Below, in pieces: positions 1-64,000 of a stretch of DNA of 64,000 bases; the stretch's first letter is position 1, and each line of letters starts with the position of its first letter. The position numbers and the translations under genes are program-made. The stretch lies in the NCBI RefSeq assembly GCF_015207255.1, contig NZ_JADEXG010000011.1, positions 1-64,000 of the forward strand. Reading direction: 5' to 3'. Origin of the DNA: Vasconcelosia minhoensis LEGE 07310 (GTDB lineage: Bacteria; Cyanobacteriota; Cyanobacteriia; Phormidesmidales; Phormidesmidaceae). The notes beneath the pieces were generated by a model that worked only from the letters and a program-made list of their open reading frames with translations, was not told the origin of the DNA and did not search any database.

Positions 1-1777
1 CCCCCAAGCACCGAAACCAACCCAAACCCCTCTCAGGGATTGAAACTATCTCTAGACTAAATGAACCATAGTCCATCGGCACCGAAACCAACCCAAACCC
101 CTCTCAGGGATTGAAACAAGGACGGGTTCCATGGCATCGATAATCCTCAGCTACCGAAACCAACCCAAACCCCTCTCAGGGATTGAAACATGGCGATTAT
201 CCAGTCCACAACCAATATCCAACACCGAAACCAACCCAAACCCCTCTCAGGGATTGAAACACACAAGTTAGCCGTTCATCTTTACGATAAGGTTACCGAA
301 ACCAACCCAAACCCCTCTCAGGGATTGAAACCTCCAGGTACAGAGTATGGCTAGCATTAACTACCACCGAAACCAACCCAAACCCCTCTCAGGGATTGAA
401 ACAACGCCGAATACACAGAGAAAGTTTCGGCTATTGCTACCGAAACCAACCCAAACCCCTCTCAGGGATTGAAACCAGGTATCGAGATACCTAATCGAGG
501 GTGGAGGGGCACCGAAACCAACCCAAACCCCTCTCAGGGATTGAAACAGAACAATCTCAACAATCAACCCCACCGCCACCCGACCGAAACCAACCCAAAC
601 CCCTCTCAGGGATTGAAACCCCAGGTAGGTGGCTGGAGCCAGCAAGGAATATCACCGAAACCAACCCAAACCCCTCTCAGGGATTGAAACGATTGTTGAG
701 ATTGTTCTAACAGCGATAATTGAGCTACCGAAACCAACCCAAACCCCTCTCAGGGATTGAAACAACCACTGTTCCAGGTACAATCGCGCCGCCAAAATAC
801 CGAAACCAACCCAAACCCCTCTCAGGGATTGAAACGACTAGTAGCGCTTCCATCTGGGATGAAAGAGCAGACCGAAACCAACCCAAACCCCTCTCAGGGA
901 TTGAAACCGAGGTGGCACGCTGTTCGGGAACACGATAGACAGCGGACCGAAACCAACCCAAACCCCTCTCAGGGATTGAAACCGCAACTAGCGATAGCCA
1001 TGCTTTGCAGCTAGCCTACCGAAACCAACCCAAACCCCTCTCAGGGATTGAAACAGCTTCTACTTCCCCAGGATTGACGCGCCTGTGGTTACCGACCGAA
1101 ACCAACCCAAACCCCTCTCAGGGATTGAAACAATGATTGTAGCTCTATCGCCACGGTTAGCGATTACACCGAAACCAACCCAAACCCCTCTCAGGGATTG
1201 AAACATCTTTTTCTCTGTGGACAGCGGTGCTAGCTACACGACCGAAACCAACCCAAACCCCTCTCAGGGATTGAAACACATGCTTCCTGCACGGCTGTAT
1301 GGATATCAGCTTACCGAAACCAACCCAAACCCCTCTCAGGGATTGAAACTGGTTGACATCCTTGCACGGGAGATGGGCGATCTACCGAAACCAACCCAAA
1401 CCCCTCTCAGGGATTGAAACATGAGAAAACAGGTGTATGTCGAACTCGACACCACCGAAACCAACCCAAACCCCTCTCAGGGATTGAAACATTAGCTGGG
1501 CGGAGGGGGTGTTCGACGAGCTGTCACCGAAACCAACCCAAACCCCTCTCAGGGATTGAAACAGATACACAGAGCATACAGTGGCGTTCACCTTCAGACC
1601 GAAACCAACCCAAACCCCTCTCAGGGATTGAAACAGAACATTGGCAAAAGCTAGCCCTGTCAGAGGGGACCGAAACCAACCCAAACCCCTCTCAGGGATT
1701 GAAACGTCGAATTGGGAACAGCTGGAGAGTTGTCCCCGGGACCGAAACCAACCCAAACCCCTCTCAGGGATTGAACT
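1..1777 (+). CRISPR. CRISPR array, trailer-end portion, 25 repeats
   Basis: A 37-nt repeat beginning ACCGAAACC and ending GGGATTGAAAC occurs 25 times. Repeat starts are 10, 81, 153, 224, 295, 366, 439, 511, 583, 654, 727, 799, 871, 946, 1018, 1095, 1168, 1241, 1313, 1384, 1454, 1526, 1598, 1669 and 1741. The 24 complete spacers are 33-40 nt, mostly 34-36, and all differ by eye. The first 24 repeats look identical; the last (1741-1777) ends TTGAACT instead of TTGAAAC, as expected of the terminal, leader-distal repeat. The ATTGAAAC end is the usual 8-nt crRNA 5' tag, so transcription should run rightward, with leader, newest spacers and cas genes left of the window. Each repeat contains a small CCCT/AGGG inverted repeat. 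The repeat resembles those of cyanobacterial type I or III systems, but the subtype cannot be set without cas genes. Confidence 0.99.
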
Positions 1778-2115
1778 ATTGTTAGAACTCGGGGACAATA
1801 CTGCTTCGCTGATCAAAGCATCAATCGTGAGCGATCGACCCAACCAAATTCAGCCAAACACAATCTTTGAACTACGGGCAGGCCAAGACCAAAATCGGGC
1901 GATCATAAACCAGATTTTGCGGCGCGATCAGGAGCGAGGCAGCTAATGTCAGTTAGGGTGAATAGCTGAGGTTGGAGGCGCGATCGCAACCTGGCCAAAG
2001 CCCCTCAGAGACTGAAGCAAATGGTGACACCATGACTTAGCGCGGTTAGCTCTAGCTGGCATGACACAATAGAGATAGCTAGACATGGAACGCTGGATAG
2101 GTTCAGGAGATACAG
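1778..2115. other. Gap between CRISPR array and putA
   Basis: This 338-bp stretch has no recognisable gene. One + frame stays open from inside the array to a TAA near 1944, but it has no start of its own and no family I recognise. The stretch contains HIP1-like GCGATCG sites, the possible decayed repeat at 1995-2018, and at its right end the putA ribosome binding site AGGAGA (about 2105-2110). Confidence 0.6.
1995..2018 (+). repeat. Possible fossil CRISPR repeat
   Basis: The stretch from CCAAAGCCCC to GACTGAAGC resembles the 3' two thirds of the upstream CRISPR repeat (CCAAACCCC...GATTGAAAC), with four substitutions and a 2-nt deletion. It lies about 220 bp beyond the terminal repeat. It may be a decayed older repeat or chance similarity. 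Confidence 0.35.
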
Positions 2116-5106
2116 ATGGTAGTGCAAGTAAAGCCCTCGACCGACTATGAAGCTAAGACCCAGAAAATTGCTGAGACGCTGCTAGGGCTGACCCGCAATA
2201 ATCGCTCCTGGCTGGCCCAAATGCGCGACCAGATGCGCTGGGATGACAAGCTGCTGGGCTTTGCGATGGCCAACCCAGGGCTGCGGGTACAGCTATTTCG
2301 GCTGATTGACTGTATGCCCGCGCTCGAAAGCAAAGCCGACGTCGCCTGCCACCTCCAGGAATATTTGGACGATCCCACGGTCGAGCTGCCTAGCGCCCTC
2401 AAAAGCCTGCTCAACTTTACCCAGCCCGACTCGATGCCGGGGCAGCTAGCGGCTTCGACCCTAAATACGGCGATGGAAACCCTGGCGAAGAAGTATATCG
2501 CTGGGGAAACGATTGAGCAGGCGATCAAAACCCTGACCCAGCTGCGGAAGCAGAAGATGACCTTCACCATCGACCTGCTGGGCGAAGCGGTGATGACCGA
2601 GACCGAGGCCGAAGCCTACCTACAGCGCTACCTGGACATGATGGAGCGGCTCGCCACGATGGTCGAAAAGTGGTCGCCCCTGGAAGGAATTGAGGCCGTA
2701 GACGGTCAGGTGCTGCCCCAGGCACAGGTGTCCGTGAAGCTTACCGCCTTCTATTCTCAGTTTGATCCGCTTGATCCGGAAGGCAGTCAGCAGCAGGTCA
2801 GCGATCGCATCCGCACCCTCCTGCGCCGGGCCGCCGAACTCGGGGTCGCAGTCCACTTCGACATGGAGCAGTATGTCTACAAAGACACTACGCTGTCCAT
2901 CCTCAAGTCACTGCTGATGGAAGAGGAGTTTCGCCAGCGCGACGACGTCGGCATCACCCTCCAGGCCTACCTGCGCGACAGCTATCAGGATTTAGAAGAC
3001 GTGATTGACTGGGCCAGAAAACGCGGCACGCCGCTCACGGTTCGGCTCATCAAGGGCGCTTACTGGGACCAGGAGACGATTAAGGCCATTCAAAACCACT
3101 GGCCGCAGCCGGTCTACAGCGAAAAAGAATCCACCGATGCCAACTTTGAGCGGATGACCGAGCGGCTGCTGGAAAACCACGAGCTGCTCTATGCCGCGAT
3201 TGGCAGCCACAATGTGCGATCGCAGGCCCACGCTATGGCGATCGCTGAAACGCTGAAAATTCCCAAACGCCGGATTGAACTGCAGGTGCTCTACGGCATG
3301 GCCGACCCGCTGGCCACGGCCCTGGTGAAGCAGGACTACCGGGTGCGGGTCTACTGCCCCTACGGCGAGCTGATTCCCGGCATGGCCTACCTAATCCGAC
3401 GGCTGCTGGAGAATACGGCCAATACCTCCTTCCTTCGCCAAAATTTTGAAGACCGCCCCACCGCAGAACTGATTGCCTCGCCGCAGATGGACCCCGACGA
3501 TATGAAACCTTCCCCACCGTTGGGTACGCCCAACCAGTTTGACCAGGCCGCCGACAGCGACTACGCCCAGGCCGCAGCGCGGCAGGCTGCAGAAAAAGCG
3601 ATGGCGACGGTGCGGCAGCAGCTGGGCCAGACCTACTGGCCAATCATTGCGGGCGAAGCGCTTGAGACAGAGACGGTAATCGATTCAGAGAATCCGGCCC
3701 AGCCGTCAGAAATTGTCGGTCGGGTAGGACAGATTACGGTCGAGCAGGCCGAACAGGCGATCGCGGCTGCCCGAGAAGCCTTCCCCAACTGGCGGCGCAC
3801 CCCCGCCACGGAGCGGGCCGCCTGCCTGCGCCGAGCTGCTGACCTACTGGCCGAACGGCGGGCTGAGCTGTGCGCTTGGATGGTGCTGGAAGTGGGCAAG
3901 GTACTGCGCGAAGCCGATGGCGAGGTATCTGAGGCGATTGACTTCTGCCGCTACTATGCCAACGAAATGGAGCGGCTCGACCAGGGCGTCAACTACGATA
4001 TCTCCGGCGAAAATAATCGCTACCGCTATTTTCCTCGCGGCATTGTGGTGGTGATCTCGCCGTGGAATTTCCCGCTGGCGATCGCGACCGGCATGACCGT
4101 AGCGGCCCTGGTGACAGGTAACTGTACGCTGCTAAAGCCCGCTGAGACGTCTTCAGTGATCGCCGCCAAGCTGGCTGAAATTCTAGTGGAGGCCGGGATT
4201 CCTAAAGGCGTCTTCCAGTTCGTGCCGGGCAAGGGCTCGACCGTAGGCGCGCATCTGGTGGGGCACCCCGACGTGCATATGATTGCCTTCACCGGCTCGC
4301 GTCAGGTGGGCTGCCAAATCTATGCCGACGCGGCCCAGCTGAAGCCAGGGCAAAAGCACCTGAAGCGGGTGGTGGCAGAGATGGGCGGCAAGAACGCGAT
4401 TATTGTCGATCAAAGCGCCGATCTGGACCAGGCGGTCGCAGGCGTGGTGCAGTCGGCCTTTGGCTACAGCGGCCAGAAATGCTCGGCCTGCTCGCGGGTG
4501 ATCGTACTGAATCAGGTCTATGACAACTTTGTTGCTCGACTCACCGAGGCGACCAAATCGCTCAACGTGGGTCTGGCCGAAGATTCGGGCGTGAAGGTGG
4601 GACCGGTGATCGATGGCAAAGCCCGCGATCGCATCTACGAATACATTGAGAAAGGCCGTCAGGAAGCCACCGTCGCCGTCAGCCAGCCCGTCCCAGAGGA
4701 GGGCTATTTCGTCGGGCCGACCGTCTTTGTAGACGTGGCCCCAGATGCCACGATCGCCCAGGAAGAGATTTTTGGCCCGGTGCTTGCGGTGATTAAAGCG
4801 GATAGCTTTGACCAGGCAATCGCGATCGCCAACGGCACCGACTATGCGCTGACCGGTGGCCTCTACTCCCGCACGCCGTCCCATATCGACCGGGCTCAGG
4901 CCGACTTCGAGGTCGGCAATCTCTATATCAACCGGGGCTGCACCGGTGCAATCGTCGCCCGCCAGCCCTTTGGTGGCTTCAAACTCTCCGGCGTCGGCTC
5001 CAAAGCGGGCGGCCCCGACTATCTGCAACAGTTCCTGGAACCCCGCGCAGTGACTGAGAATGTCCAGCGGCAGGGGTTTGCCCCAATTGAAGGCGTCGAT
5101 AGTTAG
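2116..5106 (+). CDS. putA: Bifunctional proline dehydrogenase / L-glutamate gamma-semialdehyde dehydrogenase
   Basis: This enzyme oxidises proline to pyrroline-5-carboxylate with FAD, then the semialdehyde to glutamate with NAD. The 996-residue protein has an N-terminal helical part, a proline dehydrogenase barrel (about 110-440, with VSVKLTAFYSQ and RLIKGAYWD motifs) and an aldehyde dehydrogenase domain (about 510-985). The aldehyde dehydrogenase domain carries the general base Glu755 in AEMGGKN and the nucleophile Cys789 in SGQKCSAC. There is no N-terminal ribbon-helix-helix DNA-binding domain, so it is not a trifunctional self-repressing PutA; the length fits the short bifunctional class. 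The ATG follows an AGGAGA site. The gene stands alone, with convergent genes downstream. Family assignment is firm; the role in using external proline is inferred. Confidence 0.95.
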   Translation: MVVQVKPSTDYEAKTQKIAETLLGLTRNNRSWLAQMRDQMRWDDKLLGFAMANPGLRVQLFRLIDCMPALESKADVACHLQEYLDDPTVELPSALKSLLNFTQPDSMPGQLAASTLNTAMETLAKKYIAGETIEQAIKTLTQLRKQKMTFTIDLLGEAVMTETEAEAYLQRYLDMMERLATMVEKWSPLEGIEAVDGQVLPQAQVSVKLTAFYSQFDPLDPEGSQQQVSDRIRTLLRRAAELGVAVHFDMEQYVYKDTTLSILKSLLMEEEFRQRDDVGITLQAYLRDSYQDLEDVIDWARKRGTPLTVRLIKGAYWDQETIKAIQNHWPQPVYSEKESTDANFERMTERLLENHELLYAAIGSHNVRSQAHAMAIAETLKIPKRRIELQVLYGMADPLATALVKQDYRVRVYCPYGELIPGMAYLIRRLLENTANTSFLRQNFEDRPTAELIASPQMDPDDMKPSPPLGTPNQFDQAADSDYAQAAARQAAEKAMATVRQQLGQTYWPIIAGEALETETVIDSENPAQPSEIVGRVGQITVEQAEQAIAAAREAFPNWRRTPATERAACLRRAADLLAERRAELCAWMVLEVGKVLREADGEVSEAIDFCRYYANEMERLDQGVNYDISGENNRYRYFPRGIVVVISPWNFPLAIATGMTVAALVTGNCTLLKPAETSSVIAAKLAEILVEAGIPKGVFQFVPGKGSTVGAHLVGHPDVHMIAFTGSRQVGCQIYADAAQLKPGQKHLKRVVAEMGGKNAIIVDQSADLDQAVAGVVQSAFGYSGQKCSACSRVIVLNQVYDNFVARLTEATKSLNVGLAEDSGVKVGPVIDGKARDRIYEYIEKGRQEATVAVSQPVPEEGYFVGPTVFVDVAPDATIAQEEIFGPVLAVIKADSFDQAIAIANGTDYALTGGLYSRTPSHIDRAQADFEVGNLYINRGCTGAIVARQPFGGFKLSGVGSKAGGPDYLQQFLEPRAVTENVQRQGFAPIEGVDS

Positions 5107-5169
5107 GCGCTTTACAGTACGGCAGGGGGTGGCTATGGTCACCACTTGTCAAGCGTTGATCACGCTGAA

Positions 5170-5622
5170 CTACTCTGCTTTTAAGCTCCTAAGGAGCTGT
5201 CTTGGGCGGGCAAACCTAATATCCTCGTACCGATCTGGGTACTGATTAAAGATATAGTGCTCATATTCGTACCAGTGCCTCTCCCCTTTCTCTTGATTAC
5301 ACTGGTAGCAAATCACCCATAGATTTCTAAAATCTAACGATAGCCAGGGATATTGAGCCCTAGGCAATTTGTGGTCGATAGTTTTCTTGTGGTGGCGGCT
5401 AAATCGCTCTCCGCATATGGGACAGTGGCTTTCTGAGTTGTCTCTAACCCATTCTCGGCTTTCCTCGGTAATACCGCATTCACTCTTGCCGTTAATGTAT
5501 CGCCAAACGTCAAATTTCCGATATTCTTGAAAATCCTGCAAAGTTAATCTGCTGTAGCGTCTCTTGCCGACCTTGTCAGCCAGCTTGAAAAGGCTTTGGA
5601 GTGTCTTATCTGCTTCAGACAT
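5170..5622 (-). CDS. HNH endonuclease domain protein
   Basis: A 150-residue protein with a C-terminal HNH nuclease fold. A CPICG knuckle (about residue 72) and a CYQCNQEKG knuckle (about 111) form a four-cysteine zinc site around the IDHKLPRA strand, whose Asp-His is the catalytic core, followed by FRNLWVIC. The N-terminal 60 residues are charged and have no known domain. It is the last gene of a leftward, AT-rich three-gene unit, 23 bp after the previous gene, and its start has no clear ribosome binding site, so it may depend on coupling. HNH proteins of this size act in phage, restriction or mobile-element contexts; no partner methylase or integrase is seen. Nuclease class is well supported, biological role unknown. 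Confidence 0.8.
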   Translation of the reverse strand: MSEADKTLQSLFKLADKVGKRRYSRLTLQDFQEYRKFDVWRYINGKSECGITEESREWVRDNSESHCPICGERFSRHHKKTIDHKLPRAQYPWLSLDFRNLWVICYQCNQEKGERHWYEYEHYIFNQYPDRYEDIRFARPRQLLRSLKAE

Positions 5623-5645
5623 GGCAAGGATAATACCGCGAAGGG

Positions 5646-6074
5646 CTAGGTGCTGCTTTTTCGCATAGCTTTTACTGGCTTACGAGGCTGCTTGCTATAG
5701 TCAACAAACTCATATTCTGAATCTGAGTCTGGAAACTGCTTGTCAATCTGATTAGAAATCTCTTCAACCTCAGATCTGAGAGATCGATTAAACGCATCTA
5801 TTTCCTCAGAAGTTTGATACTTGTTGCCAATTCGGTCAGCCTGCAGAAACAGGTCCTCAAGGCTGGGCTCGTCAGAATTAGAGGAGGACAGCAAGTCGTT
5901 GATCTTCTGATAAAGCTCAATCACATTATCCCAACCCACATTCCTGTAGCCGCTTTCCTTGAGCCATTCCTGCTCTTTTTTGGGCAGCTTACTTCTGCGG
6001 TTGGAATTAGATCGCTGTACTTCGCGATAGCCCATGCCGCTAAAGAGACGTTTTTTATTCCTTTGGCTCACCAT
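5646..6074 (-). CDS. Uncharacterised charged protein, middle gene of HNH unit
   Basis: A 142-residue, highly charged soluble protein I do not recognise. The N-terminus is basic (QRNKKRLFSG, SNSNRRSKLPKKEQEW), the middle is acidic and predicted helical (SLEDLFLQADRIGNKY, EVEEISNQIDKQFP), and the tail is basic (KQPRKPVKAMRKSS). There is no signal peptide or membrane segment. The ATG is preceded by AGAGGA overlapping the stop region of the upstream coiled-coil gene, so translation is probably coupled. The basic ends could contact nucleic acid, but that is only an inference from composition. AT-rich composition and small size match its two neighbours. Confidence 0.7.
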   Translation of the reverse strand: MVSQRNKKRLFSGMGYREVQRSNSNRRSKLPKKEQEWLKESGYRNVGWDNVIELYQKINDLLSSSNSDEPSLEDLFLQADRIGNKYQTSEEIDAFNRSLRSEVEEISNQIDKQFPDSDSEYEFVDYSKQPRKPVKAMRKSST

Positions 6075-6086
6075 ATTGACAATCCT

Positions 6087-6587
6087 CTAACCCAAAGTCC
6101 AGCGGAACATGCGAATGAGCGCTTTACGGATTTCACTATCCTCATATTGCAGGAGCATTTTCGTATCTTGGGCCAGCCGCAGGCGGATTTGGTCAACCAC
6201 ATTTTTAAGTTCTTTGTTGTCCTTTTTGAGCTGGTCGTTCGCTTTAATCAGTTCTTCATTGTGGGCCGTTAGGGTTTGCAGATCCGAGCCTAAACCCTGA
6301 TTTTCGGTAGCTAGCTGATCAATTTCGGCTTTAAAGGCCTGATTTTCTACTTGCAGCCGCTCATTTTTTTTCTCTGCCTGACTCCGCAGCTGGCCAAAAT
6401 AGCGATTATTCGCTGAGAGTTCAATATTTTTCTCGATAAAGGACCTGATTACCCTTTCTGCGCTAGGTTGAGCGCTTAAAACATTCAGCAGGTTTTCACA
6501 GTCATCTGAGCTAAGCGACTGAGTAATATTCTTATTAATTCCATACTTTTCCTTTAGCGTAGCTTGAAGCCCACTCTTAGATGGCAT
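6087..6587 (-). CDS. Coiled-coil protein, first gene of HNH unit
   Basis: About 166 residues from the chosen ATG, which has AGAGGA 8 nt upstream; a TTG at 6605 would add six residues. The N-terminal 60 residues look globular (KSGLQATLKEKYGI, then a Ser-Asp-rich turn and NLLNVLSAQPSAERVIRSF). Residues about 65-145 form a long coiled coil with regular heptads (EKKNERLQVENQAF, LATENQGLGSDLQ, NDQLKKDNKELKN), and the tail is basic and aromatic (IRKALIRMFRWTLG). It probably self-assembles. It lies 12 bp upstream of the unknown middle gene and heads the unit that ends with the HNH nuclease. I do not know its function. Confidence 0.75.
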   Translation of the reverse strand: MPSKSGLQATLKEKYGINKNITQSLSSDDCENLLNVLSAQPSAERVIRSFIEKNIELSANNRYFGQLRSQAEKKNERLQVENQAFKAEIDQLATENQGLGSDLQTLTAHNEELIKANDQLKKDNKELKNVVDQIRLRLAQDTKMLLQYEDSEIRKALIRMFRWTLG

Positions 6588-7056
6588 TCGGCTTGTCCTC
6601 TGCAAGTCTTAGATCCAGGTTCCCAGTATTCCCAAATGGTGCAGACGATGCTTGCACATCGTAAAAGTCTTCATCCGTATAAATTTTTGATGTAGGTGTT
6701 TTGGGCCTCAAAATTTCGAGTCAGTTATATAGAAGTTCGCCTGTTCTAAGGAAATAATGCAAATTTCTCGCAAAGCCAGACTTGGGCGTAAGCGCCTATA
6801 CAAAGCGCTGTCATCCAAAGTTAATTCAGAGATTGCCACGATTTCAGGAGTTCTACAGGCATTGGGTCTGCGGTCACAGGCTACTGAAATACAGCGGCTT
6901 GAACCATTTATGAGGTGATTAGTTCACTGCCTACAGCCGACACGATTGAGTAGTAAAACATAGGCTCGAACAGTAGCGATCGCGGCAATTCATTTGGCGA
7001 CAGCATGAGCGTGTTCATAGGCTGCAACAACTGCTCTAAAGCTATCAATGTCCTAT
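6588..7056. other. AT-rich gap with antitoxin remnant
   Basis: This stretch separates the HNH unit from the ABC transporter. Besides the antitoxin fragment at 6757-6918 I see no intact gene. At 6985-7045 the minus strand has a short open tail (AAYEHAHAVAK) bounded by stops, possibly another gene fragment. The promoter of the leftward HNH unit should lie near 6600-6750, but no confident -10/-35 pair can be picked. Confidence 0.5.
6757..6918 (+). pseudogene. Remnant of an HI1420-type addiction antitoxin
   Basis: A 53-codon frame preceded by AAGGAA. Its product contains RKARLGRKRLYKALSS and ISGVLQALGLR, which resemble the helix-turn-helix core of HI1420/HigA-family antidotes (usual form SREGLYKALS...VLKALGL). 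Full family members have about 100 residues with an N-terminal helical part, so this looks like the C-terminal half. No partner toxin is visible upstream. It may be a decayed toxin-antitoxin locus or a very short surviving regulator. Confidence 0.5.
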
Positions 7057-8781
7057 TCACGATTTGAACTGTTGGGCATAGAACTGGGCATAGCGACCTG
7101 CCTGAGCAATCAGCTCATCGTGGGTGCCCGATTCTAGGATTTCGCCCTGTTCCAGGAAAATAATCCGGTTGGCCCGGCGGATGGTGCTGAGGCGGTGGGC
7201 GATGACGAAGGCGGTGCGGTTTTGCATGACCCGTTCGAGGGCTTCCTGCACCAGGGCTTCTGACTCGGAGTCGAGAGCTGAGGTCGCTTCGTCAAGGATC
7301 AGAATGCGGGGGTTGAGCAGGACGGCGCGGGCGATCGCGATTCTCTGCCGCTGGCCGCCCGACAGGTTGACGCCGCGTTCGCCGACCCAGGTGTGGTAGC
7401 CCTGAGACAGCTGGCTGATGAAGTCGTGGGCATTGGCAATCTTGGCGGCAGCCGCGATCGCGTCATAGTCCAATTCCGTCTGGCCATAGGCAATATTCTG
7501 GGCCAGGGTACCGGAAAACAGCGTGGTTTCCTGGGGGACAATGCCAATCTGGCGGCGCAGGCTGGTGACCGTCACCTGCCGCAGATCGACACCATCCACC
7601 CGCACCTGACCCGCCTGCGGATCGTAGAAGCGCGCCAGCAGATTGACAATGGTAGTTTTACCTGCGCCCGACGGGCCGACCAATGCTACAACCTGGCCCG
7701 GTTCCACCAGCAGGCACAGATCTCGCAGGACCGGTTTGCCCGGCTCGTAGGCAAAGTCTACATGGCGATACTCCACCTTGCCCGTCACCCGAGGGAGCGT
7801 GATGGCATCGGCGTTTTGGTGCAGCGTCGGCGCGATCGCCATCAGCTCAAACACCCGTTCCACTGAAGCTTCGGTTTGCTTATAGGCATTGTAGTGTTGG
7901 GCAATTAGGTCAATTGGGTGAATTAGCAATACCACTGCGACCAAAAAGCTGACCAGCGCCTGGGGTTGCAAATTGCCCAGCGAAATTTGCCAGCCGCCCA
8001 GCAGAAACAGCAGCATGATGCTGATCGCTTCCAAAAAGCCGACCACCGGATACTGGATCGCCGTCAGGTGCTCAGTTCGGTACCTGGCCCGGCGGTTTTG
8101 CTCTGCCTCCTGGCTAAATCGGGCTACCTCATAGTCCTGGGCTGCGAACGCCTGCACCACTCGAATGCTGCCAAACACCTCGGTCATCAGCGCAGACAGG
8201 CTCGACATTTCGCTCTGACTGCGGCGTGAGAGCATCAGCAGCCTCTGGCCAAACAGGCTAATTAACCAGCCCATCAGCGGTGCGATAATCAGGCCCGCCA
8301 GCGTCAGCTGCCAGTTGAGATAGAAAATGTAAACGGTCAGGACAATCAGCTGTAAAACGCAGGAGATAAACTGCTGCGACATCTTGTTGACGACTTCGCC
8401 GATTCGGTCGATATCCTCCGTTAGCCGGTAGGCTAAATCACCCGTCTTTGCAGTGGCAAAATAGTCGATTCCCAGCCGATGCAGGTGCGCATAGACTCGC
8501 TGGCGCAGGCGCAGCACGACGGATAGAGAAGCGCGGATGGCCCAGACTTTTTCGCCGTAGAGAAAGATATTTTGGATCAGAAACACCAGCACCGCTAGCC
8601 CCATCCAGTAGGCCGTCTGGCGCACGTCGCCCTGGCTGATGGCGGTTGTCACCTGACCCGCCAGGTAGGGCAGCAGCGGCACGGTGACCACATAGCCCAC
8701 CACGCAGACAAAGGTACGCAAGAAATTAGGCCACTGCGATCGCAGATCGGGCCAAAGCTGCCGGTAGCTACCTGCAATCAT
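7057..8781 (-). CDS. ABC transporter, fused permease and ATPase (MsbA/MdlB-like)
   Basis: A 574-residue half-transporter of the type IV exporter class that works as a dimer in the inner membrane. The N-terminal 310 residues hold about six membrane helices. The ATPase domain has Walker A GPSGAGKTT (369-377), Q-loop VPQE, signature LSGGQ (473-477), Walker B ILILDE (493-498, catalytic Glu498) and the switch His in IAHRLST. Lipid flippases, drug exporters and peptide exporters share this architecture, so the substrate is not fixed. Its ATG overlaps the last codons of the upstream LpxB-like gene by 4 bp, so the two are co-translated; that pairing makes a lipid or glycolipid cargo a reasonable guess. 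Confidence 0.9.
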   Translation of the reverse strand: MIAGSYRQLWPDLRSQWPNFLRTFVCVVGYVVTVPLLPYLAGQVTTAISQGDVRQTAYWMGLAVLVFLIQNIFLYGEKVWAIRASLSVVLRLRQRVYAHLHRLGIDYFATAKTGDLAYRLTEDIDRIGEVVNKMSQQFISCVLQLIVLTVYIFYLNWQLTLAGLIIAPLMGWLISLFGQRLLMLSRRSQSEMSSLSALMTEVFGSIRVVQAFAAQDYEVARFSQEAEQNRRARYRTEHLTAIQYPVVGFLEAISIMLLFLLGGWQISLGNLQPQALVSFLVAVVLLIHPIDLIAQHYNAYKQTEASVERVFELMAIAPTLHQNADAITLPRVTGKVEYRHVDFAYEPGKPVLRDLCLLVEPGQVVALVGPSGAGKTTIVNLLARFYDPQAGQVRVDGVDLRQVTVTSLRRQIGIVPQETTLFSGTLAQNIAYGQTELDYDAIAAAAKIANAHDFISQLSQGYHTWVGERGVNLSGGQRQRIAIARAVLLNPRILILDEATSALDSESEALVQEALERVMQNRTAFVIAHRLSTIRRANRIIFLEQGEILESGTHDELIAQAGRYAQFYAQQFKS

Positions 8782-9995
8782 ACGGCGGTCATATCGCCGC
8801 AGTCGGCTGTGACGAGCTCAAGCTGGGCCAAAATCAGCTGGGCAATACGGCTAGACGCGCCTAGCGGGCCAAACCGACGCTGGCCGTTTTCCACACAAGC
8901 GCTTAGATAGTCCTTATCCGCCAGCGTTTTGACTAGGCAGCGGGCCGCCGCTGAGAGAATTTCGGCATCGGCGGAGCGAGTTCCCACCGTTTGGGCCGAC
9001 AGCCCCAGCAGCCGGGTCTGGGCTTCGGCAAAGGCATAGGTGAACTGCGGCCCCTCGCCGGGAATCTGAATCACCGGCTTGCCAATCGCCACCGCCTGGT
9101 CTACGGCCAGACCGGCCATGCCAATCACCAACGACGTCCGGCAGACAATATCGCTAAAGGCATCGTCCAGGCAGAGAATGTCTACCGGGGTCCCCTGGCT
9201 GTTATAGCTGAGCCAGGAATGCTCGTAGCGCCAGCCTTCCGCCTGAGCAATCTCCGGCAGTAGGGCGTACAGGGCCGGAACCAGCGCCGCCCGGTACTGG
9301 ATCGCCGGGTTCAGCCTGGCCGTTTCAATCACCAGCCGCAGCTGGAGCTTAAAATTACGCACCGCCTCCGGCAGGCGCGACCCCGGCAGCAGGGCCACCA
9401 TCGGCTGCTCGGGCCGCAGCTGAAGGTCCTTACCCGTGGGTTTGAGCCGATCTAGGGAAGGAATGCCGCCAAACTGGGCTTTAGTGAATCCCTGTCGCTG
9501 CAAATCGATAGCGGTGGCTGAGTCACGGGTCGCGATCGCGCGGCACCGGGGCGATCGTAAAATATTCTGCAAAATTAGCCCCAGCTTGAGCTGGCCTTCG
9601 TACATCGCCGACAGCGGCGAAATGAATGAGACAAAAGGGCGATCGCTCAGGTAGGCAAAGGTCTGACCGACAAAATCTCCGGTGGCCGCCACCAGGTCGC
9701 AGCTGGGCGCATACCGTCGCACTGCCTGTAGCTGCCGCCAGGTCAGGCCCAGCAGCCCCGACCGCAGGTCATCCAGCAGCCGCCAGCGATCCATGTAGGT
9801 AAACCCGCCCGAGGGTAGGATTTGGGTCGGTCCGATAATCGGCAGCCCCAGCCGCCGATAGGCATGACCCTGACCGACAATCGGCATCGCCGCAATTTCC
9901 AGGGACGGGCGCAGGTCTTGCAGCGTGCGGATAATGTGGGAAGAGTGGTTGTCTTCCCCATGGCCGTTACTGATAAATAAAATTCGCTGAGACAT
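8778..9995 (-). CDS. LpxB-related protein (lipid-A-disaccharide synthase-like)
   Basis: The protein belongs to the cyanobacterial family related to lipid-A disaccharide synthase. Visible features are an N-terminal ILFISNGHGEDN motif, GDFVGQTFAYL, an ALLPGSRLPEA segment typical of GT-B donor-binding domains, and a C-terminal IQIPGEGPQFTYAFAEAQ motif like the LpxB NDP-sugar site. The frame extends to an ATG at 10091 with 32 extra residues that look unlike the family N-terminus, so I chose the internal ATG at 9995; neither start has a clear ribosome binding site. True LpxB lies elsewhere in most cyanobacteria, so substrate and product here are unknown. It is followed with a 4-bp overlap by the ABC exporter. 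Confidence 0.75.
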   Translation of the reverse strand: MSQRILFISNGHGEDNHSSHIIRTLQDLRPSLEIAAMPIVGQGHAYRRLGLPIIGPTQILPSGGFTYMDRWRLLDDLRSGLLGLTWRQLQAVRRYAPSCDLVAATGDFVGQTFAYLSDRPFVSFISPLSAMYEGQLKLGLILQNILRSPRCRAIATRDSATAIDLQRQGFTKAQFGGIPSLDRLKPTGKDLQLRPEQPMVALLPGSRLPEAVRNFKLQLRLVIETARLNPAIQYRAALVPALYALLPEIAQAEGWRYEHSWLSYNSQGTPVDILCLDDAFSDIVCRTSLVIGMAGLAVDQAVAIGKPVIQIPGEGPQFTYAFAEAQTRLLGLSAQTVGTRSADAEILSAAARCLVKTLADKDYLSACVENGQRRFGPLGASSRIAQLILAQLELVTADCGDMTAV

Positions 9996-10159
9996 CGGGA
10001 ACGACAGCGCGAACGGTTTGGCTGCTTCGATACGATAGCGCTGTAGCCGCTCGGTTCGCAAATAGCCCAAGGCCATCGTAAAATCTGTCATAGGCTTATT
10101 TGCTAGGCTACATATCTAACGCTTACGTTGCCGTTCTAGACCGCAGCCTCTTTACCGTC

Positions 10160-10486
10160 ATGATTTTTGCATCCTCAGTCATTCCCCAGGCGATCTCTAC
10201 CGCTCCAACCGTGACTCGGGAACGCGACCAGCAGGTCGTCAAGAAGCGCTATCCTAACTACAAAATTATTGTGCTCAATGACGACTTCAATACGTTTCAG
10301 CACGTGGCCGAAACGCTGATGAAGTGCATCCCCAATATGACCGGCGATGTTGCCTGGGACCTGACAAATCGCATCCATTTCGAGGGTCAGGCAGTGGTAT
10401 GGACGGGACCGCTAGAGCAGGCCGAGCTTTACCATAGCCAGCTGACCCGGGCAGGTCTGACCATGGCCCCATTAGAAAAAGCCTAG
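10160..10486 (+). CDS. clpS: ATP-dependent Clp protease adaptor ClpS
   Basis: ClpS binds N-end-rule substrates and the N-domain of ClpC/ClpA to deliver proteins to the Clp protease. The 108-residue protein contains YPNYKIIVLNDDFNTFQHV, the conserved substrate-binding loop with the Asn-Asp-Asp motif, and the C-terminal QAELYHSQLTRAGLTMAPLE typical of cyanobacterial ClpS. The frame is open back to 10100, but the leading residues are not conserved, so I chose the ATG at 10160. The N-terminal extension before the core (about 30 residues) is longer than in the E. coli protein. Transcribed divergently from the LpxB-like gene. Confidence 0.9.
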   Translation: MIFASSVIPQAISTAPTVTRERDQQVVKKRYPNYKIIVLNDDFNTFQHVAETLMKCIPNMTGDVAWDLTNRIHFEGQAVVWTGPLEQAELYHSQLTRAGLTMAPLEKA

Positions 10487-10624
10487 CCATATTGCTGAGA
10501 AAAAACCTAGCCATACTGCTAGGCGATCGCACCCTGACCCCGTGGTATACGACGCTGTGGCAGTTTCAGCCTTAGGTCCGTTGACAGTTTCTGTCCTGTG
10601 AAAACTCGCGGCGGTTTCTTTGGA

Positions 10625-12151
10625 TTAGCCCTCGGGGCTGCCAAAAGCCTGCCTGGGGGGAATCTGAATCACAAACTCTGTGCCCTGGCCTGGAGTAGAT
10701 TGACAGGTGAGGCTGCCGCCGTGCCGTTCGGTAATGATCTGATAGCTAATTGAGAGTCCTAGCCCCGTGCCTTGCCCCACTGGCTTAGAGGTAAAGAACG
10801 GATCGAAGATGCGGGGCTGAATTTCCACAGGGATGCCCGGGCCACTATCCGCGATCGCAATCCGAATGTCGCCATTGGCCAGCTGCTCAGTCTGGACCTG
10901 GATTTGGGGAGCGCGGTCGGGCTCGGCCCTCTGATCAATGGCATCGATCGCATTGGTCAGCAGGTTCATAAATACCTGGTTGAGCTCACCGACGTAGCAG
11001 CCTACCGCTGGTAGCTTGCCATACTGCTTCACCACCTTAATTTCAGACCGATGGGGCTGACGATTGAGCCGATGGGTCAAAATCATTAGCGTACTGTCAA
11101 TGCCCTCATGCAGGTCTACCGTTTTCACCCCAACCTCATCCAGCCGCGAAAAGTTTCGCAGGCTTTCGACAATGGCCTGAATTCGCTCTGCACCCGATTC
11201 CATCGAAGCCATCAGCCTGGGCAGGTCGTCCACCAGATAATCCAACTCAATGTCAGCGATATACTGCTGCAGCTCTGCATCAGCCTGGGGCAGCTTTTGC
11301 TGATAGAGCCGAATCAGGCCAATCAGATCCTGCATTTGCGCATGGGCATGGGGAACGTTGCCCCGAATAAAGCTCACCGGATTGTTGATTTCGTGCGCAA
11401 TCCCCGCCACCAGCTGACCCAGCCCGGCCATTTTCTCGCCGTGGATCAGCTGGCTTTGAGTTTTTCGCAGGTCATTTAGCGCCGTTTGTAGCTTCGCTGC
11501 CTGGGTCTGAGTTTGCTGAAGCAATTCCGCCTGCTGTAGCGCAATCCCGAGCTGGGTGCCAACCTGGGTCAGCAGATCGATTTCTTCAGCCTGCCACTGG
11601 CGCGGGCCAGAGTTTTGGAACGCGGCAAGCAGCCCCCACAGCTTTTGATTGCAGTAGATTGCAAAAATAGCATAGGCCTGGGCCCGGTAGCTTTCTAGCG
11701 ACTTGATATAGCAATCGCTAAATCCCGCGGCGTAAATATCATCGCAGACCCGAAACAGCTCGCCCCGGCTGAAGCGACCGCCCTGGGTCTCTTGCAAATA
11801 GGTGTCGGTATCGGGCATGGTCGCCAGCGACTTGAGGCTACATTCGCTGATATTGGCGTTTAGCTCTGGCTGCTGGGTTTGCTCATACATCAGTGAATTC
11901 CAGCCATCGGCCACGGCCTCGAAGACAAATTCGCCGCTCCAGTCGTTATTGAACCGATAGATCACGACCCGCTCTGCCCCAATCAGCTGCCGCACCTCTT
12001 GGGTTGTGGTTTCAAAGATGGTTGGGATATCTAGCGAACGCCGGATTTTATCAACGGTTTGAGTAATCAGCCGCTGGCGTTGTAGCTCTGCGCTGGCTGA
12101 GGGCGGCGTTGGATAGGAATCAGGCAGCGGGAACGACGCGGCTTGTACCAT
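10625..12151 (-). CDS. GAF-domain sensor histidine kinase
   Basis: A 508-residue cytoplasmic kinase. An N-terminal GAF domain (about 35-210) is followed by a coiled linker, an H-box with phosphoacceptor His253 in AGIAHEINNPVSF, and an HATPase domain with N-box NLLTNAIDAI, G1 DSGPGIP and G2 GTGLGLS. The GAF domain resembles phytochrome and cyanobacteriochrome GAFs: DIYAAGFSDCYIKSL puts Cys147 where canonical bilin-binding Cys lies, and LWGLLAAFQNSGPRQW is the usual closing strand. Cys104 lies upstream in ISECSL, roughly where DXCF-type photoreceptors have a second Cys, but 43 residues away, more than usual. No membrane segments. No response regulator is adjacent. Light sensing is possible but unproven. 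Confidence 0.9.
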   Translation of the reverse strand: MVQAASFPLPDSYPTPPSASAELQRQRLITQTVDKIRRSLDIPTIFETTTQEVRQLIGAERVVIYRFNNDWSGEFVFEAVADGWNSLMYEQTQQPELNANISECSLKSLATMPDTDTYLQETQGGRFSRGELFRVCDDIYAAGFSDCYIKSLESYRAQAYAIFAIYCNQKLWGLLAAFQNSGPRQWQAEEIDLLTQVGTQLGIALQQAELLQQTQTQAAKLQTALNDLRKTQSQLIHGEKMAGLGQLVAGIAHEINNPVSFIRGNVPHAHAQMQDLIGLIRLYQQKLPQADAELQQYIADIELDYLVDDLPRLMASMESGAERIQAIVESLRNFSRLDEVGVKTVDLHEGIDSTLMILTHRLNRQPHRSEIKVVKQYGKLPAVGCYVGELNQVFMNLLTNAIDAIDQRAEPDRAPQIQVQTEQLANGDIRIAIADSGPGIPVEIQPRIFDPFFTSKPVGQGTGLGLSISYQIITERHGGSLTCQSTPGQGTEFVIQIPPRQAFGSPEG

Positions 12152-12355
12152 TGGGGTTGAAGGGCTGTAGAGAGTTTGACGATACGGCAGTTGAACGTTG
12201 GGGCGATTATCTGACTCGGCCCTGGCTCAGCTGATTTAGCAATAGAGTACCCAGTTCAAGCGTCTTAACAGAGATTGCCTGCGAGCAGGCTGTAAAGCTT
12301 TCGCAAAGTTTGCTAAAACTAACGATGCCCCCTTTGCACCTCGGGAGATTCACCC

Positions 12356-13699
12356 TTGCCTGCCGCGATCCCTCTCTACCTGGTTGATGAAACCCAAATC
12401 AAAAGAGATTATGACGACCAGTCTACCTGGCTAAACATGTCTGGCTTTACCGGTAAAGCAGGAACCCACTGCCTGATTCCTAATGGGTCTGGCGGTTTGG
12501 AGAAAGTCCTGGTTGGCAAGCCCGAGCCACTGGACATCTGGACGCTGGGTGGGGCAGCCCAAAGTCTGCCGCCGCAAACTTATAGGCTGGCTGACTCGCT
12601 TTCTGCCGACGTTGCCACGCGGCTATGCCTGGGCTGGCAGCTGGGTCAGTACCGCTTCGACCGGTATAAGCAGGCCGACTCTCAACCGCTACCCGAGCTG
12701 ATTTTTCCCGAGCAGGCCGACCAAGACTACATCGCCGCCGCGACCCAGGCCACCTTCCTGGTACGCGATTTAATCAATACGCCGGCCAGCGATATGGGGC
12801 CTGGCCAGCTCGAAGCAGCGGCCTGTCAGCTGGCCCTGTCCCACGGCGCAGTCTGCCAGGTGATTGCGGGTGAAGACCTGCTGGCGCAGCAGTACCCGAT
12901 GATCTACGCCGTCGGCAAAGCAAATGAGCAGCCGCCGCGGCTGATTGACATTCACTGGGGTGCCCCCGATGCCCCCAAAGTCACCTTGGTGGGCAAGGGC
13001 GTCTGCTTTGATACCGGCGGCGTCAACGCCAAATCCGCCAGCGGCATGAAGCTGATGAAAAAAGATATGGGCGGCGCGGCTCAGGTGCTGGGGCTGGCCA
13101 GCCTGATTATGCAGCAGGGCCTAGCCGTCCGGCTGCGGGTGCTGGTGCCGGCGGTGGAAAACAGCATTGGCGGCAACGCCATGCGCCCTTCCGACGTGCT
13201 GACTTCGCGCAAGGGTATCACCGTAGAAGTGGGCAATACCGACGCTGAAGGTCGCTTAGTTCTGGCCGATGCGCTTTGGGAAGCGAGCAGCGAAACGCCT
13301 CAGCTGCTGATTGACTGCGCCACGCTCACCGGTGCTGCCAGAGTCGCTGTGGGGGCAGAGCTACCGGCCTTTTTCTGCAATGATCAGGCCATGGCCGAAG
13401 CCCTACAGCAGGCTGGGCTAGCGGTTGACGATCCGCTCTGGCAGCTGCCGCTGCATTCCCCCTACCGGGCCATGCTAGATAGCAAAATTGCCGACATTAG
13501 CAACATCTCTAACTCATCCTACGGTGGCGCGATTACCGCAGCGTTGTTCCTTCAGGAATTTACCCAGCCCGATATTGCCTGGATTCACGTTGACTTTATG
13601 GCTTACAACACGCGCAACCTGCCGGGTCGGCCCGAGGGCGGCGAAGCCATGGGACTGCGATCGCTCTTTGCCCTAATCAAAGATCGGGTCGCCGCCTAA
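12356..13699 (+). CDS. M17 leucyl aminopeptidase family protein
   Basis: A cytosolic dizinc/dimanganese exopeptidase that removes N-terminal residues from peptides. The 447-residue protein has the family K-motif VGKGVCFDTGGVNAKSASGMKLMKKDMGG split over the catalytic Lys and metal ligands, and the signature NTDAEGRL at residues 294-301. The C-terminal catalytic half (about 140-447) is complete; the N-terminal domain is short and diverged relative to PepA, closer to the PepB-like branch. Translation starts at TTG with GGGAGA 7 nt upstream, and no ATG fits better. Monocistronic, convergent with the MFS gene, with 4 bp overlap of the two 3' ends. Confidence 0.9.
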   Translation: MPAAIPLYLVDETQIKRDYDDQSTWLNMSGFTGKAGTHCLIPNGSGGLEKVLVGKPEPLDIWTLGGAAQSLPPQTYRLADSLSADVATRLCLGWQLGQYRFDRYKQADSQPLPELIFPEQADQDYIAAATQATFLVRDLINTPASDMGPGQLEAAACQLALSHGAVCQVIAGEDLLAQQYPMIYAVGKANEQPPRLIDIHWGAPDAPKVTLVGKGVCFDTGGVNAKSASGMKLMKKDMGGAAQVLGLASLIMQQGLAVRLRVLVPAVENSIGGNAMRPSDVLTSRKGITVEVGNTDAEGRLVLADALWEASSETPQLLIDCATLTGAARVAVGAELPAFFCNDQAMAEALQQAGLAVDDPLWQLPLHSPYRAMLDSKIADISNISNSSYGGAITAALFLQEFTQPDIAWIHVDFMAYNTRNLPGRPEGGEAMGLRSLFALIKDRVAA

Positions 13700-14886
13700 G
13701 CCGCCTGCGGTCTCAGCTTGGCTCGAAAGATCAGCAGTAGGCCAAAATTGAGGCATAGGATCGGGAGCACCAGCAGAATCAGCGACTGCCAGCCAAAACG
13801 AGCAAACAAAATGCCGGAGCTGAGCGAGCCCAGGGTATTACAGAGATAGATCAGCGTATCATTCAATCCTTGAGCAAAGGATTTTTTGTCGGCAGGCACG
13901 CTTTTGGTCAGTAGGTCGGTGGCGCCGATGTAGACAAAATTCCAGCCGAGACCGAGTAAGACCAGCGCGCTGAGAAAGTAAGCATAGCTCTGACCGCTCA
14001 GGGCGATGAAGCCGCAGGCAAACAGGAAAAGCAGACCGACCAACATGACAGAGACAGTCCCCACAGCTTTGATAATGCGCCCCGTGAAAAACGACGGGAA
14101 GTACATGGCGAAAATATGCCACTGAATCACCGACGTAGCAGCCGCGAAAGGCAGGCCAGCCCCCTGCTCAATCGCTAGGGGAGCCGCGTTCATAATTAGC
14201 GTCATCGTCCCATAGCCGACCGCGCCAGACAAAACAGCCATCAAAAAAGGAATGCGGGTCAGCAGCGACCCTGAAAAGCCCGATGCGGCAACCGCTGGAA
14301 TAGCCGGAGCCGCATCGGCGCGATAAAAGCAGAAGAAGAGAAGTCCCTGGAGCAGACAGAGCAGCGCGATCGCGCCCCCCGCTGCGCTAAACTCCACGAC
14401 CCAGAAGTCGCGAGTCAGCCGGGCTAGGCCGGGGCCTAAAAAGGCCGCCACAATTCCACCGACCAACACCAGTGAGATGGCCTGGGACTGTCGCTCTGGC
14501 GGCGCAATCTCAACGGCCGAAAAGCGAAAATACTGGGCAAAGGCATTCTCAAAACCCAGCAGCAGCGTGCTCAGACAGAACAGCCAAAAGCTAGCCTGAA
14601 CAATCGCATAGACAGCTAGCAGGCCGCCCAGCACGCCAATGGCTGACCCAATCAAAAAGCCCCTGCGCCGCCCTAATCCGTTGCTCAAATAAGAGGCCGG
14701 AAACAGCATCATAAACGTCCCCAAAACCTGCGCGCTGATTGGCAGCGTCGCCAGGGCTGGGCTGGGGGCAAGCCGGTACCCCACAATTCCCCCCATGCTA
14801 ACGACTAAGACAACAACGCTCATCGCTAGGGCCTGATTGACGATCAGCGTTGCTAGGCTAGCCTGATAGGGCTGATTTGTGGCCAT
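13696..14886 (-). CDS. Major facilitator superfamily transporter
   Basis: A 396-residue inner-membrane protein with about 12 hydrophobic helices. The loop between helices 2 and 3 reads SNGLGRRRGFLIG, the MFS motif A region. It resembles the group of MFS permeases often annotated as drug or sugar exporters, but nothing in the sequence fixes the substrate. It sits 9 bp downstream of the EamA-type transporter gene, so the two probably share a transcript driven from the intergenic region facing the MocR regulator. Confidence 0.85.
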   Translation of the reverse strand: MATNQPYQASLATLIVNQALAMSVVVLVVSMGGIVGYRLAPSPALATLPISAQVLGTFMMLFPASYLSNGLGRRRGFLIGSAIGVLGGLLAVYAIVQASFWLFCLSTLLLGFENAFAQYFRFSAVEIAPPERQSQAISLVLVGGIVAAFLGPGLARLTRDFWVVEFSAAGGAIALLCLLQGLLFFCFYRADAAPAIPAVAASGFSGSLLTRIPFLMAVLSGAVGYGTMTLIMNAAPLAIEQGAGLPFAAATSVIQWHIFAMYFPSFFTGRIIKAVGTVSVMLVGLLFLFACGFIALSGQSYAYFLSALVLLGLGWNFVYIGATDLLTKSVPADKKSFAQGLNDTLIYLCNTLGSLSSGILFARFGWQSLILLVLPILCLNFGLLLIFRAKLRPQAA

Positions 14887-14895
14887 TAAAATCCT

Positions 14896-15798
14896 CTACT
14901 CGGGCAGTCGCCGCTGGACGGGGGCGCGTTTCCCCAGGGTAACGCTGGCGACGACTAGACAGGCCGCGAAAATGGTGATTGGGGTAATGGTTTCACCCAG
15001 CAGTAGGGCGGCGGCCAAAATCGTCAAAAACGGCTGGAGCAGCTGCATCTGCCCAACCCGAGCAACGCCGCCCAGGGCTAGCCCATGGTACCAGGGGATG
15101 AAGGCCAGAAACTGACTGATCAAACCGACGTAGGCAAAGCCGAGCCAGGCTGTTGGGGAAGCTGCTAACCCGTGAGCTGCGATCGACTGAGCGAAGGGCA
15201 GCAATTCAAACGGCGCGCCCAGGAGCAAGGCCCAGCTGATCACCTGCCAGCCGCCCAGCGTTTGTGCCAGTCGGCCTCCTTCGGCATAGCCCAGCGCTGC
15301 CGCCACAACGGCCCCCACCAGCGCTAAATCGGCTAGATGAAGCTGACCCGCGCCGGAAGCAAGACCAAAGCCGACGACGGTCAGGCTGCCGACTAGGCTG
15401 GCCAGCCAGAATCCTGACGAAGGCCGGTCACCCGCCCGAAGCACTCCCGCGATCGCGGTTGCCAGCGGCAGCAGGCCCAGTACCACCGCACCGTGAGCCG
15501 AGGGCAGCCGCTCCATCGCCCAGGCCGTCAGCAGCGGAAAGCCCAGCACAATTCCGACAGCGACGATCAGCAAACTGCGAATTTGCTGACGCGACGGTCG
15601 CGGCTGATGGGTGAGATAGAGCGCGATCGCAGCCACTATAGCTGCAACTACGCCGCGTCCCAGTCCGACAAAAATAGGGTCAAAGTCAGCCACCGCCGCC
15701 CGAGTCGCGGGCAGCGTCAGGCTAAAACCAGCGACGCCGATGAAGCCGTAGAGCAGACCCAGGGTTTCGCTGGGCTTGGAGGTAGGAAGGGAACTCAT
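14896..15798 (-). CDS. EamA/DMT-family permease
   Basis: A 300-residue protein with ten predicted membrane helices arranged as two EamA repeats (about 10-140 and 155-290), each ending in a hydrophobic helix near a LLLGE-type motif (AALLLGETITP). DMT permeases export amino acids, metabolites or drugs. It is transcribed divergently from a MocR-type PLP regulator across a 194-bp gap with inverted repeats. That arrangement is common for efflux genes controlled by an adjacent MocR protein. An amino-acid-like or PLP-linked ligand is a reasonable inference, not shown by sequence. Confidence 0.88.
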   Translation of the reverse strand: MSSLPTSKPSETLGLLYGFIGVAGFSLTLPATRAAVADFDPIFVGLGRGVVAAIVAAIALYLTHQPRPSRQQIRSLLIVAVGIVLGFPLLTAWAMERLPSAHGAVVLGLLPLATAIAGVLRAGDRPSSGFWLASLVGSLTVVGFGLASGAGQLHLADLALVGAVVAAALGYAEGGRLAQTLGGWQVISWALLLGAPFELLPFAQSIAAHGLAASPTAWLGFAYVGLISQFLAFIPWYHGLALGGVARVGQMQLLQPFLTILAAALLLGETITPITIFAACLVVASVTLGKRAPVQRRLPE

Positions 15799-15875
15799 GA
15801 TAATGGCTATCCTTGCAGGGTTCTCCTAACTCTGGCCGATGGTTGACTGGCCCGTGAAGATACGGATCGGGACAC

Positions 15876-15943
15876 TTTGACCATGACAGTCGCTAAGATT
15901 GCCAACTGCTATGGTCAAATCGTTTCAAACTGCCATAGGTCAA
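15876..15943. promoter_or_regulatory. Candidate MocR operator repeats
   Basis: Between the divergent EamA and MocR genes, TTTGACCAT (15876-15884) and ATGGTCAAA (15911-15919) form a perfect 9-bp inverted repeat. A third related half-site, ATAGGTCAA (15935-15943), follows in the same direction as the second. Repeated half-sites are typical of MocR/GntR targets. Assignment is from position and symmetry only. Confidence 0.5.
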
Positions 15944-15992
15944 GGCTGCATGAATCGTCTACATTGGCGGTAGTGCTGTCTGAGGTGCTGCG

Positions 15993-17498
15993 GTGAAAAT
16001 TCTGCTCGATCGTCAATCGGCTCGACCGCTGTATCTCCAAATTCGCGATCGCGTCCAGCGCCTGATTCGGTCCGGTGCGCTTCAGCCGGGCAGCCGCCTA
16101 CCCTCCATTCGGGCACTCGCCCGGGAAATTCGGGTCAGCCCACTGACGGTGACCGAAGCCTATGGAATGCTGGAGGGAGACGATCTGGTCTACGCTCAGC
16201 CCGGCTCGGGTTACTTTGTGCGCGTTCCACCGGCTGAAGTTCCGGCGGCTACGTCAGCTTTCGCCCCAGCCCAGACGGTGATTATTCAGGAACCGCAGCA
16301 GAGCGGCTTTTGCGAGCAGTTTACCGCCTCGTCGCAGCTTCAGGCCCGGCCCGACCTGATTGACTTTAGCTCTGGGTTTCCCCACCTGGGTGAACAAAAA
16401 GATTTTGCCCGTCTGGCCAGACGGGCCGTCAGCCAGTCCAAAGATACGCTATTGCGCTACGGCCTGCCCCAGGGACAGCCGATTCTGCGACAGCAGATTA
16501 CTCAACTGCTGGTGCAGCAGGGGCTGGCGGTGGCCCCAGAGCAGCTGCTGATTACCAATGGCTCCCAGCAGGGGCTAGCGCTGGCGATGCAGTACTACCT
16601 CAAACCGGGGGACTGGGTGATTGTGGAATCGCCGACCTATCACGGCGCGATCGCGCTTCTAGAAACCCTGGGTGCCCGTATCGTTGGCATTCCCATGCAG
16701 GCCGACGGGATCAATCTAACGCTTCTAGAACAGTATCTCCACAGCCATCGGCCCCGGCTAATTTATACCATCAGCACGCTGCATAACCCGACCGGCATTA
16801 CGACTCCCTCAGACCACCGCCAGCAGCTGATCGCCATCGCCAATCGCTATGACTGCCTCGTTTTGGAAGACAACGCCTACGAGGGGCTGCATTTTGAACC
16901 GGTGCCGCCGCCGCTCAAAGCCTTCGACCCGCATGACCGCGTCACCTATGTCGGGACGTTTTCTAAAACCCTGATGCCCGGTCTGCGGGTGGGTTATCTG
17001 GTTGCGCCAGAGGCCCACCGTCAGGGGCTGCTGCGGCAGATGCTGCTGCATGATTTTCACGTCGCTACTCTTTCTCAGGCGGTGGTCAGCGAATATCTGG
17101 CCACGGGCTACTATCGCCGTCACCTGGATCGGCTGCGGATGCAGAATCGACAAAACCGCGATCGCATGTTGCAAGCTCTATCCCAGCATTTTCCCGACGG
17201 CACCACCTGGACGATTCCCCAGGGCGGCTTCTTTCTATGGGTGCATCTCCCCGAGCCCTTCCCGATCCAACGTATCAGCCAGGCCGCGCTGCAGCAGGGC
17301 GTTCTAATTGCCTGTGGTTCAGCGTTTTTTCCTAAACAGCAAGGCTATCCAGCCCTGCGGCTAAATTTCTCGCTGCCGCCGGAAGAAATTGTTAAAGGGA
17401 TTGCTATTCTCGGTCGTTTGCTCCAGCAGCATCGGATTGCTGCCCTCCGTCCGGACCGCGCCTCAAACTCAGAACGGAAACGATATCGAGTTCGGTAA
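15993..17498 (+). CDS. MocR-family PLP-dependent transcriptional regulator
   Basis: A 501-residue fusion of an N-terminal GntR winged helix (about 1-75; RQSARPLYLQIRDRVQRLI, LPSIRALAREIRVSPLTVTEAYGMLE) and a class I aminotransferase-like domain (about 115-485). The second half has the substrate-site Asn-Pro in TLHNPTGI, an Asp-Asn in LVLEDNAYEG, and the PLP Schiff-base Lys in GTFSKTLMPGLRVGYL. MocR proteins bind PLP and an amine and control nearby metabolism or transport genes. The start is GTG with GAGG 7 nt upstream. The divergent DMT-MFS pair is its likely target. Confidence 0.9.
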   Translation: MKILLDRQSARPLYLQIRDRVQRLIRSGALQPGSRLPSIRALAREIRVSPLTVTEAYGMLEGDDLVYAQPGSGYFVRVPPAEVPAATSAFAPAQTVIIQEPQQSGFCEQFTASSQLQARPDLIDFSSGFPHLGEQKDFARLARRAVSQSKDTLLRYGLPQGQPILRQQITQLLVQQGLAVAPEQLLITNGSQQGLALAMQYYLKPGDWVIVESPTYHGAIALLETLGARIVGIPMQADGINLTLLEQYLHSHRPRLIYTISTLHNPTGITTPSDHRQQLIAIANRYDCLVLEDNAYEGLHFEPVPPPLKAFDPHDRVTYVGTFSKTLMPGLRVGYLVAPEAHRQGLLRQMLLHDFHVATLSQAVVSEYLATGYYRRHLDRLRMQNRQNRDRMLQALSQHFPDGTTWTIPQGGFFLWVHLPEPFPIQRISQAALQQGVLIACGSAFFPKQQGYPALRLNFSLPPEEIVKGIAILGRLLQQHRIAALRPDRASNSERKRYRVR

Positions 17499-17606
17499 AT
17501 ACGGCCAAAAATTCTGTTGAACCGGAATGTCGCTCACCAAACAAGAGCGCTATTGTTGAACTGTGGATATCAAAGGATATCTGCAACACCGAATTTAATT
17601 AACGCT

Positions 17607-17625
17607 GTTTTGAGGAGCTTAAAAC
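17607..17625 (+). promoter_or_regulatory. Candidate RNA thermometer over the hsp20 ribosome binding site
   Basis: GTTTTGAG (17607-17614) can pair with CTTAAAAC (17618-17625) over eight base pairs, including one G-U, around the triloop GAG. The ribosome binding site GAGGAG (17612-17617) is half in the stem and half in the loop, and the hairpin ends one base before the ATG. The stem is mostly A-U, so it should melt with modest warming. Cyanobacterial hsp17 of Synechocystis is known to use a short 5'UTR hairpin of this kind; its use here is inferred. Confidence 0.6.
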
Positions 17626-17626
17626 T

Positions 17627-18073
17627 ATGGCACTTGTACGCTGGCAACCCTTCCAGGAAATGGGAGATCTGCAAAGGCAAATGAACCGCCTATTCGACGA
17701 TATGGTCGCCCCTGCTGACCGCCGCGATGGCGTAGGCGCGCTCTTCTCGCCTGCGGCGGAACTAGAAGAGAATGAGGATGCCTATCATCTGAAGCTAGAG
17801 GTTCCAGGCATGGAGCCGGGTGATATCAACGTCGATGTCACCGCCGAAGCTGTTGCGATTACCGGTGAGCGCAAGTCTGAGCAAAAGACCGAGAACAAAG
17901 GCATGACCCGCACGGAGTTCCGCTACGGTAAATTCCAGCGGGTGATTCCCCTGCCGGGCCGGATCAATCACCAAAACGTGTCTGCTGATTATAAGAACGG
18001 CGTGCTCAATCTCAACCTACCCAAAGCCGAAGACGAAAAGAACAAAGTCGTCAGAGTTAACATCGGCCAGTAG
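17627..18073 (+). CDS. hspA: Small heat shock protein, Hsp20/alpha-crystallin family
   Basis: A 148-residue ATP-independent chaperone that holds unfolding proteins and, in cyanobacteria, also stabilises thylakoid membranes. N-terminal ALVRWQPFQEMGDLQRQMNRLFDDM is the class signature; the alpha-crystallin domain spans about 45-142 with LKLEVPGMEPGDINV and the C-terminal strand motif NGVLNLNLPKAE. The C-terminal IxI-like motif VRVNIGQ is relaxed. A strong GAGGAG ribosome site lies within a hairpin directly before the ATG, and a strong hairpin terminator follows at 18123-18156. The gene is therefore a single-gene unit, likely heat controlled at translation. Confidence 0.95.
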   Translation: MALVRWQPFQEMGDLQRQMNRLFDDMVAPADRRDGVGALFSPAAELEENEDAYHLKLEVPGMEPGDINVDVTAEAVAITGERKSEQKTENKGMTRTEFRYGKFQRVIPLPGRINHQNVSADYKNGVLNLNLPKAEDEKNKVVRVNIGQ

Positions 18074-18122
18074 CTGAGCGAGAACGCCCTTCGCAAGCTC
18101 TGACTAAACTTGCCTCATCTTT

Positions 18123-18156
18123 CAGAGTGGTTGCTGATAGCAACCACTCTGTTTTT
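18123..18156 (+). terminator. Rho-independent terminator of hsp20
   Basis: CAGAGTGGTTGC (18123-18134) and GCAACCACTCTG (18140-18151) form a perfect 12-bp stem with a 5-nt loop, followed by TTTTT. It lies 50 bp after the hsp20 stop and before the aroA start, which also argues against starting aroA upstream of it. Confidence 0.9.
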
Positions 18157-18253
18157 ATGCTTTTGCTTCCAAACACCAAACTTAGTAGCCAGTCCAGTAT
18201 TGAATTCGAACAGTAGCGCGGTAGGATTGGTATCGCTGCTCGCCGTGCTAAAT

Positions 18254-19591
18254 GTGACTGAGTCTCTTCTAGAAATTATTGAGCAGCCGCCGCATCAGGT
18301 TTGGCGGCTGCGGCCTCGGGGTGATGGGCTACAGGGGCGAATTCAGGTGCCGGGGGATAAGTCGATATCGCATCGGGCGCTGATGCTGGGCGCGATCGCG
18401 CAGGGCACCACCCGCATTCAAGGGCTGCTGCTGGGCGAAGACCCCCGCAGTACGGCTCGCTGCTTTCAGATGATGGGAGCAAAGCTCTCTGATTTAGAAG
18501 GCGAATGGGTAACGGTGGAGGGCGTCGGCGGACAGCTGCGGGAACCGGCAGCGGTCCTCGACGCGGGCAACTCCGGGACGACCCTGCGGCTGATGCTGGG
18601 GCTGCTGGCCTCACAGCCGGAGCGGTTTTTCTGCGTGACCGGGGATGAATCTTTGCGATCGCGACCTATGTCCCGCGTGATCCTGCCCTTGACTCGAATG
18701 GGCGCAGCGATTTGGGGACGGCAGGGCCATACTTTAGCGCCGCTGGCCGTGCAGGGCCAGTCCCTTAGGCCGATTCACTACCATTCGCCGATTGCTTCGG
18801 CCCAGGTCAAATCCTGTATTCTGCTGGCTGGGCTCGGCATAGACGGACAGACCACCGTCACTGAGCCCAGCCTCTCCCGCGACCACAGTGAGCGGATGCT
18901 GCGGGCCTTCGGGGCCGAGATTACGACGGATACCGAAACCCACAGCGTCACCGTCAGCGGCCCGGCCCGGCTTCAGGGGCAGACGGTGGTGGTGCCAGGC
19001 GACATTAGCTCGGCGGCGTTTTGGCTGGTGGCGGCGGCGACGGTGCCGGGCTCGGATTTGCTAATTGAGAACGTCGGGGTCAATCCCACCCGCACGGGTG
19101 TGCTCGAAGCGTTGCAGCACATGGACGCCGACATTACCTTAGTGAATGAGCGCCAGGTGACCGGCGAGCCCGTCGCCGACCTGCGGGTGCGCTATCGTCC
19201 GCTCAAGGCCTGCAAGCTAGCGGGCGACCTGATTCCCCGGCTGATTGATGAGGTGCCGATTCTAGCCGTCGCGGCGCTGGCGGCCCGGGGAACGACCGTA
19301 ATTCGCGACGCGGCTGAGCTGCGGGTGAAAGAAAGCGATCGGCTGGCGGTGATGGCAACCCAGCTTGGCAAAATGGGGGGACAGGTGACTGAGCTACCGG
19401 ACGGGCTGGAAATTACCGGCGGGGTTCCCCTAAAAGGCGCTGAAGTCGATAGCCATACGGACCATCGGATTGCCATGGCGCTCGCGATCGTGGCCCTCCA
19501 GGCTCAGGGTGCCACCCAGATCAGCCGCGCCGAAGCCGCTGCCGTTTCCTATCCGACCTTCAGCCAAACTCTGGCCCAGGTCTGCCGCTAG
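18254..19591 (+). CDS. aroA: 3-phosphoshikimate 1-carboxyvinyltransferase (EPSP synthase)
   Basis: This enzyme joins shikimate-3-phosphate and phosphoenolpyruvate in the sixth step of aromatic amino acid synthesis. Conserved blocks are [33 protein letters not shown], a [10 protein letters not shown] loop and, near the end, [14 protein letters not shown] and [14 protein letters not shown] at 18254 gives 445 residues, near the usual length; another GTG lies at 18245. The frame continues upstream to 18110, but that part is unconserved and crosses the hsp20 terminator. The active-site block keeps Gly in AGNSGT (class I versus II is not decided here). No partner aro genes are adjacent. Confidence 0.92.
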
Positions 19592-19767
19592 CAGGTGCGA
19601 AAAGCGGTGATTACGGGAACCTTAGGTCATACATAGGATAAATTTGTGAAGCAAGACAGCCGTCAGCTTTATAGGCGATAGCTCAACTTAAGGGACTTTA
19701 GCCAGCGTACAGCAGCGCTCTGGCGTTATCACCACCGTCCAGGCAGGCGGGTTTCCGGGTCAGGTCT

Positions 19768-21510
19768 ATGCAAAAAATTTTAGTCATCCACCCCCCTAAC
19801 CAGGCTCGGTTGGCAATTGAAACGCTGCTTGAGAACGCTGGGTTTGAAGCTGTCATAGCAGACAATGGGGTCACCGGGCTGCAGGCGGCTCAGCAGCAGC
19901 GGCCCGACCTTGTCGTTTGTCATCGCAACCTCAACGGCCTGAGCGGGGAGCAGGTTCTGATTGCCGTTCGTGAGGCCGCAGAGCTGGCGCTGACTCCATT
20001 AATTCTGCTGACGGATAGCGACGACCGAGCTCAGATACGCCGCGGCATGGCGCTGGGGGCAAACGACTGCCTAGCCGCTCCCTTCACGACCGAAGAGCTA
20101 ATCGACACAATCGCTGCCCGACTGAAGCTACGAACAGCGACCAGCGATCGCTATGTCGCCATCCTGCGTAAAACCGCTGAACGGCTGAATCGGCTGGCCT
20201 ACTACGACAGCCTTACTGACCTGCCAAACTATCAGCTATTGCACCAGCGGCTCAGCCAGGCCGTGGAGAGCTCCCAACAAACTCGCCAGCCGATGGCTCT
20301 ACTGACGCTCAGCCTCGACCGGCTGCGGCAGGTCAACAACGTGATGGGTTACCCAGCCGGGGATGAACTGATCAAAGCCTCGGCCCAGCGGCTCCAGGCC
20401 TGCCTGCCCCCAGGCGCTACCCTGGCTCGGCTGACGGCCCACCAATTTACCATTGTCCTGCCGGAACTGGATGGAATTGCCCAGGCGAGTCAGCTCGCCG
20501 GCAAGCTGATCGATGCCCTGAGCCGACCGTTCTCCCTGCCGGGACAGGAAGTCTTTATGACCATCAGCATTGGCATCGCAATCTGTCCTGACCATAGCGA
20601 AGACATCAATACGCTGCTGCGCCAGGCAGACGCAGCCCTGAGCTGGGCAAAAAATCAAAAGAGCAGCTCTTACCAGGTCTTTCACGACAGCATGCCGGTG
20701 ATTTCGGGGGCGCAGCTGACGATGGAAACCTGGCTGCGGTATGCGCTAGAGCGGGGCGAGTTTGAGCTGCACTATCAGCCGCAGCTGGGGCTGCGCTCCG
20801 GCTGTCTCGAAGGGGCTGAGGCGCTGATTCGCTGGCGGCATCCGCAGCAGGGCTTTATTCCGCCGCTAGATTTTATTCCGCTGGCAGAGGAGACCGGGCT
20901 AATTTTGCCAATTGGCCAGTGGGTACTGGAAACCGCCTGTCAGCAGGCCAGACAGTGGCAGGTCAAAAAACTGAGCTTGAGCCATGTCGCTGTGAACCTG
21001 TCGAGCGTCCAATTCAACCAGCCCGACCTGATTGACTGCGTCGCCCAGGCACTGGCCACAAACGACCTGCACCCCAGTCAGCTAGAACTAGAAGTGACGG
21101 AAACTGCCCTGATGCAGGATGCCGCCCAGGCGGTTGAGACCCTCAATCAGCTAAAGGCGCTGGGCATTCGCCTTTCGGTAGACGACTTTGGCACCGGCTA
21201 CTCTTCCCTCAGCTATCTGAAGCATCTGCCCATTGACACGCTCAAAATCGATAACTGCTTTGTGCGTGGAGTCACCCAGGATACGAAGAACCAGATTATC
21301 CTCCAGTCCACGATTGAAATGGCTCACCGACTCGGGCTCAGTATCGTGGCGGAAGGTGTCGAAACCGAGCCTGAGAAAACCCTGCTGGTTCAATATCACT
21401 GCGACTTTTTGCAGGGATACTGGATTGGCCGCCCAATGCCAGCAGCGGCGCTAGAGGACTGTCTAACGGGGCAAGACAAAGTCGGCTCAATCGCTAAATT
21501 CGTGACTTAA
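19768..21510 (+). CDS. Pseudo-receiver, degenerate GGDEF and intact EAL protein
   Basis: A 580-residue cytoplasmic c-di-GMP protein with three domains. The N-terminal receiver (1-120) has lost phosphoacceptor chemistry: the Asp site reads VVCHRN (His52), the acidic pocket reads VIHPPN, and the conserved Lys is replaced in AAPF. The GGDEF domain (about 145-310) has TAHQF at 223-227 in place of GGDEF, so cyclase activity is unlikely. The EAL domain (about 325-570) keeps EALIRW (Glu351), the ELEVTE block, VDDFGTGYSSL, LKID, VAEGVET and the final LQGYWIGRP, so phosphodiesterase activity is expected. Net effect: probably lowers c-di-GMP under control not based on phosphorylation. Confidence 0.9.
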   Translation: MQKILVIHPPNQARLAIETLLENAGFEAVIADNGVTGLQAAQQQRPDLVVCHRNLNGLSGEQVLIAVREAAELALTPLILLTDSDDRAQIRRGMALGANDCLAAPFTTEELIDTIAARLKLRTATSDRYVAILRKTAERLNRLAYYDSLTDLPNYQLLHQRLSQAVESSQQTRQPMALLTLSLDRLRQVNNVMGYPAGDELIKASAQRLQACLPPGATLARLTAHQFTIVLPELDGIAQASQLAGKLIDALSRPFSLPGQEVFMTISIGIAICPDHSEDINTLLRQADAALSWAKNQKSSSYQVFHDSMPVISGAQLTMETWLRYALERGEFELHYQPQLGLRSGCLEGAEALIRWRHPQQGFIPPLDFIPLAEETGLILPIGQWVLETACQQARQWQVKKLSLSHVAVNLSSVQFNQPDLIDCVAQALATNDLHPSQLELEVTETALMQDAAQAVETLNQLKALGIRLSVDDFGTGYSSLSYLKHLPIDTLKIDNCFVRGVTQDTKNQIILQSTIEMAHRLGLSIVAEGVETEPEKTLLVQYHCDFLQGYWIGRPMPAAALEDCLTGQDKVGSIAKFVT

Positions 21511-21600
21511 GGTTTAGTCCTGCTCACAGATACCGTAATCTTGCTCAAGCCCATGGGAATATTAGATACAAACCGCGGCGGGTGCTGCCTTAAGGATTCT

Positions 21601-22053
21601 ATGTGGCAACGGTTTAACAACTGGGTTGACAGTGCAAAGGTCTATCGCGACCTCTGCCCTGATTTTACAGTTCGCCATCAGGTCAACCGCTGGCTGCGAT
21701 CGCGGCGTCGGGCGCTGCGTTTTGAAGACTGGTGCCAGGTTTTTATTCCAGATATCCTGCCAGAGCGACCGCGATCGCGACAGCTGCTAGCCTTTATTTA
21801 CAATTCCTTTGAGCATTACTCAGGGCTGGAATTCAGCCGGGTACGGCCGGAGGATCGGTTCATTGCCGACCTCCAGTTTCCGCTGGTCTGCTGGTTTGAC
21901 TGGCCGCTGACCTTTTGCGATGACTTTGCCGAGACCTTTGGGCACGACCTCAGCAGCCTGTTTGACGAAGCGGAATTCAAGACCCTGCAAGAGCTGGTGA
22001 CGTTCCTGTCCCGACAGCTCAACCTGGGCGACACCGTCGCACCGACGACCTGA
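21601..22053 (+). CDS. Small cyanobacterial protein with acyl-carrier-like C-terminus
   Basis: About 150 residues from the ATG with AAGGA 5 nt upstream; a TTG at 21541 would add 20 unconserved residues. The N-terminal half is basic and aromatic (RHQVNRWLRSRRRALRFEDWCQVF). The C-terminal half (about 90-145) follows the helix pattern of acyl carrier proteins: VRPEDRFIADL, then DWPLTFCDDFAETFG, then TLQELVTFL. The phosphopantetheine Ser at the start of helix II is missing, as in some DUF1493-like proteins. A carrier function is therefore unlikely; a binding role is possible. It precedes ycf3 with an 84-bp gap. I do not recognise a characterised homologue. Confidence 0.7.
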   Translation: MWQRFNNWVDSAKVYRDLCPDFTVRHQVNRWLRSRRRALRFEDWCQVFIPDILPERPRSRQLLAFIYNSFEHYSGLEFSRVRPEDRFIADLQFPLVCWFDWPLTFCDDFAETFGHDLSSLFDEAEFKTLQELVTFLSRQLNLGDTVAPTT

Positions 22054-22137
22054 GCGATGTAACGCTGGATTGCCGAATTTTCCACCTGGTCACGAGGAGC
22101 GCTAAATTATAGTTGGCCTTCTTGCTGGATTAGACCT

Positions 22138-22659
22138 ATGCCTAGAACCCAGAAAAACGATAACTTCATCGACAAGTCTTTTACGGTCATGGCAGACATG
22201 ATTCTAAAGATGATGCCGACTAAAAAGCAGGCCAAAGAGGCGTTTGCTTACTACCGCGACGGGATGTCGGCCCAGTCCGATGGCGAATATGCCGAAGCGA
22301 TGGACAATTACCAAGAAGCCCTGCGGCTCGAAGAGGACCCCTATGATAAGAGCTACATTCTCTACAATATGGGCCTGATCAACGCTAGTAATGGCGAGCA
22401 TGAGATTGCCCTAGAGCGCTACCAGGCCGCCTTAGAGCTGAATCCACGGATGATTCAGGCGCTCAACAATACGGCGGTGATTTACCATTACAAGGGCGAA
22501 CAGGCCGAGGCGGCCGGTGATAAGCAGCAGGCTGACGCCTGCTTTGACGAAGCGGCTAAATATTGGATGGAAGCCATCCGCATCGCTCCGAATAACTACA
22601 TTGAAGCTCAAAACTGGCTCAAGACCACAGGCCGGATGAATATCGACGTTTTGTATTAA
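22138..22659 (+). CDS. ycf3: Photosystem I assembly protein Ycf3
   Basis: Ycf3 is a thylakoid-associated TPR protein that helps assemble PsaA/PsaB and peripheral subunits into photosystem I. The 173-residue protein starts [22 protein letters not shown], the family hallmark, and has three TPR units (about 35-68, 72-105 and 120-155) with typical Ala/Gly/Tyr spacing such as [17 protein letters not shown] and [14 protein letters not shown]. Length and sequence match chloroplast and cyanobacterial Ycf3. It lies 15 bp upstream of gatC, so the two are probably co-transcribed. psaC, a photosystem I subunit, is elsewhere in this window (59295). Confidence 0.97.
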
Positions 22660-22674
22660 CGCTTGAGCTTTACC

Positions 22675-22965
22675 ATGATTGACCTCGAACAAGTCCGCAA
22701 GGTTGCCCATCTCGCCCGCTTAGAGCTGACGCCGGCGGAAGAGTCCCAGTTTACGACCCAGCTCAGCAATATTCTGGAATATGTGCAGCAGCTTGATACG
22801 CTGGACACGGCCAACGTGGAGCCGACGACCCGGGCAATCGAGGTGAGTAATATTACCCGGCCCGACCAGCTTCAGCCTTTTCCAGAGCGCGAATCGATTT
22901 TGGCAGAGGCCCCTGAGCGCGAGGATGACTTTTTCAAGGTGCCCAAAATTTTGGATGACGATTAA
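22675..22965 (+). CDS. gatC: Asp-tRNA(Asn)/Glu-tRNA(Gln) amidotransferase subunit C
   Basis: GatC stabilises the GatA-GatB amidotransferase that converts mischarged Glu-tRNA(Gln) to Gln-tRNA(Gln). The 96-residue protein has VRKVAHLARLELTPAE and the later block with RPDQLQPFPERESILAEAPEREDDFFKVPKIL, both diagnostic. I chose the ATG at 22675; the frame has a TTG at 22663. gatA and gatB are not nearby, which is usual in cyanobacteria. Confidence 0.95.
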   Translation: MIDLEQVRKVAHLARLELTPAEESQFTTQLSNILEYVQQLDTLDTANVEPTTRAIEVSNITRPDQLQPFPERESILAEAPEREDDFFKVPKILDDD

Positions 22966-23363
22966 TGCAGCGTTGGCGCAGGCGGCCAGTCGCAGGAGCG
23001 CAAAGACTTCGATAGAGAATTGCAGGCTGTTAGCGCTAAATCAGACGACAGCAACTGTTCTTTATTCTGCCCAGATTCAGCCATTTCGCCAAACTGGCAC
23101 AGCTAATATCTACGACTTTAGGTCATTTGAAGAGCATTTCTCTCAACCACCTCAGTAAACTGTCCCTTGCCTATCCGCAGGGACTAGGGCAGCGAGATAC
23201 AACAGTAATAAGCAAACGGAAGCCCAACTAAACCAGACCTGCTTCTGATTGCTAATTTCTCAGCCTTTGTCTTTTTGAGTGTCGCGACTAGAAAAGGTCA
23301 GAGGTCACGAGAGATCAATTCACGCTTATGGTTCCATCGACACATCTTTAGAGGTATCAACTG
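22966..23363. other. Gap between gatC and outer-membrane-like gene
   Basis: This 398-bp stretch has no frame I believe in. A 6-bp GTCCCT/AGGGAC inverted repeat near 23161-23183 could belong to a weak terminator but lacks a T tract. The right end carries the ribosome binding site AGAGG about 10 nt before the next ATG. The length leaves room for a long leader or small RNA, but nothing recognisable is seen. Confidence 0.5.
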
Positions 23364-23840
23364 ATGAAATTCAACGCACGCATTTTGGCTCCTTTTGGTC
23401 TTGCTGCTGCCGCCCTGGTAGCTCTCCCCCTCGGTGCTAGCGCCCAAACGGCGCAGACGGGCTATAACTACGTCGGCATCGGTGGCGGTGATGAAGGCTT
23501 TACCGTCAATGGTAAAATTGCCGTTGCCAACAACATCTCTGTTCGTCCAGCGGTTAGCACCGACTTCGATTTTGACGACAGCGAAGATGTTTCCTACCTG
23601 CTGCCGATTACCTACGACTTCAACTCACCCGAGCCTTCGGGGCGGCTGCTTCCTTTTGCTGGAGCGGGTATCCGCGGCGATATCGGTGACGACAGCACGG
23701 TTGACTTTGCCGTAACCGCTGGGACCGACTACCGGATCAACAATCGTCTGATTGCGAACGGCTCTCTCAACTGGGCTCCTTTTGCAGAGAACAGCCGCGA
23801 CGATGTTAACTTCACCGTCGGTTTGGGTTACGCCTTCTAG
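23364..23840 (+). CDS. Small outer-membrane beta-barrel-like protein
   Basis: A 158-residue exported protein. Residues 1-27 form a clear signal peptide (basic start, LAAAALVALPLG core, cleavage after ASA). The mature part alternates polar and hydrophobic residues in strands (VGIGGGDEGFTVNGKIAV, VSYLLPITYDF, RLLPFAGAGIRGDI, FAVTAGTDYRI, NFTVGLGYAF) and ends in Phe, the outer-membrane insertion signal. This fits an eight-stranded barrel of the OmpW/OmpX size class. Its substrate or role is unknown. It is a single gene closed by the palindromic terminator at 23910-23943. Confidence 0.8.
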   Translation: MKFNARILAPFGLAAAALVALPLGASAQTAQTGYNYVGIGGGDEGFTVNGKIAVANNISVRPAVSTDFDFDDSEDVSYLLPITYDFNSPEPSGRLLPFAGAGIRGDIGDDSTVDFAVTAGTDYRINNRLIANGSLNWAPFAENSRDDVNFTVGLGYAF

Positions 23841-23909
23841 ACAGACAATGACTCTCGGTGAGCCGGTTTAACCGCCTTTCCGAATGATCTGAACTGTCAT
23901 TAGCGCCTG

Positions 23910-23943
23910 AAGACTCTCTCGGAATATATTCCGAGAGAGTCTT
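23910..23943. terminator. Bidirectional palindromic terminator
   Basis: AAGACTCTCTCGGAATA and its exact complement form a perfect 34-bp palindrome between the 3' ends of two convergent genes (stops at 23840 and 23969). On the + strand it is followed by the T-rich CTTTCTTG. It probably terminates transcription from both sides. Confidence 0.75.
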
Positions 23944-23968
23944 TCTTGTTCATTTTTTCGCCGTAGCT

Positions 23969-24349
23969 TCAGCGACCGCTAGCTGCCCCCCGAGCTGGGA
24001 ACAGTTCAGCGTATTCATCAGATAGGTTCGTGCGTAGATGATTGAACTGACCGGGAGTCACAGCCTCTTCGATCACCGCGAAGATTGCCCGGACCTGATC
24101 TCGCGCTTCGGTCACTTCTATTCCAGCTTTGTCTGCGATCGCGCTGTAGAACTCATCTAAACTCATGTAGGTGCCGTTCTCACCCTCGTGCCCACGCAGA
24201 TACTGGCCTAGCTCTTCGGGGATTTGGGCTGCTAGGTCTTTCGCCTCGTCACCGTACATCCGGTTGGCAAGAACTTCAAACGTTGCGCGGATAGACTTTT
24301 CAGCCGTCTGACGGGAAGCTAAGGATCGAGAATTAAATAACTTGACCAT
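23969..24349 (-). CDS. DUF2267 protein
   Basis: A 126-residue soluble helical protein of the DUF2267 family. Characteristic blocks are AEKSIRATFEVLANRMYGDEAKDLAAQIPEELG and FYSAIADKAGIEVTEARDQVRAIFAVIEEAVTPGQFNHLRTNLSDEYAELF, read as two helical repeats. Function in the family is not established. The frame runs upstream to 24610, but that section crosses a dispersed palindromic repeat and gives LSPGERAGVR-type nonsense, so I start at the ATG at 24349. No clear ribosome binding site is visible, so a start slightly inside (for example at Met31) cannot be excluded. Confidence 0.75.
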   Translation of the reverse strand: MVKLFNSRSLASRQTAEKSIRATFEVLANRMYGDEAKDLAAQIPEELGQYLRGHEGENGTYMSLDEFYSAIADKAGIEVTEARDQVRAIFAVIEEAVTPGQFNHLRTNLSDEYAELFPARGAASGR

Positions 24350-24366
24350 TTGTGCATGTCTCGCGG

Positions 24367-24448
24367 CCCTCACCCCGGCCCTCTCCCCGGGGGAGAGGGA
24401 GCTAGATCCGGCCCCCTTCTCCCCCGGGAGAAGGGTTGGGGATGAGGG
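24367..24448. repeat. Dispersed GC-rich palindromic repeat
   Basis: CCCTCACCCC at the left and GGGGATGAGGG at the right are inverted copies enclosing two further hairpins (CCCTCTCCCC/GGGGAGAGGG and CTTCTCCC/GGGAGAAG). This pattern is a common non-coding interspersed repeat in cyanobacteria and other bacteria. It explains the false upstream extension of the DUF2267 frame. Confidence 0.75.
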
Positions 24449-24762
24449 CTCGGGAGTTGTGCATCTTATTAAATCCTTGATCCTAAACCGGCAGTTGCCT
24501 GAGCTTTGTCTAAGAATTCGATGTATTTCATAAAGCCTCTCTTGGGGTTGGATCAAACAATGCATTGCAGCATCAATTGCGCATCCCGTCACCCAGAATA
24601 CAGTCAGCAAAATTCTGACCTCAGCTCGAGGACTGAGTAGGGGCTGCGTTACAGGATACTAAAGATTAATATAAAAAAACCTGATTATTCCTTCATCGCT
24701 CAAAAGAGCCGTTTCAATCCCTTTCAATTGGCAGACGGCAACGGAAATAGGTCTTTCATTAG
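24449..24762. other. Gap between repeat and fusion gene
   Basis: About 314 bp without a gene that I can support. It contains short A/T runs near 24670-24700 and no clear hairpin terminator for the leftward gene ending at 24763. The promoter for the DUF2267 gene should lie here or within the repeat. Confidence 0.5.
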
Positions 24763-27306
24763 TTACAGGATGAGCTGCCAGAGAACAACCGTCATCCCCA
24801 AGGTTAATCCATGCTGGGGTAGCAGTTTGAGAAACGGCTGACGGGCGATTTTTTGGGTCAGAATTAGACTCAATAGGGCACCTGCTATCAGCGAGACGCC
24901 TTGCAAAAAAGCAATCACTGCTGGATCGGCAATCCAGATAGGGCCGGTTTCCGCTAGCCCGAAAGTTGCGAAAGATATTGGCACGATGCGGCCAGCCTCG
25001 GTCAGCCCGAGCAGTAGGTAGTGGGCGAGGTTACTCAGCAGCACCAGCGGCAGGTAGCCATAGGCCAGCTCTAAGAAAGGTCGCGGCTTGAGACTACCCC
25101 GGAGGATACGCATGAGGCCATAGACTCCTAACGCTACAGCAGTGGGAAACAGCAGGGCAAGGCCAGCCGCGATCGCATGTCCTCCCCAGCTTTCAAGCAG
25201 CGCGGTATCTCCTAGCACCGCCGTCGTCAGCGGCGGTAGCCGACGCAGGAACACCGCTCCCCACAGCAGCAACAGCAAGGCTACCTCATAGGCGGTTGGG
25301 TTGTGCCCGGCCCATAGCTCAATTCCCGGCGGTCTCAGGTTGAGCTCCACCGAGCGGTGGGGGCAGGCCTTGAGACAGGTCATGCAGAGCACGCAGTTGC
25401 GATTGTCAATCAGCTGGGCCGGGTGAGAGTAGATCGGACAGCCGCCCGTTTCCTGGCCTTCGCCTTCGGCGGGGCCGCCTTTGTAGCAGTGATAAGTCTT
25501 GCAGGTGGCCGAGCAGATGCCCTTCTGTGCCCGCAGCTCCACCATTGATAGCTTGGCAAACAGGCCATTCATGCCGCCGATCGGGCAGAGGTAGCGGCAC
25601 CAGAACCGACGCTCGAACAGCGCCGAGCAAACCATCGCCCCAGCGGTGATAATCAGCAGCAGCCAGGCCGAGAGATAGGCCGTATTTTCCAAGTTCCACA
25701 GCTCTTCCCACAGCAGGATTAGCAAAAAGCCGCCGTAGAGGATCCAGCCGCCCCAGCGCTCTGCCCACTGCCTGGGCCAGGTTCCGAGCTGCCGCGGCCA
25801 GAGCCAGAGCGAGAGTTTTTGGGTGACTTCGCCGTAGATCATAAACGGGCAGACCGCGCACCAGAGCCGACCGACAAAGGGAAAGCCCAGCAGCACCAGC
25901 GGCCACCACCAGGCCCAAAACATATTTAGCGCGAAGTTGGCATCGCGGGTCTGGGGGCCAATAAACAGAACGGCTACGACGATGGCATAGAACCATAGAG
26001 TAAAGCCGTAGTTGATTCGGTCCGGCCACCAGGGACTGAGCAGAAATCGCCGCAGCCTGGGATAGCGGTTGAGCAGATTAAGGCGTAAACGGCGACTCTT
26101 CTGACTGGCTCCAGCCGACCAGAAGACTTCTTCGGTTAAAACGGATTTTGACTCGGACTGGGTAATGGCTCGTTCAACCAGGCTTTCTAGCTCAGTAATG
26201 TTGCCGGGAAAGTCGTAGCTTTGCAGCCGCCGCAGGGCTTCTGGAGTCAAACGGGGGCGAGTGAGGTCGCGATCGCGGCACAGCAGCTGCAAAAAATAGT
26301 TCACATGGGCCTCAATATCGGCCTTGCGGACGCGCAGCGGCGGCGCCTTGATCTGCTGACCTGATTTTTTGGCAAATTTAGGCAGGCTCTTTTCAGAGGT
26401 CATCAAAATCCAGGCAGAACTCTGCTGCGGCGGCGGCGGGGCTTCGCCTTCGCGCGATACCGGTCGATAGGTACCGGTCTCTAGTAAGCTGAGAATCGGC
26501 GCTTCGAGCTCGGGGTCAAGGTCTTGCAAATTATTCAGCAGCAGCGTCCCATTGCCCAACCATTCCAGCAGTCCCGGACGGCTCTCTCCCCGGCCAAACA
26601 GGTCTACCGAACGCAGCGACTCACAGTTGATTTTAACTAAGGGAGCCTTTTTATTGCCGGAACCAAAGTGAATCAGCGCGGCCAGATTGTCTTTGCCCAG
26701 GCCAGGCTCACCAAAAATGAGAATCGGCGGTCGGCGTCCGGCGTCCTCTGGTTCAATGTGAGTTGCCTGACGCACGTCCTCCCGCAGCCGAATCGCATAG
26801 CGGCTGGAGCCAACAACACCTCGCACTACCTTAGGCACCAGGTAGGGCCGCAGCGCCTGCTGTCGCTCCTGCTCGTAGAGCAGCTGTTCCGAGACCTGGT
26901 CGAGCTGCTCGGCCAGCAGCCGCGAAAGCTCTTTACTCAGCTGGGGAGAGTCTTCTGCTAGCTGCTTGAACCATTGGCCATCGAGCCGCCATAGGACACA
27001 GTCGGTCAGGGAAACGACCGTCTGGCTGGCCCTGCGGTCGAGCAGCAGCTCCTGTAAATGCAGGACGGTACCCGGCAGCAGGGTGGCTGCGTTGGCCATG
27101 CGGGTGCGCTGAGTCCGGTAGCTTTCCAATCGCCCCTGAACCAGAATGCAGAGCGTCTCGGGTCGGGTATCTTCTAAGATCAGGCGGCGGTTTTCCGCAA
27201 AGGTTTCCTCCGTCAGGCAGGACGCAATTTTCTCAACCAGTTCGTCGGACAGATCGCCAAAAATTGTGTGTTTTCGTAACCAGCTTGCGCGCTCAGCAGT
27301 ATCCAT
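24763..27306 (-). CDS. Cyclic-nucleotide-like domain, degenerate AAA domain and NapH/NosR-like iron-sulfur membrane fusion
   Basis: An 847-residue protein with three parts. Residues 10-150 resemble a CRP-type cyclic-nucleotide domain. Residues 165-400 resemble a sigma-54-activator AAA domain, but Walker A is GEPGLGKDN, Walker B reads LLLNN (257-259) instead of LLDE, and the GAFTGA loop is replaced by FGRGESRPG. ATP hydrolysis and sigma-54 contact are therefore unlikely, and cyanobacteria lack sigma-54. Residues 430-847 are a polytopic membrane domain with CAVCP (483-487) and CRYLCP motifs, a CSATCKTYHC cluster, and a 4Fe-4S ferredoxin motif CVLCMTCLKACPH. This tail resembles NapH/NosR electron-transfer proteins. 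It may couple membrane redox state to a cytoplasmic sensor. Divergent from the helical protein at 27580. Confidence 0.85.
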   Translation of the reverse strand: MDTAERASWLRKHTIFGDLSDELVEKIASCLTEETFAENRRLILEDTRPETLCILVQGRLESYRTQRTRMANAATLLPGTVLHLQELLLDRRASQTVVSLTDCVLWRLDGQWFKQLAEDSPQLSKELSRLLAEQLDQVSEQLLYEQERQQALRPYLVPKVVRGVVGSSRYAIRLREDVRQATHIEPEDAGRRPPILIFGEPGLGKDNLAALIHFGSGNKKAPLVKINCESLRSVDLFGRGESRPGLLEWLGNGTLLLNNLQDLDPELEAPILSLLETGTYRPVSREGEAPPPPQQSSAWILMTSEKSLPKFAKKSGQQIKAPPLRVRKADIEAHVNYFLQLLCRDRDLTRPRLTPEALRRLQSYDFPGNITELESLVERAITQSESKSVLTEEVFWSAGASQKSRRLRLNLLNRYPRLRRFLLSPWWPDRINYGFTLWFYAIVVAVLFIGPQTRDANFALNMFWAWWWPLVLLGFPFVGRLWCAVCPFMIYGEVTQKLSLWLWPRQLGTWPRQWAERWGGWILYGGFLLILLWEELWNLENTAYLSAWLLLIITAGAMVCSALFERRFWCRYLCPIGGMNGLFAKLSMVELRAQKGICSATCKTYHCYKGGPAEGEGQETGGCPIYSHPAQLIDNRNCVLCMTCLKACPHRSVELNLRPPGIELWAGHNPTAYEVALLLLLWGAVFLRRLPPLTTAVLGDTALLESWGGHAIAAGLALLFPTAVALGVYGLMRILRGSLKPRPFLELAYGYLPLVLLSNLAHYLLLGLTEAGRIVPISFATFGLAETGPIWIADPAVIAFLQGVSLIAGALLSLILTQKIARQPFLKLLPQHGLTLGMTVVLWQLIL

Positions 27307-27579
27307 AGCCAGCCTTTTGCAATTGAAACTTTTCTCAGGCTAGCCTGTAAGCCTCATTCTGAGGCTAGAGGCTTTACAAGGCGCAAGAATCGCCCAGGCC
27401 GTTTTACGCCCTTCGCTTTGTCAGAGCGGAGTTTGCCAAACTAGTTTTTCCGCCTAACACGCTGCTGAACCTGTATCCGAGGGATATCGCTGTTTCTGCC
27501 ATTTGAAAGATGCTGGGCTGGGTCGTTTTCAAGACAGTAGTAAAAGTTACAAACTGCCATCGGAGGCATCGACATTATT

Positions 27580-28155
27580 ATGGCTTCAGCCACACAGGAA
27601 ACTCGAATAGACGCGATCGCAACTAAGCTTGCCGACATGCAGGCCCTGCAAGAGCTGCTCATTTCTAACGAGCAAACCCTGCTTCAGGCTTGCAGAAGCG
27701 ATCAGAAGATCGCCGACACCTTCCAGGAAATCATCGAGGACGACCGGCAGAACATGGGCACGATTCAGTCGGCCATTTCCGAACTGGGAACCACCAGCCA
27801 GCCCCAGGACAACGTGCAGCAGATGGTGAACAAAGTTCGGCAGATGATGTCGGGGAATGAGCTAGACCTGTATGAAAAAGTCATGCAGCACGAAGCCCTC
27901 ACCCATAGCCTGGTGATGACGGGCCTGCTGGTCCACAAAGCCGCTCAGACCTCTGGCGACATTTTAGAAAAGAAGATTGACGAAATCAACAAGGTCAATT
28001 TCAAGAACCGCAAGCACCAGGAGCAGCTCAAGAGCGTCATTTTAACGCTGGGCACCCGCGAGCTTACCGGCAGAGAGCCCGATGACGGCGTGTGGGGTCA
28101 GGCTGAAGACGCGGTTGCGGCCCTCAAAGGATTCTTCGGCGGCATTACCGACTAG
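27580..28155 (+). CDS. Hemerythrin/ferritin-like helical protein of cyanobacteria
   Basis: A 191-residue soluble, all-helical protein typical of a cyanobacterial family often labelled hemerythrin-like. Helices with acidic and His residues are visible: ALQELLISNEQTLLQAC, EIIEDDRQNMGTIQSAIS, KVMQHEALTHSLVMTGLLVHKAAQ and FKNRKHQEQLKSVILTLGTRELTG. Candidate metal ligands include the Glu-Asp-Asp, His-Glu and His of these helices, but the exact HHE pattern is not evident. The gene is divergent from the iron-sulfur fusion gene across 273 bp. A shared link to iron, oxygen or redox is possible. Confidence 0.65.
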   Translation: MASATQETRIDAIATKLADMQALQELLISNEQTLLQACRSDQKIADTFQEIIEDDRQNMGTIQSAISELGTTSQPQDNVQQMVNKVRQMMSGNELDLYEKVMQHEALTHSLVMTGLLVHKAAQTSGDILEKKIDEINKVNFKNRKHQEQLKSVILTLGTRELTGREPDDGVWGQAEDAVAALKGFFGGITD

Positions 28156-28230
28156 CTGCGGTATGCGCTTTTAGCTTAGGAAAACTCAGGCGTTGGGTCG
28201 AGGGGAAAATGGCCCTGCTCTGACGATTTT

Positions 28231-29073
28231 TTATTCGCTAACGCTATTCGCTAACCAGTAGAGTAAATCCTGCTGTGACGAAAAGTCTAACAGTGCTTTC
28301 CCTAAAGCTTCGAGCTGAGTAAGGGATAACTGCTCCACCTGCGACCGCGCTGTATGTGATATATTTCCTAGCTTGTGATTGAGCAACCGGAGAATAAGCG
28401 ATCGCCCTTCTTCCTGTCGGCCTTCCTGTCGGCCTTCCTGTCGGCCTTCCTGCAAAATATCCTGATAAATTACCGACTCCTGCATGAGTTCCCTCCGCAA
28501 AATTTGCTGAATCATCCCTCTTTCCAATAATAGCCCGGCTAGGATCGCTGCTGCTGCCGCAACGTTACCTTGTATGCCTTGCTCTGAAATGTTGTCAATC
28601 TCAGCCGCTACCTGCTGTAGTACTTCCGCTGGGTTTCTCACCTGACTCAATACGGCAAACGGTAGCAGTCCGGGAGCCGCTAGAAATATCTCTGGCGGCT
28701 GCTCCCACAGGCGAATGACCTCAAACTCATGATAGGTACTTGGCAGTGTAAACGATGTTTGCTGAACCAGCTCCGAGCGTGTCTGCTTCAAATAGATGAC
28801 TATCTGCCGCATTGACTTGTGTGGAAAGCGACGATAGGTTCGCAATCGATAGTCGATCATTCTGAAGGGAATATTCGGGTCAGGCTGAGTCTGGAACTCT
28901 ACCTGTAATACTAATTCATCGGATTGCAGTAGCATCAGCGCATCGGCTCGAATGGGCTTTAGCGACAGCTCAGAGGGACTCAGCTGAGTCAGGGCAATAG
29001 GTTCTCCAATTAGCCAGCTAGCAAAGTCGGTAGAGAAGGTTTCAATTAAGAATTTGCAAACTGTGTCGAACAT
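28231..29073 (-). CDS. Rpn-family PD-(D/E)XK nuclease with DUF4351 tail
   Basis: A 280-residue protein of the recombination-promoting nuclease / putative transposase family that is abundant in cyanobacteria. The nuclease core has ADALMLL with its Asp and LVLQVEFQTQPD with the Glu-x-Gln variant of the E-x-K motif, followed by RMIDYRLRTYRRFP. The C-terminal 60 residues match DUF4351 (EGRSLILRLLNHKLG, SLTQLEALGKALLDF). Between them lies a QEGR tandem repeat encoded by 12-bp units at 28411-28452. The gene is self-standing, with no inverted repeats typical of an insertion sequence. The in-frame unit means copy changes would not shift the frame. Confidence 0.85.
   Translation of the reverse strand: MFDTVCKFLIETFSTDFASWLIGEPIALTQLSPSELSLKPIRADALMLLQSDELVLQVEFQTQPDPNIPFRMIDYRLRTYRRFPHKSMRQIVIYLKQTRSELVQQTSFTLPSTYHEFEVIRLWEQPPEIFLAAPGLLPFAVLSQVRNPAEVLQQVAAEIDNISEQGIQGNVAAAAAILAGLLLERGMIQQILRRELMQESVIYQDILQEGRQEGRQEGRQEEGRSLILRLLNHKLGNISHTARSQVEQLSLTQLEALGKALLDFSSQQDLLYWLANSVSE
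28411..28452 (-). repeat. 12-bp coding tandem repeat
   Basis: TTCCTGTCGGCC is repeated three and a half times in perfect tandem inside the Rpn gene. On the coding strand it specifies repeating QEGR. Such tracts can change copy number by slippage. Confidence 0.9.
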
Positions 29074-29186
29074 GGTGTCTGTTTTGTTCTGCTCGACAAC
29101 CTGATTTTCGCATAGACGTTTGTATGTAAACCGCTCAGCAGCTGAACTACTGACAATCTTCGCTATCCTCTTGTCAGTTTTGAGCC

Positions 29187-30524
29187 TTATAAACCGATAC
29201 CGTCATAGCGAGCAACATTTTCCTTGTCTAGCATTCGCCGACCGTCGATGACCAGAGGCTGAGCTGGAAGCTTGGCCAGCAGGTCTGGCAGCGCAGAGAA
29301 TTCTGGCCAGCGCGTGACCAGCACGATCGCTTGAGCATCGTCAATTGCCTGCTCTAAGCGATCGCAGAATACGACGGCGCTATCCTTGAACAAATCCTTG
29401 GTCGGCTCTAGGGCAATTGGGTCATAGGCTTTAATCTGGGCTCCCAGCTCTAGCAGCGACTGCATCACGGGTAGGGCTGGCGATTCTCTAATGTCGTCCG
29501 TGCCCGGTTTAAAAGCAAGACCCAGAATCGCGACGCGCAAATTATTGACATCTGGGCTGTGTTTTTTCAGCAGCCGAATCAGCTGATTTGGCTGCTCCAG
29601 GTTGACTCGAATCACAGATTCTAAAAGCTGCATCGGTTCGCCAGCCCGCTTGCCGTGGGCAATCAGCGCCTTGACATCTTTTGGGAAACAGCTACCGCCA
29701 AAGCCGCAGCCGGCTTCGATATAGCTCGTAAAGCTGGGCCGAATGCGGGTACCGTCCGACAGAATGGGGCTGAGTCGCTTATCGAGATGCACGCCCTCCA
29801 TCACATCAACCACGTCAATGCCGCCCAGGGCAGTGCAGAGATTGCCAATCTCATTGGCAAAAGAGATCATCGTCGCCAGCAGAGAGTTGGCCGTATATTT
29901 GATCATCTCTGCAGTTTTGCAGCTGGTTTCGAGCTTATCGACGTCTTCAAAGACGCTGTACAGCTCGCCCAGGAGCTGAATGCTCCTGGCGTCAATGCCG
30001 CCGAGCACGATTCGGTCAGGGGCCATAAAGTCCTTAATCGCTTCGCCTTCCTTTAGGAACTCGGGGTTCATCCCTACGCCAAAGTCTGGCCCGGCCTGCT
30101 TACCCGAGGCCGACTCTAGAATAGGCCGGACGATATCGTCGGTCGTTCCTGGCACGACGGTACTCTTAACCACAACCAAATGGTATGAAGGCTTGTCTTT
30201 CAACACGGTGCCAATCTGCTCAGCCACCTCTTTGATGTAGCGCAGGTCAATTACGCTGCCGTCAAAGGGGGTGCCCACCGCAATAATTGAGAGGTCCGTA
30301 GACAGGACCGCCTGCCGCAAATCGGTAGTCGCTTTCAGCTGCTGGCCTACCGTCTGCTGGAGCAGCTCGTCTAAGCCCTCCTCATAGATTGGCGACATTC
30401 CCTGGTTGATCTTGCTGACCTTGTCCGCGTCGATATCGACACAGGTGACCTGATGCCCTTTGGCCGCCAGACACACGCCAGACACCAGCCCAACGTACCC
30501 TGTCCCAACTACAGAAACTTTCAT
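29187..30524 (-). CDS. ugd: UDP-glucose 6-dehydrogenase
   Basis: This enzyme oxidises UDP-glucose to UDP-glucuronate with two NAD, supplying acidic sugars for exopolysaccharide and precursor for UDP-xylose. The 445-residue protein has the NAD site VVGTGYVGLVSG at the N-terminus, the family block GMNPEFLKEGEAI, and the catalytic Cys in GCGFGGSCFPKDVKAL. The C-terminal UDP-binding domain contains GLAFKPGTDDIRESPAL. It lies directly after the SDR gene with no gap, which fits a UDP-glucose to UDP-glucuronate to UDP-xylose path. It is the last gene of the leftward polysaccharide cluster. Confidence 0.95.
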   Translation of the reverse strand: MKVSVVGTGYVGLVSGVCLAAKGHQVTCVDIDADKVSKINQGMSPIYEEGLDELLQQTVGQQLKATTDLRQAVLSTDLSIIAVGTPFDGSVIDLRYIKEVAEQIGTVLKDKPSYHLVVVKSTVVPGTTDDIVRPILESASGKQAGPDFGVGMNPEFLKEGEAIKDFMAPDRIVLGGIDARSIQLLGELYSVFEDVDKLETSCKTAEMIKYTANSLLATMISFANEIGNLCTALGGIDVVDVMEGVHLDKRLSPILSDGTRIRPSFTSYIEAGCGFGGSCFPKDVKALIAHGKRAGEPMQLLESVIRVNLEQPNQLIRLLKKHSPDVNNLRVAILGLAFKPGTDDIRESPALPVMQSLLELGAQIKAYDPIALEPTKDLFKDSAVVFCDRLEQAIDDAQAIVLVTRWPEFSALPDLLAKLPAQPLVIDGRRMLDKENVARYDGIGL

Positions 30525-31631
30525 CTATTTATCCTCTGCCTGCTGATTGTCTTGATACCAGAGCAGGGTGCGCTTCAGCCCCGACTCTAGGGAAATACTC
30601 GGCTGGTAGTCCAGCTCTGACCGCGCCTTTTCAATCACCGGACAGCGGCGATTGGGATTATCGACCAGATAGTCTCGGTCTGAGCTAGCCTGGCGGACAA
30701 CCTGGCCGGTGTAGTCGAACAGCGATCGCGACATCTCCACCACCTGCTGCGCCAGCTCTAGCACCGAAATTTCCGGCTGCTCAACGCCGATGTTATAGGC
30801 TTCGCCGGGGCGCCCTCGGACCAGCACCTTGTAGTAGCCGACGATGGCATCGGCAATGTAGCAGAAGGTCCGGGTGGGAGCCCCGTCCGAAAGCATGACA
30901 ATATCTTTTCCGGCTAACACATCACGGGCAAAATCCGGCAGCACGCGGCGGTCAGTAATTTTCAGGCCGGGACCGTAGTTATTAAACGGACGCGCCGTTT
31001 TAATCGGCAGGTCGTACTGCTGGGCAAAGTTAACACAGAGGGTTTCGCCGTATCGCTTAGATTCGTCATAGCAGGCCCTCGGCCCGGTGCAGGACACGTT
31101 ACCACGATAGGTTTCCGGGGTCGGAATATTTTCAGGAGTCGGGTCGCCGTAGATTTCACTGGTGGAGTAAAAGAGGAAGCCCTCTACCGGCGCGGGGCTG
31201 CTCTGCTGCTGGCGGCAGTATTCCAGCAGGTAGCGCAGCCCGCTGACGTTGGCATCCATGGTCTCGATTGGGTACTTGCGATAGTAGATCGGCGAGGCGA
31301 TAGAAGCGGCATGGATAATGTACTGAAAGTCGCCGATCGAATCGGGCAGGGGATGCGTGACATCGTGCTTCACCAGGGTCAGATTGGGGTTTTCCTTGAG
31401 CTGGGTCAGCCAGTCGGGGATGCCCCGAATATAGTTGTCGTAAACGGTGAGGCGAATCGGCTGGCCCGCAGATTGATTCCAATGCAGGATGGACTGCACC
31501 AGGTAGTAGCCTAAAAAGCCAGCGCCGCCGGTAATCAATAGGTTTTTGCCGGCGAGCTGAGCAAATTCTGACTGAAGATGCTGACAGATGTAGCTGAGGT
31601 CTGCATCGATGACGTCTTTAGCGGTTTTCAT
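30525..31631 (-). CDS. NAD-dependent epimerase/decarboxylase (UDP-xylose-synthase-like SDR)
   Basis: A 368-residue extended short-chain dehydrogenase. N-terminal ITGGAGFLGYYLVQ binds NAD; the Tyr-x3-Lys pair lies in CYDESKRYGE, and the substrate-side blocks NNYGPG and FCYIADAI are typical of UDP-glucuronate decarboxylases and related sugar-nucleotide enzymes. The frame is open to 31760, but the ATG at 31631 matches the family, and the longer version would overlap the upstream gene. Next to ugd, its likely reaction is UDP-glucuronate to UDP-xylose. An alternative, given rfbF upstream, is action on a CDP-sugar; sequence alone does not settle this. Confidence 0.85.
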   Translation of the reverse strand: MKTAKDVIDADLSYICQHLQSEFAQLAGKNLLITGGAGFLGYYLVQSILHWNQSAGQPIRLTVYDNYIRGIPDWLTQLKENPNLTLVKHDVTHPLPDSIGDFQYIIHAASIASPIYYRKYPIETMDANVSGLRYLLEYCRQQQSSPAPVEGFLFYSTSEIYGDPTPENIPTPETYRGNVSCTGPRACYDESKRYGETLCVNFAQQYDLPIKTARPFNNYGPGLKITDRRVLPDFARDVLAGKDIVMLSDGAPTRTFCYIADAIVGYYKVLVRGRPGEAYNIGVEQPEISVLELAQQVVEMSRSLFDYTGQVVRQASSDRDYLVDNPNRRCPVIEKARSELDYQPSISLESGLKRTLLWYQDNQQAEDK

Positions 31632-31683
31632 AGGAGTGGGTAAGAGAGGCGTACATTTTTTGAGCCGCGATCGCGCTGCCGGA

Positions 31684-32979
31684 TCAGTTTTTAGATCCAA
31701 AGTGCCGATCCTGCTCGGCTCGGAGCTGATGCGCGAGTCGGCCCTGGGGCAGTTCGACATCGTCGTAGGTCAGGACCTGATCTTGCACCACATCGCGCTT
31801 CAGGCGGCAGCCCTCCGCCAGTCCCATCGGCAACAGTTTTTGGGCCATGACAACATCGGCATTGTCACACTGGCCGTAGGTCTTGTAGCCGCCTAGCCCA
31901 TCTAGGGTTTCACCGGCTTTGAGGTCTGTCTTTGCCGTAGTAATCACATCGACGACCTGGCCGCCCAGCGGCGCAATCACCACATCCTGGAGCAGGGCCA
32001 CCCGAGCTGCCGAAAGCGGCACTTCAAACACGGTCAGGTGATAGGGCACATAGAAGCTGTAGAGCGGCCCTTCGCCTAGCTTGCCGTAGTTCAGGTAGTG
32101 AGCCTGGATTGGGTCATCGTGGGTGGCAAACACAAACACCCCGGGACTGGGCTTGGGGCCGACAACGTAATCGACAATCCCACCCCAGGCCCTGAGCTGA
32201 TCGACGTCGTAGTGGGTGACCATGTCGTCGATGTGGCCCCGATACTCGTAGCCCAGCATGCCGCGCTGGGCCACCTTCATGCCGGTGGCGTTGGCGACGA
32301 TCGCCTGCTCAAAGGAAATCTTCGTGCCGTCGGCAAAGCTGGTGACCATATGGGCGGTTTGGCCCCACTGCTTGGCAAAGCTCTCCTGGGTTGTGGGGTT
32401 GCGGTATCGGTCCTGGAGTCCCTTGATGTTGCCACACAGCACCGGGGTCAGCCCGATACTCTCGACAAACCGATAAAGGTTGAGCTGCACGCCGGGCTGG
32501 TCGCCATCGCAGCCGGTCAGAATGACCCCGGCCCGGTCGGCGTAGACCTTCAAGATTGGCCCGACGGTGCCGTCTAGCTCGGCGTTCATGGTGACGATAG
32601 GCTTGCCGCATTCAATCGCCTTGAGAATCACCTGGGCACCAAATTCTACATGGCCGGTGGTTTCGATCAGGACTTCGATTTCTCCAGACTGGCAGAGCAG
32701 CTCGGCGTCATCGGTGACGGCATATTTGCCCTGGGCGATCGCGCTATCTAGCTCAGCGGTCGTCGTTACTTCTTTGATATCGCCAATGCCGACCTTACTG
32801 TAAGCTTCGTGAGCTGCAGACAGGGTGCGGTTTGAAATCGCCACCAGCCGCATTCCCGGCATGTAGTTGGCAATCTGATTGGCAATGCCTCGGCCCATAA
32901 ACCCGGCCCCAATCATGCCAACACGCAGCGGATTGTGGTCGGCCTGACGGGCTTTGAGCGCAGTATCAACGATCATCAT
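31684..32979 (-). CDS. Homoserine-dehydrogenase-like NAD(P) oxidoreductase with SAF-like C-terminus
   Basis: A 431-residue protein. The N-terminal Rossmann fold has VGMIGAGFMGRGIANQI. The centre has homoserine-dehydrogenase-like segments (ETTGHVEFGAQVI, MNAELDGTVGPIL, GCDGDQPGV). The C-terminal part (about 330-431) resembles a SAF domain. Members of this family lie in polysaccharide clusters, but their reaction is poorly defined. It overlaps the rfbC gene by 4 bp, so the two are translated together. A role in making or branching a sugar unit is a context-based inference, not shown by any catalytic motif I can read. Confidence 0.75.
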   Translation of the reverse strand: MMIVDTALKARQADHNPLRVGMIGAGFMGRGIANQIANYMPGMRLVAISNRTLSAAHEAYSKVGIGDIKEVTTTAELDSAIAQGKYAVTDDAELLCQSGEIEVLIETTGHVEFGAQVILKAIECGKPIVTMNAELDGTVGPILKVYADRAGVILTGCDGDQPGVQLNLYRFVESIGLTPVLCGNIKGLQDRYRNPTTQESFAKQWGQTAHMVTSFADGTKISFEQAIVANATGMKVAQRGMLGYEYRGHIDDMVTHYDVDQLRAWGGIVDYVVGPKPSPGVFVFATHDDPIQAHYLNYGKLGEGPLYSFYVPYHLTVFEVPLSAARVALLQDVVIAPLGGQVVDVITTAKTDLKAGETLDGLGGYKTYGQCDNADVVMAQKLLPMGLAEGCRLKRDVVQDQVLTYDDVELPQGRLAHQLRAEQDRHFGSKN

Positions 32980-33530
32980 GGGGAAACCTCAGCGGTTGCG
33001 GTTGGACTAAACAGCGGCCAGGCAGCGTCTTTTGCAGAGAGCTGACTGACCGGCAGGGGCCAGTCTATTTTAAAGGTTGGGTCGTCATAGCGAATGCCCT
33101 GCTCGCAGCCCGGCGTATAGAATTCACTCACCGAGTAGAGCGCTTCTGACCCGTCCGTCAGGGCCTGGTAGCCATGGCCAAACAGCTCTGGCACATAGAG
33201 GCCGCGTCGATTTTGGGCCGACAGCTCTACCCCGACATGCTGTAAATAGGTGACTGATTCTGGCCGCAGATCGACGATGACGTGATAGTTTGCCCCCTGG
33301 ATGCAGCGCAGAAATTTGGCTTCGGCTGCCGGTGGGGTCTGATAGTGCAGCCCTCGTAGGGTGCCCTGCTGATGGCTGAGCGACAGGTTGCACTGCGCGA
33401 TCGCGGACTTTAGACCCTGGGCCTCGAACGCTTTTGCACAAAAGGCCCGCGCAAAGAAGCCGCGGTCGTCCGCAATCGGCTCCAGCTCGATGATAAAAGC
33501 CCCTGCTAGGCCAGTGGGAATAAATTGCAT
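32976..33530 (-). CDS. rfbC: dTDP-4-dehydrorhamnose 3,5-epimerase-like protein
   Basis: A cupin-fold epimerase of 184 residues acting on 4-keto-6-deoxy sugar nucleotides. Family marks are LEPIADDRGFFARAF, SHQQGTLRGLHYQ (catalytic His region), RCIQGANYHVIVDLRPES and VPELFGHGYQALTDGSEALY. No rfbA, rfbB or rfbD lies beside it, so the substrate may be a CDP- rather than a dTDP-sugar, in keeping with the upstream rfbF-type gene. Overlap with the next gene by 4 bp implies coupled translation. Confidence 0.88.
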   Translation of the reverse strand: MQFIPTGLAGAFIIELEPIADDRGFFARAFCAKAFEAQGLKSAIAQCNLSLSHQQGTLRGLHYQTPPAAEAKFLRCIQGANYHVIVDLRPESVTYLQHVGVELSAQNRRGLYVPELFGHGYQALTDGSEALYSVSEFYTPGCEQGIRYDDPTFKIDWPLPVSQLSAKDAAWPLFSPTATAEVSP

Positions 33531-33580
33531 ATCGCTAAACTCCTTAATTCACCTGTGGACTCCGGACCAGCCAAGGAAAA

Positions 33581-34354
33581 CTACCAGACTTTCCAGGGTG
33601 CCTCACCCTCTTTCCAAAGCCGCTCCAGCAAATTCTTGTCCCGCAGCGTATCCATCGGATGCCAGAAACCGCTGTGCCGGTACGCGGAAAGCTGCTGCAT
33701 ATGGGCGAGCTTCTTCAGCGGCTCCTGCTCCCAAACGGTCTTGTCCGCCGCGATTAGATCAATCACCTGGGGCTCCAAGACAAAGTATCCGCCGCTAATC
33801 CAGGCCCCATCCCCCTCTGGCTTCTCCTGAAAACTCTCAATCTTGGTCTGCTCTTGAGCTAGGGAAATAGCGCCGAATCGCCCCGGTGGCTGCACCGCAG
33901 TCAGGGTGGCAGAGGTACCCTGAGCCTTGTGAAACGCCACTAGCTTAGTAATATCAATATCGCTGACGCCGTCGCCGTAGGTAAAGCAGAAGGTTTCTGA
34001 GCCAATGTGCTCTCTGACGCGCTTTAGTCGGCCACCCGTCATCGTCTCCTCGCCCGTATCGACCAGCGTCACCTGCCAGGGTTCGGCTTTACCCGCATGC
34101 ACATTCATTTGGTTGAAGCGCATATCAAAGGTGACGTCGGACATGTGTAGGAAATAGTTGGCAAAGTATTCCTTGATCACATAGCCTTTATAGCCACAGC
34201 AGATAATAAATTCATCGATGCCGTGGGCTGAATAGGTCTTCATGATATGCCAGAGGATGGGCTTGCCGCCGATCTCCACCATCGGCTTAGGCTTGATCCC
34301 GGTTTCTTCGCTCAGGCGAGTGCCAAACCCACCCGCTAGTATGACTGCTTTCAT
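33581..34354 (-). CDS. rfbF: Glucose-1-phosphate cytidylyltransferase
   Basis: A 257-residue nucleotidyltransferase that makes CDP-glucose from CTP and glucose-1-phosphate, the first step to CDP-linked dideoxy or branched sugars. [18 protein letters not shown] is the nucleotide-binding signature and [17 protein letters not shown] the following block; [10 protein letters not shown] provides the metal-binding Asp. The frame extends to 34387, but ATG at 34354 matches the family start and has GGTGA upstream. The usual next enzyme, CDP-glucose 4,6-dehydratase, is not an obvious neighbour. Confidence 0.92.
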
Positions 34355-34387
34355 AAGGTCACCAAAAGTTACAATCGTATAGGTCAC

Positions 34388-35575
34388 TCACTGCGACTGG
34401 AAGTCTTTTTCGATGCGGGCCATCACCTGAGCGATAACGGTTTGATATCGCTGAACATTGAACGTTTCTCTAACTTTTTTCTGGGTTTGAAACCAGTCAA
34501 CGGGATAGGCATTTCCTTTGACCAGGGTCGCGATCGCGTTGGCAATAGACTCCCCGGTCGGCTCACAGGTCCAGAGGTCCTCCGGGTCAAAAAATTCCCT
34601 CAGCGCTGGCGAATCCATCGTCAGCGTTGGCAGGCCCAGCGTTAGCGCTTCGACCAGCTTGTTGGGAACCGCGGCCCGCGCTTTGTCCGTATCGCCAAAG
34701 ATACCCAAGGCTAGGTCACAATGCTCATGTAAGAAATGGGGCAGGGACCCATCGAGGAATCGCAGGTCTTGTCTCAAAAAGACCCGATCGCTGAGGTGGC
34801 TGCGCTCAATTTTTTGGCGGTAGTCTTCAAACACTTGCTGCTGGCCGGTTGGCGGCACCCCAAAGAGATAGCAGCGGTAGGCCATTCCCCAATCTTTCAG
34901 AAGCTGCATGGCTTGAATGATGTTATCCAGACCGTGCAGGGGAATAAAAGTTCCCCACCAGCAAATGCTGATCGCATCGGCTGATTTGAAGCCGCCTGAC
35001 CCCAGCGCTGTGGAAGATGACGCGGAGGATTCGGTAATTTCGCTGAACAAAGGTGCAATAAAGCATTTATCAAAGTTAATTTGAATGCCTAGCATATCTT
35101 GCCAATATCGAAGCTCATAGTCAGCAATATCAATGATGTAGTCAGCCTGGGTCAGCGCTAGAGTATCTTTCTGCTTTAGCCGAGCCGCTTCGGGGCTATT
35201 TACAGGCACGGTTTGCTTATCCTTGACAGCGGTATCATACAGAGAAGCATAAACCTCAACGACCAGCTTGGCATTGAATAGTCGAGCTGCCCAGAGGGCG
35301 CTTCTGATCAATTCCACGTTCATGGGCAGAAGATAGATAACATCTGCTAGGGCGGCTTTAATAAACAGCTCGACCCAGTAATAAGCCGAAAAAACAATTC
35401 GTAAAATCTTAGAAATTAAATCTTTTTTAATGCCTCGCTCGAAGTAAAATTCGGGAAATATAAAACTAAGTCGATAGCCAGAATCAAGCAAATATTTAAT
35501 CAGGTTTTCGGAGCGATAGGCCCCATACAGGTTGCCGTAGAGCAAGATTTTCAAGCGCTTTTTTGAAATCGGCAT
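34388..35575 (-). CDS. Glycosyltransferase, GT-B fold (GT4-like)
   Basis: A 395-residue transferase. The N-terminal half (LKILLYGNLYGAYRSENLIKYLL) is the acceptor domain. The C-terminal half carries GT4-like blocks CWWGTFIPLHGLDNIIQAMQLLKD, YRCYLFG, and AAVPNKLVEALTLGLPTLTMDSPALREFF, where the usual donor-binding Glu lies in KLVEAL. The 5' half of the gene (about 35240-35575) is strikingly AT-rich compared with its neighbours, which suggests separate acquisition. Donor and acceptor are unknown; position implies assembly of the exopolysaccharide repeat unit. Confidence 0.82.
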   Translation of the reverse strand: MPISKKRLKILLYGNLYGAYRSENLIKYLLDSGYRLSFIFPEFYFERGIKKDLISKILRIVFSAYYWVELFIKAALADVIYLLPMNVELIRSALWAARLFNAKLVVEVYASLYDTAVKDKQTVPVNSPEAARLKQKDTLALTQADYIIDIADYELRYWQDMLGIQINFDKCFIAPLFSEITESSASSSTALGSGGFKSADAISICWWGTFIPLHGLDNIIQAMQLLKDWGMAYRCYLFGVPPTGQQQVFEDYRQKIERSHLSDRVFLRQDLRFLDGSLPHFLHEHCDLALGIFGDTDKARAAVPNKLVEALTLGLPTLTMDSPALREFFDPEDLWTCEPTGESIANAIATLVKGNAYPVDWFQTQKKVRETFNVQRYQTVIAQVMARIEKDFQSQ

Positions 35576-35635
35576 CTATCGCCTCCCGGTCCATACAATC
35601 ATTTGCTTCACGCTTACTCTCTATCTCCGCTGGCG

Positions 35636-36574
35636 CTAGCTTGGCTTTTCTGAAGGCCTGTTCGATATTAAAGATAGCTTTGCAATTTTGAACAGCGCCG
35701 ACAGCAGGACCCGAGTCTGTTTTAGCATGGCGGGATTGTAAGCAACCGAGCGGAATAGGCAGCCTGCGGCAAACATCGCTTCTTTACGACCTAAACGGTC
35801 TTTTTCAGGCGCACTCAAGACCTTAAAGGTGAGATATTTGTAAAAGCTTGCTAGTGCTTTTGGCTTGAGCCTTTGGAAACTGTCGGGAGTCTGCGCAAAC
35901 ACCCTGTCGATTACCGCTAGCCCGGCCGACCGATGGTTCTCTAACCTGAAGGACTTTGACCGGGACGAAACGCGGTAAAGCACCTGTACCTGGGGCACAA
36001 CGGCGAAGCGGTACTGAGCGGCTAGCCGCACCCACATTTCCCAATCTTCTGCAGTGCGTAGCGTTTCGTCAAAGCCGCCGGTGTGATCAATAGCCGTTTT
36101 ACGAATCAGGGGATTGGACCCACTTTCCAAAAAACTGCCCAATACAATCCGCTCGTATACGTCACCTGCAATCGTCGAATGCATTCCCGAGCGCAGAAAT
36201 TGACCAGATTCATCGATATAGTCCACCCAGCTATAGGCCACGGCTACCGCCGGATCGGCCGCTAACGCCTGAACCTGTGCGGCCAGTTTGTCAGGCAGCC
36301 AGAGGTCGTCGGCGTCTAAAAAGGCAATATACTGGCCCGATGCCTTGGCGATACCGAGGTTTCGGCTCGCTGAAACGCCTGAATTTTTCTGAGAGACGAC
36401 GGTCAGCCTACAGTCCTCAATCGCGTCGAGCCGCTCCAGCGTTCGGTCGGTTGAGCCATCGTCAATTACAATAATTTCAAAATCGGTCAGCGTCTGCTGT
36501 ATAACAGACTCAACCGTTTCGGCAATGGTTCGCTCGCTATTATAGGCTGGGATGATTACCGAGATGAGAGCCAT
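35636..36574 (-). CDS. Glycosyltransferase family 2
   Basis: A 312-residue GT-A enzyme. The N-terminus has VIIPAYNSERTIAETVESV, then IIVIDDGSTDRTLERL for nucleotide binding, YIAFLDADDLW as the metal-binding DXD, and RTAEDWEMWVRLA with the acceptor-side Glu-Asp. The C-terminal 80 residues are basic and weakly hydrophobic, with no clear membrane helix, so it probably acts on the cytoplasmic face of the membrane. It is followed by 60 bp and another glycosyltransferase in the same operon. Confidence 0.88.
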   Translation of the reverse strand: MALISVIIPAYNSERTIAETVESVIQQTLTDFEIIVIDDGSTDRTLERLDAIEDCRLTVVSQKNSGVSASRNLGIAKASGQYIAFLDADDLWLPDKLAAQVQALAADPAVAVAYSWVDYIDESGQFLRSGMHSTIAGDVYERIVLGSFLESGSNPLIRKTAIDHTGGFDETLRTAEDWEMWVRLAAQYRFAVVPQVQVLYRVSSRSKSFRLENHRSAGLAVIDRVFAQTPDSFQRLKPKALASFYKYLTFKVLSAPEKDRLGRKEAMFAAGCLFRSVAYNPAMLKQTRVLLSALFKIAKLSLISNRPSEKPS

Positions 36575-36588
36575 GACGTCAGGTCGCT

Positions 36589-37608
36589 TCAGGTTTCCAG
36601 GTGTTTACAGCTAAGCTGGCCCGGTTGTGCTGGCCCCGTGGCCCGGCGCGGCAGGTGGCTGACCAGGCTGCGGCCAATAAAGTAGGCCGGACTGAGGGCA
36701 CTGCTCAAAAAGAACGCCATCTCGCAGGCCGCGATCGTGTCTTTCTGAGGATTTCCAGCATGGGTCCAATAGTGCTTGAGCGCACGACGCCAGCCGCCCA
36801 GCGCAATCTTGGCCATAATCAGCGGCTTTTGCCAGTAGCTTTTAGCCGTAATCATCCGAAGATGACAGATACAGAGCCCGCAAGCCCAGCTGAGATTGAT
36901 CAAATAGGCTCTTTCCAAACGCCTGTCCGGAATTTCGTGGGCAGCGTGGAGGTCAGGATTGTACCAGATCTCCCAGCCAGCCCTGTGCAGATAGAGCAGC
37001 GGCTCGAAATCTTCCCCTCCAACCATTGAGCCGCTTACCGGGCCGCTTAGGGCTAGGTGGGTGGGCACATCCCTCAGCCAGGCCTGGCGTCGTACCACCC
37101 AGGCTGCCGAGGGCGGCAACACTAGGTTTTCTGGGTCGTATTGATGCGCCTCGGGGCCGCGTTCCCGAATTGCCAGGAAGGACTGAATACGCTTGAAGTT
37201 TTCTGGGGGTGGCGTCTCAAACTTGCCATGGATCTGACCGCCATAGGCACCGGCGCGATCGCGGGACGCGCCAGCGGCATAGGCCGTCGCCACCCAATCA
37301 GCAGCCGGGATAATGTCGTCGTCGAGAAAACCTACCCATTCACTCTGGGCCGTTTGAATCGCCTTTTGACGGGCGAAGCCAGCTCCCTGCTGAGGCTCGA
37401 AGGCATATCTGAGGGTGGGGGTAGTATCGGCCCAGTCCCGCTGATACTGCTGAATCAAAGCAGCGGTCTGGTCGCTGCTGTTGTTATCGACGACCAAGAT
37501 TTCCCAGTCCAGGTCTGCCGGATAAGTCTGCGATCGCAGCTGCTCAAGCAGCCTGGGCAGCCGCTCAGCCCCGTTATAGGTTGGAATAGCAACTGTAAAG
37601 TCTGGCAT
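36589..37608 (-). CDS. hpsE: HpsE-type glycosyltransferase family 2
   Basis: A GT2 protein of 339 residues from the ATG at 37608 (a GTG at 37620 would add four). It matches the cyanobacterial HpsE type linked to hormogonium polysaccharide: FTVAIPTYNGAERLPRLLEQL, LVVDNNSSDQT, GFLDDDIIPAADWV as the DXD, and the later SMVGGEDFEPLLYLHRAGWEIWYNPDLHAAHEI. The C-terminus has a hydrophobic region that may anchor it. A second HpsE-type catalytic domain follows in the next upstream gene. Whether the organism makes hormogonia cannot be told from here. Confidence 0.85.
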   Translation of the reverse strand: MPDFTVAIPTYNGAERLPRLLEQLRSQTYPADLDWEILVVDNNSSDQTAALIQQYQRDWADTTPTLRYAFEPQQGAGFARQKAIQTAQSEWVGFLDDDIIPAADWVATAYAAGASRDRAGAYGGQIHGKFETPPPENFKRIQSFLAIRERGPEAHQYDPENLVLPPSAAWVVRRQAWLRDVPTHLALSGPVSGSMVGGEDFEPLLYLHRAGWEIWYNPDLHAAHEIPDRRLERAYLINLSWACGLCICHLRMITAKSYWQKPLIMAKIALGGWRRALKHYWTHAGNPQKDTIAACEMAFFLSSALSPAYFIGRSLVSHLPRRATGPAQPGQLSCKHLET

Positions 37609-37692
37609 GGTTGGCTCCACAACTGGGCGCGTAGAAGGGGCAGAATCTGACTACTGAGGGGTAACCCCAGCTCCATTAAAATGACATCTCAT

Positions 37693-39651
37693 CTAAAACC
37701 TCAGCGGCTGAGGCTCAGCCAGCTGGTATCCCTGAACATAGTCAACCTCCGTTTTTTTCAACTGACTGAGGGCCTGAGCTGTCTCAACCCCTTTGGCCAC
37801 AATCTGAATCGAGCGAGCGTGGCTCAGCTGAATCATGGACTGCGCCTGCTCAAAGGCAGAAGCATTCCGAACGGCTGCTTTGACCGTATGGCTGCTGAGC
37901 TTAAGGTAGTGAATAGGGAACTGACTGACAAATTTTTCCACTCCACCGCACTGGCTGAAGTCGTCAATGGCCACTAGGCAGCCAATCTCATGCAGCCCGT
38001 GAATCAGCTGGCTGACCTGAACCGGCAGCGCGATCGCGTCGGCTTCGGTAATCTCAAAGCAGAGCTGGCACGGGGGAAATCGATGTCGCTGTAGCTGGTC
38101 GGCGATAAAGCTAGGCAGTTTGGGATCGCAGACACTAGCAGTCGATAGATTGACGGAGTAGATAGACTGGGGCTGGGTCGGCAGATGAGTCAGCTTTGAC
38201 GCCGAGCCCTCTGCCGCGCTTTGAGCTGGGAGAGATTGAAAAAATTTACGCAGGACCCAGCGATCGAGGGTGCGGAGCAGGCCATAGTGCTCCGCAACGG
38301 GGATGAAGCGGTTTGGAGAAACCATGCCCAAATTAGGACTGGCTGACTCGGCCTGGTCAAACAGGCGTAGTAGAACTTCACCTGATGCTTGACTATGGCT
38401 GTTAGCGGCGATCACCGGCTGGCTATACAGCTGGAATCGATCCTGCTCGAAGGCCTGGGTCAGCCGCTCTAGCCACTCCTGCCGCTGCGGCAGATGACGG
38501 CGCTCATAGCGGGCCTGCTGCCCGTCCTGATGGGCTTTGCGGAGCAAGAAGAAGGGGCTGACGACCGTACTGCGGAGGTGTTCGCGATCGCAGGCGGCCA
38601 GCAGCGATGACTCATTCGAGCGCCGGACCAGGTTGAGCGCCAGCTTACGCAAATCGTTGGCAATGTAGCCTGGGATCATCAGCGGTCGCTGCCAGGAGCG
38701 AATGCGCATCATCCGAATATAAAATCGGCTGAGCCCGTCACAGTGCAGCAGCTGGAGCAGATAGTCCTGCTCGAGTCGCTCGCTAGAAATCTGGTGATAG
38801 ACGACCATTGCCGGGTTATACCAAACCTGCCAGCCTGCTTTCTGAATATGCAGCACGGCTTCCAGATCTTCGCTAGCCAGGCCCGCGGCTTTGCCTTTGT
38901 TGTTCAAAAATAGGCGCGGGGGGACGGCATCGAGCCAGGCCTGTCGCCGCACCACTAGTCCGGCTCCGGGGGGTAAAATTTTCTTCTGAGGCTCGTACAG
39001 ATGGGGGGTGTCGCCGCGCTCGATAATGGCTAGGAAAGGCTTGATTTTGGCCAGCTCCGGCGGCGTCAGCTGGTCCGGCGGGCCGGCTGAGAATTCGCCG
39101 TGGATCTGGCTGCCAAAAGCGCCGGCGCCGGGATGAGCTTGGCCAAAGCGATAGGCCTGCTCGACCCAGTCGCAAGCAGGTAGATTATCATCATCCAGGA
39201 AGGCAATCAGCTCTCCCTGGGCGACGGTGGCAATTCGCTGCCGGGCATGGGCCGCGCCCTGTTCAGGGGCAAAGCGGTAGTGGAGTGATACCGCCTGAGG
39301 CCCCTCCTGATCCCAAATTCGCTGATAGCGCCGGACGACCTCAGCCGTCTCATCGGAGCTGTTGTTGTCGCAGACGATGATTTCCCAAGCAATATCGGCG
39401 ATATTGATCTGCGATCGCAGCCGATCTAAAACTAGCGGTAGCCGCTTTGCTCCGTCATAGGTTGGAATCGCCACAGTCACATCGAGGCTGACGACGCAGC
39501 CATCAGCCTGAGCGGTCAAGGCCCTATTGGGGGCCGTATTGGGGGTAGGGTTGGGAGCGTCAGCCATCAGGGGGGCGTTGTTAACCGTAGCCGATTCTGG
39601 CTTTGACCGTGGGGTCTCTGGCTGTAGCGCGGAAAGCGGACCTTGGAGCAT
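37693..39651 (-). CDS. HpsE-type glycosyltransferase fused to a degenerate EAL domain
   Basis: A 652-residue fusion. Residues 1-50 are Pro/Ala/Asn-rich and disordered. Residues 55-390 are a GT2 domain of HpsE type (DVTVAIPTYDGAKRL, CDNNSSDET, DXD in FLDDDNLP, ASEDLEAVLHIQKAGWQVWYNP). Residues 400-650 are an EAL domain with Glu425 (EVL), Asn501, Glu533 and Asp563-Asp564 kept. In AEGVE the first Glu, the proposed general base, is Lys620, and the DDFGTG loop reads DDFSQCGG. Hydrolysis of c-di-GMP is therefore unlikely, but ligand binding could remain. It is the first gene of the cluster, so it could gate polysaccharide output to c-di-GMP. Confidence 0.9.
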   Translation of the reverse strand: MLQGPLSALQPETPRSKPESATVNNAPLMADAPNPTPNTAPNRALTAQADGCVVSLDVTVAIPTYDGAKRLPLVLDRLRSQINIADIAWEIIVCDNNSSDETAEVVRRYQRIWDQEGPQAVSLHYRFAPEQGAAHARQRIATVAQGELIAFLDDDNLPACDWVEQAYRFGQAHPGAGAFGSQIHGEFSAGPPDQLTPPELAKIKPFLAIIERGDTPHLYEPQKKILPPGAGLVVRRQAWLDAVPPRLFLNNKGKAAGLASEDLEAVLHIQKAGWQVWYNPAMVVYHQISSERLEQDYLLQLLHCDGLSRFYIRMMRIRSWQRPLMIPGYIANDLRKLALNLVRRSNESSLLAACDREHLRSTVVSPFFLLRKAHQDGQQARYERRHLPQRQEWLERLTQAFEQDRFQLYSQPVIAANSHSQASGEVLLRLFDQAESASPNLGMVSPNRFIPVAEHYGLLRTLDRWVLRKFFQSLPAQSAAEGSASKLTHLPTQPQSIYSVNLSTASVCDPKLPSFIADQLQRHRFPPCQLCFEITEADAIALPVQVSQLIHGLHEIGCLVAIDDFSQCGGVEKFVSQFPIHYLKLSSHTVKAAVRNASAFEQAQSMIQLSHARSIQIVAKGVETAQALSQLKKTEVDYVQGYQLAEPQPLRF

Positions 39652-39917
39652 CGTTTCAAACCAAAAATCGGTTTATTAAGGCCAGCGCAAACCTGACCGG
39701 ATGAAACTTAACAACGGCTGACTGTAGCTTGTCTGGGGAGATTGCGTCTCAAGTCAAACTCAACTATGAACGTATTCAATCTCAACATATCCGCAATCGT
39801 ATCTACAACGCTTTTTGAAGTTCTTCAAAGAGTCTTCACTGAGGCTGTCCGCTGAAACACTGACAAAAAGTTTGTGTGAGGTCTCGCTGGGCACACCGGA
39901 AATAACCAGGCGGGTAT

Positions 39918-40517
39918 TTAGCCCAGCTTATCGCCGCTGAGCACGAAAATGGGGTCTATCGCCGCAAAAAACTGCTGATTGCCTCGGGTTTCCAACCGAT
40001 TGACAGCGGGCTGCGCCACTTCTATATTGCGTACCTGGAGTTCGGCAAATGCTTCTGAAACCGCGTACAGGCCTTTCAGGCTGCCGACGGTAACGACGAT
40101 GCGCCCATCGGGCAGCAGCCGTTTCCAGATCGACTGAAGGATTTCCTTGAACGACCGCCCGCCCTCGATCAGCACACAGTCGGGCGACTCGGGCAGCTGG
40201 CTAAGGCAGTCGGGGGCACTGCCGACGGTCACTTCAATATTGGTCAGCTCAAAGCGATCGCAGTTGGTTTGAATCAGCTGGGCCACCTCCGGATCGCGCT
40301 CGACCGCGATCACTTTACCCTGCCGACAGAGCAGTCCGGCCTCAACCGCAATCGTCCCCGTCCCCGCCCCAATATCCCACAGCACCGAGTCGGCCCTGAG
40401 CCGCAGGTAGCCCAGCAGCAGCAGCCGCACTTCTCGCTGACTCAGCGGAATACCCGGCAGCCGCTCGAACAGATGATCGGGAATACCGGGCGTAACGTAG
40501 GGCCAGAGGGCAGACAT
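39918..40517 (-). CDS. cbiT: Precorrin-6B C15-methyltransferase/decarboxylase subunit CbiT
   Basis: CbiT methylates C15 and decarboxylates the cobalamin precursor ring. The 199-residue protein has VTPGIPDHLFERLPGIPLSQREVRLLLL, the SAM site LWDIGAGTGTIAVEAGLL, VIAVERDPE, and FIEGG-type VLIEGGRSFKEILQ, all family marks. I chose the ATG at 40517; the frame is open to 40577 and the extra residues look unconserved. The 3' end of the decarboxylase gene upstream is adjacent. No other cobalamin biosynthesis gene is visible, but metH, a cobalamin user, lies 2 kb away. Confidence 0.88.
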   Translation of the reverse strand: MSALWPYVTPGIPDHLFERLPGIPLSQREVRLLLLGYLRLRADSVLWDIGAGTGTIAVEAGLLCRQGKVIAVERDPEVAQLIQTNCDRFELTNIEVTVGSAPDCLSQLPESPDCVLIEGGRSFKEILQSIWKRLLPDGRIVVTVGSLKGLYAVSEAFAELQVRNIEVAQPAVNRLETRGNQQFFAAIDPIFVLSGDKLG

Positions 40518-40573
40518 AGGGAGCGCTGGTTTATCCCTCAGCATAGAAGATCCGGGCCGCGATCTCCTAGCAT

Positions 40574-42052
40574 TCAAACGTCCTTGGACTGAACCACGGC
40601 TAGGGTCTGGAGGGTGGCATCCCGGCAGCCAGTCAGCACACCGCCTACCGCCAGCACCTGCTGCAGCGCCCTGATCGCAGCTGCGCTGATTCGCTCTCCC
40701 GGCAGCAGAGTGGGAATGCCCGGCGGATAAGGGCAGACGGTCTCAGCACTAATCCGGCCAACGGCGTCAGCGACGGGTAGGATTTGGGTGGGCGCAAAGA
40801 ATGCCTGGCGGGGGCTACAGCCTGTTTCTATAGACCGTTCCAGCTCCGTGAAATCGGTCTTAGGCAGGTTTAATGGACCTGAGCCGCGATCGCGCAGTCC
40901 CGCTAGCGCCTCTACTAGCTGCTCCATATCCGCCAGGTCATTGCCCCAGCCGACGATGAAGGTCAGCTGCTGCAGCGTCGGCAGTTCCGCCGTGACGCCC
41001 CAATCCTTGTGCAGCATTCGATCGGCTTCATAGCCGGTCATCCCCAGGCCAGAAACATCAACCGTCAGCCGGGTGCGATCCCAGTCGGCACAGCCCGGCG
41101 TTCGCCCCATTATCTGAGGGCCAATCACCCGCAGTCCGGGCAGCTGAGCAATCCGCTGGCGAGCCCGATCGGCTCGCGTCAGCGCCTGCGCTATGAGGTC
41201 TAGTCCCTCAGTGGCCATCTGCTGGCGAGCGGCGTCGAGGGAGCCTAATAGCAAATAGCTGGGGCTGCTGGACTGGGTGAGGGCCAGGGCCTGAGACAGA
41301 CGATGGCGGTCTATCCGGCTCCCCTGAGCGTGGAGCAGGGCGGCCTGGGTGAAGGCGCTAAGCACCTTATGGGCAGACTGGATGACGATATCGGCCCCGG
41401 CTCTGAGCGCCGGAGTAGGTAGCTCAGGATGGAAGGCGAAATGAGCCCCGTGGGCTTCGTCTACAATCAGCGGCAGAGCATGGCGGTGGGCGAGTTCGGC
41501 AATTTCTTCGACATCGGCGCAGATGCCCTGATAAGTCGGCGAGGTGATCAAAACGGCGCGGGCGTCGGGGTGCTGGGCTAGAGCCTGCGCGATCGCGTCT
41601 GCCGTGATGCTGTGGGCTAGTCCCCAGTCGGGGTCGTAGTCCGGAGTGACGTAGACAGGCTGGGCACCGGAGAGGATCAGGCCCGCGATCGCCGATCGGT
41701 GAGCATTGCGCGGCAGAATCAGCTTTTCACCTGGGCCACAGGTGGCCAGGATGGCGGCTTCTACACCGCTAGTCGAGCCGTTAGCCAAAAACCAGGTCTG
41801 CTCTGCCCCAAATGCTTCTGCCGCCAGCTCTTGAGCAGCTAGGATCACGCCTTCTGGCGCAAATAGATTATCTAGCTCCGGCAGCTCCGGCAGGTCAGCA
41901 GTAAAGACAGACGCACCGAACAGATCCCTATGCCGCTGAGAAACGCCGCGTCCGCGCTTGTGCCCCGGCGTGTAGAAAGCCGCGTTTGGGCGGATGGCAC
42001 AGTGCCTGAGAGCCTCTACCAGCGGCGCAGCCGACTGATCCATTGACTCCAT
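40574..42052 (-). CDS. PLP-dependent Orn/Lys/Arg decarboxylase family protein
   Basis: A 492-residue fold-type I enzyme that decarboxylates a basic amino acid, feeding polyamine synthesis. It starts with PNAAFYTPGHKRGRG, a family hallmark, then FLANGSTSGVEAAIL, SPTYQGICADVEEIAELAHR, the PLP Asp in IVDEAHGAHF, and the Schiff-base Lys in IQSAHKVLSAFTQ. The C-terminal domain has VCPYPPGIPTLLPGERI. It is shorter than E. coli SpeA/CadA because it lacks the N-terminal wing domain, as usual for the cyanobacterial class. Arginine is the likeliest substrate in cyanobacteria, but lysine or ornithine remain possible. Confidence 0.88.
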   Translation of the reverse strand: MESMDQSAAPLVEALRHCAIRPNAAFYTPGHKRGRGVSQRHRDLFGASVFTADLPELPELDNLFAPEGVILAAQELAAEAFGAEQTWFLANGSTSGVEAAILATCGPGEKLILPRNAHRSAIAGLILSGAQPVYVTPDYDPDWGLAHSITADAIAQALAQHPDARAVLITSPTYQGICADVEEIAELAHRHALPLIVDEAHGAHFAFHPELPTPALRAGADIVIQSAHKVLSAFTQAALLHAQGSRIDRHRLSQALALTQSSSPSYLLLGSLDAARQQMATEGLDLIAQALTRADRARQRIAQLPGLRVIGPQIMGRTPGCADWDRTRLTVDVSGLGMTGYEADRMLHKDWGVTAELPTLQQLTFIVGWGNDLADMEQLVEALAGLRDRGSGPLNLPKTDFTELERSIETGCSPRQAFFAPTQILPVADAVGRISAETVCPYPPGIPTLLPGERISAAAIRALQQVLAVGGVLTGCRDATLQTLAVVQSKDV

Positions 42053-42060
42053 TGACGAAC

Positions 42061-42528
42061 CTATGGGTTTGGCAATGGATCGCAGCGAATTTCGATGATG
42101 AATCCATCGGGGTCGTAAAAGTAAATGCCCCGGCCCGTCGGTCGAGTCACGGGGCCGTCAAAAGTAATCTGATGCGCTCTCAGCCGCTCCATCGCCTGGT
42201 CAAACTGGGTTGGGGCAATATCGAAGGCCAGATGATTGGCTCGGGTAAAGCCTTTCTCGGGGTCGGGGTCCGGCGGTGACAGGTCGGGCTCCCAGAACAG
42301 GTCTAGAATCGTCCCATCTGGTGTCCTAAAGTTAGTCACTTTGCCCTCCGCCACCAGCTTGACCAGCGTTTTCGGCACCTCTTCGCCCTGAAGTTTGTGA
42401 AGGCCTAAGACCTCACCGTAAAACTGGCAGGCCGCCTGCATATCTTTCACGTTGAGGGCGATGTGATGGACGCCACGTAGCATTCCTTCGGTGAGGACAG
42501 GCTGGGGACGGGAAGAAACACTGACCAT
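42061..42528 (-). CDS. VOC (glyoxalase/bleomycin resistance) family protein
   Basis: A 155-residue metalloprotein-like VOC fold with two beta-alpha-beta-beta-beta repeats. The first runs LRGVHHIALNVKDMQAACQFYGEVLGL (ligand His), the second ANHLAFDIAPTQFDQAMERLRAHQI (ligand His), ending in GIYFYDPDGFIIEIRC with the ligand Glu. I chose ATG at 42528; a TTG at 42555 gives nine more residues. The substrate is unknown; members include glyoxalase I, dioxygenases and antibiotic resistance proteins. It lies 8 bp before the decarboxylase start, so the genes are probably co-transcribed. Confidence 0.85.
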   Translation of the reverse strand: MVSVSSRPQPVLTEGMLRGVHHIALNVKDMQAACQFYGEVLGLHKLQGEEVPKTLVKLVAEGKVTNFRTPDGTILDLFWEPDLSPPDPDPEKGFTRANHLAFDIAPTQFDQAMERLRAHQITFDGPVTRPTGRGIYFYDPDGFIIEIRCDPLPNP

Positions 42529-42695
42529 AGCGTTGTCGGGCTTCGTAGAGTTCAAGCGAATCGTCGATGCCTTTACTCTAACGGAACTTCTGAATCGACA
42601 TCGACTAAAACGCTAAGAAACTTTAGGGAGGCAATTAATATAGATAGAACGCCTTACAAGCGCAGCTGCCTGAGCCCTTATCCAGCACCACTCCT

Positions 42696-45600
42696 ATGAA
42701 AAGCACCTTCCTCAACCGTCTGCACAGCCCGGAGCGTCCCGTTCTCGTCTTTGACGGCGCGATGGGCACGTCGCTCCAGTCGCAGCAGCTGACGGCGGCG
42801 GACTTTGGTGGCGCCGAGTATGAGGGCTGCAACGAGTATCTGGTCGAGACCCAGCCGGAAGCGGTTGAGAAAGTCCATCGCAGCTTTCTAGAAGCCGGGG
42901 CCGATGTGATCGAGACGGATACCTTTGGCGCGACCTCAATCGTCCTGGCGGAATATGACCTGGCCGACCGGGCCTATGCGCTGAACAAGAAGGCAGCTGA
43001 ACTTGCTAAGCAGGTCGCGGTTGAATACTCGACTCCCGAAAAACCGCGTTTTGTCGCCGGTTCTATGGGGCCGGGGACAAAGCTGCCAACCCTGGGCCAT
43101 ATTGACTTTGACTCGCTCAAGGCGGCCTACGCTGAGCAGGCCGAGGGACTCTACGACGGCGGAGCCGACCTGCTAATCGTCGAAACCTGCCAGGACGTGC
43201 TCCAGATCAAGGCGGCCCTGAACGCGATTGAGGAAGTCTTTGCCCGCAAAGGCGAACGGCTGCCGCTGATGGTGTCGGTGACGGTAGAGCAGCAGGGGAC
43301 GATGCTGGTCGGCTCTGAAATTAGCGCCGCCCTCACCATTTTGGAACCCTACCCGATCAATATTCTGGGCCTCAACTGCGCCACCGGCCCCGACCTGATG
43401 AAGGAGCATATTAAATATCTGTCAGAAAGCTCACCCTTCGTCATCTCCTGCATTCCCAACGCGGGCCTGCCGGAAAACGTCGGCGGCCAGGCTCACTATC
43501 GGCTGACGCCGATGGAGCTGCGGATGTCCCTGATGCACTTTATCGAAGACCTGGGCGTGCAGGTGATCGGCGGCTGCTGCGGCACCCGAGCCGACCACAT
43601 TGCCCAGCTGGCCGAACTCTCCCGAGGGCTGCGAGCCAAGCCCCGGCAGGTTGGAGGCCGCAGCGAGCTGCCGCCCTACGGTGGGCTCGCCTACCAGCCC
43701 TCAGCCGCCTCGATCTATAGCCCCCAGCCCTACGAGCAGGACAACTCTTTTCTGATCATCGGCGAGCGGCTCAACGCCAGCGGCTCTAAAAAATGCCGCG
43801 AACTGCTGAACGCCGAAGACTGGGACGGCCTAGTAGCTTTGGCCAAAGCCCAGGTCAAAGAGGGGGCACATATGCTCGACGTCAACGTGGACTACGTGGG
43901 TCGAGACGGCGATCGCGATATGCGTGAGCTGGTTTCGCGGCTGGTCACCAACGTCACCCTGCCGCTGATGCTCGACTCCACCGAATGGCAAAAAATGGAG
44001 GCGGGGCTCAAGGTCGCAGGCGGCAAATGTATCCTCAATTCGACCAACTATGAGGATGGGGAGGAGCGCTTCTTTAAGCTGCTGCAGCTGGCTAAGCGCT
44101 ACGGTGCGGGCATCGTTGTCGGCACAATCGACGAAGACGGTATGGCTCGCAGCGCCAGCAAAAAGTTTGAAATCGCCCAGCGGGCCTACCGAGCCGCGGT
44201 AGAGTACGGCCTGCCGCCCTACGAAATTTTCTTTGACCCGCTGGCCCTGCCGATTTCCACCGGCATTGAAGAAGACCGGGTGAACGCCAGGGAGACGATC
44301 GAAGCGATTCGCCAGATTCGCTCGAACCTGCCGGGATGCCACATCGTCCTGGGCGTGTCGAACGTCTCCTTCGGTCTTAGCCCAGCGGCGCGGGTGACGC
44401 TGAATTCGGTGTTTTTGCACGACGCGATCGCGGCTGGGATGGACGCCGCCATCATCAGCGCCAGCAAAATTCTACCGCTGGCCAAAATTGAACCCGAGCA
44501 TCAGGCCCTCTGCCGCGACCTAATTGACGATCGCCGCCAGTTTACCGGCGAAGCCTGCACCTACGATCCCCTGACTAAGCTGACGACGCTGTTTGAAGGC
44601 AAGTCAACCCGGCAGATGAAGTCGGCCTCGGATGAAACTCTGCCGGTGGAGGAGCGGCTGAAGAATCACATTATTGACGGCGAGCGGATCGGACTGGAGG
44701 AGCAGCTGGAGAGAGCGCGGGAGAAATACGCGCCGCTGGACATTATCAACACCTTTTTGCTCGACGGCATGAAAGTGGTGGGAGAGCTGTTCGGCTCGGG
44801 GCAGATGCAGCTGCCCTTCGTGCTCCAGTCGGCTCAGACGATGAAGGCGGCGGTCGCCCATCTAGAACCCTACATGGACAAGGCCGATAGTAACGGCAGT
44901 GGCAAGGGTACGGTGGTGATCGCCACGGTTAAGGGCGACGTCCACGACATTGGCAAAAACCTGGTAGACATCATCCTGTCGAATAACGGCTACAAGGTGG
45001 TGAATCTGGGGATCAAGCAGCCGGTAGACAATATCATTACCGCCTACCGGGAGCACGGGGCCGACTGCATCGCTATGAGCGGCCTGCTGGTGAAATCGAC
45101 CGCCTTTATGAAAGAAAATCTAGCCGTGTTTAACGACCAGGGGATCACGGTGCCGGTAATCCTGGGCGGAGCGGCCCTGACGCCCAAGTTTGTCTATCAG
45201 GACTGTCAGCAGACCTATCAGGGCCGGGTAATCTATGGCAAAGATGCCTTCGCCGACCTGCACTTTATGGACGAGCTGATGCCCGCTAAGCAGGCAGGCG
45301 AATGGGACGATATCCAGGGATTCTTAACCGAGCCGGAGAGTGATGCTCCCACCCCAACGCCTCAGCACGCAACCGTCAGGTCGGGCGATGCTGCTGACCC
45401 CACCGTTCCGCCCGCGACGCAGGTAATTGATGAGCGCCGCTCGGACGCGATCGCAATCGACATCGACCGCCCCGCCCCGCCCTTTTGGGGCACGCAGGTG
45501 CTGTCTGAGCAGGACATTCCGCTGACAGAGGTGTTCAGCTATCTCGACTTGCAGGCGCTGATTGCCGGGCAGTGGCAGTTCCGCAAGCCCAAAGACCAGA

Positions 45601-46295
45601 CGCGAGCCGAGTACGATGAATTTCTGGCCGAAAAGGTCTACCCGATTCTGACCGAGTGGCAGCGGCGGGTTGAGGCCGAAGCGCTGCTCCAGCCCCAGGG
45701 GGTGTACGGCTATTTTCCCTGTCTGGCCGAGGGCAATCGGCTGCACATTTACGATCCGGCGGCGGCTCAGGCTGAGGAATCGGCAGACGCGATCGCGGTG
45801 TTTGAATTTCCCCGGCAGCGATCGCTCCGTCGCCTCTGCATTGCCGACTTTTTCCTGCCCAAAGCCGCAGCCCAGCCGGGGCAGTATGACGTCTTTCCCA
45901 TGCAGGCGGTGACCGTCGGTGAAATTGCGACGGAGGTGGCGCAGCAGCTCTTTGCCAACGACCAGTACACCGACTATCTCTACTTCCACGGTCTGGCCGT
46001 ACAGGTGGCCGAAGCCCTGGCCGAATGGACCCACGCCCGCATTCGCCGGGAGCTGGGCTTTGCTAACGAAGAACCCGAAAGCCTCCGCGACGTGCTAGCG
46101 CAGCGCTACCGGGGCTCGCGCTACAGCTTTGGCTATCCGGCCTGTCCCCGCATTCACGACCAGTTCCGGCAGCTAGAGCTGCTAGGAGCCGAGCGGATCG
46201 GGCTGCATATGGACGAAAGCGAGCAGCTTTACCCAGAGCAGTCTACAACCGCGATCGTCACCTATCACTCTGAGGCAAAGTACTTCAGCGCTTAG
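42696..46295 (+). CDS. metH: Cobalamin-dependent methionine synthase
   Basis: MetH transfers a methyl group from methyltetrahydrofolate to homocysteine through cobalamin. All four modules are present in 1199 residues. They are the homocysteine domain (about 10-320, zinc Cys pair in [12 protein letters not shown]), the pterin domain (about 345-620, [15 protein letters not shown]), and the cobalamin cap and domain (about 660-890, [14 protein letters not shown] carries the cobalt His). The last is the AdoMet-dependent activation domain (about 930-1195, ending [14 protein letters not shown]). The linker at 885-930 is Pro/Thr-rich and longer than usual. I see no cobalamin riboswitch in the 140 bp upstream. 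Confidence 0.97.
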
Positions 46296-46456
46296 AGACA
46301 TTAGGGTCTATACTCATAACATCTATATTAAGCAATGTAACATTTTGACCCACTCTTCTCATTCAGCGCTAGCGGTTACAGACAGTGCCATTTTCAGAAC
46401 GGCAGCTGAAGTTATAGAGTACTGAAGGACTACGCCCCTTTATTGAAGTTTCAGAT

Positions 46457-47302
46457 TTGAATCCATTGACAGCACAGCTACTCATTGGAATTTTTATTCC
46501 GTCCGAATCACTGGCGGAAACGCTGCGCGAACCGCTTTCCCACAGCAGGTTTGTAGTGAGCTGGAGTGAGAATTCAGCGGATTTTCTGGACTGGGCAATT
46601 GATAATCGGCATCAGATTGACTGCTTAATTTTGCAGCAGCATTCTGTCGTCTACGAGAGCTTAATCGAGCTTCAGCAGCGTGATATCCTGCTACCCACGC
46701 TGATTGTAGAATCCGAACGGCGGGCCGCTGAGCTAGACCAGGCCTACCATGAAGCAGTGATCAAACTCGCAGCCGACGAGCTGGCAGATTTGGAAAAGTC
46801 GATTCACAAAGCGGTCGATCGATTTTTAAAGCTGCCTGCGGTACCCGGTTCATCTCAAGCCGAACTTTCTGCGCCGGACCATCGGCTATTTCTCCTGAGT
46901 CTGCAACAGCAGCGGCTTTCTGAGAAGCTAAAAGAGCGACTAGGCTATCTAGGCGTTTACTACAAGCGTAATCCCAGGAACTTTCTGCGCAGTGTGTCCG
47001 TTTTAGAACGGGATGAATTTTTAAATAAGCTGCGTCAGGACTACCGGCACATCATTTTGATTTATTTCTCTCAAGATGATACGCTCAATCAAAAAATTGA
47101 TGACTTCGTTAATGTTGCCTTTTTTGCCGATATTTCAATTTCGCAAATTGTTGAAATTCATATGGAACTGATCGACGAGTTCTCCAAACAGCTTCAGCTC
47201 GAAGGGCGAAACGAAGAAATCTTACTAGACTATCGCCTAACGCTAATTGACTTAATCGCTCATCTCTGTGAAATGTATCGGCGCTCAATCCCACGGGAGT
47301 GA
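46457..47302 (+). CDS. kaiA: Circadian clock protein KaiA
   Basis: KaiA binds the C-terminal tail of KaiC and stimulates its autophosphorylation. The 281-residue protein has an N-terminal pseudo-receiver domain (about 5-135) and a C-terminal helical dimer domain (about 175-278) with LKERLGYLGVYYKRNPRNFLR, FADISISQIVEIHMELIDEFSKQL and the ending LIDLIAHLCEMYRRSIPRE, diagnostic for KaiA. Length is near that of Synechococcus elongatus (284). The start is TTG, since no ATG fits the conserved N-terminus; no strong ribosome site is seen, which may set a low level. kaiB follows after 72 bp and kaiC after that, the standard order. Confidence 0.95.
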   Translation: MNPLTAQLLIGIFIPSESLAETLREPLSHSRFVVSWSENSADFLDWAIDNRHQIDCLILQQHSVVYESLIELQQRDILLPTLIVESERRAAELDQAYHEAVIKLAADELADLEKSIHKAVDRFLKLPAVPGSSQAELSAPDHRLFLLSLQQQRLSEKLKERLGYLGVYYKRNPRNFLRSVSVLERDEFLNKLRQDYRHIILIYFSQDDTLNQKIDDFVNVAFFADISISQIVEIHMELIDEFSKQLQLEGRNEEILLDYRLTLIDLIAHLCEMYRRSIPRE

Positions 47303-47320
47303 TGAGGGGTGATAGATTGG

Positions 47321-47339
47321 GCGAAGCGTATCCCTTCGC
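47321..47339 (+). promoter_or_regulatory. Hairpin between kaiA and kaiB
   Basis: GCGAAG (47321-47326) and CTTCGC (47334-47339) form a 6-bp stem with a 7-nt loop in the short kaiA-kaiB gap. No T tract follows, so it is not an obvious terminator. It could lie in the kaiBC promoter or leader. Evidence is limited to symmetry and location. Confidence 0.3.
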
Positions 47340-47374
47340 AGTCAGCTGATCTAACCGATATTGTGGGCTAGTTT

Positions 47375-47692
47375 ATGGTCGCTTCAAAGAAAACATACAT
47401 TTTAAAGCTCTACGTAGCCGGCAATACGCCCAACTCTATTCGGGCATTAAAGATGCTGAATAATATTCTGGATCAGGAGTTTCAAGGCGTCTATGCGCTA
47501 AAAGTTATCGACGTCCTCAAAAATCCTCAGCTGGCTGAAGAAGATAAAATCCTGGCGACGCCTACCCTATCGAAAATTCTGCCCCCACCCGTCCGTAAAA
47601 TTATTGGCGACCTTTCCGACCGCGAAAGGGTTTTGATTGGGCTTGATCTTCTCTATGATGAGTTGCTAGAGGACGAATCGCTTTACTCCTAA
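47375..47692 (+). CDS. kaiB: Circadian clock protein KaiB
   Basis: KaiB is the fold-switching clock protein that binds the KaiC CI ring at night and captures KaiA. The 105-residue sequence is nearly canonical: [76 protein letters not shown], then an acidic tail. It lies 83 bp before kaiC and is probably in one transcript with it. Confidence 0.98.
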
Positions 47693-47775
47693 CAAACCTT
47701 CCCATCAAATTTTCGACCCCGCCAACCCTTAGTTAGAACCCCTAGTCAACCCCAGCCTCTTCCCTCCGACCTGCT

Positions 47776-49335
47776 ATGAGTCAACTGTCCCCCAACACAT
47801 CAACACCGATCAAAGGGGTTCACAAAATTCGCACCATGATTGAGGGGTTTGATGACATCAGCCATGGTGGCTTACCGGTAGGTCGCTCCACTCTGGTCAG
47901 CGGCACCTCAGGCACAGGCAAAACCCTGATGGCCGTCCAGTTTTTATATAACGGGATTATTCACTTTGACGAGCCCGGCGTTTTCATCACCTTTGAGGAA
48001 TCTCCGACCGATATCATCAAAAATGCCCACAGTTTTGGCTGGGATTTACAGCAGCTGCTCGACGACGGCAAGCTGTTTGTTTTAGATGCTTCTCCCGATC
48101 CCGAGGGCCATGAGGTGGTCGGTGACTTCGATCTTTCAGGGCTAATTGAGCGGATTCGATATGCGATCGGCAAGTACGGCGCAAAGCGCGTTTCGATTGA
48201 TTCAATCACGTCCGTTTTTCAGCAGTATGACTCAGCCGGGATCGTGCGGCGTGAAATTTTTCGCCTGGTGGCGCGCCTGAAGCAGATGGGCGTAACGACG
48301 CTGATGACAACCGAGCGGGTGGAAGAATACGGCCCGATTGCCCGTTTTGGGGTGGAAGAATTCGTCTCTGACAATGTGGTCATCGTCCGTAATGCTCTAG
48401 AAGGAGAGCGCCGTCGCCGGACGCTGGAAATTCTCAAGCTGCGGGGCACGACCCACATGAAAGGCGAGTACCCGTTTACGATGACCGATCAGGGGATCAA
48501 TATCTTCCCCTTGGGAGCTATGCGGCTGACCCAGCGCTCTTCAAATACGCGGGTTTCTTCCGGCGTTGAGGCGCTCGACAAAATGTGCGGCGGCGGCTTC
48601 TTCCGAGACTCGATTATTCTAGCGACGGGCGCCACGGGAACGGGCAAGACGCTACTGGTGAGCAAGTTTTTAGAAGAAGGCTGTCGCAACGGAGAAAGGA
48701 CGATCCTGTTTGCCTACGAAGAATCACGGGCACAGCTCTCCCGCAATGCGTCATCTTGGGGCATTGACTTTGAGGAGCTAGAGCGGCAGGGGCTGCTGAA
48801 AATTATCTGTGCCTATCCAGAGTCAGCCGGGCTGGAAGACCACCTTCAAATCATCAAGTCTGAAATCGCCCAGTTTAAGCCCGGGCGAATTGCCATTGAC
48901 TCCCTGTCAGCGTTGGATCGGGGGGTCAGCAATAATTCCTTCAGACAGTTCGTGATCGGCGTCACCGGCTTCGCCAAGCAGGAGGAGATTACAGGCTTTT
49001 TTACTAACACCACAGAGCAGTTTATGGGCTCCCATTCGATTACCGACTCCCATATCTCGACCATCACCGACACCATCCTGATGCTGCAATATGTCGAAAT
49101 TCGGGGAGAAATGTCGCGGGCGATAAACGTTTTCAAGATGCGCGGTTCCTGGCATGACAAGGCCATTCGGGAATATACCATTCGAGACAATGGGCCAGAA
49201 ATCAAAGATTCCTTCCGCAATCTGGAGCGAATTATCAGCGGCTCGCCCACTCGAATTTCAGTCGATGAGAAGAGCGAGCTGTCCCGCATCGTTCAGGGCG
49301 TTCAGAGCATACCAGGCGAAGATCGCAGACTATAG
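47776..49335 (+). CDS. kaiC: Circadian clock ATPase/kinase KaiC
   Basis: KaiC is the hexameric core of the cyanobacterial oscillator. The 519-residue protein has the duplicated RecA-like CI and CII domains, with Walker A SGTSGTGKT in CI and GATGTGKT in CII. The catalytic Glu pair is in ITFEES (CI) and FAYEES (CII). The autophosphorylation pair lies at Ser428-Thr429 (HISTITDT), equivalent to Ser431-Thr432 of Synechococcus. The C-terminal A-loop and tail (ISGSPTRISVDEKSELSRIVQGVQS) that bind KaiA are intact. With kaiA and kaiB complete, a full post-translational clock is expected. Confidence 0.98.
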   Translation: MSQLSPNTSTPIKGVHKIRTMIEGFDDISHGGLPVGRSTLVSGTSGTGKTLMAVQFLYNGIIHFDEPGVFITFEESPTDIIKNAHSFGWDLQQLLDDGKLFVLDASPDPEGHEVVGDFDLSGLIERIRYAIGKYGAKRVSIDSITSVFQQYDSAGIVRREIFRLVARLKQMGVTTLMTTERVEEYGPIARFGVEEFVSDNVVIVRNALEGERRRRTLEILKLRGTTHMKGEYPFTMTDQGINIFPLGAMRLTQRSSNTRVSSGVEALDKMCGGGFFRDSIILATGATGTGKTLLVSKFLEEGCRNGERTILFAYEESRAQLSRNASSWGIDFEELERQGLLKIICAYPESAGLEDHLQIIKSEIAQFKPGRIAIDSLSALDRGVSNNSFRQFVIGVTGFAKQEEITGFFTNTTEQFMGSHSITDSHISTITDTILMLQYVEIRGEMSRAINVFKMRGSWHDKAIREYTIRDNGPEIKDSFRNLERIISGSPTRISVDEKSELSRIVQGVQSIPGEDRRL

Positions 49336-49373
49336 CTAAGATAGCCTGCGCCTGAATAGCAAGATTAAACCAA

Positions 49374-49446
49374 CGAGCATGGAGGGATTCGAACCCCCGA
49401 CCCTCAGAACCGGAATCTGATGCTCTATCCACTGAGCTACATGCCC
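49374..49446 (-). tRNA. trnR-CCG: tRNA-Arg (anticodon CCG)
   Basis: The minus strand folds as a complete tRNA. Acceptor stem GGGCATG pairs with CATGCTC (one G-U), anticodon stem TCAGA pairs with TCTGA around the loop TTCCGGT, and the T arm holds GGTTCGAATCC. The anticodon is CCG, reading CGG (Arg). The 3' CCA is not encoded. It is converted into a false frame by the ORF on the same strand, which should be ignored. Confidence 0.97.
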
Positions 49447-49504
49447 TCGGGAGCGATCGCTCTCGGGTGTTAGCATTCTAGCATTGCGCTTAGGCGCTCT
49501 AGGG

Positions 49505-50020
49505 CTAATTTCCATAAAAATCTGCGGCATCCGTCGCGAAACCAGCGTCAAAGCTGTCGTTATCATCAGCTGCGGCGATCGCTCCCTCGTGGCCTAAACC
49601 CAAGCCCTGCAATAGGTCTTGACCGCCCGCTGACAGCGAATCTAGGACGCCTGCCTGTAGCGTTTCCCAAACGGGAGCGGTTGTCTGGAGCAGCTGGCGA
49701 CCCTGGGGCGTAGCGCTGAGCAGCTGAGTGCGTCCATCCTGGCCCGGCATAATTTGCAGCCAGGCTTTCTTAACCATCCGGTCTACGGTTCGGCTGACGG
49801 TTGACTTTTCCATCCCCAAAATTTGTCCCAGCTGACCAGGCCGGATTTGACCCTGGTCAATGACTACGGCCAGAATATGGAGCTGATTAACCGTTAGCCC
49901 GTAGGGTCGTAGGGCATCGTCATAGAGTCGGGTGACCCTCCGATTAACCTGGCGCAGACGACGAGCAATGCACTGCTGAGTCATCGTTTGCGCGATCGCG
50001 CGGGCAGTTCCTGAAGGCAT
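49505..50020 (-). CDS. MarR-family transcriptional regulator
   Basis: A 171-residue winged-helix regulator. The core is LTVNQLHILAVVIDQGQIRPGQLGQILGMEKSTVSRTVDRMVKKAWL, with the recognition helix at about residues 72-88, then the wing MPGQDGRTQLLSATPQGRQLL. The last 30 residues are acidic, Ala/Asp-rich and unusual for the family (AAADDNDSFDAGFATDAADF). The ligand and target genes are unknown; no divergent efflux gene is adjacent, and it lies near the tRNA-Arg gene and the dusA gene. Confidence 0.85.
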   Translation of the reverse strand: MPSGTARAIAQTMTQQCIARRLRQVNRRVTRLYDDALRPYGLTVNQLHILAVVIDQGQIRPGQLGQILGMEKSTVSRTVDRMVKKAWLQIMPGQDGRTQLLSATPQGRQLLQTTAPVWETLQAGVLDSLSAGGQDLLQGLGLGHEGAIAAADDNDSFDAGFATDAADFYGN

Positions 50021-50049
50021 CCATCGGCACCGGCTAGCGTCACCGTTGA

Positions 50050-51042
50050 CTATACAACTTTGGTCGCTACGGCGAGGACCTTTTGCAGCGCCGCCTCCAC
50101 GACTTCGGCCCCGGCTCCGGGCTTGCTGGCGTTCTCAGTAATAGACCGCTTCCAAATCCGGCTGCCAGGCTGACCAAAAAAGAGCTGGAGCAGATGACGG
50201 GTGATGCTGCTGAGCTTGGTGCCCCGGCTCAGCCAGTAGTCGATGTAGGGCAGCATTGCCTGCACGACCTGAGTCCGGCTGGGCGGTGCTGAACGGTCAC
50301 CGAAGAAAAGCGAGTCGGCGGCGGCAAACTGATAGGGATTGTCATAGGCAGCGCGGCCAATCATTACCGCATCTACGCTTGGCAGCTGGGCCTGAGCCTG
50401 CCCCAGGCTGAGAAAGCCGCCGTTGACCTCGATCCACAGGTAGGGAAAGTCCTGCTTTAGCCGATGCACGTCGGCGTAGCGCAGCGGCGGGACGGTGCGG
50501 TTGTCCTTAGGGCTGAGTCCCTGCAGCCAGGCTTTGCGGGCATGGACGGTGAAGCGCCGGCAGCCGGTCGCAGCAACCGCGCTGACAAAATTGGCCATGT
50601 CTTCGTAGCGATCGCGATCGTCAATCCCAATCCGATGTTTCACGCTCACGGGAATCGGGGCTGCTGCCATCATCGCCGCCACGCAGTCGGCGACGCGCTG
50701 GGGCTGGGCCATCAGACAGGCCCCAAAGTTGCCGTCCTGCACCCGACTGCTGGGGCAGCCCACGTTCAGGTTAATTTCGTCATAGCCCCGCGCGGCGGCA
50801 ATTTGGGCGCACCGGGCCAGGGCTTGGGGATCGTCGCCGCCGACCTGGAGCACCAGCGGTTTTTCGTCGGGGGTAAAGCCCAACAGCCGGTCGCGATCGC
50901 CATACTCAATTGCCGCGCTGGTCACCATTTCGGTATAGAGTAGCGTCCGCCGCGTGATCTGCCGCATGAAATAGCGGTAGTGACGGTCGGTGCGATCCAT
51001 CATCGGCGCAATGCTGAGCGGATAGGGTCGGTCGGAGAGCAT
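50050..51042 (-). CDS. dusA: tRNA-dihydrouridine synthase A
   Basis: An FMN enzyme that reduces U20/U20a in tRNA D-loops. The 330-residue TIM barrel has SIAPMMDRTDRHYRYFMR, the catalytic Cys in INLNVGCPSSRVQDGNFGACLM, VSVKHRIGIDD, FTVHARKAWLQGLSPKDNR and VMIGRAAYDNPY. These match DusA rather than DusB or DusC. It lies next to a tRNA gene by chance or for convenience. No gene directly upstream shares its strand closely. Confidence 0.95.
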   Translation of the reverse strand: MLSDRPYPLSIAPMMDRTDRHYRYFMRQITRRTLLYTEMVTSAAIEYGDRDRLLGFTPDEKPLVLQVGGDDPQALARCAQIAAARGYDEINLNVGCPSSRVQDGNFGACLMAQPQRVADCVAAMMAAAPIPVSVKHRIGIDDRDRYEDMANFVSAVAATGCRRFTVHARKAWLQGLSPKDNRTVPPLRYADVHRLKQDFPYLWIEVNGGFLSLGQAQAQLPSVDAVMIGRAAYDNPYQFAAADSLFFGDRSAPPSRTQVVQAMLPYIDYWLSRGTKLSSITRHLLQLFFGQPGSRIWKRSITENASKPGAGAEVVEAALQKVLAVATKVV

Positions 51043-51216
51043 GGGTCGTCGAACAATATATTAAAGATATTAAGGATGAGATAGGGAAAAAGGGCCTTTC
51101 ACTATTTCAGGCCAGGTACGCAGCCGGCGGTCAAGACTTTTCTGCGAGCTCCAGCTCTTTGTAGACGGGGAATCGGCTCAAAAACCTGGGTTAAGCTGAT
51201 ATCACTGCCCTACCGG

Positions 51217-52989
51217 TCAGACTAGCGAGGGCTGAGCTGAATCCTGAACGGCGGACTGCTGCAAGTAGGCCAAGGCTCGCTGAGGCTGACCCCACAGTAC
51301 TCGTTCCTGTCTGTAGATCACCATGCCCGGATGCGCCCCTTTCGGTTTATAAACATGCTTGGGCTCAGTGTAGACCACGGGCACCTGGTCGGCCTGATGG
51401 GCGCGGCTGTAGTAAGCGGCAAAGTCAGCGGCGAATTGGAGCGTCTGATCGCTAGCCACCGCCCCGGGATCGAGCCGCAGCAGCACGTGGCTGCCGGGAA
51501 TCTCTTGCGTATGGAGCCACAGATCGTAGTCGGTCGCCTGCTTGAAGGTGAGCTCCTCATTCTGCCGATTGTTCCGCCCGACCAGCAGCTCCACTCCGTC
51601 GGGGGTCCGGTAGCGATGGAATTGGCTAGCGCTGTCAGCTTTAGCCGCGCGGCCTGCGTCTCTGGAATCGGCTAGATAGTCCTGCTGCACCAGCTCATCG
51701 CGCATTTCTTCCAGCGCTTCCAGGTCCGCTTCGGTTTCATAGACAGCGCTCTGCCAGAGTGCCGCTTCGACCTGCTCGAGGTAGCGAACTTCGGCAGTCA
51801 CCTCGGCCAGCAGCGGCGCGACGGCCAGGCGGGCGCGTTTGAGCTTTTGGTGCTGCTTGTAGAGGGCCTGGGCGTTTTGTACCGCATTCTTTTCAGGGTT
51901 GAGCTGGAGCGTCACCGGCTCACCGGTCTCAAAATCAGCCAGCACCAGGGACTGCATGCCCGGCTGCCAGTCTTGCAAATGGGCCATCAGCAGGTCGGCC
52001 TTTTGTCGGTAGGCTTCTGCCGCGTCGGACTGATGCAGCCGCTGGGCAAAGGTGTCGGCTTTCTGCCGTAGCTTAGCCAGCTGGTTTTTGAGTTTTTGAC
52101 TGAGCTGATGGTGCAGGCGGCTAAAGGCTTCCTGGTTGAGCTGCTGTCGGTAGTACTGCTGCAGCAGGGTTTGAACGTCGGGCGCGGGCGTTTGCAGACC
52201 CCAGCCCATGACGGTATAGCCCGTTTCCCTCCAGCCTGGCGTAAAGTCGCGATCGCGCAGCCGATACAGCCAGGACTGCCAGCAGTCGTACAGCCGCTGC
52301 CAGTCCGCTGGGCTGAGGCTGTCGGTACTCTGGTCGGGGTCGAGCTTTGCCGCCTGGATTATCTGGCTGACGATGGCGGAGCTGAGGCCGCTATAGGCTT
52401 TAGCCAGCATTTTCTTCAGCCTGCCGGGGATCAGGCTAACCCGGTCCTGCCAGTCGTCAAAGGCTTCTTCTAGCCGAGGCAGCCGACCGGCGATCGGCGG
52501 CGGCGGCTGATAGAGCCGACCGGTCTGAATCGGGCGGACGCTGGACTGCTGCTCGCTCACCTGATGGGCAGCGGTGACAATGCGCTGGTCGGCCTGGGTG
52601 AGGATGACGTTGCTGTACTTGCCCATCACTTCGACATAGAGATGCCACAGGGCCGGTTCGTCGGGGCGACGGGCAAACTGCAGGTCAAAGGCCCGCTCCC
52701 AGGGCGCAATCGGTTCGATCTGGGTGAGCGCCAACCCGTTCAGCTGATGCTTCAGCTGCTGGCTAAAGGTGAAGGTGTCGGGCTGACGCGGCGGCGGTGG
52801 CCCCATGTGCAGCCGAGCCGCCTGGGGATGCCAGGACAGGGTGAGCCAGCCGCGCTGCTCTAGGGTACGTAGGGCAACGCAGAGGGTAAAGCGATCGCGC
52901 TGATACACCTGCTCACAGCGGGCCGGTAGCCAGCGCGATCGCAGCTCGTGGCAAGCCGCCGCCAGGGTAGTAAAGTCAACCGGTTGCAC
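51217..52989 (-). CDS. rqcH: RqcH/Rqc2-homologue NFACT protein
   Basis: A 590-residue NFACT-family protein that acts at obstructed large ribosomal subunits and adds Ala tails to stalled peptides. NFACT-N spans about 1-200 (PVDFTTLAAACHELRSRW, then LHMGPPPPRQPDTFTFSQQLKHQLNG), followed by a long coiled coil (about 270-440) and the NFACT-R domain (about 460-565: RYRTPDGVELLVGRNNRQNEELTFKQATDYDLWLHTQEIPGSHVLLRL). Translation starts at GTG. The protein is often labelled fibronectin-binding in older annotations. Its neighbours do not relate to quality control. Confidence 0.9.
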   Translation of the reverse strand: MQPVDFTTLAAACHELRSRWLPARCEQVYQRDRFTLCVALRTLEQRGWLTLSWHPQAARLHMGPPPPRQPDTFTFSQQLKHQLNGLALTQIEPIAPWERAFDLQFARRPDEPALWHLYVEVMGKYSNVILTQADQRIVTAAHQVSEQQSSVRPIQTGRLYQPPPPIAGRLPRLEEAFDDWQDRVSLIPGRLKKMLAKAYSGLSSAIVSQIIQAAKLDPDQSTDSLSPADWQRLYDCWQSWLYRLRDRDFTPGWRETGYTVMGWGLQTPAPDVQTLLQQYYRQQLNQEAFSRLHHQLSQKLKNQLAKLRQKADTFAQRLHQSDAAEAYRQKADLLMAHLQDWQPGMQSLVLADFETGEPVTLQLNPEKNAVQNAQALYKQHQKLKRARLAVAPLLAEVTAEVRYLEQVEAALWQSAVYETEADLEALEEMRDELVQQDYLADSRDAGRAAKADSASQFHRYRTPDGVELLVGRNNRQNEELTFKQATDYDLWLHTQEIPGSHVLLRLDPGAVASDQTLQFAADFAAYYSRAHQADQVPVVYTEPKHVYKPKGAHPGMVIYRQERVLWGQPQRALAYLQQSAVQDSAQPSLV

Positions 52990-53181
52990 AGACGTTTCCC
53001 AGAAAGATTGCAGAAAGGACAGGGCTATTTCCCATTGTAAGTCGGGGTAAAACGGAATAAAAAGCGCCTTTTGGACAATATTTCGCGGATTTAAGCCCTT
53101 TGAAAGGCTAGGGGCGCATTTTTTTTTCGCTACTATTGAGCCATCGATTTTCGGTTGGGTTCAATTCCCGGTACCTTCGCG

Positions 53182-53211
53182 GCTTGAGTGCCATAAATGC
53201 TTGAGTGCCAT
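53182..53211 (+). repeat. 13-bp direct duplication upstream of remA
   Basis: GCTTGAGTGCCAT occurs at 53182-53194 and 53199-53211, four bases apart, ending six bases before the remA ATG. It looks like a recent short duplication or a doubled regulatory site. Confidence 0.7.
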
Positions 53212-53216
53212 CAGTC

Positions 53217-53480
53217 ATGGATATTAAGCTTATCAATATCGGATTCGGCAACATTGTCGCAGCCAATCGGGTCGTCGCGATCGTTAGCCCCGAGTCAGCT
53301 CCGATCAAGCGCATCGTCTCAGACGCCCGAGAGCGTGGCCAGCTGGTAGACGCCACCTACGGACGCCGCACCCGGGCGGTGATGATTACCGACTCTGGCC
53401 ACATCATTCTGTCGGCGATTCAGCCGGAGACGGTCGCCAATCGCTTTGTAGCCCAGAAGGAGTTTGCCGCAGAAGCCTGA
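53217..53480 (+). CDS. remA: RemA-family (DUF370) protein
   Basis: An 87-residue protein of the RemA family; in Bacillus RemA is a DNA-binding activator of extracellular matrix genes. The sequence [71 protein letters not shown] matches closely. Matrix control in cyanobacteria is not established. I chose ATG 53217 over GTG 53205 on family alignment. It lies 98 bp before sufE. Confidence 0.93.
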
Positions 53481-53578
53481 GTCGGTACGGGTCAATCTAG
53501 AACTCAGCCAGATGAGGAGACTACAATAGGCATGGTCGCTCTCAGCGTCCAGCCCTTGTCACCCGTCTACAAGATCCC

Positions 53579-54034
53579 ATGTCCGATTCGTCTCGCCCCG
53601 CCAAGCTCGACAAAATCGTCAGGCGTTTTCAACGCATCACCGATCCCAAGCGCCGCTACGAACAGCTGCTGTGGTACGCCAAACGGCTAGACGATTTTCC
53701 CACCGCTGAGAAAACCCCTGAGAACAAGGTGCCGGGCTGTGTCTCGCAGGTCTATATCACCGCTGCGCTGACAGACGGCAAAGTCGATTTTCAGGGCGAC
53801 TCCGATGCGTTGATCACTAAAGGGTTAGTCGCCCTACTGATCGACGCCCTGAGCGACCTGACCCCTGCCGAGGTGGTTCGCCTGTCGCCCGACTTTATCC
53901 AGGAGACCCAGCTCGACGTCAGCCTGACGCCCTCCCGCGCCAACGGGTTCTATAACATTTTCAAGACGATGCAAAAAAAGGTGCTACCCTTTCTCTCAGA
54001 CTCGCAACCTGAAACTGCCAGCATTGAAGGCTGA
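53579..54034 (+). CDS. sufE: Sulfur acceptor protein SufE
   Basis: SufE accepts persulfide sulfur from the cysteine desulfurase SufS and activates it for iron-sulfur cluster assembly. The 151-residue protein has YEQLLWYAKRLDDFP and the active-site Cys in NKVPGCVSQVYI (about residue 58), then VDFQGDSDALITKGLVALLI, all typical. It lies 9 bp before the PuuE-like gene, so co-transcription is likely. sufS and sufBCD are not nearby. Confidence 0.93.
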   Translation: MSDSSRPAKLDKIVRRFQRITDPKRRYEQLLWYAKRLDDFPTAEKTPENKVPGCVSQVYITAALTDGKVDFQGDSDALITKGLVALLIDALSDLTPAEVVRLSPDFIQETQLDVSLTPSRANGFYNIFKTMQKKVLPFLSDSQPETASIEG

Positions 54035-54043
54035 GAGAACTGG

Positions 54044-54946
54044 ATGGACTACCCCAGAGACCTGATTGGCTATGGCCGCAAGCCGCCCGACCCGAAATGG
54101 CCTGAGGGAGCCCGCCTGGCCCTCCAGTTTGTGATCAACTACGAAGAGGGTGGAGAAAACTGCATTCTGCATGGCGACCCGGCCTCGGAAGCCTTTTTGT
54201 CAGAGAGCGTCGGGGCGGAGCCGCTGTACGGCGTGCGCAATCTAAACATGGAGTCGATGTACGAGTACGGCAGCCGGGCCGGATTCTGGCGGCTGCATCG
54301 GCTATTTACCGAGCGGCAGCTGCCGGTGACGGTGTTTGCGGTCGCCATGGCAATGGAGCGAAATCCGGCCGCGATCGCGGCCATGGTCGAAGCCGACTGG
54401 GAAATCGCTAGCCACGGCTACCGCTGGATTGATTATCAGTACGTCGGCGCCGAAACCGAGCAGGCCCATATTCAGCAGGCCGTTGAAATTCATACTCGGG
54501 TCGCGGGTAGCCGACCGCTGGGCTTTTATCAGGGCCGGGTCAGCTCCCATACGCGATATCTCGTCGTTGCCGAGGGTGGCTTTCTCTACGACTCCGACAG
54601 CTACGCTGACGACCTGCCCTACTGGGCTCCTGGCTTTGAGCAGCCGCACCTGACTATTCCCTACACCCTGGACAATAACGATATGCGGTTCGCCACCGTT
54701 CAGGGATTCAACTCCGGCGATCAGTTTTTTGCCTACCTGCGCGACGCCTTTGATACCCTCTATGCCGAAGGGGCTGACGCACCGAAGATGATGAGCGTCG
54801 GCCTGCACTGCCGCTTAGTCGGCCATCCGGGTCGGACGGCGGCCCTGGCTCGTTTTTTAGACTATGTGCAGCAGCATGAGGCCGTCTGGGTTTGCCGCCG
54901 CGTCGATATTGCCCGTCACTGGTACGAGCATCATGCCCTGAGCTGA
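54044..54946 (+). CDS. puuE: Putative allantoinase PuuE (polysaccharide deacetylase fold)
   Basis: A 300-residue NodB-fold protein. YPRDLIGYGRKPPDPKWPEGARLALQFVINYEEGGENCILHGD is the hallmark of PuuE, a cofactor-independent allantoinase that hydrolyses allantoin. Later blocks are NLNMESMYEYGSRAGFWRLHRLF, EIASHGYRWIDYQ (metal-site His) and HCRLVGHPGRTAAL. No other purine-degradation gene is in the window, so an alternative deacetylase-like activity remains possible. It shares a likely transcript with sufE. Confidence 0.88.
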   Translation: MDYPRDLIGYGRKPPDPKWPEGARLALQFVINYEEGGENCILHGDPASEAFLSESVGAEPLYGVRNLNMESMYEYGSRAGFWRLHRLFTERQLPVTVFAVAMAMERNPAAIAAMVEADWEIASHGYRWIDYQYVGAETEQAHIQQAVEIHTRVAGSRPLGFYQGRVSSHTRYLVVAEGGFLYDSDSYADDLPYWAPGFEQPHLTIPYTLDNNDMRFATVQGFNSGDQFFAYLRDAFDTLYAEGADAPKMMSVGLHCRLVGHPGRTAALARFLDYVQQHEAVWVCRRVDIARHWYEHHALS

Positions 54947-55009
54947 CGGAAACGGGGTTATCCTCACATCCCGTAGCGGCTGAGCAGGCGAACTTCAGAT
55001 TACACAAAA

Positions 55010-55049
55010 TTTCCCCGGGCTCGCTCTATATAAAGCCAGCCCGGGGAAA
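55010..55049 (-). terminator. Terminator of the transketolase gene
   Basis: TTTCCCCGGGCT (55010-55021) and AGCCCGGGGAAA (55038-55049) form a perfect 12-bp stem with a 16-nt loop. Read on the minus strand it follows the transketolase stop by about 25 bp and continues into TTTTGTG, a short T tract. It probably also ends rightward transcription from puuE. Confidence 0.75.
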
Positions 55050-55073
55050 ACGGCGACGGCTAGTATCAGCCTG

Positions 55074-57080
55074 CTAGCCTAGCAGCGCCTTGGCTTTGGT
55101 CACGACATTGTCTACCGTATAGCCAAATTTCTCTAACACAAGGCCGCCGGGGGCTGACGCGCCGAAGGTCTCAACGCTAAGCATATCGCCCTCCGCACCG
55201 TAGTAGCGGCACCAGCCGAAGCTGGAAGCTGCTTCCACAGCCAGACGCTTGGTAACGGCCTTGGGCAGAACTGACTCTTTGTAGTCGGCACTCTGGGCTT
55301 CGAAGAGTTCCCAGCACGGCATGGAAACGACCCGCACCTTTTTGCCCTCTGAACGCAGTTTTTCGGCGGCCTCAACGCAGAGGTGAACTTCGCTGCCGGT
55401 GCCAATCAGGATTAGGTCAGGTGTACCGTCGCTGTCGGAAAGCACGTAGGCCCCCTTGGCGACGTTTTCGATGGAGGTGCCGTCTAGATTGGGCAGGCCC
55501 TGCCGGGAGAAGGCCATCAGCGTGGGGGTCTTGCGGCTCTCAACGGCAATCTTGTAAGCCCCAGAGGTCTCATTCCCGTCAGCGGGACGAATCACGTAGA
55601 GATTGGGAATCGCCCGCAGCGCAGCCAGGGTCTCAACCGGCTGGTGGGTGGGGCCGTCTTCACCTAGACCAATCGAGTCGTGGGTCATGACGTAGATCAC
55701 GCCCGCTTTAGAAAGCGCCGCCAGACGAATTGCACCGCGCATGTAGTCCGTAAAGACCAAGAAGGTCGCACAGTACACCAGCAGGCCCGGGTTGTGCATG
55801 GTCATGCCGTTGCAGATTGCACCCATGCCGTGCTCCCGCACGCCGAAGTGAATATTACGATTTTCATAACCGCCCTTCTGGAAGGTGCCTGAGCACTCCA
55901 ACTCGGTCAGGTTGGAATGGGTCAGGTCAGCAGAGCCGCCGAGCAGCTCCGGCAGCACCTCAGCCAGGGCGTTGAGCGTGGCTTCAGAATTTTTTCGGGT
56001 CGCTAGCTTTTTATCCTCGGGCGTATAGGTCGGCAGTGCCTTTTCCCAGCCCTCGGGCAGCTTACCCGCCAGCAGCCGCTCGAACTCAGCCGCTTCATCG
56101 GCATACTTCGTCCGATAGGTGGCCAGGGCCTCTTCCCACTCGGCTTCGTAGCTGGCCCCGCGGTCAACCGCCTGACGGAACCGGGAGAGCGCATCATCCG
56201 GAATTTCAAAGGGCTCGTAGGACCAGTCCAGATTTTCACGGGTGGCCTTGACTTCATCAGTTCCCAGGGCGGCGCCGTGGATGCCGCCGGTATTGGCCTT
56301 ATTGGGCGAGCCGTAGCCAATAATGGTGGTGACCTTAATCATGGTGGGGCGGTCGGTGACCTTTTTCGCTTCTTCGATGGCGGCCGCGATCGCGTCCAAA
56401 TCCCCATTCCCATCTTCCACGTGCAGCACGTGCCAGCCGTAGGCTTCAAACCGCTTGCTGACGTCTTCGGTAAAGGCAATGTCGGTCGAGCCGTCAATGG
56501 AAATGTGGTTATCGTCGTAGAAGGCAATCAGCTTGCCCAGCCCCAGGTGACCGGCCAGCGAGCAGGCTTCGCCCGACACGCCCTCCATATTGCAGCCGTC
56601 GCCCAGGATGACGTAGGTGTAGTGATCGACTAGCGTACAGTCGGGCTTGTTGAACCGGGCAGCCAAATGCGCTTCAGCCATCGCCAGCCCAACGCCGTTG
56701 CAGATCCCCTGACCCAGCGGTCCGGTGGTCACTTCGATGCCCTCGGTCTCAAAATTCTCCGGGTGGCCCGGCGCGTGGGAGCCCCACTGCCGGAACGACT
56801 TAATGTCGTCCATGCTGACGCTGTCATAGCCGGTCAGGTACATCAGGGCGTACTGCAACATACAGCCGTGCCCCGCCGAGAGGACAAAGCGATCGCGGTT
56901 AAACCACTTGGGATTCTTCGGGTTGTAGCGCATGAAGCGGTCCCACAGCACGAAGGCCATAGGGGCAGCGCCCATGGGCAAACCGGGATGCCCCGACTTC
57001 GCCTTTTCGACGGCATCCACCGCCAAAAATCGAATTGAGTTAATGCACAGGGCTTCAAGGGATTGGGTTGCGACAGCCAT
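55074..57080 (-). CDS. tkt: Transketolase
   Basis: A thiamine-diphosphate enzyme of the Calvin-Benson cycle and pentose phosphate pathway. The 668-residue protein has the N-terminal pyrophosphate-binding part ([30 protein letters not shown]), [38 protein letters not shown] for TPP and metal binding, a pyrimidine-binding domain (about 350-525, with [15 protein letters not shown]) and a C-terminal domain. Full length and all TPP residues are kept. Divergent spacing from fabF upstream is 206 bp and carries its promoter. Confidence 0.97.
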
Positions 57081-57286
57081 AGTCTCTCTGGTTAATTAGC
57101 GTTTACGGGGTAGCAAAAGGGGCGTCTCCCCTTCTGATATCAGACAGGATCTAAATTTAGATTAAGCGTGTCTCATCGGCTCACACTTCACTACTAAGTT
57201 AATACACTTAAGTCAATGCACTAGAATTAACGCCCGGTTAATTTGTCAGGCTATTGGCCAATCAACTATTTAGCTAGCGTAAACCG

Positions 57287-58540
57287 CTACGAGTCATACT
57301 TTCGAAACGCTAGCGTGACGTTGTGTCCGCCAAAGCCAAAGGAGTTGGACAGCGCTACCTGCAGCGCCTGCTGCCGACTCTGATTCGGCACGTAGTCCAG
57401 GTCGCACTCAGGATCGGGGTTCTCCAAATTGACGGTCGGTGGAATCTGGCCTTGGGCGATTGCCATCGCCGAAGCGACGGCTTCAATCCCCCCCGCACCG
57501 CCGAGTAGGTGCCCAGTCATCGACTTGGTGGAGCTGACCGCAATCTGGTAGGCATGATCGCCCAAAGCCGTCTTAATCGCCTGGGTTTCATTCGGGTCGT
57601 TGACCGCGGTACTGGTGCCATGGGCATTGATATAGCTCACCTGGCTGGGGGAAAGGCCAGCGTCTTTTAGCGCCATCTGCATGGCCCGGGCCGCGCCCTC
57701 GCCGCCGGGGACGATGGCGGTCATGTGGTAGGCGTCGCAGGTCATGCCGTAGCCGACAATCTCAGCGTAGATTCGGGCACCGCGGCTGAGCGCATGCTCG
57801 AGTTCTTCAATCAGCAAGATGCCGCTGCCTTCGCCCAGGACGAAGCCGTCGCGATCGCGGTCGAACGGGCGGCTGGCCCGGCTGGGCTCGTGATTGCGGG
57901 TAGAGACAGCGCGGGCCGAGGAAAACCCCGCGATCGCCAGCGGCGTCACCGCCGACTCCGTGCCGCCACAGATCATCGCTTGGGCATAGCCCTGCTGCAC
58001 CAGCCGAAAGGCGTCGCCGATAGCGTTGGAACCGGCCGCGCAGGCGGTCACCGGGCAAGAATTTGGCCCTTTAGCACCGGTGTGAATCGCCGTCAGCCCG
58101 GCGGCCATATTGGCGATCATCATCGGCACCATGAAGGGGCTACAGCGGCTGGGACCGCGATTGAGGTAGATTTCCTGCTGGTCTTCCATCACCTTCAGGC
58201 CGCCGACGCCGGTGCCAATCATGACGCCAACCTGCTCGGCATTCAGGGCGGTAATGTCGAACTGGGCATCGGCCAGAGCCTGCTTGCTAGCCGCGATCGC
58301 AAACTGGGCAAAGCGATCCATCCGCTTGGCCTCCTTACGATCGACATAGTCCAGCGGGTCAAAATCCTTAACTTCACCCGCAATCTGACAGGCATGTTGA
58401 GACGCATCGAAGGCCGTGATTGAGCCAATGCCGTTGCGACCGCCGAGCAGACCCTGCCAATAGTCATCCAGGGTGTTGCCAAGGGGCGTGACAGCACCCA
58501 TACCGGTGATCACAACACGTTTTTTCTCTATATTTGTCAT
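57287..58540 (-). CDS. fabF: 3-oxoacyl-ACP synthase II (FabF)
   Basis: FabF elongates acyl-ACP in type II fatty acid synthesis. The 417-residue thiolase-fold protein has the catalytic Cys in VTACAAGSNAIG and the two His residues in INAHGTSTAVND and KSMTGHLLGGAG, plus Lys in the same block. The C-terminus LSNSFGFGGHNVTLAFRKYD is typical. It lies 84 bp downstream of acpP, the usual order, and supplies the chain-extension step for ACP-bound substrates. Confidence 0.97.
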   Translation of the reverse strand: MTNIEKKRVVITGMGAVTPLGNTLDDYWQGLLGGRNGIGSITAFDASQHACQIAGEVKDFDPLDYVDRKEAKRMDRFAQFAIAASKQALADAQFDITALNAEQVGVMIGTGVGGLKVMEDQQEIYLNRGPSRCSPFMVPMMIANMAAGLTAIHTGAKGPNSCPVTACAAGSNAIGDAFRLVQQGYAQAMICGGTESAVTPLAIAGFSSARAVSTRNHEPSRASRPFDRDRDGFVLGEGSGILLIEELEHALSRGARIYAEIVGYGMTCDAYHMTAIVPGGEGAARAMQMALKDAGLSPSQVSYINAHGTSTAVNDPNETQAIKTALGDHAYQIAVSSTKSMTGHLLGGAGGIEAVASAMAIAQGQIPPTVNLENPDPECDLDYVPNQSRQQALQVALSNSFGFGGHNVTLAFRKYDS

Positions 58541-58624
58541 GATTTTCTCAACGCGGGACGACTAGCCCCCAAACTGCTTAAGCGATTAAAACCTGCCTGC
58601 CAGATTCGAGCGGGCGACAGAAAT

Positions 58625-58870
58625 TTAGGCAGCCGCTTTCTCTTTGATAAAGTCAACCGCAGCTTGAACGGTACCAATGCCCTCAGCCGCCTCATCGGGA
58701 ATTTCAATATCAAATTCCTCTTCTAGCGCCATCACTAGCTCAACGGTGTCTAGGGAATCGGCACCGAGATCGTTGGCAAAGCTCGCTTCGGGTTTAACTT
58801 CGGCTTCGTCTACGCCGAGCTGCTCAGCCACGATTTTTTTAACTTTTTCAAAGATGTCGTCTTGGCTCAT
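58625..58870 (-). CDS. acpP: Acyl carrier protein
   Basis: An 81-residue acidic four-helix carrier that holds the growing acyl chain on phosphopantetheine. The attachment Ser lies in [22 protein letters not shown], the universal ACP motif, and the ends [21 protein letters not shown] are regular. It is the first gene of the acpP-fabF unit. Divergent from psaC across 424 bp. Confidence 0.98.
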
Positions 58871-59540
<670 letters not shown>

Positions 59541-59559
59541 ACAGCGGCCCGGTTTACCC

Positions 59560-59615
59560 AAATCAAACAAACAAAGCCCGATTTCGTCAAACTGAAATCG
59601 GGCTTTGTTTGATTT
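59560..59615 (+). terminator. Strong terminator after psaC
   Basis: AAATCAAACAAA-CAAA-GCCCGATTTC (59560-59585) pairs with GAAATCGGGCTTTGTTTGATTT (starting 59594) as a 22-bp stem with one 4-nt bulge and an 8-nt loop, followed by AATTTTTATTTTG. The long stem with T-rich tail fits a highly expressed single gene. Confidence 0.9.
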
Positions 59616-59729
59616 AATTTTTATTTTGTTTATTTTTATTTAAAGCCAAATTAAAACCAAAAATCGAGCTGAATCCAATAGCCGCGTAGGCAAGGAGACC
59701 CGGCCCACTACCCCTAACACCCAAGGTAA

Positions 59730-59750
59730 GGGCCGGTTTCAAACCGGCCC
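59730..59750. repeat. GC-rich hairpin repeat
   Basis: GGGCCGGTT (59730-59738) and AACCGGCCC (59742-59750) form a 9-bp stem with a TCA loop between psaC and ftsX. It has no T tract on either strand. Short GC hairpins of this kind are often dispersed in cyanobacterial genomes. Confidence 0.55.
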
Positions 59751-59769
59751 CAACGATCGCGTTTACCCC

Positions 59770-60669
59770 CTACCGCAGCGCCAGCTTCCGCACTGCGATC
59801 AAACTTCCCCCCAGCCCCACCGCGCTACCCAGGGCAAACAGAGACAGCGGCAGCAGTAAAATTTGCCCTAAGCTCAGCTGCAGGCTGTCAGCCAGAAACT
59901 GCACCAGGTCAGGCGGTTGGGCGGCCAAATGATGCAGAAACTGCTGAATGCTCAGCAGCAGTCCCCAGGCGACGGCAGCCCCGGCCAGGCCAAAGGCCGC
60001 CCCCTGAAGCAAAAAAGGCAGATAAATCCATAGGCTGGTCGCCCCGACCAGCTGCATTACCTCAATCTCCTGCCGCCGGGCCATCACAATCAGACGGATG
60101 GTCGTCGTAATCACGGCTGCCGCCGTCAGGCTCAATACGCTAACGATGCCCAGACTGAGCCAGCGCAGCCCCTGGTGCAGCTCACTCAGCCGCTGAATCG
60201 CTTCGGTGACATAGCGGACTTCGCTGACGCTGGGGATGCCTTCTAGCTGCTGCGCCAGCTGAGGCACTGCGTCAGCCGTTCGGGCCTTGACCCGGAGCTC
60301 ATCGGTCAGCGGATTGCCGTTTAGCTGCTGGGCGGCACCAGCCACATCAGTCATCCCCAGCTCTTCGGTTAGCCGCTGCCAGGCTACTTCTTTGGAAACC
60401 GGCGTTACCTGGGTGACCGTTGGCAGAGCTTGAATCGGCTCAACCAGGCTGGTCGCATCGATGCCGCTGTCGAGGTAGACCGAAATCACCAGCTGGCTGC
60501 CAAAGTGGTTGAGCAGCCCCTCAATCTGCCAGGTGGTTTGCAGACTGATGCCAAATAAAAATAGTAGGACCGTCATCGTACTGACCGCAGCCCAGTTCAT
60601 CCAGCCGCCGCGGCGAATGCCGATCGCGGTTTCTCGCAGCAGATAGGCTGCCTGGCTAAGATTTAGCAT
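59770..60669 (-). CDS. ftsX: FtsX-family cell division permease
   Basis: FtsX pairs with the ATPase FtsE at the septum and activates cell-wall hydrolases. The 299-residue protein has an N-terminal helix (AVSTMTVLLFLFGISLQ), a periplasmic domain (about 50-160), and three C-terminal helices including MARRQEIEVMQLVGATSLWIYLPFLLQGAAFGLAGA, the conserved FtsX block. I chose the ATG at 60669; the frame is open to 60708. ftsE is not adjacent, which is common in cyanobacteria. Confidence 0.92.
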   Translation of the reverse strand: MLNLSQAAYLLRETAIGIRRGGWMNWAAVSTMTVLLFLFGISLQTTWQIEGLLNHFGSQLVISVYLDSGIDATSLVEPIQALPTVTQVTPVSKEVAWQRLTEELGMTDVAGAAQQLNGNPLTDELRVKARTADAVPQLAQQLEGIPSVSEVRYVTEAIQRLSELHQGLRWLSLGIVSVLSLTAAAVITTTIRLIVMARRQEIEVMQLVGATSLWIYLPFLLQGAAFGLAGAAVAWGLLLSIQQFLHHLAAQPPDLVQFLADSLQLSLGQILLLPLSLFALGSAVGLGGSLIAVRKLALR

Positions 60670-60899
60670 AGTCGCCTCGCCCGCGATCGCGGCTGATAAA
60701 ATTCCCAAGCCTAGAAAGCCCTAAACCTTGAAAGCTCTAAACCCAGAAGAATAAGCAAGATTGCCGGAATTGGAATCGGGGTTTGTGCGGAAAACAGTGG
60801 GAATTCCCGAAACGGAGTGGGCTAAATTGGCCCGCGATCGCAGAGGCTGTCTTGCTAGGATAGAGAGACAGTATTGGATGACCTACTCAAGATTGCTCT

Positions 60900-61463
60900 A
60901 TGGCCGCTGCGATTGAAGTCGAAAAGAAAAAGCTAAAGCAGCCCCCGCTGGCTCTGCACTACCTGGGCGATCGCGTCCTGCGTCAGCCCGCCAAGCGGAT
61001 TGCTAAAGTAGACGGCGACATCCGCGAGCTGGCCCGGAAGATGCTGCAAACCATGTACAGCGAGGATGGAATCGGGCTGGCCGCGCCCCAGGTCGCAGTC
61101 AACAAGCAGATGCTGGTGGTAGATCCCGACCCCGAAGACGCGGCAACTCCGGCGCTGGTGCTGATCAATCCCAAAATTGTGCGCGCCAGCAAAGAAATCT
61201 GCACCGGCCAGGAAGGCTGCCTAAGCATTCCCGGCGTCTACCTAGACGTGGTGCGCCCAGCCGCGATTGAAGTCAGCTTTAAGGATGAAACCGGGCGGCC
61301 GCAAAAGATTTCGGCCAGCGATCTGCTGGCCCGCGTGATTCAACATGAGATGGATCACCTCAACGGCATTATGTTTGTCGATCGGGTTGAAAATGCGCTG
61401 GCGCTCAACCAGGAATTGCAAAAGGGCGGCTTTTCTGCCAAAGATGTTAATAAGATTGCCTAG
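60900..61463 (+). CDS. def: Peptide deformylase
   Basis: This metalloenzyme removes the N-terminal formyl group from new proteins. The 187-residue protein has all three motifs: GIGLAAPQV, EGCLSIPGV (metal-ligand Cys) and QHEMDHLNG (two ligand His and catalytic Glu). Longer than the E. coli enzyme by an N-terminal basic stretch and a C-terminal tail (NQELQKGGFSAKDVNKI). Followed after 60 bp by a small membrane protein gene. Confidence 0.97.
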   Translation: MAAAIEVEKKKLKQPPLALHYLGDRVLRQPAKRIAKVDGDIRELARKMLQTMYSEDGIGLAAPQVAVNKQMLVVDPDPEDAATPALVLINPKIVRASKEICTGQEGCLSIPGVYLDVVRPAAIEVSFKDETGRPQKISASDLLARVIQHEMDHLNGIMFVDRVENALALNQELQKGGFSAKDVNKIA

Positions 61464-61523
61464 TCGCGATCGCGTCTGCTATTCGGCCTAACCATTGGCC
61501 TGTCCTAATCCCTGGAGCCGCCC

Positions 61524-61721
61524 GTGACCCCTAAAAGTGGTGCCTTTTTAGCCGTTTCCTGCATTGCCGGGATTGCCGCCGTCGGCTCGATTTTTGAACT
61601 GTCGTCGGGGCAGCCCGACTGGGGGATGCTGCCGACTAGCCTCGTCCTAGGGCTGAGCATTCCGCTGGGAGTCGCCGCCTTTGTCGCCGCGGTCAAAGAC
61701 GCCCGGGCCAATCAGCAGTAG
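61524..61721 (+). CDS. Small two-helix membrane protein
   Basis: A 65-residue protein with two hydrophobic segments (FLAVSCIAGIAAVGSIFEL and TSLVLGLSIPLGVAAFVAAV) separated by a short SGQPDWGM turn, then a polar tail KDARANQQ. It starts at GTG with GGAG about 8 nt upstream. I do not recognise a family. It follows def on the same strand and may share its transcript. Coding status rests on the ribosome site, base use and length. Confidence 0.65.
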   Translation: MTPKSGAFLAVSCIAGIAAVGSIFELSSGQPDWGMLPTSLVLGLSIPLGVAAFVAAVKDARANQQ

Positions 61722-61730
61722 CGGCTAACG

Positions 61731-63989
61731 CTATTCTTTTTCGAGCATTTCAGAAAAGTCGAGATTCTCTGAGGCCAGCACGAAGACAGTGGGGGGCAAG
61801 CTACTCGTCCGAGCCTGTAACGACTGGTAGTAGCTGGCAAAATCATCATCGGGCGCAGCCAGCCCCAAAAATACGATATCGGCAGAGGCCGAAGATTCTT
61901 GCAAAATATCATCAAAGGAACGATCCTCTGCCAGAATCACCTGAGACTTGGCGCCGATTCGCAGCCGGTCGGCTAGATTGTCAAGGTTGGCATGGGCTGC
62001 CTCGGCTGCCGCATCGTTGTGGACCACCAGCTTGACGCAAATTTCAGTATTCGAGCGCCAGCGTCGGCTGGTTCGCAGCAGGTAGGCCAGAATCAGCATC
62101 AGGCCGCCGTTGGACTGAAGACCGCCCCACCAGACATCAATTCGCTTTTTAGGGCTGCGCAAGCCAAAGAAGGGCAGTGCCCTTTCGTCGGGCTGTTCGG
62201 GTGGGTCGTCGCGGTAAATTACCACGTTGCGCTTAGCCTGGTGACATTTGGCAATAATGCTGCAATAGCGCTCGATGCTTTCGGGATCAGAGGTTTCGGT
62301 ATCGCCCAGCAAGACCGTATTCGGGACCAGCGGGCCGATGCCGTAAGCTTCAACCAGCCGCTCCGCTCCGGCATAGGGGTTTTCGGCGGTAATCAGCTTA
62401 ACAAAGGCGCGAATGCCGTGGCGTTTGAGATAGTCGCTGATCGTATCTTCCATCGCATCCTGCTGGGCAATGCTGCGAGAGCCGCTGGGCAAGACGCTGG
62501 CGATGGTAATCAGACCGCGATTGTGGCTGAGCGCCCGGGCCAGCTCAATCAGATGCCAGCGCTTCGTCGGCGCGCCCGAGAGCACCAGCAGATGTGGCCG
62601 CCAGTTCTTGGCATCGAGGCTCTCATCAATATTTAGCAGGCCGGTCTGCACCAGGGTCAGCCACATGCCCTGGCGAACGTCGCCCCAGGTGCTCTGAATC
62701 TCCTGGCGCTCTAGCCAGATATAGATACCCAGCACGATCACGGCGGCGGCGATGGTGGCTACGGCGTTGATGAAGAACATAATGCCGATGCAGGCTACTG
62801 CGCCCAGCACCGACAGCGACCAGTGCACCTTAAACGTGGGTCGGAAAGACGGACTTTGTAGGAAGCCCTCAATCCCAGCGGCGACATTCAGCACCATATA
62901 GGTGGTCAGGAAAAACATCGTCAGGACGGGCGCGATCGCGTTCAAGTCACCCACGCCCACCACGGCCAGGGCCAGCCCCAGCGTAAACAGGGTGCCCAGT
63001 CGCGGCTCATCCGTCGGGCCGTGACCGTTCCCCATCCAGCGCAGCCAGCGGGGCAGAATGCCGTCCCGGGCCAGGGCCTGTAGAACTCGTGGAGCGCCTA
63101 GAATGCTGCCGATGGCGCTGGATAGAGTCGCGCCCCACACGCCGAGTAAAACGGAGTCGCCCCAGAGCGCAATCCGCCGCATCACCAGCGGGTCGGCGAT
63201 CAGCGCGTCGGGATTGTCCCGGGTGTAGTACACCAGGAAAAAGGGAATGACCATATAGATCACGTAGCCCACCCCGACGGCGGCCAGGGTACCTTTGGGA
63301 ATTGACCGCACCGGATCCTTCAGATCGCCCGACATATTCACCCCGGCCATGATCCCGGTCACCGCCGGGAAAAATACCGCCAGCACCGGCCCAAACCCCA
63401 GCGGCTCCTCAGCTGGGGGAATATCGGTTGACGCTGGCACAACCTGATGGCCAAACACCAGGCAAATTAAGGACAGCGCGATTGCGGCCATAATCACGTA
63501 CTGGGCCTTGATCGCAAAGTCGGCAGACATCAGCGCCAGCGCCGTGACCAGCACGGTGGTAATCAGCGCCACCAGCGTTAAATTCAGGCCCGGAAAAATG
63601 CGATTGACGCTTTCGGCAAAGCCGATGGTGTAGAGCGCTACCGACAGCGCCTGGGCGAAATACAGCGGAATGCCCACCGCGCCGCCGGTCTCGATTCCCA
63701 GCGAGCGGCTGATCATATAGTAGGCGCCACCGGCCCGCACCACCTGATCGGTGGCGATGGCGCTAATCGAAAGGCTGGTCAGCAGCGTAATCGCGGTCGA
63801 AATGGTGACGATTAGCATCGCCTGCCAGAGCCCGACGTTGCCTACAACCCAGCCAAACCGGAGGTACATAATCACCCCCAGAATGGTCAGAATTGACGGC
63901 GTAAAGACGCCTCCAAACGTTCCTAAGCCAACGGCTTCTTCGTTCTGCTGGACCACAGCTGCGGTTTTCTCAGATTGATTTGAGGCCAT
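61731..63989 (-). CDS. SLC12/APC-family cation-chloride or amino acid permease
   Basis: A 752-residue membrane protein of the APC superfamily, closest in layout to SLC12-type Na/K/Cl cotransporters. The membrane half (about 25-450) has a dozen hydrophobic segments, beginning GLGTFGGVFTPSILTILGVIMYLRFGWVVG, with VRAGGAYYMISRSLG and FAVFFPAVTGIMAGVNMSGDLKDP as conserved blocks. The C-terminal 300 residues are cytoplasmic, resembling the SLC12 tail, with LVLSGAPTKRWHLIELARAL. Transport ions cannot be read from sequence. The start is 11 bp from the right edge, so nothing is known of its upstream neighbour. Confidence 0.85.
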   Translation of the reverse strand: MASNQSEKTAAVVQQNEEAVGLGTFGGVFTPSILTILGVIMYLRFGWVVGNVGLWQAMLIVTISTAITLLTSLSISAIATDQVVRAGGAYYMISRSLGIETGGAVGIPLYFAQALSVALYTIGFAESVNRIFPGLNLTLVALITTVLVTALALMSADFAIKAQYVIMAAIALSLICLVFGHQVVPASTDIPPAEEPLGFGPVLAVFFPAVTGIMAGVNMSGDLKDPVRSIPKGTLAAVGVGYVIYMVIPFFLVYYTRDNPDALIADPLVMRRIALWGDSVLLGVWGATLSSAIGSILGAPRVLQALARDGILPRWLRWMGNGHGPTDEPRLGTLFTLGLALAVVGVGDLNAIAPVLTMFFLTTYMVLNVAAGIEGFLQSPSFRPTFKVHWSLSVLGAVACIGIMFFINAVATIAAAVIVLGIYIWLERQEIQSTWGDVRQGMWLTLVQTGLLNIDESLDAKNWRPHLLVLSGAPTKRWHLIELARALSHNRGLITIASVLPSGSRSIAQQDAMEDTISDYLKRHGIRAFVKLITAENPYAGAERLVEAYGIGPLVPNTVLLGDTETSDPESIERYCSIIAKCHQAKRNVVIYRDDPPEQPDERALPFFGLRSPKKRIDVWWGGLQSNGGLMLILAYLLRTSRRWRSNTEICVKLVVHNDAAAEAAHANLDNLADRLRIGAKSQVILAEDRSFDDILQESSASADIVFLGLAAPDDDFASYYQSLQARTSSLPPTVFVLASENLDFSEMLEKE

Positions 63990-64000
63990 CGGCTTCGGAG

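Follow-up and report, generated by a model that had tools for sequence, protein, structure and literature searches.

A candidate c-di-GMP receptor in cis: an HpsE-type glycosyltransferase with a catalytically degenerate EAL tail in Phormidesmidaceae

Direct control of polysaccharide glycosyltransferases by c-di-GMP is known in several arrangements. In NfrB of E. coli, which belongs to an exopolysaccharide gene set, a GT2 glycosyltransferase carries a C-terminal MshEN domain as the c-di-GMP receptor (PMC8669469). BcsA, PgaC/PgaD and HfsJ are also under direct control, the receptor being a PilZ domain (BcsA) or the interface between the transferase and its partner, with no EAL domain involved. 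Dead EAL domains form another group of receptors: those of FimX and LapD bind c-di-GMP through an ExLxR motif (PMC12564702, PMC10333796). Transferases that carry an MshEN or PilZ receptor are thus already known, as are receptors made of a dead EAL domain, and what would be new here is a dead EAL domain joined to a polysaccharide transferase as its proposed cis receptor. A search of the open-licence literature found neither a glycosyltransferase-EAL fusion nor a dead EAL domain acting as cis receptor of a polysaccharide transferase, and passages of open-licence reviews, a weak form of evidence, give MshEN-GT, PilZ-GT and PgaCD as receptor-transferase types, without EAL-GT among them.

The window analysed here (the whole stretch of 64,000 nucleotides at positions 1 to 64,000 of contig NZ_JADEXG010000011.1 of Vasconcelosia minhoensis LEGE 07310) contains such a fusion at the head of a run of polysaccharide genes:

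37693..39651, minus strand: HpsE-type GT2 glycosyltransferase and catalytically degenerate EAL domain in one ORF of 652 aa; a single ORF in 17 genomes
38545..39486, minus strand: its GT2 (HpsE) domain, residues 56-369; NF038302 at 405 bits, motifs FLDDDN and ASEDLE, GT-A fold predicted by AF2
38443..38604, minus strand: predicted helical linker from the C-terminal transferase helix (350-386) to the first EAL helix (390-403); AF2, pLDDT about 85-90
37711..38469, minus strand: its EAL domain, residues 395-647; M1 and ExLxR kept, M2 and loop 6 lost, Lys620 at the Glu of AEGVE
36589..37620, minus strand: tandem partner, a second, unfused HpsE-family GT2 of 343 aa; NF038302 at 434 bits; adjoins the fusion in most relatives and also the unfused orthologues
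35636..36574, minus strand: a further GT2 glycosyltransferase in this run, kept downstream in several relatives
34388..35575, minus strand: GT4-like glycosyltransferase of the same gene run (Pfam; comparison with relatives)
29187..34387, minus strand: glucose-1-phosphate cytidylyltransferase, RmlC-like epimerase, DRL oxidoreductase, NAD epimerase/dehydratase and UDP-glucose dehydrogenase-like genes (Pfam, NCBIfam)

The fusion occupies a stop-free frame of 652 aa on the minus strand; read on the plus strand, the interval is full of stops. Translation could instead begin at Met29, where several relatives begin in the alignment. Pfam places Glycos_transf_2 at residues 59-184 (70.3 bits) and EAL (PF00563) at 395-647 (165.7 bits against a gathering score of 31.3), while NCBIfam assigns residues 56-369 to HpsE, the hormogonium polysaccharide glycosyltransferase family (NF038302), at 405.3 bits against a curated cut-off of 300. 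A sequence-only reading of the window had already proposed a glycosyltransferase joined to an EAL domain, and the single frame, with the transferase recognised by Pfam and NCBIfam and the EAL domain by Pfam, confirms it on the minus strand. The N-terminal domain is therefore HpsE-like by its family cut-off, but the HpsE family model includes no EAL domain. The chain resembles NfrB as a GT2 enzyme with a C-terminal domain of c-di-GMP receptor type among exopolysaccharide genes (PMC8669469), with the receptor here being predicted. Unlike NfrB, that domain is EAL rather than MshEN, and the HpsE part has no evident transmembrane segment and does not belong by family to the processive membrane synthases. 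Pfam found no GGDEF domain in the chain, and neither an MshEN nor a PilZ domain.

We name the sites of the EAL domain after PA3825, in which Glu39, Asn98, Asp130 and Asp160 form the first metal site (M1) and Asp161 and Asp183 the second (M2), with Glu217 close by (PMC5301497). The spacing 98-130-160-183-217 equals 501-533-563-586-620 in the fusion, so that the residue mapping is firm. The M1 ligands E425, N501, E533 and D563 are all present in 16 of 16 aligned fusions, as are the ExLxR residues (E425, L427, R429) and also K584, Q640 and Q411; in the window protein itself E425, R429, N501, E533, D563, K584 and Q640 are retained. At M2, D564 is found in 7 of 16 and the Asp586-equivalent in none. 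The Glu of the AEGVE/AEFVE motif, replaced by Lys620 in the window protein, is absent throughout (Lys in 14, Asn in one, and Val in the most divergent fusion, L069/L015). The DDFGTG loop reads DDFSQC in the window, the full motif occurs in no fusion (0/16), and loop 6 has mostly lost its glycines. Hence each of the features that the sequence-only reading had singled out, namely several retained ligand residues, a lysine in place of the catalytic glutamate and a broken loop, holds in the window protein, and the retained set, the missing glutamate and the incomplete loop extend to all 16 fusions. All these residues are kept (29/29) in the ordinary EAL domains taken for comparison from this genome and related ones. 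The loop-6 motif is required for metal coordination and activity in EAL domains, and in PA3825 Glu217, at the position of Lys620, takes over the phosphate interactions of M2 when M2 is empty (PMC5301497).

Selective conservation of the pocket stands out against an EAL domain whose mean column identity is 53%: invariant columns account for 8 of 11 site residues versus 13 of 247 others (Fisher p=6.7e-8, a value that ignores shared ancestry). The FimX contacts Leu477, Arg479, Asp507, Glu654 and Tyr673 (PMC3527489) would map by spacing to L427, R429, D463, E623 and Y642, each of them invariant or almost invariant. Pocket invariance may in part reflect an inherited constraint of the fold, as ordinary EAL domains too are most strongly conserved at these residues, and since M1 ligands and putative nucleotide contacts are kept together, conservation alone does not separate ligand binding from metal binding. 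The EAL part evolves fast but is under purifying selection and the domain is maintained, as indicated by dN/dS values of 0.28, 0.11 and 0.17 in three closer pairs and 0.25 in a more distant one; the pair L061/L066 was excluded because its dS is saturated. A decaying pseudodomain is ruled out by these values (0.11-0.28) together with the invariant pocket.

Predicted structure agrees with a receptor-type EAL domain. The AF2 model of the full protein (pLDDT 80, pTM 0.79, with 16 sequences behind the model and no ligand) leads the last long transferase helix (350-386) directly into the first EAL helix (390-403). Its EAL domain matches FimX bound to c-di-GMP (3hv8, TM 0.87 by target length), Xanthomonas FimX (4f3h, TM 0.88) and LapD (3pjt, TM 0.86), and like these it is dead by its motifs, with an ExLxR-type motif kept and loop 6 lost. 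It differs from FimX and LapD in keeping all four M1 ligands, in carrying Lys at the Glu position of AEGVE, and in lacking GGDEF (including a degenerate one before the EAL domain), PAS, REC and membrane modules, its output being the fused glycosyltransferase. The predicted domain also matches the structure of RbdA, and RbdA/PA0861-type EAL domains (8pps, 5xgb) are its best sequence match in the PDB; in the alignment, however, RbdA has retained the catalytic Glu, the second Asp and the Asp of KID, all of which are lost or unstable in the fusions. A separate model of the transferase (pLDDT 88) has a GT-A fold whose nearest GT2 enzymes are TarS, TarP, RmlT and PcManGT (TM about 0.5). The GT2 motifs FLDDDN, with the DDD metal site, and ASEDLE, with the ED base, are present in 16 of 16 fusions.

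The most appealing scenario, to which we give a probability of roughly 0.6, is that an HpsE-type GT2 acquired its EAL tail in a single event, that the EAL domain lost M2 and loop 6, and hence hydrolysis, while its c-di-GMP pocket stayed, and that c-di-GMP would now bind the dead domain through ExLxR in the manner of FimX and LapD. The signal would pass through the helix that joins the EAL domain to the transferase, and the output would be control, in cis, of the attached transferase or of its partnership with the neighbouring second HpsE. As proposed for this chain, such direct control would resemble that of BcsA, PgaC/PgaD and HfsJ. The proposed control of the transferase in cis by c-di-GMP is well supported, at the level of sequence, by the selective conservation described above, in which binding and M1 residues are invariant and M2 and loop 6 are lost; from the same comparison we infer the absence of phosphodiesterase activity, the binding of c-di-GMP and allosteric control in cis. 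Rather more tentatively, the fusion may represent a distinct class of c-di-GMP-controlled glycosyltransferase with a one-metal-plus-lysine EAL site: with M1 retained and M2 deleted, Lys620 would stand in for the charge that the second metal offers to the phosphate, and the former hydrolase pocket would serve as a non-turnover receptor by which a polysaccharide transferase is gated in cis.

Eight same-strand polysaccharide and nucleotide-sugar genes lie downstream of the fusion. Upstream, 266 bp away and on the same strand, lies a methyltransferase gene (39918-40577; Pfam), which we take to be CbiT-like, followed by a decarboxylase and then a glyoxalase-type gene; this upstream order is common to many relatives and is not polysaccharide-related. 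The fusion had been described beforehand as the first gene of an exopolysaccharide operon, and by gene order it is indeed the first of a same-strand polysaccharide run, a putative operon. No c-di-GMP riboswitch or other Rfam element was found near the gene run, apart from one tRNA. Further away in the window, metH, kaiA, a kaiB-sized ORF and kaiC follow one another on the plus strand (42696-49335).

Five HpsE loci exceed the NF038302 cut-off in this genome, and the fusion, being a paralogue, therefore does not necessarily make hormogonium polysaccharide. A further HpsE copy (G000:C107:8130-8924) has two in-frame stops and is possibly a pseudogene or a frameshift. HpsE proteins encoded side by side, such as the fusion and 36589-37620 and their partners in L057-L073, form two subfamilies, the upstream one with SEDLE and most downstream ones with GDDYE, GEDFE or similar at the base motif. 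In two relatives, P. priestleyi and G012 (L061 and L066), the fusion is present and the second HpsE is not directly downstream. Several relatives encode after the HpsE pair a protein of about 555 aa of the type I phosphodiesterase/nucleotide-pyrophosphatase type (L057:7083-8744, with PF01663, and L071:11837-13492).

The EAL domain may instead have lost c-di-GMP binding and act structurally or in protein interaction, in the manner of CsrD or YdiV, docking the transferase to its partner HpsE or to an assembly. The fusion mostly sits beside a second HpsE, and in a genome of another family (G053, L108:838-2820) the SEDLE-type and the GDDYE-type HpsE form a single chain of 660 aa, which supports the idea that the tandem pair works together; loop 6 and surface regions are also strongly divergent while the fold is kept. 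However, a non-binding scaffold would not need the ExLxR Arg, the Asn, Glu, Lys and Gln and the first Asp of the pocket, all of which are invariant in 16 of 16 fusions despite the low overall identity of the domain, and we consider a docking role unlikely, though it is the strongest of the alternatives. Less probable still is that the pocket has been retuned to pGpG, another cyclic dinucleotide, a nucleotide-sugar or a product nucleotide of the pathway. The EAL domain of FimX binds pGpG as well (PMC3527489), and the change from Glu to Lys alters the charge beside the phosphate, but known receptors bind c-di-GMP with this same retained set of pocket residues, and nothing observed points positively to another ligand. 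More doubtful again is weak residual phosphodiesterase activity, by which the domain would drain c-di-GMP locally next to the transferase: the four M1 ligands and the Lys in all fusions and the DD pair in 7 of 16 would be compatible with it, but none of the 16 has either M2 ligand, at position 586 or 620, and the loop-6 motif is lost throughout (PMC5301497). Finally, a merger of two separate genes by a frameshift or by a sequencing or assembly error, suggested by the 3.2x assembly of Phormidesmis RL_2_1 in which the gene is broken over three frames, is ruled out for practical purposes by the single stop-free frame that crosses the junction in 17 genomes.

A search among relatives found the intact one-ORF fusion in 17 of the 65 genomes of this family of filamentous cyanobacteria, covering 9 of 14 genera (the order-level set comprises the same 65 genomes, and two extra genome records are duplicates of G026 and G087). 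Fusions of 16 relatives are 44-59% identical to that of the window, and all 16 aligned fusions match both Glycos_transf_2 and EAL; Phormidesmis priestleyi Ana is one such relative (L031, on the same contig as in G026). Among 390 genomes across the class, no fusion occurs outside the family in the listed matches (E below 1e-110), a range in which more distant fusions could be missed, and the best of these listed outside-family matches span the transferase part only.

All fused EAL domains form one clade in the EAL tree (bootstrap 92, SH-aLRT 96), and all fused transferase domains form one clade (SH-aLRT 99) that joins unfused orthologues from other families, with 57-58% identity over the GT domain. 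On these trees the two domains were joined in a single event, and the fusions are nested within the unfused HpsE orthologues. A second HpsE directly adjoins the unfused orthologues, as it does the fusion in most relatives, and no separate EAL gene that could represent a precursor state lies near them in five loci. Thus the EAL tail was added once, to a tandem HpsE pair that was already in place.

The proposed receptor would have a signal to respond to, since about 17 GGDEF domains in this genome (18 matches, with one domain apparently split over two of them) indicate that c-di-GMP is probably made in this organism, alongside 11 EAL matches. The window itself encodes a response regulator that combines GGDEF with a canonical EAL domain (19768-21510); it lies 16 kb from the fusion, about 8 kb beyond the point where the polysaccharide run ends. 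In Anabaena the c-di-GMP receptor CdgR controls cell size and viability (PMC13075795). The route from c-di-GMP to polysaccharide output in filamentous cyanobacteria is largely an open question, and the physical joining of a c-di-GMP-type pocket to a polysaccharide transferase makes this link testable on one purified protein. The 17 orthologues, with unfused orthologues as controls, moreover offer a natural series for the change of an EAL domain from enzyme to receptor.
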